DNA from: Pseudomonadota bacterium
GTDB taxonomy: Bacteria; Pseudomonadota; Gammaproteobacteria; Burkholderiales; Methylophilaceae
Reading direction: 5' to 3'
Length of the DNA stretch: 42,439 nucleotides
Assembly (NCBI GenBank): GCA_027621535.1
Contig: JAQCBB010000007.1
Coordinates: 1 to 42,439 of the forward strand
Of this stretch, positions 1 through 42,439 are shown piece by piece; the stretch's first letter is position 1, and each line of letters opens with the position of its first letter. The notes under the pieces are model-generated. The model made no database searches, was not told where the DNA came from, and worked only from the letters and a program-made list of their open reading frames with translations. A program made the position numbers and the translations under genes.

Positions 1-1
1 A

Positions 2-169
2 ATATGTACTAAATCACCGCATAGACATTTAATTGATCAAGCTCTCGAAGATTCTAAAAATGAAAGATTACAAGCACAACCTATTATTTTTAGAACTGAT
101 AAAAATTCAAAAGAAATTATTCAAGGCGAACATAAGCAGAGATTAAAAGATTTTAAAGCACTACCTTAG
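2..169 (+). CDS. C-terminal end of an unrecognised protein (partial)
   Basis: A reading frame is open from the left edge of the window to a TAG at 167-169, giving about 55 residues of a charged, soluble C-terminus (it includes HRHLIDQALEDSK and ends FKALP). I do not recognise the family. The frame stops 14 bases before the MFS transporter start and runs the same way, so the two are probably cotranscribed. The 5' part lies outside the window. It could be a chance open frame, but the spacing and the lack of any other frame favour a real gene end. Confidence 0.5.
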   Translation: MCTKSPHRHLIDQALEDSKNERLQAQPIIFRTDKNSKEIIQGEHKQRLKDFKALP

Positions 170-183
170 CCTTATAATAACTT

Positions 184-1377
184 ATGTTTTTTTTTAATTC
201 CCGAATACTAATCTTAGCCTCACTTACCGCTCTTGCACCTTTTGCAATTGATACTTACCTTCCCGCATTTTATATTATGGAAAGTGAGTTAAATACCAAC
301 TCAAAATTTATTCAACAAACACTAACTTTTTATTTAGTCCCTTATACCCTAATGACTTTATTTCATGGTGCAATATCTGATTCAATTGGTCGAATAAAGA
401 CCATAAAGTTTGGTTTAATTTTATTTATTATTGGATCTATTGGTTGTGCGGTTTCAACATCAATTGAAATGTTATGGTTTAGTAGATTGCTGCAGGGGGT
501 TGGAGGGGGTGCCGGTAATGTTGTCGCGCGCGCAATGGTCCGTGATTTATATAGTGGTCCAACTGCTCAAAAGGTAATGGCAACTATACAAATCATATTT
601 GGAATTGCTCCAGCCGTTGCGCCAATGGTGGGCGGGGTATTACTAGGATTTGGATGGCAGTCGATATTTATTTTTTTAATGGTTTATGCAATTATTATTT
701 CATTTTTTGCAGTTAAATATCTACCAGAAACAATCAATAATGAGAATCGACTTTCATTTAGCTTGTCAGAAGTATTTGCTAGGTATAAGGATTTACTAGC
801 CGATAAAAATTATATTTTTTTGATCTTAGCTGTATCATTTAATTTTTCGGCATTCTTTTTGTATGTGCTGGCTAGTCCAATTTTTCTTATTAATCATTTA
901 AATCTTAATTCATCTGAATTCGGATTTTTATTTGTTCCAACTGTAACAGGAATGATTATAGGGTCAATGATTTCTAAAAAAACTGCAGGAATTATTAGTC
1001 CAGAAAAAATGCTCAAATTTGCTTATGCTTGGATGTTTATCATTTCTTTTGCTAACTTAATTTTTTGTACTTTTTTTGAAACTCTTGTTTGGCTTAATAT
1101 TTTACTCATTGCTTTGTACAATATTGCTATGGCCTCAGCAATGCCACTCATCTCAATTAAAGCTCTTGATTGTTTCCCTAAAGCAAGGGGAACTGCAGCA
1201 TCTGGGCAAGCATTTAGTCAGATGCTAGTTGCTTCAATCGTTGCTGGAATTATTGTACCAATTACGTGGTCATCACCTACAACATTGGCGTTAGGTATGT
1301 TTTTGATTTTTCTTTTAGGTTTGTTTTCAATAAATAAGACAATCGCCTGGAGAGAAAAAAACTTATTTCTCGATTAA
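184..1377 (+). CDS. MFS drug-efflux transporter, Bcr/CflA family
   Basis: Inner-membrane major facilitator of 397 residues with about 12 hydrophobic segments. Family signs are the first-helix motif [12 protein letters not shown] (Bcr/CflA proteins have D-x-YLPA here), the loop 2-3 motif [10 protein letters not shown] resembling the MFS motif A, and [21 protein letters not shown] in helix 4, typical of Bcr/CflA exporters. The likely role is proton-driven export of small molecules or drugs; the substrate cannot be told from sequence. An in-frame TAA directly upstream makes the ATG at 184 the first possible start; no clear Shine-Dalgarno is visible, so translation may be coupled to the gene before it. 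Its last 15 bases overlap the convergent ferredoxin gene. Confidence 0.88.
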
Positions 1378-1689
1378 TAATTTCCTTTTACCCTCTTTAC
1401 CATTAAAGGAATCAGCGTCAGGAAGCGGATCTTTTCTTTCAGATATAATCGGTAATATCTTTGCAAGTTTCGCATTAATTTCAATGAAGTCTAATTGATC
1501 CTCTGGCACATCATCTTCAGCAAAAATCGCTTCAGCAGGACATTCGGCTACACATAAGGTGCAATCAATACATTCTTCAGGATCAATCGCTAAAAAATTT
1601 GGGCCTTCAACAAAACAATCGACAGGGCAAACGTCTACACAGTCTGTATATTTGCATTGAATACAATTTTCGGTAACTACATAAGTCAT
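1363..1689 (-). CDS. fdxA: 7Fe ferredoxin (3Fe-4S/4Fe-4S), FdxA type
   Basis: Ferredoxin of 108 residues, close in layout to Azotobacter ferredoxin I. The N-terminus carries C9-x2-C12, C17 and C21 followed by P, then a second motif CIDCTLC...CP, and the family's acidic C-terminal extension containing KDPLPDA. It transfers low-potential electrons in the cytoplasm. It is the last gene of the sulfate operon, 11 bases after cysN, with an AGAGGA ribosome site. No CysJ flavoprotein is present in the operon, so this ferredoxin is a plausible electron donor to the CysI sulfite reductase; that link is inferred from position. Its 3' end overlaps the MFS gene on the other strand. Confidence 0.93.
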
Positions 1690-1700
1690 TTTTTTTCCTC

Positions 1701-2987
1701 TTACAATATTTCGTTTATCATTCCAGCAGCAACGGTATGATTTGTGCTGTCATCAATCATAATAAAAGATCCCGTCTTTCTATTTTCAAAATAACAATCA
1801 GCCATAATTGCTTGAGCAAGTTTTATTTTAATCCTTGCTATGTCATTTGTTATTATCTCGTTTGATGCAATTGATGACAAGGTATTTACATCTATTTTAT
1901 CAAAAATCGTGGCAATTTTAGCTTTTGCAATCTTACTTGTGTGCATAATTTTATAGACTCTACCTGGATTTAATTTTTCTTCGGAAAACCAACAAATAGT
2001 TGCATTAATTTCTTTTGAGATTTTGGGAAAGTTTTGTATGTCCACAAACATATCACCTCTTGAAATATCTATTTCATCATTTAAAAGAATTGAAACAGAC
2101 TGAGGAGCTATAGCCTCACTTATTGATTCATTTCCTATTAAAATATCTTTAATGATTGTTTGGTGATTACTAGGCAAGCATTTAACTTTATCACCCTTTT
2201 TAATTTTTCCAGAATCAATGCGTCCCATGAAGCTCCTAAAGTCATGTAAATCTTTACTTTCTGAATCTCTCGGTCTGCAAACATATTGGATGGGAAATCT
2301 AAAATCTAATGTGCTATTTAATGATTGAGTTTCTGCAAGTTCCAATACTTCAAGAAGGGTTTCACCTTGATACCAATTTATATTATTTAAGCGCTCAACA
2401 ACCATGTCCCCATTTAAAGCTGATAAAGGAATAAATTTAGTATTAAATTGACTATTTTTATTGACTTGGATAGATTCAAACATTTTTTGATATTCATCTT
2501 TTATAACATTAAACTTTTTTTCATCGTAATCAATTAAATCCATTTTGTTGATTGCAACAAAAAACTGTTTGATACCTAATAATTTAGAAAGATAAGTGTG
2601 TCTTTTTGTTTGAGTCAGAATCCCTTTGCGAGCATCAATTAAAATAATTGCAGCTTGAGCTGTGGATGCGGCTGTGACCATATTCCTTGTATATTGTTCA
2701 TGACCTGGGGTATCTGCAATGATGTATTTTCTTGTCGGTGTGAAAAAATATCGATAAGCTACATCAATTGTTATTCCTTGCTCTCTTTCAGCCTGAAGCC
2801 CATCTGTTAAAAGCGATAGATCGACTGCATTAAGTCCTCTTTTTTGAGATGTTTTTTCAATTTGATTGTAAGTGTCAGATAATATTGTTTTTGAGTCATA
2901 CAGTAAGCGACCGATTAATGTACTTTTACCGTCATCAACACTTCCACATGTAATAAATCTCAATAATGAATCTGACTGTTTTTTCAT
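1701..2987 (-). CDS. cysN: Sulfate adenylyltransferase subunit 1 (ATP sulfurylase GTPase subunit)
   Basis: GTPase subunit of ATP sulfurylase, which with CysD makes APS from sulfate and ATP. The 428 residues show the translation-factor-type G domain: P-loop GSVDDGKS at 15-22, DTPGH at 92-96 and NKMD at 147-150, followed by two beta-barrel domains. There is no C-terminal APS kinase (CysC) domain, unlike fused CysNC proteins. Start ATG and the cysD stop share one base (TAATG), so the two subunits are translationally coupled. The absence of APS kinase fits the APS-reducing type of CysH two genes upstream. Confidence 0.96.
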
Positions 2988-3895
2988 TAAAAGTATCCTT
3001 CTTTTTTTCTTTGTTCCATTGACGCTTCAGACATTTGATCATCAAGACGTGTTGCACCTCGTTCAGAAATTCTTGTTTCGGCGGTTTCTATAATTATTTT
3101 TTTTACCGTATCTGCTTGACTCTCAACAGGCGCAGTACAAGTGATATCGCCAACCGTTCTGAACCTTACCATGATATTTTCTATCTCTTCATCTTGTTCT
3201 GGTGGCGTCACGTCTGTAATTGGAACGATGGATCCATTTCTTCGAATAATATCTCTTTTGTGAGCAAAATAGATAGATGGAAGTTCGAGAGTTTCTCTTT
3301 CAATATATTGCCATACATCCATCTCAGTCCAATTGGAAATAGGAAATGCTCTAATATTCTCTCCTTTATGTGTCATTGCATTGTATAGATCCCATAATTC
3401 AGGCCTTTGATTTTTTGGATCCCATTGCCCGAATGCGTCACGAAAACTCATAATTCTCTCTTTAGCTCGAGCTTTTTCTTCATCTCTGCGAGCACCACCA
3501 ATACAACAATCAAATTCAAATTCTTCGATTGCTTCAAGAAGCGTAATAGACTGATATTTATTTCTCGGTTCTAATTCATAATTTAATTTTACTGTACCTC
3601 GAGTCATTGAATCCTCTAGAGATCTAACAATAAGACGCTCACCAAGTTCACTTGTTTTTTTATCTCTAAAATCTATAACCTCTTTATAATTATGACCAGT
3701 GTCAATGTGCATTAATGGAAAGGGAAATTTTCCAGGTCTGAATGCTTTTTCAGCAATCCTCAAAAGGCATAGTGAATCTTTTCCCCCTGAAAAGAGCAAG
3801 ACGGGGTTGCTGCATTGACCAGCAACTTCTCGCATTATATGGATTGCTTCTGATTCAAGCCAATCTAAATGTGATAATTCATTTTGCATTCTCAT
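2987..3895 (-). CDS. cysD: Sulfate adenylyltransferase subunit 2
   Basis: Catalytic subunit of ATP sulfurylase, 302 residues, the normal length. The PP-loop SGGKDS lies at 36-41 and the C-terminus ends in the family-typical run SMEQRKKEGYF. It forms the APS-producing complex with CysN in the cytoplasm. It sits 3 bases after the cysH stop and overlaps cysN by one base. Two in-frame ATGs (codons 1 and 3) are possible starts; the first is used here. Confidence 0.96.
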   Translation of the reverse strand: MRMQNELSHLDWLESEAIHIMREVAGQCSNPVLLFSGGKDSLCLLRIAEKAFRPGKFPFPLMHIDTGHNYKEVIDFRDKKTSELGERLIVRSLEDSMTRGTVKLNYELEPRNKYQSITLLEAIEEFEFDCCIGGARRDEEKARAKERIMSFRDAFGQWDPKNQRPELWDLYNAMTHKGENIRAFPISNWTEMDVWQYIERETLELPSIYFAHKRDIIRRNGSIVPITDVTPPEQDEEIENIMVRFRTVGDITCTAPVESQADTVKKIIIETAETRISERGATRLDDQMSEASMEQRKKEGYF

Positions 3896-3898
3896 TCC

Positions 3899-4636
3899 TC
3901 ATTTTTTATGTAAGCCACATTCTTTATTTTCAGGATTCTCCCACCACCATCTTCCAGCTCGAATATCTTCACCCAATGATATGGCCCTTGTGCATGGCTG
4001 ACAGCCAATACTAGGAAAAAAATGATCATGCAGTTTGTTGTAGGGAACATGATTAATTTTTATATATGCCCAAATTTCATCTTCTTTCCAGTTGAGAAGT
4101 GGGCTAATTTTGTCAATCTCAAAATTACTATCTCTTACATTAAGTTTTTGATTTGATCGAGTTATGGATTGTTCAGCTCTTAGTCCTGTGATCCAAGCAT
4201 CATGACCTTTAAGAGCTTTTTTTAATGGTTCAATTTTTCTAATACGGCAGCATTCTTTTCTTGAATCGAGTGAGTTGTAAAAATCATTGATGCCTTTATT
4301 GTCTACATATTTTTTAATTTCGCTTGCATCAGGAAAAAAAATTTTGATTTTATTTTTGAAATTAGAATTTACATGCGAAATTAATTCATAAGTTTCAGCA
4401 TGAAGACGTCCAGTATCGAGGGTAAATATTTCTATTGTTCGGTTCATTTTATTAATGAGATCATAGATAACCATATCTTCAGCACCCATGCTTGTTGCAA
4501 AACAAATATTTTTATAATCATTAAATGATTTGCTTAAAAAATTTTGAGCCTGAGTTGATTTATCAGCAACTTCAGTTTTAAGCTGATCTGTTAATAATAA
4601 AGATTCAGTTTTTTTTGAGTGTGATGATAAAGCCAT
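3899..4636 (-). CDS. cysH: Adenylyl-sulfate (APS) reductase, 4Fe-4S type
   Basis: Reduces activated sulfate to sulfite. The 245 residues carry both cysteine pairs of the iron-sulfur type: CC at 129-130 inside CCRIRKIEPL and C212-x2-C215 inside GCQPCTRA. These pairs bind a 4Fe-4S cluster in APS reductases and are missing from E. coli-type PAPS reductase. The catalytic C-terminal ECGLH (C240) is also present. From this the substrate is most likely APS rather than PAPS, consistent with the lack of an APS kinase gene here. It lies between DUF934 and cysD with 3-base gaps on both sides, so it is clearly in the operon. Confidence 0.94.
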   Translation of the reverse strand: MALSSHSKKTESLLLTDQLKTEVADKSTQAQNFLSKSFNDYKNICFATSMGAEDMVIYDLINKMNRTIEIFTLDTGRLHAETYELISHVNSNFKNKIKIFFPDASEIKKYVDNKGINDFYNSLDSRKECCRIRKIEPLKKALKGHDAWITGLRAEQSITRSNQKLNVRDSNFEIDKISPLLNWKEDEIWAYIKINHVPYNKLHDHFFPSIGCQPCTRAISLGEDIRAGRWWWENPENKECGLHKK

Positions 4637-4639
4637 ATA

Positions 4640-5227
4640 TTATCTTCTCTTCCAGAGAGGGGGTTCATCAAGAATACCTTGGTAAGAATAGGTAAAATCA
4701 TTTAATCCTTTTAGGGCATCTATCGGGTCACGACCCTCTTTAATTAGAAAGCTATTAAAGCCAGAGCGCTTAAGAAAAAAAAGCTGATCCTTAAGGATAT
4801 CTCCCAAGGCTCTCATATCATTCTTATACTTTAGTTTTCTTCTTATCAGATTACCAAGTGAAAAGATTCTACCATCAGCAAACTTTTCAATCATTACAGC
4901 AACAACCGGGAAATCATTAATGTCCTTATCTAGTTGATTGAATAAATTAATTTCTTCATGAGAGTAAATCCATAAGCCAATCTCATTATATTTGTTTTCT
5001 AATTCTGTCTTTTTGAGAAGATATAATTTAAGAGGGACTAAAGCTTTGGAGCCTTCTGGCAGTATAATTTTTTCTAAATCCGCATGGCTAGGGATCTCTT
5101 CTCCAGTAGTTTTAAACTGAACAACTTTTCCGGCTTGTTTTTTTACATTTTCTGTTGATATTTCGGGAACTATCAATACCCAGTCATTATTTATAAGCTC
5201 ATTATTTTTTATTAATTGTGTTTTCAT
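4640..5227 (-). CDS. DUF934 protein of the sulfite-reductase cluster
   Basis: A 195-residue soluble protein matching the DUF934 family by context and by the conserved central stretch DGRIFSLGNLIRRKLKY and later GDILKDQLFFLKRSGFNSF. DUF934 genes sit directly after cysI in many alpha-, beta- and gammaproteobacteria, and the family is thought to assist sulfite reduction, but no biochemical role is firmly established. The gene starts 2 bases after the cysI stop and ends 3 bases before cysH. No membrane segment or cofactor motif is visible. Confidence 0.85.
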   Translation of the reverse strand: MKTQLIKNNELINNDWVLIVPEISTENVKKQAGKVVQFKTTGEEIPSHADLEKIILPEGSKALVPLKLYLLKKTELENKYNEIGLWIYSHEEINLFNQLDKDINDFPVVAVMIEKFADGRIFSLGNLIRRKLKYKNDMRALGDILKDQLFFLKRSGFNSFLIKEGRDPIDALKGLNDFTYSYQGILDEPPLWKRR

Positions 5228-5229
5228 GA

Positions 5230-6876
5230 TTAATGCTGATAAACCCTTTCTTTAAAAGGCTCTATTCCAATCCTATTAAAGCATTCAATAAATAATTCCT
5301 CATCAAGCCTCATTTCTATATAAGTTTTTAACACTAAATTAATAACATTGGGAATTTCTTCAGCTGAAAAAGATGGCCCAATAACCTTACCAAGTGATGC
5401 ATCAACGCCTTGTTGTCCTCCCAAGGTAACTTGGTACCATTCTGACCCATCTTTATCAACACCTAAGATACCAATATTGCCAACATGATGATGACCACAA
5501 GCATTCATGCAGCCAGAAATATTTAGAGTCATACTTCCTAATTCATAAAGATAATCATAATCATCAAAAAGTTGCTCAATACTTTTAGCGATAGGAATAC
5601 TTTTTGCATTTGCTAGACTACAAAAATCTCCACCTGGACAGCAGATCATATCTGTTATTAAACCTATATTAGCTTCAGCCAAATTAGATTCAATAAGTTG
5701 GCTGTAAATATCAAATAAATGACTTTCCTCAACATCGGCAAGTACTAAATTTTGTTCGTGTGTTGATCTAATTTCTCCAAATGAATATTTATCTGCAAGA
5801 TCTGCAACATCCCTCATCTGTTGACTAAGAATATCTCCAGGAGCTTGCTGTTTTTTTCCTTTAAGTGATATGGTCACGGATCGATAACCTTGAATTTTGT
5901 GAGGACGAGTGTTGCGGTCAATCCACTTTAAGAAATAAGATTCATTTTTATAATTATCCTTAAAATTTATTAAAGTAAGTATTTTATAATCTGGTGCAGT
6001 GAAGAATTTTTTAATGCGGTTTATTTCCTTTAGATCAATTTTATTTGGTGAATTATCTCCATCTTTCCAGTCATCCTCAACCTGCCTTGTAAATTCCTCA
6101 ACGCCCAGAGACTTTACAAGTATCTTAATTCTTGCTTTGTATATGTTATCTCGACGACCATACAAGTTATAAACTCTTATGATAGATTCACAATAAGTTA
6201 ATAAATCTTCGATAGGAAGTTTTTCTTTAATAAGCTGGCCAATAATTGGTGTTCTCCCCAAACCACCACCAACATAAATATTCACAAAGATTTGTGTATT
6301 ATCTTGAACTAACTCTAAGCCAATATCATGGGTTTTAATTAATGCCCGATCTTGTTTTGATCCGCTTATTGAAATTTTAAATTTTCTAGGAAGACGAGCA
6401 AATTCAGGGTGAAATGTGCTCCATTGTCTAATAATTTCTGCAACATATCGAGTATCTATAATTTCATCAGGTGTTACACCGGCATAAGGATCCGTTGTAA
6501 TATTACGAATACAATTTCCTGATGTTTGAATAGCATGCATTTCAGATTCAGCTAATTTTCTCAATATATGAGGGGTATCTTCAAGTTTTGGCCAATTAAA
6601 TTGTATATTTTGACGAGTGCTGAAATGACCATATCCTCGATCAAATTGATCGGCGATGTCAGCTAGTGTTCTCAGTTGGTTTGATGAAAGAAGACCATAA
6701 GGAATCGCCACTCTAAGCATGGGAGCATGTCTCTGAATATATAAGCCATTTTGCAGTCGAAGCGGGCGAAACTCCTCCTCAGTTAAATCTTTTTTTAGAA
6801 AACGGTTAAGTTGATCTTGGTATTGATTAACTCTTTCATTAACAATTTGGCTATCTATATGATCATATTTATACAT
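5230..6876 (-). CDS. cysI: Sulfite reductase hemoprotein (siroheme, 4Fe-4S)
   Basis: Six-electron reduction of sulfite to sulfide. The 548-residue protein has the duplicated nitrite/sulfite reductase fold, with the siroheme-4Fe-4S ligands visible as C413-x5-C419 (CPGGDFC) and C456-x3-C460 (SGCMNACG). The N-terminal half carries RHAPMLRVAIPYG and YGHFSTRQNIQFNW, typical of the substrate-binding parachute domain. No CysJ flavoprotein is nearby, so electrons probably come from a ferredoxin; fdxA closes the same operon. Its first 8 bases overlap the end of tauE. A nitrite reductase is less likely given the surrounding sulfate genes. Confidence 0.93.
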   Translation of the reverse strand: MYKYDHIDSQIVNERVNQYQDQLNRFLKKDLTEEEFRPLRLQNGLYIQRHAPMLRVAIPYGLLSSNQLRTLADIADQFDRGYGHFSTRQNIQFNWPKLEDTPHILRKLAESEMHAIQTSGNCIRNITTDPYAGVTPDEIIDTRYVAEIIRQWSTFHPEFARLPRKFKISISGSKQDRALIKTHDIGLELVQDNTQIFVNIYVGGGLGRTPIIGQLIKEKLPIEDLLTYCESIIRVYNLYGRRDNIYKARIKILVKSLGVEEFTRQVEDDWKDGDNSPNKIDLKEINRIKKFFTAPDYKILTLINFKDNYKNESYFLKWIDRNTRPHKIQGYRSVTISLKGKKQQAPGDILSQQMRDVADLADKYSFGEIRSTHEQNLVLADVEESHLFDIYSQLIESNLAEANIGLITDMICCPGGDFCSLANAKSIPIAKSIEQLFDDYDYLYELGSMTLNISGCMNACGHHHVGNIGILGVDKDGSEWYQVTLGGQQGVDASLGKVIGPSFSAEEIPNVINLVLKTYIEMRLDEELFIECFNRIGIEPFKERVYQH

Positions 6877-7645
6877 TTATATTATTACCTATTAATTTAA
6901 TTGCAATTCCAATAAGTATAATCACTAAGAGTAATCTGATCCATTCCTCATTAGCCTTGGCATTTAACTTTGAACCGATCCAGACACCTGGAATAGAGCC
7001 AATTAATAAAATCATGAGTAATTTTGGGTCTACGGTACCAATTGTGGCATGACCAATTCCACTAATTAATGTAAGCGGAACAGCATGAGCAATGTCTGTT
7101 CCTATAATTTTTTTTATCGGTAAACCTGGGTATAGGATTAATAACATAGTGACCCCGATTGCACCTGCACCAACCGAGGTTAACGTCACAATAAAACCCA
7201 GTATTATACCTAATAAAATTGTATATTTTTTTCGGTTTATTGAAGAAATAGATGGTTTTTTGAGGGTTCTATTAATTATTAGAGGTTGAAAAAAAAGAGC
7301 TATCGAGGTAAAAATTAAAGCAATGCCGAGAAATATTTCAATAAAGGACGTCATGTCACTGTGATTTAAAAGATTAAAGCTGAGAAAAAAACTAGTCGCA
7401 ATAGCAGCTGGCGCACTACCAATAATTAAATATTTAACTATAGACCATTGTATATGACCATATTTTTGATGATTAAATATGCTAAACGACTTAGTTATTG
7501 ATGCGTAAAGTAAATCGGTTCCAACAGCAATTGCCGCTGGGACTTTAAAGAAAAGCATTAGCAATGGAGTCATCAGAGATCCCCCACCAACGCCAGTAAG
7601 ACCAACGAGAAGACCAATTACAAAGCCTGAAACAGAAAGAAGCAT
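6869..7645 (-). CDS. TauE/SafE family membrane transporter
   Basis: Integral membrane protein of 258 residues with about 8 hydrophobic segments and the duplicated TauE/SafE signature (GLLVGLTGVGGGSLMTPLL near the N-terminus, and GFIVTLTSVGAGAIGVTML in the second half). Members move sulfite, sulfonates or other organic anions. As the first gene of the sulfate operon it could import sulfate or export excess sulfite; the direction cannot be told from sequence, and no other sulfate permease is present in this window. It overlaps cysI by 8 bases and diverges from cysB. Confidence 0.85.
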   Translation of the reverse strand: MLLSVSGFVIGLLVGLTGVGGGSLMTPLLMLFFKVPAAIAVGTDLLYASITKSFSIFNHQKYGHIQWSIVKYLIIGSAPAAIATSFFLSFNLLNHSDMTSFIEIFLGIALIFTSIALFFQPLIINRTLKKPSISSINRKKYTILLGIILGFIVTLTSVGAGAIGVTMLLILYPGLPIKKIIGTDIAHAVPLTLISGIGHATIGTVDPKLLMILLIGSIPGVWIGSKLNAKANEEWIRLLLVIILIGIAIKLIGNNINV

Positions 7646-7663
7646 ATAAGTTTATATAAAAAA

Positions 7664-7697
7664 ATAGTTTGAACTATAGCAGAATTTATATATAAAA
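7664..7697. promoter_or_regulatory. Divergent cysB / sulfate-operon promoter region with inverted repeat
   Basis: The 90-base gap between tauE and cysB holds an inverted repeat, ATAGTT-TG-AACTAT, at 7664-7677. On the plus strand TTGAAC (7669-7674) followed after 16 bases by TATAAA (7691-7696) could serve cysB. On the minus strand an extended -10, TGC-TATAGT (7681 down to 7673), could serve the sulfate operon, with a weak -35. The repeat overlaps both, so a regulator bound there, plausibly CysB, could control both directions. The region is very AT-rich, so chance matches are possible. Confidence 0.45.
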
Positions 7698-7735
7698 TAA
7701 TAATATTAATTACTAAATATATATTAAAAAGTTAT

Positions 7736-8662
7736 ATGAAATTACAACAACTTAGATGTGTTTATGAAATTGTGAATAGTAACTTTAATGTGACCAGTGC
7801 TGCAGAAAAGTTATATACCTCTCAACCAGGAGTCAGCAAACAAATTCAATTACTAGAGGATGAAATAAAAGTAAAAATTTTTGTCAGAAATGGCAAGCGG
7901 TTGGTTGGATTGACTGAGCCAGGTCAGTTTGTATATGAGGCCATTTCAGAAATATTAAAAAAAGAAAAAAATATACGACACATTTCAGATAATTATTCAA
8001 AATCTGGAGAAGGAGTATTTACAATTGCTACAACACATACACAGGCAAGATACAAGTTACCTGAAGCTGTCGAATGGTTTATAAAAAAATATCCAAATAT
8101 TAAACTTAACATTCATCAAGGTAACCCTATGCAAGTTACTGAGCAAGTGGTATCTGGAGAAGCAGATATTGGAATTGCTACAGAGTCTATTGGCCATAAT
8201 GAAAAAATTTATACATTACCCTGTTACCAATGGAATAGGATTTTAGTTGCACCTCATGATCATCAACTTATGAATTTAAAAAAACCTATTTCTTTAGATG
8301 ATTTATCAGTACATCCATTAATAACTTATGACTATGCTTTTACTGGAAGTACAAGTGTGTCAAAAGTCTTTAAACAAGCCCAGATAATGCCTAATATAGT
8401 CTTGACTGCAATTGATGCTGATGTAATAAAGACATATGTTAATTTGAATTTAGGGATTGGATTAATCGCAGAAATGGCTTACGATAAACATAAAGATCAA
8501 GACTTATCAGCTATAAGTTTAAGTCATTTGTTTCCTTCGAGCACAACTCTATTGGGAATTAGGCAAGACCTCTTCATAAGAGAGTTTGTTTTTGATTTTA
8601 TTTGGCGTTTCACAGGAATGCCAGCTGATCATTTAAAAGAAAAATTAAAGGATAGAACATGA
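7736..8662 (+). CDS. cysB: LysR-type sulfur regulator CysB
   Basis: Transcription regulator of 308 residues. The N-terminal helix-turn-helix reads MKLQQLRCVYEIVN and TSQPGVSKQIQLLEDEI, the characteristic CysB/Cbl start; a periplasmic-binding-like effector domain follows from about residue 90. CysB proteins sense O-acetylserine/N-acetylserine and sulfur status and control sulfate assimilation. It is divergent from the tauE-cysI-cysH-cysDN operon, as expected for its target, and is also the first gene of a plus-strand chain, overlapping fhs by 4 bases (ATGA). Cbl is the alternative, but a single CysB-type regulator is more likely. Confidence 0.92.
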   Translation: MKLQQLRCVYEIVNSNFNVTSAAEKLYTSQPGVSKQIQLLEDEIKVKIFVRNGKRLVGLTEPGQFVYEAISEILKKEKNIRHISDNYSKSGEGVFTIATTHTQARYKLPEAVEWFIKKYPNIKLNIHQGNPMQVTEQVVSGEADIGIATESIGHNEKIYTLPCYQWNRILVAPHDHQLMNLKKPISLDDLSVHPLITYDYAFTGSTSVSKVFKQAQIMPNIVLTAIDADVIKTYVNLNLGIGLIAEMAYDKHKDQDLSAISLSHLFPSSTTLLGIRQDLFIREFVFDFIWRFTGMPADHLKEKLKDRT

Positions 8663-10308
8663 AATCAGATTTAAACATATCTCAAGAAAAAAAACTCAAA
8701 AATATCTCAAACATTGCTAACAAAATTGGTTTAAAACAATCAGATTTATTTTTATATGGTGAACACATAGCAAAAATAAATAGAATTCCAAAAAGAATAA
8801 AAAATGCTAAATTAATTTTAGTTACTGCCATGAGTCCAACTCCTGCGGGAGAAGGTAAAACTACAACAACAGTTGGGTTATCAGATGCATTACAACAAAT
8901 TGGAAAAAAAACTATTGCTTGCTTGAGGGAGCCTTCATTAGGGCCTGTTTTTGGAATGAAGGGGGGAGCAACCGGAGGTGGCTATTCTCAAGCTCTTCCA
9001 ATGGAAGAGATTAATTTACATTTTACCGGTGACTTTCATGCCATCACCTCAGCAAATAATCTTCTGGTGGCAATGATTGATAATCATATATTTCATGGTA
9101 ATAAGTTGAGTATTGACCTAAAGAAAATTCAAGTTCGCAGATGTCTTGATATGAATGATCGATCTCTCAGGAATATTTCACAAGATTGCATTCGATACAC
9201 TAGAAAATCAAAATTTGATATCTCTGTTGCTTCAGAAGTGATGGCAATTTTTTGTTTAGCAAAAGATTTAAACGATTTAGAAAAACGGTTAAGTGAAATT
9301 CTTATTGCTTTTGATCAAAAGGGAAAACCGATATATGCAAAACAAATAAAAGCCCATGGGGCAATGACGGCTCTCATAAAAGATGCTTACAAGCCAAATC
9401 TTGTTCAATCTTTTTATGAAACCCCTATACTTATTCACGGCGGCCCTTTTGCTAATATAGCTCATGGCTGCAATAGTGTTGTGGCTACTCAAATGGGCTT
9501 GAAACTTGCTGATTATGTTGTAACTGAAGCTGGTTTTGGCGCTGATCTGGGTGCTGAAAAATTTATGGATATTACATCAAGAGCCTTAGGAGTAAAGCCT
9601 GATGCAGCTGTAATTGTAGCAACCATAAGAGCACTAAAGTATCACGGTGGGGTTGAAAAAAAACAATTGAATCGAGAAAATATTGACGCATTAAAAAAAG
9701 GATTTGCAAATCTTCAAAGACATATTCAAAACTGTCAAAAAGAATTTGGATTGAAAGTTGCAGTTGCGGTTAATCGATTCAAATTTGATACTCAGGATGA
9801 AATAAATACCCTTAAGAATTTAATTGATCAAGAAGATTGCCAGATGTATCTTTGTGAACATTGGGAAAAAGGACCAATAGGGGCGGTCGATTTAGCAAAG
9901 GGTGTTGTAAAACTGGCACAAACACCAAACAAGTCCTATTATGCATACAATATTAATGATTCTATTATCAAAAAAATTGAATCAATCGCCACAAAACTAT
10001 ATAAAGCAAAAAAGGTAAGATTTTCAGTAATTGCAAAACGTAAATTAAAAGAGTTTGAACGGTTGCCTAAAGTAAAAAAGATGCCGGTCTGTATTGCAAA
10101 AACACAATTTTCTTTTTCTTCAGATCCTTCACAATTAGGCGCTGCTTTGAATCATACCCTTGAGGTAAAAGATATTGATTTAAAGAATGGTGCAGGCTTT
10201 GTAGTTGTAATATGCGGGCCTGTCATGACCATGCCAGGATTGCCTTTAAAACCAGCTGCTGAAATAATTAAACTTAATTCAAATGGTGACCTAGAAGGGC
10301 TGTTCTGA
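8659..10308 (+). CDS. fhs: Formate--tetrahydrofolate ligase
   Basis: ATP-dependent formation of 10-formyl-THF from formate and tetrahydrofolate in the cytoplasm. The 549 residues match the usual length near 555. The P-loop TPAGEGKTT is at 61-69, followed by the family blocks REPSLGPVFGMKGGATGGGY and EINLHFTGDFHAI. In methylotrophs it links formate, the end product of formaldehyde oxidation, to C1-folate biosynthesis. It overlaps cysB by 4 bases and yigZ by 1 base, an unusual partnership for this gene. No truncation is seen. Confidence 0.96.
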   Translation: MKSDLNISQEKKLKNISNIANKIGLKQSDLFLYGEHIAKINRIPKRIKNAKLILVTAMSPTPAGEGKTTTTVGLSDALQQIGKKTIACLREPSLGPVFGMKGGATGGGYSQALPMEEINLHFTGDFHAITSANNLLVAMIDNHIFHGNKLSIDLKKIQVRRCLDMNDRSLRNISQDCIRYTRKSKFDISVASEVMAIFCLAKDLNDLEKRLSEILIAFDQKGKPIYAKQIKAHGAMTALIKDAYKPNLVQSFYETPILIHGGPFANIAHGCNSVVATQMGLKLADYVVTEAGFGADLGAEKFMDITSRALGVKPDAAVIVATIRALKYHGGVEKKQLNRENIDALKKGFANLQRHIQNCQKEFGLKVAVAVNRFKFDTQDEINTLKNLIDQEDCQMYLCEHWEKGPIGAVDLAKGVVKLAQTPNKSYYAYNINDSIIKKIESIATKLYKAKKVRFSVIAKRKLKEFERLPKVKKMPVCIAKTQFSFSSDPSQLGAALNHTLEVKDIDLKNGAGFVVVICGPVMTMPGLPLKPAAEIIKLNSNGDLEGLF

Positions 10309-10907
10309 TGCTTGTTTTAGCATCAGAAAAAATTAAAAAATCTGAGATTACTGTAAATAAATCAAAATTTATTGGTTTGCTGTTATCTTCATCGAACTTA
10401 AAAGACTTAAAACTAAAGCTTGAAGATTTATGGAAATCAGAGTTTAGTGATGCCAGTCATATTGTTTATGCTATTAGATTTAAAAATAAGAATGAGGTTA
10501 TTGAACCTAACTTTTCTGATGACGGGGAGCCTTCTGGAACTGCAGGAAAACCATTATTAGCCTTGTTGGAAGGAAGATCTATTATAAATACAGCAGTAAT
10601 TGTAATAAGATATTATGGAGGAATAAACCTCGGTACAGGGGGGTTGGTAAAAGCTTACAGTGAAGCAGCGCAGGTGACAATTGATCAGGCAAATTTCATC
10701 CAGTATGTTGAGTATATTAAATATAAAATAGTGTTAAAATACAATATATTAGATAAATTTATTAATTTAATTTATAGTTTAAATGGTGAAGTTTTGCAAA
10801 GGGATTTTGGGGAGGATATCCTTTTAAATATTCGCTTACCTAAGGGAGAGGTAAAAAATATAAAAAACTTTGTAGACTCAAATCGGTTGGAGTTAAATGA
10901 TGCTTGA
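10308..10907 (+). CDS. YigZ/IMPACT family protein (UPF0029)
   Basis: Protein of 199 residues with the IMPACT/YigZ N-terminal domain: the motifs KSKFIG, DASHIVYAI, SDDGEPSGTAGKP and the long block VIVIRYYGGINLGTGGL are diagnostic. The C-terminal part has the ferredoxin-like DUF1949 layout. The eukaryotic IMPACT protein acts on translation control; the bacterial role is not settled. The ATG shares one base with the fhs stop (TGATG), and the 3' end overlaps rmuC. Confidence 0.9.
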   Translation: MLVLASEKIKKSEITVNKSKFIGLLLSSSNLKDLKLKLEDLWKSEFSDASHIVYAIRFKNKNEVIEPNFSDDGEPSGTAGKPLLALLEGRSIINTAVIVIRYYGGINLGTGGLVKAYSEAAQVTIDQANFIQYVEYIKYKIVLKYNILDKFINLIYSLNGEVLQRDFGEDILLNIRLPKGEVKNIKNFVDSNRLELNDA

Positions 10908-12198
10908 ACATTTCTTGATAGGTGTTGTTATATTCCTTCTAATAGTTTTGATATTTATTCTTTTAAAAAAATCAAACTCAACTATTAACGATGCCCAACT
11001 GAATGATCACCACAGGAAAATTTTACTAGACTTTAACGAATCTCTAAATAAAGCGACGGATCGTTTCAATAAATTAGTGAGTGAGGAATTTAAATACAAT
11101 AGAGATGTTCTAGAAAGTTTAAAAATTAATCAACAAGAGAGTATCAATCAGCTAAAAGCAGAAGTTGTTGAAAAAATAAACTTGGCTTTAAGTAATCAAG
11201 CAAAAATTCAACAAGACTCAATTCAATCATCATTAAAAAATACAACTATACAGCTGTTGGCGTCAGTCGAAGCATTAACAAAATCTGTAGATTCAAGGCT
11301 TGAAGAAATTACTGGTAAAGTGCATGAACGTCTAGAAGAGGGTTTCAAAAAAACAAATGCAACTTTTATGAGTGTAATGGAGAGATTGGCTACAATTGAC
11401 GAAGCTCAGAAGAAAATCGATGGTCTTACCATGAATGTTGTCAGCCTTCAGGAGCTTCTCGGTGACAAAAGATCACGAGGAGCATATGGTGAACTTCAAT
11501 TAGAGGGGTTAGTTAAAAACATCTTACCGCCAGACTCGTATTCCTTTCAACATAGTTTTAAAGATGGTTCAAGAGCAGATTGTGTTCTTTTTTTACCTGA
11601 GCCAACAGGAACGGTGGCAGTTGACTCAAAATTTCCTATGGAAAATTATCAAAAAATGTTCGACGTAAAGCTTAATGATGTTGATAAAATAAAAGTAGAA
11701 AAACAATTCAAAATAGATGTAAAAAAACATATTAATGATATTGCTAAAAAATATATCATTCCCGGTGAAACCACGGATGGTGCGGTAATGTTTGTCCCGG
11801 CAGAGGCGGTCTTTGCCGAAATTCATGCCTATCATTCTGATCTCATACAAGAATCTATGAGCATGAAGGTATGGATTGTTTCCCCAACGACTTTAATGGC
11901 TGTTTTAAATATGGCTCGGACAGTTTTAAAAGATGTTGAAACAAGACAGCAAGTACATATTATTAAGTCAGAACTTGGAAAGCTTGGTAAGGAATTTGAG
12001 AGATTTGATCAGCGCATGAAAAAGCTTGCAGACAATATTCGTTTAGCGCATGAAAATGCTCAAGATGTTCATGTGACATCACAAAAAATTTCACGTCGAT
12101 TTTCACAAATTGAAAGAGTTGAGTTAAAAGATAATCCAAATGATCTCTTGGAGTTTGAGGATTCTTTAATGGAACAAAAAGACGATCATGATGATTAA
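10897..12198 (+). CDS. rmuC: RmuC family DNA recombination protein
   Basis: Membrane-anchored protein of 433 residues. An N-terminal transmembrane helix (about 5-25) is followed by a long coiled-coil region (about 40-190) and the RmuC PD-(D/E)xK nuclease-like domain. Candidate active-site residues are E199 in RGAYGE, D228 in SRADC and D243-S-K245. RmuC limits recombination at inverted repeats in E. coli. Two adjacent ATGs (10897 and 10900) are possible starts. It overlaps yigZ by 8-11 bases and moaD by 11 bases, so it is embedded in the cysB-moaE chain. Confidence 0.92.
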   Translation: MMLEHFLIGVVIFLLIVLIFILLKKSNSTINDAQLNDHHRKILLDFNESLNKATDRFNKLVSEEFKYNRDVLESLKINQQESINQLKAEVVEKINLALSNQAKIQQDSIQSSLKNTTIQLLASVEALTKSVDSRLEEITGKVHERLEEGFKKTNATFMSVMERLATIDEAQKKIDGLTMNVVSLQELLGDKRSRGAYGELQLEGLVKNILPPDSYSFQHSFKDGSRADCVLFLPEPTGTVAVDSKFPMENYQKMFDVKLNDVDKIKVEKQFKIDVKKHINDIAKKYIIPGETTDGAVMFVPAEAVFAEIHAYHSDLIQESMSMKVWIVSPTTLMAVLNMARTVLKDVETRQQVHIIKSELGKLGKEFERFDQRMKKLADNIRLAHENAQDVHVTSQKISRRFSQIERVELKDNPNDLLEFEDSLMEQKDDHDD

Positions 12199-12439
12199 TA
12201 TTCTTTTTTTTGCACGTCTAAGAGAAGTCGTGGGGCGGGGAAGTATTCAATATCAACCTTCACTCGATAAATTACCCACTGTAAAGACTGTGCTTGAGGA
12301 AATAAAGATTCAGTTTAAACAGCTTAATGATGAAAAAAATATAAGTGCAGCACTCAATCAAGAATTATTATCCGATTGGAACATGCCAGTTAAGGATGGA
12401 GATGAAATTGCTTTTTTTCCTCCAATTACAGGAGGTTAA
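12188..12439 (+). CDS. moaD: Molybdopterin synthase small subunit MoaD
   Basis: Ubiquitin-like sulfur carrier of 83 residues ending in the required Gly-Gly (FFPPITGG). The C-terminal glycine is thiocarboxylated and donates sulfur to precursor Z in molybdenum cofactor synthesis. The N-terminus MINILFFARLREVVG is family-typical. Its last codons (ACA GGA GGT) also supply the Shine-Dalgarno for moaE, which begins at the next base after the stop. Overlap with rmuC is 11 bases. A molybdoenzyme, perhaps formate dehydrogenase, must be encoded elsewhere. Confidence 0.95.
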   Translation: MMINILFFARLREVVGRGSIQYQPSLDKLPTVKTVLEEIKIQFKQLNDEKNISAALNQELLSDWNMPVKDGDEIAFFPPITGG

Positions 12440-12901
12440 ATGAGCGTCATCGTTCAAGAAAGTGATTTTTCATTACAACAGGTGATTGAGGAATTACGAA
12501 AAAATCCCAATACGGGAGCTGTTTTAAGCTTCATTGGATATGTAAGAAACTTTACAAATATAACAAAAGATATAGAAAAGAAAAACGAATCTTTCATGGA
12601 AATTGAGCATTATCCAGCTATGACTGAAAAATCTTTAATGGCTATTGAAAGTAAAACGCGTCTAAAATGGCAGGTAAGTGATGTCAGGATTATTCATCGA
12701 TATGGAAAATTAGAGATTAATGATCAAATAGTTTTAGTTGCAGTTTCATCAGAACATAGAAAAGAGGCTTTTATGGCATGTGAGTATATTATTGATTATT
12801 TAAAAACAGATGCTCCATTTTGGAAAAAAGAGTTTGATGGTGAGGTATCGCGCTGGGTTAATGTTAATATAGATGATATTGAAAAAAGAAATAAATGGTA
12901 A
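12440..12901 (+). CDS. moaE: Molybdopterin synthase catalytic subunit MoaE
   Basis: Large subunit of molybdopterin synthase, 153 residues, normal length. The signatures GAVLSFIGYVRNF, an EHYPAMTE block and the active-site region KTDAPFWKKE, with the catalytic lysines, are all visible. It forms a heterotetramer with MoaD and converts cyclic pyranopterin monophosphate to molybdopterin. The ATG is immediately downstream of the moaD stop with GGAGG at 12431-12435. It ends the cysB-fhs-yigZ-rmuC-moaD-moaE chain. Confidence 0.95.
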   Translation: MSVIVQESDFSLQQVIEELRKNPNTGAVLSFIGYVRNFTNITKDIEKKNESFMEIEHYPAMTEKSLMAIESKTRLKWQVSDVRIIHRYGKLEINDQIVLVAVSSEHRKEAFMACEYIIDYLKTDAPFWKKEFDGEVSRWVNVNIDDIEKRNKW

Positions 12902-13017
12902 TTGAAACAGTAAGTTAAATAATTTATTTCATTATTTTTTATGATATTTAGTATTTACCCTTATAACGTTAACTTATTAGAATTTTTTATTTTTAAAGCG
13001 TGTCTTAAAAATTGTAT

Positions 13018-13026
13018 TGCTATACT
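13018..13026 (+). promoter_or_regulatory. Predicted extended -10 promoter for galU
   Basis: TGC-TATACT at 13018-13026 is an extended -10 element, placing transcription start near 13033, about 25 bases before the galU ATG. No convincing -35 hexamer lies at the right distance, as is usual for extended -10 promoters. It sits in the 156-base gap after moaE, which holds no gene or clear terminator. Confidence 0.5.
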
Positions 13027-13057
13027 ATGAGTATTAATAACAAAACTAAAAATTAGT

Positions 13058-13921
13058 ATGCAACAACTCAGAAAAATAATATTCCCTGTAGCTGGCCTAG
13101 GTTCTAGATTTCTCCCGGCGACAAAAGCTACCCCAAAAGAAATGCTCCCTATCGTAGATAAACCTCTCATTCAGTATGCTGTAGAGGAGGCAATAGATGC
13201 TGGATTTAAGCATCTTATATTTATTACTGGAAAATCAAAAAGAGCTATAACTGATCATTTTGATTCAACTCTAGAGCGTTTTTCAAATATTGATGATAAA
13301 AAAGCGAAATTAATGGATGAAATGAACCAAATAATTCCCAAGGGTATTTCATGTATTTATATTCGGCAAGGAGAACCATTGGGTTTAGGCCATGCCATCT
13401 TACAAGCAAAACCAGTTGTCGGGAATGAACCTTTTGCAGTTTCCCTTGCAGATGATTTGATTGATTCAGAACCTGGAGTCTTAAAACAGCTTGTTGATCA
13501 GTTTAATGAACAACAAAGTTCTATTATCGCGGTACAAAAGGTGGACCAATCTGAAACAAAAAAATATGGGATAATAGATTCCAATAATTTAGACAGTGAT
13601 TTAGTCAAATTATCGAATATTATAGAAAAACCTGATTCAGAGTTTGCACCATCTAATTTAGGAGTGGTTGGGCGATATATATTCAATAACTCGCTAATGA
13701 ATTTTCTAGAGAAAACAACTTTTGGCGCGGGTAATGAAATTCAATTAACAGATGGTATAAAGCTTATGCTCAATCATGAGAGTATTTACGCTTTTTTATT
13801 TTCTGGTAAACGTTATGATTGCGGGTCAAAATTAGGTTATCTAATGGCTAATATCGATTATGGATTAAAACATAAAGAATTTGGTGATGAATTACGAAAT
13901 TACATAAAAGATTTAGTATGA
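13058..13921 (+). CDS. galU: UTP--glucose-1-phosphate uridylyltransferase
   Basis: Makes UDP-glucose from UTP and glucose-1-phosphate for cell-envelope sugars. The 287 residues are the usual length. The nucleotidyltransferase motif is FPVAGLGSRFLPATKATPKE near the N-terminus, with the catalytic Lys region following at LPIVDKP; later blocks are GEPLGLGHAI and GKRYDCGSK. It is preceded by a promoter and overlaps the next gene, a phosphoribosyltransferase, by 4 bases (ATGA). Confidence 0.95.
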   Translation: MQQLRKIIFPVAGLGSRFLPATKATPKEMLPIVDKPLIQYAVEEAIDAGFKHLIFITGKSKRAITDHFDSTLERFSNIDDKKAKLMDEMNQIIPKGISCIYIRQGEPLGLGHAILQAKPVVGNEPFAVSLADDLIDSEPGVLKQLVDQFNEQQSSIIAVQKVDQSETKKYGIIDSNNLDSDLVKLSNIIEKPDSEFAPSNLGVVGRYIFNNSLMNFLEKTTFGAGNEIQLTDGIKLMLNHESIYAFLFSGKRYDCGSKLGYLMANIDYGLKHKEFGDELRNYIKDLV

Positions 13922-14445
13922 CCTTAGAAAATCAAGATTTATGCCTTTATACTTATGGGCAAATTTTAGATGCAATTCATAAAATTTCTCGACAAATTAA
14001 TATAAAAACACAATCAAAAGATGTTGTTTTTTGTCCAGTTATGTCAGGATCTTTAGTTTTTGCTGGACATTTACTTCCGTTATTAAATCATCAGCATTTA
14101 TCTGTAAATTATCTTCATTACTCGCGATATAAAGATGATCAAGGTTCTGATGTTGGTGAATGGAAATATCTTCCAAAAAGAGAGGAGCTGGTTAATCGTC
14201 ATATCATATTAATTGATGATATTCTAGACAAAGGTAACACATTACAAGAATGCATAAAAATTTTAAAAAAACTTGGTGCTAAAACCATTTTGTCATGCGT
14301 TCTTTTTTATAAACCCAATACGAAATCACTAATAAATGCCGATATCAAAGGGCTTGAATTGCCTAATGAGTATGTTTATGGTTTTGGTTTAGATAAATCC
14401 GGCCTCCAAAGGAATGAATTAAACTTATATGTCAAAAATACCTAA
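13918..14445 (+). CDS. Purine-type phosphoribosyltransferase (hypoxanthine/guanine-like)
   Basis: A 175-residue type I phosphoribosyltransferase. The PRPP-binding loop HIILIDDILDKGNTL is at 95-109 with acidic residues D100-D101, and the upstream PVMSGSLVFAG block resembles the pyrophosphate loop of hypoxanthine-guanine enzymes. The likely role is purine base salvage, as in Hpt or the betaproteobacterial hypoxanthine-guanine enzymes, but base specificity cannot be fixed from sequence. It overlaps galU by 4 bases and rnr by 17 bases. Confidence 0.85.
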   Translation: MTLENQDLCLYTYGQILDAIHKISRQINIKTQSKDVVFCPVMSGSLVFAGHLLPLLNHQHLSVNYLHYSRYKDDQGSDVGEWKYLPKREELVNRHIILIDDILDKGNTLQECIKILKKLGAKTILSCVLFYKPNTKSLINADIKGLELPNEYVYGFGLDKSGLQRNELNLYVKNT

Positions 14446-16609
14446 GCCCAAAGTAAAGGTTAAGTCAAAAGACCCCTTTTTTAAAAGAGAGTCTCAAAAA
14501 TATAAAAATCCAATTCCTAGCCGGGAATTTATTCTTGATGTCATGAAAGAGCATGGAACACCTATTAAAAAAAACCAACTAATTCAATTATTGGGTATTC
14601 AAGAGTCAGAAGAAGAAATACTTTCTCATCGTTTAAAAGCGATGAGGAGAGATGGACAGATTCTGAAGAACCGAAAAGATGTTTTTTGTGTTGCGGAAAA
14701 ATTAAATTGTATTCCTGGAAAAGTTCAGGGTCATGCCGATGGTTATGGGTTTCTTATCCCGGATGATTCAAATCAAAACGATATCTTTCTTAGTCAACGC
14801 GAGATGACTAAAGTTTTTCATAATGATCGAGTGATGGTTCAAATCTCAGGTTTGGATAGGAAAGGAAAAGCAGAAGGAACTATTATTGAAATACTTGAAA
14901 GAAATAATAAGGTTTTGGTTGGAAGAGTTATTCAGTCGCATGGGGTCACAATCGTATCTGCAGAAGATAAAAGAATAAATCAAGACATTCTTATTCCCTA
15001 TGGTAAGGATTTAAATGCGGTGCCTGGGGATATTGTTGAGGTTGAAATTACGACACAACCCGCAATGAATATTAAACCCATGGGTCAAGTCATAGAAATT
15101 ATCGGAAAGCTCGATGACAGTGGTATTGAAATTGAAATTGCACTCAGGAAACATAATTTATCATTTCGATTTGATAAAAAAGTTGATAAAGAGTTAACTA
15201 AAATTAAAGATATCTGTGATAAAGATTTTGAGGATCGTGTTGACTTAAGAAAACATATGTTTGTCACAATCGATGGAGAAACTGCAAAAGATTTTGATGA
15301 TGCAGTTTATGCAGAAAGAGATAAAGACGGGTATCGTTTAATGGTGGCTATTGCTGATGTAAGTCATTATGTTGAGGAGGAAACCGAGCTTGATAAAGAA
15401 GCATTTAACCGCGGAAACTCAGTTTATTTCCCAAGAAGAGTGATTCCAATGTTACCTGAAATTCTTTCTAATGGACTGTGTTCATTAAATCCAAATGTCG
15501 ATCGCTTGGTTATGGTTGCGGATATGAAAATTTCAAACTCTGGAGAAGTTTATGCATATAAATTTTATCCCGGAGTCATTAATTCAAAATTTAGACTTAC
15601 CTATACTATTGTTGATCAATTAATCTTTAAGGACATACCTGACCAAGAATATCCCGAGGAGCTTGTTAAAAAATTACTTGCTTTGAAGGAGGTATACCAA
15701 ACTTTAAGTAAGCAAAGAAAGCAGCGACATGCAATTGAATTTGATCGTATTGAATCACAAATAATTTTTGACGAATCAGGAAAAATTAAAAATGTGGTGC
15801 CATTATCACGAAATGAAGCTCATAGAATGATTGAGGAGTGTATGCTTGCAGCAAATGTAAGCGCAGCAGATTTTCTTCTTTCAAATGATCTAGGGCTTTT
15901 TCGTAACCATGAAAAACCTAAAGAGGAAAAAATAGAAATTTTAAAATCAGTACTATCTGATTTTAAGGTTCATATGGATGGAGGAATTAAACCAGATGTA
16001 AAAGATTATGGACTATTGTTAGAGAAAATTAAACAAAAAGAGAACTTTCAAATGCTCCAAACTATGGTTTTAAGATCTATGCAGCAGGCTAACTATAGCT
16101 CTGAAAATAAAGGCCATTTTGGTTTAGCTTATGAAATGTATACGCACTTTACTTCACCCATTCGTCGCTATCCAGACCTGGTGGTGCATAGAGTTATTAA
16201 GTCAATTTTAAATAAACGTAAATTTAAAACCGAAAACCTTGAATCTATTGCTAATCACTGTTCAGCCACAGAGAGAAGGGCTGATGAAGCAACTCGAGAT
16301 GTTGAGAATTGGCTTAAATGTTTCTTTATGAAGGATCGAATAGGAGAAAAATTCGAGGTAATAACGTCAAGCGTCACAAACTTTGGGCTTTTTGTTGAGA
16401 TTCCAAATTTACATATTGAAGGCCTATTGCATGTTACTGAATTAGGCAATGATTATTTTGTTTTTAATAAAGAGAAGCAAATGCTTGAAGGAGAGAAAAC
16501 TAAGAAAAAATTTAGGCTGGGAGATGAGTTATCAGTAAAACTTATCCGAGTGGACTTAGAGTTAGGTAAAATTGATTTTTCATTAATTAAGAAAATTAAA
16601 GATGCCTAA
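14429..16609 (+). CDS. rnr: Ribonuclease R
   Basis: Processive 3'-5' exoribonuclease of 726 residues. Domain order is an N-terminal winged-helix segment (about 30-90), cold-shock domains, a catalytic RNB domain with acidic motif TIDGETAKDFDDAVYA (around 280-295) and HFTSPIRRYPDLVVHR later, then a C-terminal S1 domain (about 640-720). It is shorter at the C-terminus than E. coli RNase R (about 810), lacking the long basic tail. RNase II is excluded by the N-terminal helix-turn-helix. It overlaps rlmB by 8 bases; rnr-rlmB is a conserved pair. Confidence 0.95.
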   Translation: MSKIPKPKVKVKSKDPFFKRESQKYKNPIPSREFILDVMKEHGTPIKKNQLIQLLGIQESEEEILSHRLKAMRRDGQILKNRKDVFCVAEKLNCIPGKVQGHADGYGFLIPDDSNQNDIFLSQREMTKVFHNDRVMVQISGLDRKGKAEGTIIEILERNNKVLVGRVIQSHGVTIVSAEDKRINQDILIPYGKDLNAVPGDIVEVEITTQPAMNIKPMGQVIEIIGKLDDSGIEIEIALRKHNLSFRFDKKVDKELTKIKDICDKDFEDRVDLRKHMFVTIDGETAKDFDDAVYAERDKDGYRLMVAIADVSHYVEEETELDKEAFNRGNSVYFPRRVIPMLPEILSNGLCSLNPNVDRLVMVADMKISNSGEVYAYKFYPGVINSKFRLTYTIVDQLIFKDIPDQEYPEELVKKLLALKEVYQTLSKQRKQRHAIEFDRIESQIIFDESGKIKNVVPLSRNEAHRMIEECMLAANVSAADFLLSNDLGLFRNHEKPKEEKIEILKSVLSDFKVHMDGGIKPDVKDYGLLLEKIKQKENFQMLQTMVLRSMQQANYSSENKGHFGLAYEMYTHFTSPIRRYPDLVVHRVIKSILNKRKFKTENLESIANHCSATERRADEATRDVENWLKCFFMKDRIGEKFEVITSSVTNFGLFVEIPNLHIEGLLHVTELGNDYFVFNKEKQMLEGEKTKKKFRLGDELSVKLIRVDLELGKIDFSLIKKIKDA

Positions 16610-17327
16610 TTTTGTATATGGAATTCATGCTGTTGAGTCAGCTATCCATGCTAAAAAAGTTGATCATTTGTATGTGCTCAAGGACCGACAAACTTATAAG
16701 GTGAATCAGCTTATTGAGGCAGCCCAAAAAAATAAAGTGCCTGTTACCTTTGCTGATCTTGGATGGTTGGATAAAAAATTAGGTGATGTGAATCATCAAG
16801 GCGTGGCTGCAAATTTATTACCGCAATCCACTCAAACAATAAATCTTGAAGATTTCCTAAGAAATAACAATAATAATTTATTTTTTCTTATTTTAGATGA
16901 AGTTCAAGATCCACATAACCTTGGAGCGTGCTTTAGAATTGCAAGTGCATTCAACTTAACTGGCATTATCGCACCAAAAAATAATTCAGTGGGAATAACA
17001 CCAGCAGTCATCAAAGTTGCCAGTGGAGCTGTTGATCATGTCCCATTCTTTCAAGTTACGAATCTCTCAAGAACTCTTGATTTTCTAAAGGAAAACAATT
17101 TCTTTATTTATGCGGCGGATGGATATTCAGATGTTTCAATCTATGATGAAGCATTTTCTGGAAATATTGCTCTCGTTATGGGATCTGAGGGTAAGGGCAT
17201 TCGCCGGTTGACGAAAGATAAGTGCGATTTAACATTCTCAATTCCAATGCAAGGATCCATTGATAGTTTAAATGTATCAGTGGCTACCGGTATTTGTGTC
17301 TCAGAAATTAGAAGAAAATTAGGATAA
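16602..17327 (+). CDS. rlmB: 23S rRNA (guanosine-2'-O-)-methyltransferase RlmB
   Basis: SPOUT-class TrmH-family methyltransferase, 241 residues. The N-terminal substrate-binding domain begins FVYGIHAVESAI; the SAM-binding knot shows DEVQDPHNLGACFR, MGSEGKGIRR and IPMQGSIDSLNVSVA, the three TrmH motifs. It methylates G2251 of 23S rRNA in E. coli numbering. It overlaps rnr, its usual partner. Its last 9 bases overlap the remnant C-terminal codons of the mqo pseudogene on the other strand. Confidence 0.95.
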   Translation: MPNFVYGIHAVESAIHAKKVDHLYVLKDRQTYKVNQLIEAAQKNKVPVTFADLGWLDKKLGDVNHQGVAANLLPQSTQTINLEDFLRNNNNNLFFLILDEVQDPHNLGACFRIASAFNLTGIIAPKNNSVGITPAVIKVASGAVDHVPFFQVTNLSRTLDFLKENNFFIYAADGYSDVSIYDEAFSGNIALVMGSEGKGIRRLTKDKCDLTFSIPMQGSIDSLNVSVATGICVSEIRRKLG

Positions 17328-17715
17328 CTTAAGAATTCGCCTGTAGTTTCGTCTAATTATTTCTAATTTTTTTGGTTGTTTGTTTAGTTCGATCTGATAA
17401 CTTGGAAAAATACGTCTAATTTTTTTGTTGAAATTGGGTATTTCCTTAGCTCAAACATTTCATTTATTAATAATGCTTTACTGATATCAATTACACCTTT
17501 TTTTTCAGGAGTATAATTTAATTCACAATTACCAGCATGGCCTGTTCCAGCATTGTTTAAAACTTCGGAACTCTCTTGTCCGCATCTGGGAAGCTTTTCA
17601 TATAAATGAATTTTAAGTTTAGGATTTAATTCATTCAACAAAGCAGCGAGGGTTGCGCTCATTATTCCACCTCCCACTAAAACTATGTCAATTTGACCTA
17701 CACTTTTTTTTTCAT
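17319..17715 (-). pseudogene. mqo: Decayed malate:quinone oxidoreductase gene, internally deleted
   Basis: Two pieces of Mqo remain on the minus strand. The N-terminal piece (17677 down to about 17435) keeps the FAD-binding start GGGIMSATL, then [20 protein letters not shown] and [13 protein letters not shown], closely matching Mqo. In a different frame, ending at a TAA at 17319-17321, comes the C-terminal end of the family: [17 protein letters not shown] followed by LEIIRRNYRRILKLS. Roughly 350-400 middle residues are gone and the join is out of frame near 17430. Upstream, ATG plus nine A (17715 down to about 17704) puts the natural start one base out of frame with the GGGIM segment. The gene cannot make a working enzyme. 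Confidence 0.9.
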
Positions 17716-17753
17716 GGCGCTATTATAAGTAATTATTTTTAATTATTAAAATT

Positions 17754-18965
17754 ATGCATCATATTATTTTATCTGTTGGTTTAATTATTTTTGCAGCGCA
17801 TGCATTAAACTTCATTTTTAAAAAAACCTATATTCCTGATGTATTAATTCTAATCATTTTTGGAATCTTATTAGGACCAATATTTCATATCATTTTACCC
17901 GATGACTTTGGAAGAGTAGGGCAGGTTATTACCACTATTGCTTTAGTTGTTATTTTATTTGAGAGTGGATGTTCTCTTGATTTTAAAGTTTTACTCAGGT
18001 CATTTAGGACTTCAGGTTATCTGACTCTTTTAAGTTTTTTTATAACAGCTTTGATTGTTTTAATATTTGCAGTTCTATTTCTAAATATGAGTTTCTTAAC
18101 AGGCTTAATGCTCGGGGTAATTTTGGGGGGGACATCGTCAGCTGTTGTAGTTCCAATAACAGATGTACTGAAAATTCATCCTGAAACGAAAACTACCCTT
18201 CTGCTTGAGTCGGCAGCAACTGATGTCTTATGTATCTTAACTTTGTTTTCTTTAATTGAATTTTCCGAGTTGAATCAAGCTTTTAACTTAATTAAATTTA
18301 TTTCTAGCATTGGAACCTCCTTCGTGATGGCAGTTGTGGTTGGATTACTTTCCGGAACATTATGGCTAATCATTATTGATAAGTTAAAAAATTTCCCAAA
18401 TTCGCTAACTACCACTATTGCATGGCTTTTTATTGTCTACGGAGTTACTGAAGTATTTGGTTATTCAGGTCCAATTGCGGCATTAGCGTTTGGATTAATA
18501 TTAACTAATTATCAATCTTTTGGTTTTATCAATAACTATGTTCTTGCTCGGCATGAGATTAAGCCGCTGACCAAAGTCGAATTAGATTTTTACAAAGAAT
18601 TAGTTTTCCTACTAAAAATTTTCTTTTTTATTTATCTTGGCATACAGTTTGAAATTAAAGAATACTATTTATTAATTTTTGCTCTGGGTATTGTCATAGC
18701 AGTCTTTATGGCTAGAGTCCCGATAACAAAATATCTTTTTAAGAGAGCAGACTTTGAGGATAAATCTTATATCTCAATGATGGCCCCTAAAGGATTAGCT
18801 GCGGCAGTATTGGCTTCTATTCCATTGACATACAATATCCCAGGGTCAGAGCAAATTATTGATATTGTCTCGATGGTGGTTGTCTTTAGCATTATCTTAT
18901 GCGCTGTTTTGGTGATATTATTTCGATTTAAATTCATAAAAAATTTATACCGTAAATTTATATAA
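17754..18965 (+). CDS. Cation:proton antiporter (CPA family, NhaP-like)
   Basis: Inner-membrane transporter of 403 residues with about 12 helices. Family blocks are LFESGCSLDFKVL (about 69-80), LGGTSSAVVVPITD (125-137) and ESAATDVL (152-159). The last matches the CPA1 ion-binding motif ESxxND, but here T156 stands before D157 where Asn is usual. The probable role is sodium or potassium/proton exchange for pH and ion balance; it lacks a C-terminal RCK domain. A hairpin terminator follows immediately. It faces away from the mqo remnant across a 38-base gap. Confidence 0.86.
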   Translation: MHHIILSVGLIIFAAHALNFIFKKTYIPDVLILIIFGILLGPIFHIILPDDFGRVGQVITTIALVVILFESGCSLDFKVLLRSFRTSGYLTLLSFFITALIVLIFAVLFLNMSFLTGLMLGVILGGTSSAVVVPITDVLKIHPETKTTLLLESAATDVLCILTLFSLIEFSELNQAFNLIKFISSIGTSFVMAVVVGLLSGTLWLIIIDKLKNFPNSLTTTIAWLFIVYGVTEVFGYSGPIAALAFGLILTNYQSFGFINNYVLARHEIKPLTKVELDFYKELVFLLKIFFFIYLGIQFEIKEYYLLIFALGIVIAVFMARVPITKYLFKRADFEDKSYISMMAPKGLAAAVLASIPLTYNIPGSEQIIDIVSMVVVFSIILCAVLVILFRFKFIKNLYRKFI

Positions 18966-18966
18966 A

Positions 18967-18993
18967 AAAACCACACCAACAAGGCGTGGTTTT
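18967..18993. terminator. Bidirectional hairpin terminator
   Basis: Stem AAAACCACACC (18967-18977) pairs with GGCGTGGTTTT (18983-18993) around the loop AACAA, with one A-C mismatch. Downstream on the minus strand it is followed by seven T, a good terminator for tRNA-Asn; on the plus strand it lies just after the antiporter stop and ends in TTTT. It probably serves both convergent units. Confidence 0.75.
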
Positions 18994-19000
18994 AAAAATT

Positions 19001-19076
19001 TGGCTCCCCAACCTGGGCTCGAACCAGGGACACACGGATTAACAGTCCGTTGCTCTACCGACTGAGCTATTGGGGA
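19001..19076 (-). tRNA. tRNA-Asn (GTT)
   Basis: A 76-base cloverleaf on the minus strand. The acceptor stem TCCCCAA/TTGGGGA, anticodon loop CTGTTAA with anticodon GTT, and the T-arm with GGTTCGAGC are all present, and CCA is encoded. It decodes AAC/AAU. Confidence 0.97.
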
Positions 19077-19087
19077 AGAGAAGTGAG

Positions 19088-19116
19088 ATGGTAAACAAGA
19101 AAAAGCGTTTGGTCAA
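19088..19116 (-). promoter_or_regulatory. Promoter of tRNA-Asn
   Basis: On the minus strand TTGACC (19116-19111), a 17-base spacer and TACCAT (19093-19088) lie 11 bases before the tRNA 5' end. The tRNA therefore probably has its own promoter rather than depending on the aminotransferase gene upstream. Confidence 0.6.
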
Positions 19117-19128
19117 TATTTTCTAATA

Positions 19129-20337
19129 TTAAATTTCAATAGCTTTTTTTATTCTTGATAATGCTTCAACAAGATTATCCATCGAAGTGGCAAAAGATAA
19201 CCTGAAGTATCCTTCAGCTCCAAATGCAGAACCTGGGACTACCGCTACGTTCGCTTTTTCAAGCAAATATTCACACAGCGCAAGATCATTTTCTTGATCA
19301 ATAATTTGTTTTGAGAATAAGTTTTGAATAGCTTCTCTAGCATAAGCAAATGAATAAAAAGCTCCATCCGCGGGAATACAATTTAGGCCTTGAATATTAT
19401 TTATAGCTGAAATCACAAATTCATGTCTTAACTTAAATTCTTTTACCATGATTTGAATACATTCATGTGAACCGCGTAACGCCGTTTCAGCAGCCGCTTG
19501 AGAAATTGAACAAGGGTTTGAGGTTGATTGCGACTGAAGTTTTGTCATTGCTTTAATTATTTTTGTTGGACCTGCGGCATATCCGATTCTCCAACCTGTC
19601 ATAGAGTATGCCTTTGATACGCCATTTACAACTACCGTTCGGTCAAGCAATGAAGGCTCTACCATAACGATATTACTAAATGGTTTATCATTAAGACTGA
19701 TGTGCTCATATATGTCATCAGAGGCAATAATAATTTTTGGATGTTTTTTTAGAACCTCGGCAATTTGAACTAATTCTGATTTTGAGTAAACTGAGCCGGT
19801 TGGATTTGATGGGGAATTAAGAAAAACTAATTTTGTATTTTTGTTGATTGCCTGTTCAAGCTGCATTGCTGTGATCTTAAAATTATCTTCAATGCTTGCT
19901 TGAATGATTACCGTTTTCGCCCCAGTGAGCACAGCGATATCTTCATAGGATACCCAATAAGGAGCAGGAATAATAACTTCGTCATCCTCATCTAGAATCG
20001 ACAAACATAAATTAAAAATACATTGTTTTCCCCCAACACCAACAACAATTTGATCTGCTTTATAATTCAAACCATTATCATTTTTAAATTTAATAGCAAT
20101 AGCTTCTTTCAAACTTAGAATACCTCCCACTGGAGTGTACTTAGTTTTTCCATCTTCAATTGCTTTAATGGCGCCTTGCTTAATAAATTCGGGTGTATCA
20201 AAATCAGGCTCACCAGCAGCAAGACTAATAATGTCAATGCCTTGTGATTTGAGTAAAGAAGCTTTTGCGGTCACCGCTAAAGTTGGTGATTCTTTGATTC
20301 GTTGAACGGCCTGAGATAAAATTTGGTCGGTAGACAA
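19129..20337 (-). CDS. Aspartate aminotransferase (class I, subgroup Ib type)
   Basis: PLP-dependent transaminase of 402 residues. The N-terminus (VQRIKESPTLAVTAKA, then ISLAAGEPDFDTPEFI) is that of the Ib-type aspartate/prephenate aminotransferases, and the PLP lysine lies in NGVSKAYSMTGWRIGYAAG (about 235-253). Likely role: glutamate + oxaloacetate to aspartate + 2-oxoglutarate, possibly also prephenate. The start is a TTG at 20337; no ATG exists near the expected N-terminus and no Shine-Dalgarno is obvious, so the exact start is uncertain by a few codons. It is divergent from uvrB, with the protease gene in between. Confidence 0.92.
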   Translation of the reverse strand: MSTDQILSQAVQRIKESPTLAVTAKASLLKSQGIDIISLAAGEPDFDTPEFIKQGAIKAIEDGKTKYTPVGGILSLKEAIAIKFKNDNGLNYKADQIVVGVGGKQCIFNLCLSILDEDDEVIIPAPYWVSYEDIAVLTGAKTVIIQASIEDNFKITAMQLEQAINKNTKLVFLNSPSNPTGSVYSKSELVQIAEVLKKHPKIIIASDDIYEHISLNDKPFSNIVMVEPSLLDRTVVVNGVSKAYSMTGWRIGYAAGPTKIIKAMTKLQSQSTSNPCSISQAAAETALRGSHECIQIMVKEFKLRHEFVISAINNIQGLNCIPADGAFYSFAYAREAIQNLFSKQIIDQENDLALCEYLLEKANVAVVPGSAFGAEGYFRLSFATSMDNLVEALSRIKKAIEI

Positions 20338-20400
20338 AGCGGGAAAAAAATTTAATTAAAGAGAATTGATTTTACAAAATATTTAACAAGACGGGAAGTT

Positions 20401-21384
20401 TTATTTATTAAATATTTCTTTTAATTCAGCTGCCTTGTTTAAATCAATTTGATTCAGCTGTTCAAGATAATTTTCAGCTTGATTTGGATCATCACTTTTT
20501 GCTATTTTTGCAAGTTCAAATATTGGATCAATATTTTTTTTATCACATTCGTTAGATTTTTTGAATGCTTCTTTTGCTGCATCCATATTTGCCAATGAGA
20601 GGTGCGCATAGCCGAGCTCAAACCAAGCTTCTGTATTGCTCGGTTCTTTTTTTGTCCACTCGTCTGCAAGTTTTACAACGCTGCTCCATTGTTCCTTCGC
20701 TTTGGGAATAGCGATCCTTAGGTAGTAAGGTTTTTTATCTTCATCCTCTTCCCATAATGCTTTTCCCTGGAGGGGAAATTTATCAAATTCTTTTTGATTC
20801 ATTAGATCCTTCAACCATTCAACCGGGACTGCATAGTAGCTGCCATAACCTGTCGTTTTAAAAGTGTTGATTCCCACTAATTCACCTTGCATATTAAATA
20901 AACCACTACCACTTGCACCAAGTCTAAATTTCGCACTGGATAAAATTAAATTACCATTATCATTGGGATAAGTAGCAATAATTAACCCTCCTATAGTTAA
21001 TGGTACAGGCGCACCATGAGAATGACCTATTCCCACGACTTCACTGTTTTTTTTCAATTCAGATGAGCCAAGGGGGACAGGAGTTCGACTCATTCCATGA
21101 GTGCCGATAAGACAAAGATCATGCCAGGGATTTGATTTAACAGACACGATCGAATAAGTTTGATCACCTTGAGATACCCAAGGTTTTTTTGTCCCTCTTA
21201 GGACATGACAATTGGTCACAATTTGGTTGTCACCAACAATAACTCCTGAGCCGTAACCTAATGATCCATTATCATGATAACCGCGAATCATGACAACGGA
21301 GTTGAACGCATGCAATAATGCAGATTGATCATAAGCAAACAAGGTCGTTGTTAACACAAGCAATAGAAGAATAATTTTTTTCAT
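20401..21384 (-). CDS. Exported trypsin-like serine protease with TPR-like C-terminus
   Basis: A 327-residue protein with an N-terminal signal peptide (1-17, likely cut after LFA). A chymotrypsin-fold domain follows with a full triad: H60 in TNCHV, D89 in WHDLCL and S158 in GASGSGLF (GxSGS instead of the usual GxSGG). From about 230 to 327 the chain is helical, with TPR-like repeats (SNTEAWFELGYAHLSLANMD and a following copy). No PDZ domain is present, unlike DegP/DegS. The substrate and role are unknown; a periplasmic quality-control or binding-scaffold role is plausible. It precedes the aminotransferase by 63 bases on the same strand. Confidence 0.85.
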   Translation of the reverse strand: MKKIILLLLVLTTTLFAYDQSALLHAFNSVVMIRGYHDNGSLGYGSGVIVGDNQIVTNCHVLRGTKKPWVSQGDQTYSIVSVKSNPWHDLCLIGTHGMSRTPVPLGSSELKKNSEVVGIGHSHGAPVPLTIGGLIIATYPNDNGNLILSSAKFRLGASGSGLFNMQGELVGINTFKTTGYGSYYAVPVEWLKDLMNQKEFDKFPLQGKALWEEDEDKKPYYLRIAIPKAKEQWSSVVKLADEWTKKEPSNTEAWFELGYAHLSLANMDAAKEAFKKSNECDKKNIDPIFELAKIAKSDDPNQAENYLEQLNQIDLNKAAELKEIFNK

Positions 21385-21440
21385 ATCTTAATGACTAGGG
21401 GCAAACTAGAAAGTTCTTTTGCTGTTAAAATTTAAAGTTG

Positions 21441-23489
21441 ATGAAAAAAGATAAAATTAAAACTTACCCTAACAGTCCTTTTGAGCTCTATTTGCCTTTT
21501 GAACCCTCTGGGGATCAACCAGAAGCAATTAAAAAGTTGATTCAAGGTGTAAATAATCAGGAAAAATTTCAAACTTTATTGGGCGTCACGGGCTCTGGAA
21601 AAACATTTACTATTGCCAATGTGATCGCTCAAACTGGGCGTCCCACAATTGTGATGGCTCCCAATAAAACCCTTGCTGCACAATTATATTCTGAATTTAA
21701 AGAATTTTTTCCGAATAATGCCGTTGAATATTTTGTTTCTTATTATGACTATTATCAACCCGAGGCTTATGTTCCCGCTCGAGATCTTTTTATAGAAAAA
21801 GATTCAAGTATTAATGATCACATAGAGCAAATGAGATTATCTGCAACAAAGGCACTTTTAGAGAGAGATGATTCAATCATTGTGAGCTCTGTTTCTTCAA
21901 TATACGGCATAGGTGATCCGGTTGATTATCAAGGAATGGTTCTTCATATTCAGGTTGGCGAAAAAATCTTACAAAGAAATATTGTACAACGCTTGGTGTC
22001 TATGCAATATGATCGCAATGATTTTGATTTTTCTCGTGGATCATTCCGAGTCAGAGGAGATGTGATAGATATTTTTCCAGCAGAAAATTCAGAAACAGCG
22101 TTAAGGGTTTCAATGTTTGATGATGAGGTGGAAACATTAACTCTCTTTGATCCGTTAACTGGGCAGATGTATGACAAAATAAAAAGGTTCACTGTTTACC
22201 CATCAAGTCATTATGTAACACCAAGAGAAACAACGGTGAATGCTATTGAAAAAATCAAAATCGAATTACACGATCGAGTCAATTATTACCTTAGGGAAAA
22301 AAGATTAGTTGAAGCGCAGCGGATTGAGCAAAGAACAAAGTTTGATTTAGAGATGTTAAATGAAATTGGATTTTGCAAAGGGATTGAAAATTACTCAAGA
22401 CACATGTCAGGCAGAAAAGCTGGAGATGCACCGCCAACTTTAATCGATTATCTGCCAAATAACGCGTTAATGATTTTTGATGAAAGTCATGTGACGATTC
22501 CGCAAATTGGAGGAATGTATAAAGGCGATCGAGCGAGAAAAGAAAACCTTGTTGATTTTGGTTTTAGATTGCCCTCTGCGATGGATAATCGACCATTAAA
22601 ATTTGAAGAATTTGAAGCGCTTATTAATCAATGTATCTTCGTTTCGGCAACTCCATCCGATTATGAAGAAAAACATTCAAAAATAATTGTGGAGCAGGTA
22701 GCTCGACCAACTGGTCTTGTGGACCCTCAGGTTGAAGTTTATCCTGCGGACTCTCAGGTGGATCACCTTCTGGGTGAAATTAATAAAACCATTTTGATGG
22801 AAAATCGAGTTTTGGTTACCACCTTAACAAAAAGAATGGCTGAAGATTTAACAGATTACCTGACTGAAAATGGAGTCAAGGTAAAATATTTGCATTCAGA
22901 CATTGATACCATCGAGAGGGTTGAAATTATTCGAGATCTCCGCCTCAAAGAGTTTGATGTGTTGGTGGGAATAAATTTATTAAGAGAAGGTTTGGATATC
23001 CCCGAGGTTGGATTAGTCGCTATTTTAGATGCAGACAAGGAGGGTTTTTTGAGATCTGAACGTTCATTAATTCAAACTGCTGGTCGTGCAGCCCGAAATC
23101 TTGATGGTCGAGTCATTTTTTATGCAAATTCTGAAACAAAAAGTATGAAGTCAGCCATGCATGAAATGGCCAGAAGGCGTGAAAAGCAAATCGAATACAA
23201 TAGAATTCACAATATTACCCCCGAAGGGATTAAGAAAAAAATTAAGGATATTATTGAGCAAGAACTGGATACCGAATCCTTTAAATTAAGTCAGAATGAT
23301 AAAAGAAAGTATAGGAAGTATGAGGATATGACAGAGCCTCAACTGATTAAGGAGATTGGGAAATTAGAAAAAAGTATGCAAAAAATGTCTCGTAATCTTG
23401 AATTTGAAAAAGCAGCGGAAGTGCGAGATGAAATTAAGTTTTTAAAAGTGCGTATTTATGGGCCCAATCTCAAAGACCATGTTGCCTAA
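21441..23489 (+). CDS. uvrB: UvrABC system protein B
   Basis: Helicase-like damage-recognition subunit of nucleotide excision repair, 682 residues. Visible are Walker [10 protein letters not shown], the beta-hairpin region [33 protein letters not shown], the helicase motif QTAGRAARN and a C-terminal UVR domain that binds UvrC (about 640-675). I take the ATG at 21441 as start; a TTG directly before it is in frame but unnecessary. It is divergent from the protease-aminotransferase pair and stands alone, with a ribosomal promoter following. Confidence 0.97.
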
Positions 23490-23515
23490 ACTCATACATT
23501 AGTTGGATGAAATTA

Positions 23516-23543
23516 TTGATAATCTTATAAATAACAGTATAAT
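23516..23543 (+). promoter_or_regulatory. Strong sigma-70 promoter of the rpsF operon
   Basis: TTGATA (23516-23521), a 16-base spacer and a perfect TATAAT (23538-23543). Transcription would start near 23550, giving a leader of about 57 bases before rpsF. Confidence 0.8.
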
Positions 23544-23561
23544 TTACCTTTTTTAATCCTT

Positions 23562-23594
23562 AGCCTCACTGCATTTGACAGGAGGCTTTAACCG
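23562..23594 (+). promoter_or_regulatory. Leader hairpin of rpsF, possible S6:S18 autoregulatory site
   Basis: In the rpsF leader AGCCTC (23562-23567) pairs perfectly with GAGGCT (23582-23587), followed by TTAACCG ending at 23594 just before the AGAGGA ribosome site. Known rpsF leaders bind the S6:S18 complex through a hairpin with an exposed CCG; the CCG at 23592-23594 lies beside the stem here. That it is the same motif is an inference. Confidence 0.4.
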
Positions 23595-23606
23595 AGAGGA
23601 AATAGT

Positions 23607-23993
23607 ATGCGACACTACGAAGTAGTTTTTATTGTGCATCCTGATCAAAGCGAGCAAGTTCCTGCTATGATCGAGCGATACCAAACATTGCTAAAAACAA
23701 ACTCTGGCTTTGTTCACCGTTTAGAAGACTGGGGCAGAAGACAATTAGCTTATCCAATTCAAAAAATTCACAAAGCTCATTACGTATTAATGAACATTGA
23801 ATGCGATCAAAAAACACTTGAAGAATTAGAAACCTCATTTAGGTTTAATGATGCCGTGCTGAGACACTTAACCTTTGCAACCAAAGGACCTGTTTCTTCT
23901 CCATCACCAATGATGAAAGAAGAAAAATCAAAGTCTATTGTTGGCGATAAAGAAGTGGTAGAAGAAAAAGATGAGGTAGTTAGGGGATCTTGA
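23607..23993 (+). CDS. rpsF: 30S ribosomal protein S6
   Basis: Ribosomal protein of 128 residues that pairs with S18 on the platform of the small subunit. Start [19 protein letters not shown] and the block [20 protein letters not shown] are diagnostic. The C-terminus has an acidic and lysine-rich tail (KEEKSKS, then EEKDEVV). First gene of the rpsF-priB-rpsR-rplI operon, with a good AGAGGA ribosome site; its TGA overlaps the priB start. Confidence 0.97.
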
Positions 23994-24271
23994 ATGAATT
24001 AATTTTGGACGGCACCATTGCGGAGCTTGACGATATTCGATTTACACCGGGCAATGTTTCAATTAGAAATTTTAGAATTCATTTTAAAGATTTAACGCGA
24101 AAACAATTATATAAACATGTTGAATTTGAGATAAATGCGATAGTAGTTGGTGATCTTGTTGAAAAAATTGAGTTACACAAAGATTATCAATTCAAAGGAT
24201 TTTTGGATAAGAGATCACAAAAGTCTTCACAGCTTATATTTCATGTTCAGGAATATAAAACAAGGAGTTAA
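23990..24271 (+). CDS. priB: Primosomal replication protein N (PriB)
   Basis: Single-OB-fold protein of 93 residues that helps PriA restart replication. Its place between rpsF and rpsR and the start [12 protein letters not shown] identify it. The start codon is TTG at 23990, overlapping the rpsF stop as TTGA; an in-frame TAG at 23981-23983 excludes an upstream start, and the ATG at 23995 is out of frame. Translation is probably coupled to rpsF. Confidence 0.88.
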
Positions 24272-24276
24272 GTATT

Positions 24277-24504
24277 ATGGCAAGAGATATGATTAGAAGA
24301 AGAAGATATTGTCGCTTTTCAGCGGAGGGTATCAAGGAAGTTGATTATAAGGATATCGACCTTTTAAAAGATTTTATTTCAGAGAATGCGAAGATTATTC
24401 CTGCGAGGATTACTGGTACAAAAGCTCGTTATCAAAGACAGCTTACCACTGCAGTAAAAAAAGCAAGGTTTTTAGCACTTCTTCCATACACTGACAAACA
24501 TTAA
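24277..24504 (+). CDS. rpsR: 30S ribosomal protein S18
   Basis: Basic protein of 75 residues. [19 protein letters not shown] and [20 protein letters not shown] are the family blocks. It binds S6 on the 30S platform. A good AGGAG ribosome site precedes it, and it lies 5 bases after priB. Confidence 0.98.
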
Positions 24505-24515
24505 GGAGAAGGCAT

Positions 24516-24968
24516 ATGCAAGTTATTTTATTGGAAAAAGTTGCCAATCTTGGAAACCTTGGTGATGTTGTAAAAGTAAAAGATGGGTATGGACGAAATT
24601 TTTTAATACCTCAAGGTAAAGCTAAGCGAGCAACCGAGGCAAATATGGCCGAGTTTGAAGCTAAAAAAGCTGAATTTGAGAAACAGCAAGCTGCATTACT
24701 GAAGTCAGCCCAAGATCGAGCGACTAAATTAGACGGGTATACTTTACAAGTAACCCAAAAAGCAGGCGTTGATGGAAAACTATTTGGATCTGTTACTAAT
24801 TTTGACATTTCTGAAGAGCTTGCTAAAGCAGGCCACGAGGTTGCAAAATCAGAAATTCGTATGCCAGATGGCCCACTCAAGGTGATTGGCGATCATAAGG
24901 TTTCTATTGCGGTGCATACTGACGTGGTGGTTGAAATCACTGTCTCAGTCCTTGGCGAGACTGAATAA
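24516..24968 (+). CDS. rplI: 50S ribosomal protein L9
   Basis: Two-domain 23S rRNA-binding protein of 150 residues. The N-terminal domain reads [20 protein letters not shown] and [12 protein letters not shown], then a long helix (about 42-75) joins the C-terminal domain. Last gene of the S6 operon; a strong terminator follows 12 bases after the stop. Confidence 0.98.
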
Positions 24969-24980
24969 GAAAATTATAAA

Positions 24981-25007
24981 AAGGCTGCCACTGGCAGCCT
25001 TTTTTTT
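24981..25007 (+). terminator. Rho-independent terminator of the rpsF-rplI operon
   Basis: Perfect 9-bp stem AAGGCTGCC (24981-24989) / GGCAGCCTT (24993-25001) with loop ACT, followed by a run of eight T (25000-25007). It lies between rplI and dnaB. Confidence 0.92.
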
Positions 25008-25019
25008 ATCGTTTATAAT
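24991..25019 (+). promoter_or_regulatory. Putative dnaB promoter embedded in the terminator
   Basis: A perfect TATAAT (25014-25019) ends six bases before the dnaB ATG. Seventeen bases upstream is CTGGCA (24991-24996, 4 of 6 to consensus) inside the terminator hairpin. If used, transcription would start at or near the A of the ATG, giving a leaderless message. Confidence 0.45.
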
Positions 25020-25025
25020 CATTCA

Positions 25026-26402
25026 ATGGCTGATGAATCAATTAACAGGTTAAGACTTCCGCCTCATTCAATTGAGGCAGAACAATCTCTTTTAGGAGGT
25101 TTATTAATTGACAATGAAGCTCTCGATAAAGTCGCCGATGTAGTTTCAGTCAGTGATTTTTATCGCCAGGATCATCAAATCATTTATCAACATATTCATC
25201 AATTGATTGAGCGATCTCAGCCGGCAGACATTGTCACCGTGGGCGAATCTTTAGAATCCAATGCTGAATTAAATACGGTGGGTGGTCTTGAATATCTCGG
25301 ACTGCTTGCTGAAAATACACCCACTGCGGCGAATATTAGAGGCTATGCACAAATTGTTCGTGAACGCTCCATAATGCGCAACTTGGTTCAGGTTGGAACC
25401 GAAATTGTGGACAGTGCTCTGTCGCCGCAAGGTAGAGATGCTCAACAGTTACTCGATGAATCTGAATCAAAAATTTTTCAAATTGCAGAAGCTGGAAAAA
25501 ATAATCGGATTGGGTTTACTGACATTAAAGAACTTCTTCCACAAGTAGCAGAACGAATTGATCAATTATTTCAACGTGATAACCCATCAGATGTGACTGG
25601 AGTTCCAACAGGCTATAAAGACCTTGATATGATGACTTCCGGTTTGCAGCCAGGTGACTTGGTGATTATCGCCGGTCGACCGTCAATGGGAAAAACATCG
25701 CTGGCCCTAAATATTGCAGAATATGTTGCGATTGATACCGGATTACCGGCAGCAATATTTTCAATGGAAATGTCTTCAACACAGCTGGTTTCAAGACTGA
25801 TTGGGTCGGTTGGAAAGCTCAATCAACATAAAATGAGAACGGGTCAATTAGATGATAATGATTGGGAAAAATTATCATATGCCTTGGGTCAGCTGAATGA
25901 AGCTCCAATATTTATTGACGAGGGCTCAGCCCTCAACCCTTATGAGGTTCGTGCAAGAGCAAGACGCCTGCATAAACAATGTGGTAAACTTGGTTTAGTG
26001 GTTATCGATTACCTGCAGCTCATGGGTACCTCAGGGTCCACAGAAAATCGAGCTACAGAAATCTCTGAAATATCAAGATCGCTGAAATCATTAGCAAAGG
26101 AGCTAAATGTCCCTGTTGTGGCCCTCTCTCAGCTCAATCGAAGCGTTGAGCAACGGCCTGATAAGAGACCGGTGATGTCAGATTTAAGAGATTCCGGCGC
26201 GATAGAGCAGGATGCTGATGTCATCATGTTTATCTACCGTGATGAGGTTTATAACCCAGAAAGTCCTGATAAAGGTGTGGCCGAAATCATTCTAGCAAAA
26301 CAAAGAAATGGTCCAGTTGGAAGAGTGAAATTAACCTTTTTGGGTGAGTTTACTAAGTTTGAAAATTATGCAAACCCTGTGGGATACGAAATACCAGACT
26401 AA
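25026..26402 (+). CDS. dnaB: Replicative DNA helicase DnaB
   Basis: Hexameric replication-fork helicase of 458 residues. The N-terminal domain begins LPPHSIEAEQSLLGGLL, the family's usual start region, which supports the chosen ATG. The RecA-like C-terminal domain has Walker A AGRPSMGKTS (about 215-224), VVIDYLQLM (Walker B) and DLRDSGAIEQDADVIMF. No intein is present. No Shine-Dalgarno is visible. It shares one base with alr (TAATG). Confidence 0.97.
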   Translation: MADESINRLRLPPHSIEAEQSLLGGLLIDNEALDKVADVVSVSDFYRQDHQIIYQHIHQLIERSQPADIVTVGESLESNAELNTVGGLEYLGLLAENTPTAANIRGYAQIVRERSIMRNLVQVGTEIVDSALSPQGRDAQQLLDESESKIFQIAEAGKNNRIGFTDIKELLPQVAERIDQLFQRDNPSDVTGVPTGYKDLDMMTSGLQPGDLVIIAGRPSMGKTSLALNIAEYVAIDTGLPAAIFSMEMSSTQLVSRLIGSVGKLNQHKMRTGQLDDNDWEKLSYALGQLNEAPIFIDEGSALNPYEVRARARRLHKQCGKLGLVVIDYLQLMGTSGSTENRATEISEISRSLKSLAKELNVPVVALSQLNRSVEQRPDKRPVMSDLRDSGAIEQDADVIMFIYRDEVYNPESPDKGVAEIILAKQRNGPVGRVKLTFLGEFTKFENYANPVGYEIPD

Positions 26403-27463
26403 TGCGTCCCTTAAAAGCCTTAATAAATCTTGATAATGCTCGGCAAAATTTAGCCTATATCAAGTCACTAGCCCCTTCTTCAAAAATTATGGCCACCTTG
26501 AAAGCCAATGCTTATGGACATGGCCTGACATTAATGGCCACCGCTTTTAATGATGCCGATGCATTTTCTGTGTTAACAATTGATGATGCCATTGAGCTCC
26601 GTGAAGTAGGTTTTGATAAAAAGATACTCTTGCTGGAGGGGCCTTTTGATCAGGATGATCTAAATATCGCCGCTGCATATCATTTTGATATGGTCATTCA
26701 CAGTGACTATCAACTGGCTTTAATTCGACAACTCGATAAGCACAAAAAAATAAACATTCATTTAAAAGTGAATACAGGCATGAACCGCTTAGGATTTACT
26801 GTAGAAAAAGTCCAAAAAATTTATCAGCAGTTAAAAAATGATACCCGGATTGATGAAATTATTTTTATGTCTCATTTTGCTAACGCGGACATCGAAAACG
26901 GCACCGATTTGCAAGCTAAGCACATTGATACTTTATTAAAAACGTTTAATGAGCCTTTTTCTGTTGCCAACTCAGCAGCCATAGTTAATCAAATTAGTAC
27001 ACATTTAGACTGGGTGAGACCCGGTATTATGCTCTATGGAGCAACTCCTTTTGACCGAGATTTGCCTCTAGAGCAACTTAAACCCGTCATGACTTTGCGT
27101 TCAGAAATTATTGCGATTCAAGACATAAAAAAAGGTGAGGGCGTCGGCTACGGCTATGAATTTATAGCACCCAAAGATATGCGCATTGGCATTGTGGCTT
27201 GTGGCTATGCGGATGGCTATCCCAGGCATGCTGCTTCAGGAACACCCATTATGGTTGATGGTATTCAAACCAAAACAGTAGGGCGAGTCTCCATGGACAT
27301 GATTGCAGTGGATATTAACGACATCCCTAATGTAAATTATGGATCCAGTGTTGAGCTGTGGGGTGAAAACTTAAGTGTTGATCTAGTGGCCCATCATGCG
27401 AAGACTGTGAGTTACGAGCTCTTATGTGCAGTATCTTCTGCATCCCGAGTTTATTATGGTTAG
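26402..27463 (+). CDS. alr: Alanine racemase
   Basis: PLP enzyme converting L- to D-alanine for peptidoglycan. The 353 residues show the PLP lysine K34 in ATLKANAYGHG and the catalytic tyrosine region GEGVGYGYEF (Y250), plus ACGYADGYPR. It is the middle gene of dnaB-alr-radA, sharing one base with dnaB and overlapping radA by 8 bases. Confidence 0.96.
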   Translation: MRPLKALINLDNARQNLAYIKSLAPSSKIMATLKANAYGHGLTLMATAFNDADAFSVLTIDDAIELREVGFDKKILLLEGPFDQDDLNIAAAYHFDMVIHSDYQLALIRQLDKHKKINIHLKVNTGMNRLGFTVEKVQKIYQQLKNDTRIDEIIFMSHFANADIENGTDLQAKHIDTLLKTFNEPFSVANSAAIVNQISTHLDWVRPGIMLYGATPFDRDLPLEQLKPVMTLRSEIIAIQDIKKGEGVGYGYEFIAPKDMRIGIVACGYADGYPRHAASGTPIMVDGIQTKTVGRVSMDMIAVDINDIPNVNYGSSVELWGENLSVDLVAHHAKTVSYELLCAVSSASRVYYG

Positions 27464-28820
27464 AACAAAAGTCCTTTATCAGTGTGTTCAATGTGGCGGA
27501 CAGTCCTCAAAATGGCAAGGGCAGTGCCCTCATTGTTTGGAATGGAATTGTTTAGAGGAGTTGGTGACCAGCACCTCAAATAATCGGTTTCAAGCGCTGA
27601 ATAAAAAATCTTCCCTAGTTAGAATTAATGATGTTGAGGTGAATGAAATTCTAAGACATCCCACCAATAACCATGAGCTTGATCGTGTTTTAGGAGGAGG
27701 GCTTGTTCCTGGGGGGGTCACTTTAATTGGGGGCGATCCAGGCATCGGAAAATCAACGTTATTGATTCAGGCGCTGGCCTCGCTCACCCAAAATCCTAGT
27801 TCAGCATTAAATGTGATTTATGTCACGGGTGAGGAGTCGATTGAGCAAATCGCGATGCGCGCTCGACGATTAGATTTAGAAGTATCAGATCTGTTTGCCG
27901 TATCGGAAATCAATTTAACGCAGATTATAAAAATTATTGAAAAAGAGAAGCCCAAAGTCGTTGTCATCGACTCCATTCAAACTCTGTTTTCGGATGAGCT
28001 GACTTCTGCTCCAGGCTCTGTTTCACAAGTGAGGGAATGTGCTGCTCAGTTAACGAGGTTAGCCAAAGCCAATGAGATTAGTATGATTTTGGTGGGCCAT
28101 GTTACCAAGGATGGCTCGATCGCAGGACCCAGAGTGTTGGAACATATAGTTGATACCGTTTTATATTTTGAGGGCGAGGCTAACTCGTCGTATCGATTAA
28201 TCCGCTCCATTAAAAATAGATATGGCGCTGTGAATGAGTTAGGGATCTATGCCATGACTGAAAAGGGATTAAAAGAGATCTTAAACCCGTCGGCCATTTT
28301 TTTATCTGCCACATCATTTGAAACCTCGGGGTCAGTCATCACCGTGATGCAAGAGGGGACCCGACCGATCTTGATTGAAATTCAAGCTTTAGTGGACGAA
28401 TCAAAACAAGCGTCACCGAAACGACTCTCCGTGGGCTTAGAAAATAACCGGATTGCGATGATTTTAGCCGTGCTTAACAAGCATCTTAATTTATCTTGTC
28501 ATAATCATGATGTCTTTTTAAATGTAGTAGGCGGGGTAAAAATTTCTGAACCCGGGGTTGACCTTGCCGTGCTGGTTGCCATTGCCTCATCGCTTCAAGA
28601 GCAACCTGTCACTAAAAAAACTATTATCTTTGGTGAAATTGGTCTTGGAGGAGAAGTACGACCGGTGGTTCGGGGTCAGGAACGCATTCAAGAAGCTAAG
28701 AAATTAGGTTTTGAGCGCTTTATTTTGCCTCGAAAAAATCTCCCAAAAAAAGCCATAGAAGGGGTAGAATTATTAGCCGTTGATGATGTAAACTCCGCCT
28801 TGAAGATGATTTTTAATTAA
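27456..28820 (+). CDS. radA: DNA repair protein RadA
   Basis: Branch-migration helicase-like protein of recombination, 454 residues from the ATG at 27456; a longer in-frame start at 27426 lies inside alr and would add ten residues unlike the family. Domain order is a C4 zinc finger (C10-x2-C13, C24-x2-C27), a RecA-like core with Walker A GGDPGIGKST (92-101), the RadA signature KNRYG (253-257; the usual form is KNRFG) and a Lon-like C-terminal domain. It ends the dnaB-alr-radA operon. Confidence 0.96.
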   Translation: MVRTKVLYQCVQCGGQSSKWQGQCPHCLEWNCLEELVTSTSNNRFQALNKKSSLVRINDVEVNEILRHPTNNHELDRVLGGGLVPGGVTLIGGDPGIGKSTLLIQALASLTQNPSSALNVIYVTGEESIEQIAMRARRLDLEVSDLFAVSEINLTQIIKIIEKEKPKVVVIDSIQTLFSDELTSAPGSVSQVRECAAQLTRLAKANEISMILVGHVTKDGSIAGPRVLEHIVDTVLYFEGEANSSYRLIRSIKNRYGAVNELGIYAMTEKGLKEILNPSAIFLSATSFETSGSVITVMQEGTRPILIEIQALVDESKQASPKRLSVGLENNRIAMILAVLNKHLNLSCHNHDVFLNVVGGVKISEPGVDLAVLVAIASSLQEQPVTKKTIIFGEIGLGGEVRPVVRGQERIQEAKKLGFERFILPRKNLPKKAIEGVELLAVDDVNSALKMIFN

Positions 28821-28858
28821 TAATAAAATACATTAAATAAATTTAATAAAATATTGAT

Positions 28859-29701
28859 TTAATTATATTTATTTATAAAAGTTAACACAATAATCCAAAT
28901 TTTTCTAAGCACCGTGAGCTGTGTGCGTTCATTTAAAATATTGGCTAAATCACCTTCCTCAATTCTCAATAAAAGGTCGTAATAAATATTGCCCATCATC
29001 AATCCCGGTAATTGGTTAAACCGATCTTCTTGAGGCAGAAGAGTAAAAGCTTTTGCATAATAATCTTTGGCTCGATCGATTTGATACTGCATCAATTTAA
29101 TTAATTTGTCATTTTTGGCACATTGTTTGAGATCCATTTCATCGATTTGATATTTTTTTAAATCATCCAGGGGGATGTAAATACGATTTCGACGAATATC
29201 TTCGCCGACATCACGAATAATATTGGTTAGCTGCAGGGCAATGCCGAGGTTATGCGCATAATCTAAGGTTTTTTTATCCTGAAAACCAAAGATCTGTGCG
29301 GATAAAATACCTACAACGGAAGCCGCTCGATAGGTATAAAGCTGTAATTGTTTAAAGTCTTCATATCGGTTGAAATCCAGATCCATTTTCATCCCATCAA
29401 TAATTTCAATGAAATAATTCTGATTCAGATCAAACTGTTTTATAGCAAGATGCAGGGCTTTAGTTACCGGATGTTGCGGATTGTCTTGATATAAATTATT
29501 AATTTCTGTCAGCCACCAATTCAGCTTGGTTAAGCCGACTGCATATTCTTGGCAATGATCTGCGATGTCATCAACCTCTCGACAAAAGGCATAAAGGGCG
29601 ATCAAGGCTCTTTTTTTTGGTGTGGATAAAAACAAAAAGGGTAGAGCAAAATTTGTTTTGCTGTCTTTAAGTTTTTGTATGCAATACTGGTTTGGGGTCA
29701 T
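28859..29701 (-). CDS. hpnD: Presqualene diphosphate synthase HpnD
   Basis: Trans-isoprenyl diphosphate synthase-like enzyme, 280 residues. Start MTPNQYCIQK and the block ALYAFCREVDDIAD (Asp motif at 44-48), then ALQLTNIIRDVGEDIRRNRI (D164, D168), are typical of HpnD. It condenses two farnesyl diphosphates to presqualene diphosphate, the first step of the HpnCDE squalene route. It overlaps hpnC by 4 bases and is convergent with radA. Phytoene synthase is a relative, but the partner gene HpnC makes HpnD the better call. Confidence 0.9.
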   Translation of the reverse strand: MTPNQYCIQKLKDSKTNFALPFLFLSTPKKRALIALYAFCREVDDIADHCQEYAVGLTKLNWWLTEINNLYQDNPQHPVTKALHLAIKQFDLNQNYFIEIIDGMKMDLDFNRYEDFKQLQLYTYRAASVVGILSAQIFGFQDKKTLDYAHNLGIALQLTNIIRDVGEDIRRNRIYIPLDDLKKYQIDEMDLKQCAKNDKLIKLMQYQIDRAKDYYAKAFTLLPQEDRFNQLPGLMMGNIYYDLLLRIEEGDLANILNERTQLTVLRKIWIIVLTFINKYN

Positions 29702-30540
29702 TTGATTATCATACCCTTAATTAATACAACTCCCCAATCTACCAAGGTCATCTTGTTGTTTTTAAATGGATTTTTAGATTTTTTTAGCTTTTGATTTAGG
29801 TGTAAACCAGTGGCCACCAACACCCGCATCTGAAGATTAAAGCGAACAGAAGGAGTATGCATGATCCCTTTCCCTAGGATAAGCTTTTGTTCTATTTTTT
29901 TCGTCCAATAATGCTTAAATGCATGCCAGTTTGGATTAAATTGATCAAATTGATCATGGGTGAGCTTGAGTTTGAATTTTTTTTGTAAGGCGATCGGTAA
30001 GTACACCCGATTTTTTTTGAAATCTTCTTGAATGTCCTGCAGCATGTCTATCCTGGCAAAGGCGTTGCAAATACAATCTGAGTATTGCCTATTCATCGGT
30101 TGATCTAAGTGATTGATCTGAAGATAGATGCGACCAGCTGAATGAGCTGCTTTTTGATAATAGGCATCCAATTCTTTTTCATTTAAATAGCTTTTTTTCT
30201 TAGTGTCTTGCAGGAACGCATCGAGAAGATCATCAAAATATTGGGTATTAAGGTTAAATTGGCGAATAATTTTTTGCAGATCTTGAAATAAGGGTATGTT
30301 TGGATGGCCATCTGTTTTGATGCGCTCCAGTTGCGATTTCATTTGTTGTAACAAGCTTTGTCTATGTGTTTTCGAGGATGCGCCTTCATCCGCAAGATCA
30401 TCTCCAATGCGAGCGAAAGCATAGACAGTGGCTACTGCGTGCCTTAATTCTCTCGAAAGAAATCGAGCGATCGGAAAATTCTCGTAGTGCTGATTAATTA
30501 TTAGATTTTCTTGAAGGCTTGTATAATTTATTTTCATCAT
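29698..30540 (-). CDS. hpnC: Hydroxysqualene synthase HpnC
   Basis: Squalene/phytoene synthase superfamily protein, 280 residues. HYENFPIARFL and AFARIGDDLADE (Asp motif 47-52) match HpnC, with a second acidic motif MLQDIQEDF (166-174) before KKNRVYLP. It converts presqualene diphosphate to hydroxysqualene; HpnE then reduces it to squalene. HpnE is not in this window. The start has two adjacent ATGs (30540 and 30537). A -10-like TATAAT (minus strand, 30553-30548) is only 7 bases upstream of the ATG. Confidence 0.88.
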   Translation of the reverse strand: MMKINYTSLQENLIINQHYENFPIARFLSRELRHAVATVYAFARIGDDLADEGASSKTHRQSLLQQMKSQLERIKTDGHPNIPLFQDLQKIIRQFNLNTQYFDDLLDAFLQDTKKKSYLNEKELDAYYQKAAHSAGRIYLQINHLDQPMNRQYSDCICNAFARIDMLQDIQEDFKKNRVYLPIALQKKFKLKLTHDQFDQFNPNWHAFKHYWTKKIEQKLILGKGIMHTPSVRFNLQMRVLVATGLHLNQKLKKSKNPFKNNKMTLVDWGVVLIKGMIIK

Positions 30541-30568
30541 CTTTTTTATTATATAAGGTAAATTTATT

Positions 30569-31315
30569 TTGCTAGCAATTATTGGAGGCTCTGGCTTATG
30601 CCAAATTGACGGGTTAGAAATTATTCGACGTGAGATTGTCAGGACTCCATATGGACAGCCTTCAGAACCAATTATTTTTGGGATGCTTGGTGGTAAAGAG
30701 GTGATTTTTTTGGCGAGACACGGATCAAATCATTCCATAGCGCCGCATAATATCAACTACCGTGCGAACATCTGGGCGCTGCATGAAGTTGGTGCAAAGT
30801 CTGTTATTTCAATCGCATCTGTGGGCTCAATTCCAAATAATATAAAAGTGGGCGATTTTGTGGTGCCCCACCAAATATTGGATTACACGTATGGCCGCAG
30901 TAATACCTTCTTTGAAGGTAAAGAGAATCCAGTAAAACACATTGATTTTACTCATCCCTATGATATGAGTTTGCGTGAACTGATTATAAAAACCATTACC
31001 CAATTAAATTTAAGAGTGACCCCTTTAGGGGTATATGCAGCAACCCAAGGGCCGAGGTTAGAAACGGCAGCAGAAATTGATCGTTATGAAAAAGACGGGG
31101 CTAACGTGGTGGGGATGACCGGTATGCCAGAGGCGTGCTTGGCAAGAGAACTTGAATTAAGTTATGTTGCCATATGCCCAGTGGCGAATCATGCGGCCGG
31201 CAGGGGAGAAAGTGCAGAAGGAATTTCATCGGCCATGCTCAATCAAAGCTCCAAGCAAACGATTAAAAATACAATCACAATTTTGCAACATTTAGTAAAA
31301 GCCTATGGCTATTAG
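30569..31315 (+). CDS. S-methyl-5'-thioinosine (or thioadenosine) phosphorylase
   Basis: Purine nucleoside phosphorylase-family enzyme of 248 residues that recycles the methylthio nucleoside left by polyamine synthesis. [30 protein letters not shown] and [13 protein letters not shown] are family motifs. In MTA-specific enzymes the purine N7/N6 site is an Asp; here VANHAAG puts Asn at 207, as in Pseudomonas methylthioinosine phosphorylase, so the 6-oxopurine substrate is more likely. The start is TTG at 30569 with AAGGT 9 bases upstream. It diverges from hpnC across 28 bases and overlaps def by 11. Confidence 0.87.
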
Positions 31316-31820
31316 GGACATCTTAAAAATGGGTAATCCTGACCTTCTGAAGGTCAGTGAGCCGATCACTGACTTTAATGATCCGGAGCTTTTCTCACTC
31401 ATCGATGACATGATCGAAACCATGAAAGCGAATGACGGTGCCGGATTGGCTGCTCCACAGATTGCGGTATTCAAGCGATTAGTGATTTTTGGGTTTGATC
31501 AAAATGATCGATATCCGGATGCCGAAGCGGTTCCATTTACAGTTTTAATTAATCCCGAGATTAAGCCGCTTTCTGATGAGCTTGAAAACGGTTGGGAGGG
31601 ATGTCTCTCAGTTCCAGGTTTAAGAGGGGTAGTCCCTCGGTTTAAAAAAATTCACTACCAGGGTTTTGATCAATATGGCGACACTATCAGCAGGACAGTT
31701 GAAGATTTTCATGCGCGAGTGGTTCAGCATGAGTGCGATCATTTAGACGGTATACTTTACCCCATGAAAATTGAAGACTATCGATATTTTGGATTTCATG
31801 AAGAAATCTTTAAAGAGTAG
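31305..31820 (+). CDS. def: Peptide deformylase
   Basis: Metalloenzyme removing the N-formyl group from new proteins, 171 residues. All three motifs are intact: GAGLAAPQ (45-52), EGCLS (98-102, metal ligand C100) and HECDH (142-146, catalytic E143). It overlaps the phosphorylase gene and is followed by tRNA-Ser after 38 bases. The context is not the usual def-fmt pair, so it may be a second copy; only this one is visible here. Confidence 0.95.
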
Positions 31821-31821
31821 T

Positions 31822-31849
31822 TTGGTTGAAGGAAAACCTATGATAAAAT
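31822..31849 (+). promoter_or_regulatory. Probable promoter of tRNA-Ser
   Basis: TTGGTT (31822-31827), a 16-base spacer and TAAAAT (31844-31849) end 9 bases before the tRNA-Ser 5' end, right after the def stop codon. Confidence 0.5.
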
Positions 31850-31858
31850 TTGCTCGAC

Positions 31859-31948
31859 GGAAGAGTGGCAGAGCGGTTTAATGCACCGGTCTTGAAAACC
31901 GACGTGGGTTCGCGCCCACCGTGAGTTCGAATCTCACCTCTTCCGCCA
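31859..31948 (+). tRNA. tRNA-Ser (TGA)
   Basis: A 90-base class II tRNA with a long variable arm. The acceptor stem GGAAGAG/CTCTTCC, anticodon loop CTTGAAA with anticodon TGA, and T-arm GAGTTCGAATCTC are present; G73 and CCA are encoded. It decodes UCA and related serine codons. Confidence 0.97.
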
Positions 31949-32087
31949 TTACATTTTAAACATAATCGTCTGTATACCCTATATATCATGCCTGAGTATG
32001 CCAACACTACTTTTGCAGTGCATCAAGTTGAGAACTTGAGTAAACTTGTGATTTTAACGACTCTTTTAGAAAAATTTTATTTCAATT

Positions 32088-33227
32088 ATGTTCAATAAGA
32101 AGTTTTTAATTTTTCTTATACTCTTGTTTCCCTATTTCGCTTCGAGTGAAGAGCCTAAAATAAGTAACTATAAAAAATATAAAGACACCGCTACCCAATT
32201 CAGACTTGAACAACTTAATGTGAACCTTGAACATCCCTGGGCTGTTAGTTTTATCAAAGACAATGAATTGATTGTGACCGAAAAAGGGGGAGGCTTGTTT
32301 AAATATAACCTCGATGACGGATCCAAAACAGCAATTAAGCATAAGATTCCTCATATCGCATACAAATCAGGGGGTGCGCAAGGGGGTTTGCTCGATGTGT
32401 ACCATAACCCTCTGGATGACAATCTCTATTTCACCTACAGCCATGATGTCGATGGAACTAATTCCAGTTCAGCCATTGCGAGGGGAAAGTTGGTGCATGA
32501 TGAGATTATAAATTTCGAGCAATTGTTGATTGCCGAGCCCAAATTAAAAGAAAATCGACATTATGGGTCCCGCATTGTCATTAGAAAAAATCAACTGTAT
32601 GCCGGATTTGGTGAAAGAGGAGGCGAGATGATTGCGCAAGACCCTCAAACCCACCCTGGAAGTATTATTCGCATTCACACCGACGGCACAATTCCAAGTG
32701 ATAATCCGCATTACACTAGCCACCCTGATTGGTTGCCGGAGATTTATGCGATAGGTGTTCGAAATCCTCAAGGCATCACATTAACCCCAGACAAACAACA
32801 CATCCTCTTTTCGAGTCACGGACCCAGGGGTGGCGATCATATCGCGATGGCAGACTCAGGCGCTAATTTTGGCTGGAAACACATTTCCTGGGGAGGTTCT
32901 GAGTATACTGGATTGAGTATAGGGCAGGCAGCATTTGACCTTCGATTTGCAAGCCCTATGCTCAGCTGGGTTCCGTCCATGGCGATTAGCAGCATACAAT
33001 TTTATGAGGGGAGCGTGTTTCCGGAATGGGTGGGGGATCTCATCGTCTGCTCTTTAAATGGAGAGGCACTAATTCGAATTGATTTTGAAAATGGCATGAT
33101 AGTGGGCGAGGAGATTATTTTTAAAAATAAAATAGGACGAATTAGAGATTTTGACATTGATAAAGATGGTAATATTTACCTTATTAGTGATGCCAGAAAA
33201 TCTGCCATCTGGAAATTAACCCGTTAA
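32088..33227 (+). CDS. PQQ-dependent sugar dehydrogenase-like exported protein
   Basis: A 379-residue six-bladed beta-propeller of the soluble glucose/aldose dehydrogenase (YliI/Asd) family. A signal peptide (about 1-20, cut near FASS) sends it to the periplasm. LEHPWAVSF, QGGLLDVYHNP, RHYGSRIV (H158, matching the catalytic His of the family), RNPQGIT and SHGPRGGDH are typical blocks. It probably oxidises a sugar with PQQ and passes electrons to the respiratory chain; the substrate is unknown. The next gene, also an exported propeller, follows after 18 bases. Confidence 0.88.
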   Translation: MFNKKFLIFLILLFPYFASSEEPKISNYKKYKDTATQFRLEQLNVNLEHPWAVSFIKDNELIVTEKGGGLFKYNLDDGSKTAIKHKIPHIAYKSGGAQGGLLDVYHNPLDDNLYFTYSHDVDGTNSSSAIARGKLVHDEIINFEQLLIAEPKLKENRHYGSRIVIRKNQLYAGFGERGGEMIAQDPQTHPGSIIRIHTDGTIPSDNPHYTSHPDWLPEIYAIGVRNPQGITLTPDKQHILFSSHGPRGGDHIAMADSGANFGWKHISWGGSEYTGLSIGQAAFDLRFASPMLSWVPSMAISSIQFYEGSVFPEWVGDLIVCSLNGEALIRIDFENGMIVGEEIIFKNKIGRIRDFDIDKDGNIYLISDARKSAIWKLTR

Positions 33228-33245
33228 CTAACAAGAAGGATACCA

Positions 33246-34064
33246 ATGATGATTCGAAGTTTACTCTTTACTTTACTCTGTTTACCGATAACTCTTGTTG
33301 CACAGACGGTTATGGATGGTTTTTTAATGCCAGAATCAGTGGTCCAAGATCAACAAGGAAATATTTACGTGTCTGAAATTGGCGAACGCGATGTGGATGG
33401 CGATGGAAAGATTACAAAAATTGATCCCCAAGGAAACCGTTCAGCCCTAGCCGAAGGCCTCTATGATCCAAAAGGCCTGGTTCTGTTTAAAGATAAATTA
33501 TATGTAACGGATCGCGATGCCGTGATTGAAGTAAATATCAACGATGGAGCATATGGAGTTTTTGCCGGAACGATGAGTTTTCCCAAGAGCCCAGTGTTCT
33601 TAAATGACATCGATGTTGATGACCAAGGCAATCTTTATGTGTCCGACTCTGGTGATTTTAAATCAACGGGCTTTATATTTAAAATTAAACCAACAGGCGA
33701 GGTAAGCTTGGTGCTTGAGGATCAAAGAGATGTGATCAAAGCACCCAATGGACTTTTGATTGAAGGCGATAAACTTTTTATTTTAGATTGGGGCGGGGAG
33801 TTTTTTAAAGCCAATCTCAAAACTAACAAGGTTAAAAAAATTGCTGAGGGGGTTAATGGAGGTGACGGCATTGCCAAGAAAGGCAAAATAATTTATTTAA
33901 GCAGTTGGCTCGAAGGCAAAATTTATACAGTGGTACAAGGTAAAGTAAGCGTGATTCAAGAGGGTTATGAAGCGGCTGCAGACATTACTTTATCAAATAA
34001 CAAGGGTCAGCTTCTAATTCCTGATATGAAGGCCGGGACACTAACCATTATGGATCTTCAGTAA
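33246..34064 (+). CDS. Exported NHL/SMP-30-like beta-propeller protein
   Basis: A 272-residue protein with a signal peptide (about 1-19, ending LVAQ) and repeated propeller strands such as MPESVVQDQQGNIYVSE, DPKGLVLFKDKLYVTD and NDIDVDDQGNLYVSDSG. The fold resembles SMP-30/gluconolactonase or NHL proteins. AGAAGGA lies 6-12 bases upstream of the ATG at 33246 (a second ATG follows directly). It is cotranscribed with the PQQ dehydrogenase-like gene, so a lactonase or accessory role toward the same substrate is plausible but not shown. It is convergent with the peroxiredoxin, 4 bases away. Confidence 0.75.
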   Translation: MMIRSLLFTLLCLPITLVAQTVMDGFLMPESVVQDQQGNIYVSEIGERDVDGDGKITKIDPQGNRSALAEGLYDPKGLVLFKDKLYVTDRDAVIEVNINDGAYGVFAGTMSFPKSPVFLNDIDVDDQGNLYVSDSGDFKSTGFIFKIKPTGEVSLVLEDQRDVIKAPNGLLIEGDKLFILDWGGEFFKANLKTNKVKKIAEGVNGGDGIAKKGKIIYLSSWLEGKIYTVVQGKVSVIQEGYEAAADITLSNNKGQLLIPDMKAGTLTIMDLQ

Positions 34065-34068
34065 GCAT

Positions 34069-34890
34069 TTATTTATTATTAATTCGGCTCTTGTTTCTGT
34101 TTTTATTGCCTTTAAAGAAACCGGGTTGCTCGATCATCCTTAAATAGTCTTGATATTGAGTAAAGTCATCAGTGCCATAATGCTCTTTGATCATATCATT
34201 GGAAATATACGTTGGAACAATCACGTCATCACCCGGCTGCCAATTTGCTGGAGTTGACACTTTATATTTTGCAGCAACTTGAAGGGCGTCAATAGTTCTG
34301 ATAATTTCATCAAAATTACGTCCTACGTGCATCGGGTAAGTTAAGATGGTTTGTATTTTCTTTTCGGCATCAATTATAAATACAGATCGGATGGTGGCTT
34401 TATGTTTAATTCCAAACGCACTCTCATTCGGATTCGCATTAGGATGAATCATGCCGAAGAGCTTCGCAATATCCATGGAGGTGTCGGCAATAATCGGATA
34501 ATTTACATCAGGACGGTCATCAAATAATGATGTGATTTTATTTAATGAGTTCTCAAGTGATAACTCACGTTTGATTTCATCTTTAAAGCTATTCACATGC
34601 GGTATCCATTCTTTGTGATCTTCAAGAGAGTCAACACTCAGGCCTAATAATTTCACATTTCGAGATTCAAAATCAGGTTGAAGGTAGGCAACTTGAGCTA
34701 ATTCAGTGGTGCACACGGCGGTAAAGTCTCCTGGGTGTGAAAAGAGCACCACCCAATGGTTTTGAGACCAATTATAAAAGTTTAATTTGCCTTGAGTCGT
34801 TGATGCGTTAAAGTTGGGTGCGGTATCTCCAATTTGAAACGCATATAAAGGCATGCAAAAAAATACAAGGGTTACTAAAAAAAATTTCAT
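34069..34890 (-). CDS. Exported 1-Cys peroxiredoxin (Prx6 type)
   Basis: Peroxidase of 273 residues. The active site is SHPGDFTAVCTTELA with peroxidatic C60 (P53-x3-T57-x2-C60); no other cysteine occurs in the mature chain, hence the 1-Cys class. The C-terminal half (TPANWQPGDDVIVP, about 214-227) is the Prx6 dimerisation domain. A clear signal peptide (1-17, cut after LYA) is unusual, since Prx6 proteins are mostly cytoplasmic, and the chain ends in a basic tail (KGNKNRNKSRINNK). It overlaps the DUF6356 gene by 4 bases. Confidence 0.9.
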   Translation of the reverse strand: MKFFLVTLVFFCMPLYAFQIGDTAPNFNASTTQGKLNFYNWSQNHWVVLFSHPGDFTAVCTTELAQVAYLQPDFESRNVKLLGLSVDSLEDHKEWIPHVNSFKDEIKRELSLENSLNKITSLFDDRPDVNYPIIADTSMDIAKLFGMIHPNANPNESAFGIKHKATIRSVFIIDAEKKIQTILTYPMHVGRNFDEIIRTIDALQVAAKYKVSTPANWQPGDDVIVPTYISNDMIKEHYGTDDFTQYQDYLRMIEQPGFFKGNKNRNKSRINNK

Positions 34891-35090
34891 TTTAAATTTC
34901 TATGTTGTTGAGAGTCTGCTGTTAATTTTTGTACAATCTTTTGACTGACAAATGGAAACAGCGATGGAATAAAAGCGTGAATAATAGAGGTTATTCCAGC
35001 ATACAGCAATAAAAACCCAGCTTTAGAGGCAAAGGTAAAATGATTCCAATAGGTTTTGTTTGCTTCTGTTAAATGTTTTTTAAATAACAT
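34887..35090 (-). CDS. Small membrane protein, DUF6356-like
   Basis: A 67-residue protein with one or two hydrophobic stretches (GFLLLYAGITSIIHAFIPSL, about 25-45). The pattern of a N-terminal FxxHLxEA segment, YWNHF and a IHAFxPxLFP core resembles the DUF6356 family of small alpha- and betaproteobacterial proteins, which have no known function. It is the first gene of a pair with the exported peroxiredoxin and diverges from cutA. Confidence 0.72.
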   Translation of the reverse strand: MLFKKHLTEANKTYWNHFTFASKAGFLLLYAGITSIIHAFIPSLFPFVSQKIVQKLTADSQQHRNLK

Positions 35091-35137
35091 ATGATTAAAA
35101 CTATAATGTAATCAGTCAACTTTGAATAGGTATTATA

Positions 35138-35455
35138 GTGTTTAATTGTGCAAAAATTATTATAACCACCTTACCGAAATCAAAAGTGAAGATATTTGTA
35201 AATAGACTATTATCGAAAAAGTTAGTCGCTTGTGTGAATATTCTTCATAATGTTGAATCGGTGTATTGGTGGCAGGAAAAGATCGTGACAGACAAAGAAA
35301 GTATATTGCTCATCAAGACGACGAAAAATAATATTAGAAACATAAAAAACTTCTTTACTGAGCATCATCCCTATGCAGTTCCTGAGTTGTTGATTCAGGA
35401 TGTTAAAGGGTCCGACAATTATATGAATTGGTTAAAACAGGAGACAAAAAAGTGA
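35138..35455 (+). CDS. cutA: CutA divalent-cation tolerance protein
   Basis: A trimeric PII-like protein of 105 residues. LLSKKLVACVNIL, VESVYWWQEKIVTDKESILLIKT and EHHPYAVPELL are family blocks. CutA was linked to copper tolerance in E. coli, but its true role is still unclear. The start is GTG at 35138 (no ATG is near). Its TGA overlaps the GTG of the next small gene. Confidence 0.93.
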   Translation: MFNCAKIIITTLPKSKVKIFVNRLLSKKLVACVNILHNVESVYWWQEKIVTDKESILLIKTTKNNIRNIKNFFTEHHPYAVPELLIQDVKGSDNYMNWLKQETKK

Positions 35456-35613
35456 CCCTAAAATATTTTATTGATTACCCCCAAGAGCGAATTGAAGAGG
35501 GAGTAAATAATTATCAGTGTTCATATTGCAAAGTTTCAACACTTGAAATTAATGGACTTTTAGAAAATCACAAGAGGAACTGTAAATACCGCTTAGAAAA
35601 AGAAACCACCTAA
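35452..35613 (+). CDS. Small putative zinc-finger protein, unknown function
   Basis: A 53-residue protein starting at GTG 35452 (GTGA overlap with the cutA stop), with an AGGAG site at about 35439-35443. It holds a likely zinc-binding motif, C-x2-C (CSYC) then an H-x4-C (HKRNC), in about 23 residues. I do not recognise the family. The tight coupling to cutA and the following gene supports its being real. A metal-related role is only suggested by the motif and the neighbour. Confidence 0.6.
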   Translation: MTLKYFIDYPQERIEEGVNNYQCSYCKVSTLEINGLLENHKRNCKYRLEKETT

Positions 35614-35849
35614 TGACTGAAACTTTATTAAAAGCAGTTCAGTTTGCTCTTGATGGACAGTGGGATCAGTCTCATCAAATTGTCCAAGAAATGCATACGA
35701 ATCACTCAAACTGGATTCATGCGGTATTACATAAAATAGAAGGTGATGAATCCAACAGCAGGTATTGGTATACACAAACAGATCATGACTACTTAGACTT
35801 TGATGATCCCAATCAGGAACTAAGAGCTATTCAATCAGAACTTACTTGA
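35613..35849 (+). CDS. Small conserved hypothetical protein
   Basis: A 78-residue soluble protein, acidic, with the stretch [13 protein letters not shown] and SRYWYTQ, which resembles a widespread uncharacterised proteobacterial family. The ATG overlaps the preceding stop by one base, so three genes (cutA, the zinc-finger protein and this one) form a chain. No function can be given. Its 3' end overlaps prpD on the other strand by 8 bases. Confidence 0.72.
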
Positions 35850-37302
35850 CGAATAAGTCTACGTATTCGTTCACTGGGGTTGATTCTAACTTTGTATAAT
35901 CAAGATTTAAATTTAATATTTTCGCTGCATGCTCTGGATTAAATTCTCGATTTAGATTTTTAGAAAATTTTTTAATCAACTCAGGAATACCTTCCGCGCG
36001 TCTACGACGATGACCAATCGGGTATTCAACCGTTATTTTTTCTGAATGAGTCCCATCTTGATAAAATATCTGTAGAGCATTAGCAATTGAACGTTTGCTC
36101 GGATCTAGATAATCTTGAGTAAATTGTTTATTTTCAATACATTGCATTTTTGCTCTCAATGCATCAATCCGAGGATCATGAGCTACAGCATCCTCATAAT
36201 CTTGAGCGGTCAGATTTCCCTTAAGTAGTCCAATGGTGGCCATGTACTGAATACAATGATCTCGATCAGCAGGGTTATTGAGAGGTCCAGTTTTATCAAT
36301 AATTCTTATCGCGGATTCATGTGTTGTGATTTCAATTCGATCAATGTGATTAATTTTTTCCAACGTATCTATTTTGTTAACATGATCAGGATGAAGTTGA
36401 AGCGCACATTCGACCGCGGTCTGTGCATGAAACTCTGCAGGAAATGAAATCTTAAAGAGCACATTTTCCATCACATAAGATCCATATGGTTGGTTGATTG
36501 CAAAGGGTTTGCCTTTAAATAAAACATCATAAAAGCCCCACGTTTTTGCAGTTAATGCCGAGGGGTATCCCATTTCGCCTTTCATCACCATCAATGCTAA
36601 CCTGACTGCACGGCTGGTCGCATCACCTGCGGCCCATGATTTTCTTGAGCCTGTATTAGGTGCGTGTCGATAGGTGCGAAGACTTTGACCATCCAGCCAG
36701 GCATTCGATACCGCATCAATTATTTGCTCAAAACTAGCCCCAAGCATTTTAGCAACCACAGCAGTCGAAGCAATTTTTACTAAAACTACATGATCAAGAC
36801 CCACACGGTTAAAACTATTTTCTAAAGCAATGACCCCTTGGATTTCATGCGCTTTGACCATGGCAACAAGCACATCCCGCATCAACAGAGGTGTTTTTCC
36901 CTGGGCAATACGTGTTCGGGATAGCCAATCTGCTACTGCCAAAATCCCACCTAAATTATCGGACGGGTGTCCCCATTCGGCGGCAAGCCAGGTGTCATTA
37001 AAATCTAGCCAGCGGATCATAGCACCAATATTAAATGCAGCATTGATCGGGTCAAGCTGGAAACTTGTTCCTGGTACTTTTGCTCCATGAGGTACCTGTG
37101 TTCCAGGAACAATAGGCCCTAAAAGTTTTGTACAGGCTGGATAGCTTAAGGCTTCAAGACCGCAGCCTAAGCTATCCATTAAGCAATAGCGAGCGGTATC
37201 TAAAGCTTCTGTGCTGTCAATGAGATAATCATTTACATAGGTTGCAATATCAGCAATGACCGGATCTGGTCCAGGCCGAACATTTGAAATGTAAGATGAC
37301 AT
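35842..37302 (-). CDS. prpD: 2-methylcitrate dehydratase PrpD
   Basis: MmgE/PrpD-family dehydratase of 486 residues, the usual length for Prp[21 protein letters not shown] and [17 protein letters not shown], with RWLDFNDTW near the N-terminus, are PrpD blocks. It dehydrates 2-methylcitrate toward 2-methylaconitate/2-methylisocitrate in the methylcitrate cycle. It is the last gene of the six-gene operon, 19 bases after prpC. No acnD or prpF is present, so hydration to 2-methylisocitrate would need an aconitase elsewhere. Confidence 0.93.
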
Positions 37303-37321
37303 GTGCTACTTAACCTTTCTT

Positions 37322-38473
37322 TTATCTTTGATTAATCGGGGTGTAGGATCTGTTTTCTGGACCTGTGTATTCAGCATTGGGTCGAATAATTTTATTATCA
37401 ATACGTTGCTCAATGATATGAGCCGCCCAACCTGTGGTTCTGGAAATGACAAAAATAGGGGTAAACATTGCCGTGGGGATGCCCATTAAATGATAACTGG
37501 ATGCACTGTACCAATCGAGATTCGGGAACATTTTCTTTTCTTCCCACATCACAGATTCTATTCTTTTTGATATCTCGAATAAGGTACTATTTCCTTGATC
37601 TTCTGAGAGTGATTTTGAGACTGATTTAATGCTTTCATTTCTCGGGTCACCAATGGTGTAAACGGGATGACCAAATCCAATAATAATTTCTTTACGACTC
37701 ATACGATCACGAATATCTTTTTCGGCTTCATCTGCATTTTGATATCGGGAGATGATTTCCATGGCAGCTTCGTTTGCTCCACCATGCTTTGGTCCGCGAA
37801 GAGCGCCAATCGCACCAGTGATAGCAGAATAGATATCGGATAAGGTTCCAGAGATTACCCGCGATGTAAAGGTTGACGCATTGAACTCATGCTCTGCATA
37901 GAGCACCAAAGATGTATTCATTGCTTTTTCATGTAACTCCGATGGCGGCTTTCCATGAAGTAAATATAAAAAATGTCCTGCAATTGAATCCATGTCAGAA
38001 GTACATTCAATTTTTTTATTGTTGTGTGAATAGTGATACCAATAGATGAGCATAGAGCCAAAACAAGAGATGAGTCGATCGGCAATATTTTTTGTCTGCT
38101 CAATATTACGATCTTCAGCTTCCTGTTCTATTGTTCCGAGCATTGAGCAGCCTGTCCGAAGAACGTCCATAGGATGGGCATTTTTTGGGATCTGTTCGAG
38201 CATAGATTTTACAGGTTCTGGTAGATCTCTGAGTTTTTGAAGTTTGTTTTTATATTGATTCAGCTGATCTTGGGTTGGAAGTTCTCCATAAATTAACAAA
38301 TAAGCTACTTCTTCAAAATTTGAATATTTGGCTAAATCTAAAATATCATACCCGCGATAATGTAAGTCATTTCCAGTATGACCCACGGTACAAACCGCAG
38401 TCGTTCCTGCATTGACTCCTGCTAAAACCACCCCTTTTTTTACTTTTTTCTCTGTTACTGGTGTTGTATTCAT
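37322..38473 (-). CDS. prpC: 2-methylcitrate synthase PrpC
   Basis: Citrate synthase-family enzyme of 383 residues. Catalytic residues are seen in [10 protein letters not shown] (His), [14 protein letters not shown] (His) and DWYSASSYH (Asp). It condenses propionyl-CoA with oxaloacetate; the short chain and the GDPRN loop fit the methylcitrate type rather than the larger Gram-negative citrate synthase. AGGAG precedes the ATG by 5 bases. It may also have citrate synthase activity. It lies between prpB and prpD. Confidence 0.93.
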
Positions 38474-38491
38474 AAAATCTCCTACTCGTAT

Positions 38492-39364
38492 TTATTTTTC
38501 TTGCTTAAAAAGCTCATCTAATTTTTTTTCATAATCATGGTAGTTTAAGAAATCATAGAGTTCATTTCTCGTTTGCATTAACTCGATCACATTTTTTTGA
38601 GTCCCATCTTTACGAACAGCTTCATAGACTGATAAGGCCGCTTTATTCATAGCTCGAAAGGCACTCAATGGATAAAGAATTAAGCTGACATTTGCGCTGG
38701 CGAGTTCATCCTTTGTAAATAGGGGAGTGGATCCAAATTCGGTAATATTAGCTAATACCGGAACTTTGACAGCATCAGAAAATTGCTCGTACATGGAGAG
38801 TTCGGTCATTGCTTCTGGAAAAATCATATCTGCACCCGCCTCAACATAAGCGCAGGCTCTATCAATTGCACTATTTAATCCTTCAACAGCGAGAGCATCA
38901 GTTCGGGCCATAATAATAAAATTGGGATCAGTTTTTGCGTCTACAGCGGCTTTAATGCGATCAACCATTTCGGATTGTGAAACAATAGCTTTATTGGGGC
39001 GATGTCCACAACGTTTCGATTGAACTTGATCTTCAATGTGAGCGGCAGCAGCACCGGCTTTGATCACAGATCGAATTGTCCTCGCGATATTTAGCGCACC
39101 TCCAAAGCCAGTATCAATGTCAACAAGCAGAGGGGTGTCGGTAACGTCTGTAATGCGTCGAATATCAATCAATACATCCTCTAATGTAGATATTCCAAGA
39201 TCAGGGATGCCCAATGAGCCAGCTGCTACCCCCCCACCCGATAGATATAAAGCTTTAAATCCAGACTGAGTTGCTAGTAATGCATGATAAGCATTAATAG
39301 CTCCAATAACCTGTAGAGGTTTTTCTTGTGATAGGGCTTGTTTAAATTTTTTTCCTGCCGACAT
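38492..39364 (-). CDS. prpB: 2-methylisocitrate lyase PrpB
   Basis: Isocitrate lyase/PEP mutase-family enzyme of 290 residues. The active-site signature KRCGHRPNK and the blocks [17 protein letters not shown] and [16 protein letters not shown] identify PrpB. It splits 2-methylisocitrate into pyruvate and succinate. It follows the Mcl-like lyase by 12 bases. Some PrpB enzymes cleave isocitrate weakly, which would give glyoxylate, the co-substrate of the neighbouring lyases; this is a possibility, not a visible property. Confidence 0.94.
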
Positions 39365-39376
39365 TTATTTAACTTT

Positions 39377-40366
39377 CTATGAAAAAAAACGTTGATTGGC
39401 TTCGTCTGGAATATCTTGACCGGTGAGTTTAGCCGTTTGTAGAATCTCCCAAAAATAGCGATAGGTAGCTCGATCATGCAATTCACCCTTAAATTGAATA
39501 GGTCCCCAATCGGCATCTTGTGCCAGAATTAAAATTTCAGAACCATCTTGAATCTCTTCATAATTGGGTTTCATCGCATCAACAATAGCGGTAATTTGTG
39601 TAGGATAGATACTCCACATACGCATAAATCCAAATTCATCTCGAGCGCGCTTGGCGTCTGCAAAGGTTGTTTCACTATTTTTTAGATCCAAGGTGACGTT
39701 GTGAGCCGGTACAATTCCATTAGCAATCGCTGCGGCAACCACCTCTGTTTTTGCACGTGCTAATAATTTATGCTCAAATTGACCAGGGCTTCTCATTGCT
39801 GAGGCGGGAATGGCCCCGTGATGTCCGCTGACAAAATCCATTAATCCAAAATCAAGCACTTGAAGCCAGGGGAGTTTTGCAATTTCATGCACCTGCGCTA
39901 AAGCTCCATGGGTTTCGATTAAGATATGAATCGGAATTTCTCGACTTATATGATGATCTTTCGCTACCTTTTGAATGTAAGCAATGATTTCTTCTGGCTG
40001 GGCCACATTAGTCGATTTAGGAATAGTAATGTAACTTAGTATCTCACCAGCACCTGCAACAAGAATATCAATATCTTTTTTCCAATGGGGATGGGTGTAG
40101 TCATGTATTCTACATCCGGCCATATTATGTTTATTCAGTTCTGAATGGAGAACTCTTACAATCATTTCAGCATGAGCTTGCTCCTGCCCAGCAGCCGCAC
40201 CATCTTCGCAGTCACAGGTAATGTTAAAAATGGGGCCTAAGGTATCTTGTAAGCTCAAGGCTTTTGAAATTAATTTTTCACTCCCTGCAAAATGCTCACA
40301 GGTAGGGATAATTGGAAAAGGTTTTTCTCCGAAAAATAATGCATCATTTGGATGTGTCAAAGCCAT
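39377..40366 (-). CDS. HpcH/HpaI-family CoA-ester lyase, L-malyl-CoA/beta-methylmalyl-CoA lyase-like
   Basis: A 329-residue TIM-barrel lyase. CDCEDGA (51-57), R86, the PK pair at 116-117, E151 in HILIETHG and D177 in GLMDF match the metal- and CoA-binding positions of the family. It is longer than CitE and resembles a class of lyases found beside mesaconyl-CoA hydratase, which reversibly join glyoxylate with propionyl-CoA or acetyl-CoA. It lies between mch and prpB with gaps of 2 and 12 bases, and AAGGA precedes its ATG. The exact substrate preference is inferred from context. Confidence 0.78.
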   Translation of the reverse strand: MALTHPNDALFFGEKPFPIIPTCEHFAGSEKLISKALSLQDTLGPIFNITCDCEDGAAAGQEQAHAEMIVRVLHSELNKHNMAGCRIHDYTHPHWKKDIDILVAGAGEILSYITIPKSTNVAQPEEIIAYIQKVAKDHHISREIPIHILIETHGALAQVHEIAKLPWLQVLDFGLMDFVSGHHGAIPASAMRSPGQFEHKLLARAKTEVVAAAIANGIVPAHNVTLDLKNSETTFADAKRARDEFGFMRMWSIYPTQITAIVDAMKPNYEEIQDGSEILILAQDADWGPIQFKGELHDRATYRYFWEILQTAKLTGQDIPDEANQRFFS

Positions 40367-40368
40367 AA

Positions 40369-41430
40369 TTATTTCCTTTTGGGAATCAAAACAAAGTAAT
40401 CAATATCGAGAACGACATTTGTGTTATAAATTTTCTTGCCATTTTTTTCTACAGCGATTTCAGATATTTTTGAACTTGGCTTATTCTTAAATCCAAATTG
40501 CCTTAATCTTAAAACACCGGCACCATTTAATTGTGGCAATTCGTGCTTACCAATAATTTCAGTCCGACAATAAATAGTATCACTGGCAAAAGTTGGATTA
40601 GTGTGTACTCCACTATTCACGCCGAGTATTTGTATAGCATTCTCTAAACCTTCAAACGACAATGAGCGACATAATGAAATAATATGACCCCCGTAAATTA
40701 ATCTTTTTTTAAATGGTGTGTCTTTCATCATATGAGCATCAAAGTGTAACTTTGCATTATTCTGATAAAGTTTAGTAGCCAAGGTATGATCAGTTTCATC
40801 AATTGTTATACCTGAGGAATGATTCAATACTTCGCCAATCTGATAATCATCAAATAATTTATCTGAACCCGTGTCAGCTAAGTCTAGATGAGAAAACACC
40901 ATCCCTGTACGCTCAATACAAGAGAGATCCGCGCTAGACGGAAGAGCCTCAGGTATTTGCTCAATAATGTTAGCGTTCTCATCTTTTTTTGGAACCATGA
41001 CCCAGCGAATCCAGCTGAGGAGCTCTTCACCATGTTGATTAAAAGTTGAGGATTGGACGTAAACAACTCCAGTTGATTTATTTGAATTTTCTTTTAAACC
41101 GATGATTTTTGATCGAGAGGTAATCGTGTCGCCAACATAAGCAGGATTTTTAAACTGGATGTTGGCATAACCTAAATTAGCCACAGCATTTAACGAAATA
41201 TCATTCACCGTTCTTCCGAAAGCAATATGGAAAAGTAATAAATCATCAATTGGAATAGATTTGAAATTAACTGCTTGAGCAGTTTTTAATGAACAATGTA
41301 ATGGATTTCGATTTCCTATTAAAGCCAAATACAGTGTGGTATCGCCTTCTGTAATTGTTCTTGGAATCGCATGATTATATATTTGACCCGGTGAAAAATT
41401 TTCTAAATAATTTCCTTGATGAGTGTTCAT
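40369..41430 (-). CDS. mch: Mesaconyl-CoA hydratase (beta-methylmalyl-CoA dehydratase), MaoC type
   Basis: Double-hotdog MaoC-family enzyme of 353 residues, close to the length of Rhodobacter and Chloroflexus Mch (about 343). PRTITEGDTTLYLALIG, DDLLLFHIAFGRTVNDISLN, TGVVYVQS and YGGHIISLCRSLSFEGLENA are highly characteristic of Mch. It interconverts beta-methylmalyl-CoA and mesaconyl-C1-CoA, a step of the ethylmalonyl-CoA pathway and 3-hydroxypropionate bicycle. It overlaps the upstream CitE-like gene by 4 bases (ATGA) and is 2 bases from the next lyase. Confidence 0.9.
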   Translation of the reverse strand: MNTHQGNYLENFSPGQIYNHAIPRTITEGDTTLYLALIGNRNPLHCSLKTAQAVNFKSIPIDDLLLFHIAFGRTVNDISLNAVANLGYANIQFKNPAYVGDTITSRSKIIGLKENSNKSTGVVYVQSSTFNQHGEELLSWIRWVMVPKKDENANIIEQIPEALPSSADLSCIERTGMVFSHLDLADTGSDKLFDDYQIGEVLNHSSGITIDETDHTLATKLYQNNAKLHFDAHMMKDTPFKKRLIYGGHIISLCRSLSFEGLENAIQILGVNSGVHTNPTFASDTIYCRTEIIGKHELPQLNGAGVLRLRQFGFKNKPSSKISEIAVEKNGKKIYNTNVVLDIDYFVLIPKRK

Positions 41431-42308
41431 GTATTGTTTTCCAGTTCTTCCATCATTTCATATTGGACCAATAGTCTTTTTGCTGCCGTGACGTGGTGAT
41501 GTTCAACCAGTTTATCATCAACTACGACCGTTCCTCTGCCAGAAGCATTGGCTTTTGCTAAACCACTAATAATGGCTTTAGCTTGTTCAATTTCTGATGG
41601 TTTTGGCGTGTAGGCATCATTCGCATAAGCCAGTTGATCTGGATGAACTAGAGATTTTCCATCAAAACCCATATCACGTCCCATTCGGCAGGCATACTCA
41701 AATGATACCGTATCTTTTAAATTACTGTGAATCCCATCAATAACCGATAACCCGTAGGCACGAGCTGCCAAAATAACCATGGATAAACTGGTGGTTAATG
41801 CGATACGATCTCGAGTAGTGCGTGCATACATCTGTGAAATTAAATCAGATGTTGCCAATACCATGCATATAATTCGATCAGATGCACTCGCAATTTCTTT
41901 TGCATTTAAAACGGCTAAAGGACTTTCAATCATGACCATCACAGAGATGTCTTTTCCGCCAGATGCATCTAAATGCTGAATGCAGTTTAAGATATCTTCT
42001 TTTGATTCAATGTTAGGAAATAATATAGCGTCAGGTTTTAGTGGTGCTACAGCAATAACGTCATCCAATCCCCACGGTGAGTCAAAATCGTTAACCCGTA
42101 CAACAACTTCCCTTTTTCCGTATACATTTTGTTTTAATATTTTAACTACGTTGTTACGAGATTGAATTTTTGCATCGAGCAGAATAGGGTCCCCAAGATC
42201 CAAGATGAGAGTATCAGCACAGATTGATTTTGCTTTTTCCAGATATCGTTTATTGCACCCTGGAACATAAAGCATGGATCTTCTGGGTCTATAAGAGTTT
42301 GTATTCAT
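41427..42308 (-). CDS. CitE-like CoA-ester lyase/thioesterase, malyl-CoA thioesterase (Mcl2)-like
   Basis: A 293-residue TIM-barrel protein, first in the operon. RRSMLYVPG, VMIESPLAVLNAKEIA (E128), ATSDL (D155), TTRDRIAL and MGFDGKSLVHPDQ resemble Rhodobacter (3S)-malyl-CoA thioesterase (Mcl2) and citramalyl-CoA lyases. Two usually conserved positions differ: DLED is DLGD (G39) and the usual PK before the ES is PN (N99). Malyl-CoA hydrolysis to malate, or citramalyl-CoA cleavage, are the main options. No Shine-Dalgarno is visible; a strong promoter lies about 30 bases upstream. Confidence 0.72.
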   Translation of the reverse strand: MNTNSYRPRRSMLYVPGCNKRYLEKAKSICADTLILDLGDPILLDAKIQSRNNVVKILKQNVYGKREVVVRVNDFDSPWGLDDVIAVAPLKPDAILFPNIESKEDILNCIQHLDASGGKDISVMVMIESPLAVLNAKEIASASDRIICMVLATSDLISQMYARTTRDRIALTTSLSMVILAARAYGLSVIDGIHSNLKDTVSFEYACRMGRDMGFDGKSLVHPDQLAYANDAYTPKPSEIEQAKAIISGLAKANASGRGTVVVDDKLVEHHHVTAAKRLLVQYEMMEELENNT

Positions 42309-42338
42309 AAAAAATTGTAATTAAATATATGCATTGAT

Positions 42339-42390
42339 ATTTTAATAAACTTAAAAATTATGTCAATAAATAATTTAGTCTTATATAAGA
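42339..42390 (-). promoter_or_regulatory. Promoter and candidate operator of the mch-prp operon
   Basis: Read on the minus strand, TTGACA (42366-42361, perfect -35), 16 bases and TAAAAT (42344-42339) form a strong sigma-70 promoter; transcription would start near 42332, 24 bases before the first gene. Twelve bases further upstream is a perfect 12-bp palindrome, TCTTATATAAGA (42379-42390), a possible regulator site. The regulator is not in the window. Confidence 0.6.
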
Positions 42391-42439
42391 GTTAGTATTA
42401 ATAAAATTCAAAAATAAAAAAAATATAATAAAAACAATA

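Follow-up and report, generated by a model that had tools for sequence, protein, structure and literature searches.

An operon of the Methylophilaceae that joins mesaconyl-CoA hydratase and malyl-CoA lyase family genes to the methylcitrate cycle, and its possible role in C5 dicarboxylate oxidation

The window analyzed in this study, 42,439 nucleotides from a member of the Methylophilaceae, is an entire contig and carries six consecutive minus-strand open reading frames. These are citE (41427-42308; cyl1 in print), of the CitE superfamily (PF03328, 143 bits); mch (40369-41430; maoC in print), of the mesaconyl-C1-CoA hydratase/beta-methylmalyl-CoA dehydratase family; mcl (39377-40366; cyl2 in print), a CitE-superfamily lyase; prpB for 2-methylisocitrate lyase (38492-39364; NF008455, 547 bits, far over the equivalog cut-off of 353); prpC for 2-methylcitrate synthase (37322-38473; NF009006, 675 bits, cut-off 550); and prpD for 2-methylcitrate dehydratase (35842-37302; NF006943, 875 bits, cut-off 575). 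Mch, Mcl and CitE passed no NCBIfam cut-off. An earlier note on this DNA had proposed a six-gene operon with gaps of -4 to 19 bases, and our check of the reading frames recovered the same coordinates and gaps (-4, 2, 12, 18 and 19 bases from citE to prpD). The note had also named the gene families correctly and was right to link the first three genes to the end of the ethylmalonyl-CoA/3-hydroxypropionate routes.

The contig ends 131 bases before citE, so that genes reported as unseen in the earlier note (prpE, prpF, acnD, ccr and a mesaconyl-CoA transferase) may lie elsewhere. A second contig of the same genome, C35, carries genes for a GntR-family regulator, malic enzyme, sdhCDAB, a third CitE-like lyase, an acyl-CoA ligase and a class I fumarase. 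In Methylophilaceae bacterium LSUCC0401, ten of the proteins have matches at 85-97% in identical order, and the 221-base gap between GntR and citE in that genome aligns with the C35 end at 1-94 and with the window end at 90-221. The operon and C35 are the two arms of one divergon. Among the 25 NCBIfam matches listed for the C35 ligase no cut-off was passed and the prpE model did not appear. This ligase, named prpE in print, could nevertheless activate propionate, which counts against a C5 substrate.

The cluster itself is already known. PMC4109929 prints a Methylophilaceae “methylcitric acid cycle” cluster (prpCBD, cyl1, maoC, cyl2, gntR, mdh, sdhABCD, cyl3, prpE, fum, can), and we saw no difference in gene content from the cluster of PMC4109929, PMC3728764 and PMC6794327. 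The suggestion that no pathway with this gene set in one operon had been described is therefore superseded by PMC4109929 and PMC3728764. In the accessible text of PMC4109929, cyl1, maoC, cyl2, cyl3, prpE and mdh are named without reactions; by model, the ligase gene called prpE there is not prpE, and the divergent-arm gene that occupies the ‘mdh’ position is malic-enzyme-like. According to the accessible part of PMC3728764 (2013), it was unknown what the methylcitrate genes do in Methylotenera, though they were highly expressed in situ. PMC6794327 interprets the cluster as propionate oxidation, and in OM43 strain NB0046 prpBCD, an HpcH/HpaI lyase and a CoA ligase are described as rising with high-molecular-weight organic matter (accessible text of PMC5120137). 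No defined role for the cluster was found in the accessible portions of PMC4109929 and PMC3728764, and no paper on its function was found at the level of titles or abstract openings. New here are the family call and intact active site of maoC, the catalytic residues and family context of Mcl, the CitE residues, the SdhR-type palindrome and the genome absences. With maoC as a putative mesaconyl-C1-CoA hydratase and cyl1 as thioesterase-like, the old question of the cluster's role becomes one of named assays and substrates.

Conserved synteny, a check proposed by the earlier note, was found in 80 loci kept by a scan with the Mcl alignment; these are the best 80 of at least 588 relatives, and close kin are therefore enriched. 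Mch and Mcl were adjacent in 79 of the 80, CitE and Mch in 75, and PrpB followed Mcl in 65, and given these counts the six-gene arrangement is not due to chance. Upstream of citE, at 42379..42390, lies an exact copy of the palindrome TCTTATATAAGA, the core of the SdhR operator motif printed in PMC4494728, which cites Suvorova et al. 2012. This is the sole match in the window at one mismatch or fewer, a level at which one or more matches also turned up in 26 of 100 shuffles. In related loci, 61/64 GntR-citE gaps held the exact core (best palindrome in 20 shuffles, 3), and the SdhR 26-mer occurred within 3 mismatches in 53/80 loci (7 at best among 40 shuffled loci). The core and a GntR-family gene beside sdh are shared with the SdhR regulon as given in the accessible text of PMC4494728; the outer half-sites differ in being weak here (8/26 mismatches in the window copy, 6/26 in the C35 copy). 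The divergon is probably under the control of SdhR, of the GntR family. A sigma-70-like promoter (TTGACA-16-TAAAAT, 11/12 matches) also lies upstream of citE on the minus strand (42339..42366); the scan of this region gave 22 promoter-like sites against 22.7 in shuffles, no excess, and terminator sites were likewise no more frequent than in shuffles.

In phmmer searches Mch aligned over its full length with 4e3e (340 bits) and with 8hgn, ‘Beta-methylmalyl-CoA dehydratase’ (316 bits). All eight active-site residues named in PMC10164722 are present (F71, S79, N85, R142, N224, H229, Y246 and G247), and every one of them is conserved in 87-89 of the 89 rows (88 distinct sequences). By homology and active-site residues, maoC belongs to the mesaconyl-C1-CoA hydratase family with an intact active site, which is newly recognized here. 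Two genomes with a full-length Mch (G029 and G075) are without the window-type Mcl family. For the haloarchaeal Mch, the accessible text of PMC5592240 reports an equilibrium in favor of beta-methylmalyl-CoA, yet dehydration far more efficient than hydration; kinetics therefore do not fix the direction of Mch.

Three other pathways were considered and ranked low, namely itaconate degradation, the second cycle of the 3-hydroxypropionate bi-cycle and the glyoxylate shunt. Itaconate degradation would require an itaconyl-CoA hydratase and an (S)-citramalyl-CoA lyase. Mch and Mcl find their best NCBIfam matches in the RipB and RipC models, which also supply the second-best match of CitE, although with scores far below their cut-offs (124/340, 48/375 and 133/375 for Mch, Mcl and CitE). 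CitE has citramalyl-CoA lyases among its good fold matches, and succinyl-CoA synthetase is described as able to activate itaconate (accessible text of PMC12290011). However, the full-length match of Mch is to beta-methylmalyl-CoA dehydratases, the haloarchaeal Mch is reported as inactive with itaconyl-CoAs (accessible text of PMC5592240), and no class III CoA transferase was found in the genome, making itaconate degradation highly improbable.

The catalytic positions of Mcl (Asp42, Glu44, Asp45, Arg76, Glu141, Asp168 and Asp299, in R. sphaeroides numbering) are kept in 116-118 of 118 rows (116 distinct), and Mcl is a probable beta-methylmalyl-CoA (malyl-CoA) lyase as predicted from these residues. 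Its profile (A1) scored 603 bits to 3qqw, 429 bits to 3r4i and 63 bits to the malyl-CoA lyase 4l9y, and in the tree both Mcl and the third lyase branch apart from the Ruegeria protein annotated as L-malyl-CoA/beta-methylmalyl-CoA lyase. In the third lyase the seven CitE-superfamily catalytic positions are kept in 56-57 of 57 rows (56 distinct; one unread letter), and its predicted fold is poor (mean pLDDT 60). Going by residues, these two proteins are likened to known lyases in their way of working, not in their branching. In CitE, Glu269 replaces the lyase Asp (Asp299) in 78/78 rows (76 distinct sequences) and Gly39 replaces the lyase Glu (Glu44) in 76/78. Glu at Asp299 marks (3S)-malyl-CoA thioesterases in the accessible text of PMC3832036, and Glu44 is said to be invariant; CitE thus has the first feature of that group and lacks the second. 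The Gly at an invariant Glu, along with variation at Asp45 (kept in 70/78), Glu141 (75/78) and Asp168 (76/78), suggests that CitE may be altered or inactive. CitE is predicted to be a probable member of the (3S)-malyl-CoA thioesterase group, and the Mcl2-like call made earlier for the first gene was right. Its model (pLDDT 84.8) has malyl-CoA and citramalyl-CoA lyases alike as best fold matches, and in the tree it falls together with a Ruegeria ‘CoA ester lyase’, whose locus has mdh and a MaoC gene and lies near sdhC, sdhD-type and sdhA genes.

Mcl occurred in 39 of 120 genomes of the order, 8 of them Mch-linked, and 30 other loci were fetched (including a second copy in G109, without G052 and G096). 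In these Mch-less loci, the gene immediately upstream of Mcl is mdh in 26/30, and sdhA is present in 28/30, aconitase in 27/30 and prpB in 8/30; model matches confirmed two mdh-type genes, one belonging to this set and the other to L039. As a result, we dropped the proposal that Mcl is a member of the methylcitrate cycle as such. The link with prpB over cut-off is weak across all Mcl genomes (26/39 of the 120; P 0.02), and prpB was over cut-off in 8/8 Mch-linked genomes versus 61/120 in the background (P 0.0035, a value that ignores kinship). This CitE-like family, which includes solved structures without an assigned function (3qqw and 3r4i), sits in a TCA divergon in many genomes of the order (probably Burkholderiales, going by the named plasmid hits), and because the family is mostly found there where Mch is absent, the first substrate of Mcl need not be beta-methylmalyl-CoA. 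Mcl and CitE might then be TCA side enzymes, clearing malyl-CoA, methylmalyl-CoA or similar and travelling with the SdhR divergon, with the cluster a rearranged TCA locus mainly burning propionate, as in PMC6794327. The window-type Mcl, a clade nested within the TCA-type Mcl (support 99/97), and the exact palindrome core in 19/30 Mch-less loci are both consistent with such a role. We nevertheless consider it unlikely, as it leaves unexplained the joining of an intact-site mesaconyl-CoA hydratase to Mcl, the Mch-Mcl pair in plasmid clusters, and the ligase and third lyase, which were found in 0/30 Mch-less stretches (9.9-17 kb). Both of the latter genes were present in three of the eight Mch-linked genomes (our own, on C35, G014 and G080) and were not seen in the examined stretches of G011, G022, G069 and G113; the G109 locus is cut.

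Gene content was evaluated in 14 genomes, all chosen for carrying the Mch-Mcl pair. Each had a PrpB-type match and, near it, a second gene for citrate synthase; in four MAGs named Gallionella, Sideroxydans, Gallionellales and Nitrosomonadales these lie away from the operon. Our genome has the whole methylcitrate cycle set (PrpC, PrpD, aconitase and PrpB) and a separate GltA. In the profile searches proposed by the earlier note, acnB was recovered as an AcnB-like aconitase (863-aa frame, contig C41), and aceA-, aceB- and mct-type genes were not found in our genome: no isocitrate lyase beyond PrpB-type partial matches was present in 13/14 genomes and no true one in our own, and malate synthase and class III CoA transferase (Mct) were each absent from 11/14, our own included. 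The mutase family PF01642 (methylmalonyl-/ethylmalonyl-CoA) was likewise absent from our genome and from 13/14. These gaps, together with the thioesterase-type residue in CitE, would suit the improvised glyoxylate shunt of the earlier note, in which PrpC, PrpD and PrpB act on citrate and isocitrate, and Mcl with a CitE thioesterase stands in for malate synthase. The full shunt is improbable, as GltA and the AcnB-like aconitase are separate, Mch would have no job, and PrpB passes its equivalog cut-off with a KRCGHR loop, which we take to be the mark of methylisocitrate lyases; the portion in which lyase and thioesterase replace malate synthase is the part that survives. Assimilation of glyoxylate and propionyl-CoA to acetyl-CoA and pyruvate, as in the 3-hydroxypropionate second cycle, has Mch and lyases of fitting families in its favor, but with Mct missing and a single MaoC protein in our genome, and therefore no second hydratase of that family, we regard it as extremely improbable. 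A glycolate-oxidase-type domain was found only within a 1288-aa frame. With no Mct, second MaoC, mutase or malate synthase, any mesaconyl-CoA formed from glyoxylate would lack an evident way out, and this favors the cleavage direction.

Of the two options in the earlier note, the catabolic one (propionyl-CoA and glyoxylate, then PrpC/D/B) thus appears the likelier, given the family and active site of Mch. We tentatively propose, at slightly less than even confidence, that the operon is one arm of a divergon whose enzymes oxidize a C5 dicarboxylate, arriving as mesaconyl-C1-CoA, via propionyl-CoA and the methylcitrate cycle. The AMP-forming ligase encoded on the other arm would activate the C5 acid (mesaconate or a close relative), and Mcl would cleave the product of Mch to propionyl-CoA and glyoxylate. 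PrpC, PrpD, AcnB and PrpB would convert propionyl-CoA and oxaloacetate to pyruvate and succinate, and SDH, fumarase and malic enzyme would take succinate to malate and pyruvate. Glyoxylate and acetyl-CoA might be condensed to malyl-CoA by Mcl or the third lyase, with hydrolysis to malate by the thioesterase-type CitE. Gene content, order, arm adjacency, families, active-site residues, the shared operator-like site and the absences are what we observed; all activities, the direction, the substrate of the ligase, the identity of the regulator and the part played by the third lyase are what we infer. That the entire SdhR-controlled scheme operates, with ligase, Mch and a TCA-derived lyase feeding the methylcitrate cycle and a lyase/thioesterase replacing malate synthase, is doubtful.

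By analogy, the proposed scheme resembles the lower half of the methylaspartate cycle or the final part of the ethylmalonyl-CoA pathway, except that the methylcitrate cycle replaces propionyl-CoA carboxylation. The haloarchaeal cycle, in the accessible text of PMC5592240, differs in carboxylating propionyl-CoA and in using a class III CoA transferase where a ligase is found here. Three enzyme types (Mch, malyl-CoA lyase and malyl-CoA thioesterase) are common to the ethylmalonyl-CoA pathway, from which our genome differs in being without the mutase family and in drawing its Mcl from another CitE branch. If the complete SdhR-controlled route does operate, methylotrophs that are supposed to be obligate and have an incomplete TCA cycle could live on multicarbon compounds as well, and the response of their methylcitrate genes to natural organic matter would be explained.

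In support of the C5 reading, the Mch-Mcl pair was also recovered outside prp operons, next to genes of an activating type. On a C. oxalaticus plasmid, genes for a CoA transferase, MmgE/PrpD and an acyl-CoA dehydrogenase face MaoC (46% to Mch) and Mcl (64%); the best NCBIfam match of the transferase is succinyl-CoA:mesaconate CoA-transferase, at 459 bits and below the cut-off of 700. On a Sphingobium plasmid, mch and Mcl follow a gene annotated as alpha-methylacyl-CoA racemase that matches CoA-transferase models weakly. The third lyase had no plasmid match above 28% identity among the 20 rows listed of 35 records. In a gammaproteobacterial MAG (L119), no citE, third lyase or prp gene was found in the 21-kb locus; the ligase (55%) directly adjoins Mch, with Mcl divergent, although a butyryl-CoA:acetate-type CoA transferase (292 bits, cut-off 675) also lies nearby.

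The six minus-strand open reading frames at 35842-42308 lay where the earlier note had placed them, with intergenic gaps of -4, 2, 12, 18 and 19 bases. PrpB, PrpC and PrpD are clear equivalogs by NCBIfam models; none of the other three products, CitE, Mch and Mcl, reached an NCBIfam cut-off. The claim that the gene set is undescribed falls because the cluster is already in print: excerpts of PMC4109929 list as 'Methylcitric acid cycle genes' prpCBD, cyl1, maoC and cyl2 (for CitE, Mch and Mcl), gntR, mdh, sdhABCD, cyl3, prpE, fum and can, scored present in 9/9 columns, in clusters termed strongly conserved. No defined role was found in excerpts of the literature on the cluster. In OM43 strain NB0046, prpBCD transcripts increased with high-molecular-weight organic matter; the same study lists as raised two genes of neighbouring number, one for an HpcH/HpaI lyase and the other for a CoA ligase (PMC5120137), probably cyl3 and the ligase of the cluster. 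Excerpts of PMC6794327 assign the pathway to OM43 and not to 'Ca. Methylopumilus', and describe the family as without the ethylmalonyl-CoA pathway, serine cycle and glyoxylate shunt.

The genome comprises 1.33 Mb in 84 contigs, and the operon starts at a contig edge because the window is an entire contig. Another contig, C35, carries in order a GntR-family gene, a malic-enzyme-like gene (411 aa; its match covers the first half of a model of 764 positions), sdhC, sdhD, sdhA, sdhB, a third CitE-like lyase (CitE374, cyl3 in print; 374 aa), an acyl-CoA ligase (540 aa) and a class I fumarase. Judged by model matches, this ligase is not prpE. Methylophilaceae bacterium LSUCC0401 (complete genome) has the C35-type genes head to head with citE in a 21-kb locus reaching into the ligase gene, and ten proteins compared between the two genomes are 85-97% identical. 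The 95 bases 5' of GntR on C35 align to 1-94 of the 221-base LSUCC0401 gap and the 131 bases 5' of citE in the window to 90-221; therefore, C35 and the window contig adjoin.

The palindrome TCTTATATAAGA, the core of the printed motif of the GntR-family regulator SdhR (PMC4494728), occurred in 61/64 GntR-citE gaps, compared to 2 or 3 for the best palindrome per mononucleotide shuffle (n=20), kinship of the loci being uncorrected. The window copy lies at 42379-42390 and a second copy 5' of GntR on C35. Their outer half-sites are poor (8 and 6 mismatches of 26, respectively) and good in many relatives.

Scanning named genomes with an Mcl alignment, we kept the best 80 of at least 588 related loci, many shortened by contig ends and chiefly named as Methylophilaceae/Methylotenera, Gallionella/Sideroxydans and Methylophaga. 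Among these best 80, Mch was present in all and adjoined Mcl in 79, CitE adjoined Mch in 75, and PrpB occurred in 65, malic enzyme in 57, CitE374 and the ligase in 56 each, SdhA in 45 and mdh in none. The 26-mer was found at ≤3 mismatches in 53/80 loci, the best among 40 shuffled loci having 7. Nine loci (L062, L085, L093, L099, L100, L105, L113, L114 and L117) retain GntR, citE, mch, mcl, ligase and CitE374 and lack prpB in the available flank (173 bases only in L113); the four of these genomes searched throughout have PrpB-type genes elsewhere. An AcsA-type acetate-CoA ligase was recognized by model 5' of citE in Methylobacillus L1B (L083:1783-3762) and 3' of prpD in LSUCC0135 (L058:14737-16695); a gene that resembles the former lies 5' of citE in Pseudomethylobacillus (L090:3404-5383).

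Mch matched 4e3e (MaoC dehydratase, 340 bits) and 8hgn ('Beta-methylmalyl-CoA dehydratase', 316 bits) over its full length and has all eight residues located around the substrate (PMC10164722), each in 87-89 of 89 alignment rows. The seven catalytic residues of the lyases (PMC3832036) are retained by Mcl in 116-118/118 rows, and the catalytic residues by CitE374 in 56-57/57. Among solved structures, those closest to Mcl are 3qqw and 3r4i, which bear the title citrate lyase; PMC3832036 terms them CitE-like and states that several structures of this kind are of unknown function. CitE carries Glu in 78/78 rows where lyases carry Asp, a change tied to the malyl-CoA thioesterase cluster (PMC3832036), but Gly replaces the conserved Glu44 in 76/78, and three more positions vary, Asp45 being retained in 70/78, Glu141 in 75/78 and Asp168 in 76/78. 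Four plasmid-borne proteins form a group with it (100/99); the one from Ruegeria is encoded close to sdh genes and to a MaoC gene whose product is 41% identical to Mch.

We searched 14 genomes (its own, 10 named relatives and three others of the order). Class III CoA transferase and malate synthase were each absent from 11/14, and the methylmalonyl-CoA mutase family and isocitrate lyase beyond PrpB-type partial matches each from 13/14, always including its own, which has GltA besides PrpC, an AcnB-like aconitase and a single MaoC protein. We infer the activities, substrate and direction of the pathway. Cleavage of mesaconyl-C1-CoA to propionyl-CoA and glyoxylate is the likelier direction, because no exit is visible for mesaconyl-C1-CoA if it were formed from glyoxylate; propionyl-CoA would enter the methylcitrate cycle and glyoxylate would yield malate. 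The acid would be activated by the ligase, as suggested by two loci: in L119 the ligase adjoins Mch in a locus with no prp genes, and on a Cupriavidus oxalaticus plasmid (L188:875-6981) a CoA transferase takes its place, closest, below cut-off, to the succinyl-CoA:mesaconate CoA-transferase model. There the transferase, MmgE/PrpD and an acyl-CoA dehydrogenase face an Mch-Mcl pair; apart from its Mch and Mcl the cluster resembles one for itaconate/methylsuccinate (PMC12290011), and these two genes suggest that methylsuccinate is processed by a C1-CoA route. Hydration of mesaconate is a further activity of class I fumarases (PMC4682846), so a branch might run through the fumarase.

Thirty Mcl loci lacking Mch, fetched from the same order, have mdh directly 5' of Mcl in 26, sdhA in 28, aconitase in 27, GntR in 22, prpB in eight and the ligase or CitE374 in none. 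The exact TCTTATATAAGA core occurs in 19/30, partly outside the GntR gap, and the 26-mer at ≤4 mismatches in 15/30. Relative to this TCA divergon, the window operon appears to have citE-mch substituted for mdh, and L039 (mdh-mch-mcl-prpB-prpC-prpD) resembles an intermediate; model matches confirmed the mdh genes of L039 and L150. A clade (99/97) nested within TCA-type Mcl unites the Mch-linked Mcl proteins with two encoded on Cupriavidus plasmids, of which one has no adjacent Mch. A CitE-like family, to which the window gene at 39377-40366 belongs and whose solved structures have no assigned function, sits behind mdh in TCA divergons of many genomes of the order (26/30 fetched loci, L148-L177). 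The window has a GC content of 0.32-0.37 over the first 24 kb (1-24000) and 0.37-0.42 over 24001-42000 apart from 34-36 kb, where it falls to 0.35, and two neighbouring squalene/phytoene synthase-like genes were recognized by eye at 28859-30540.
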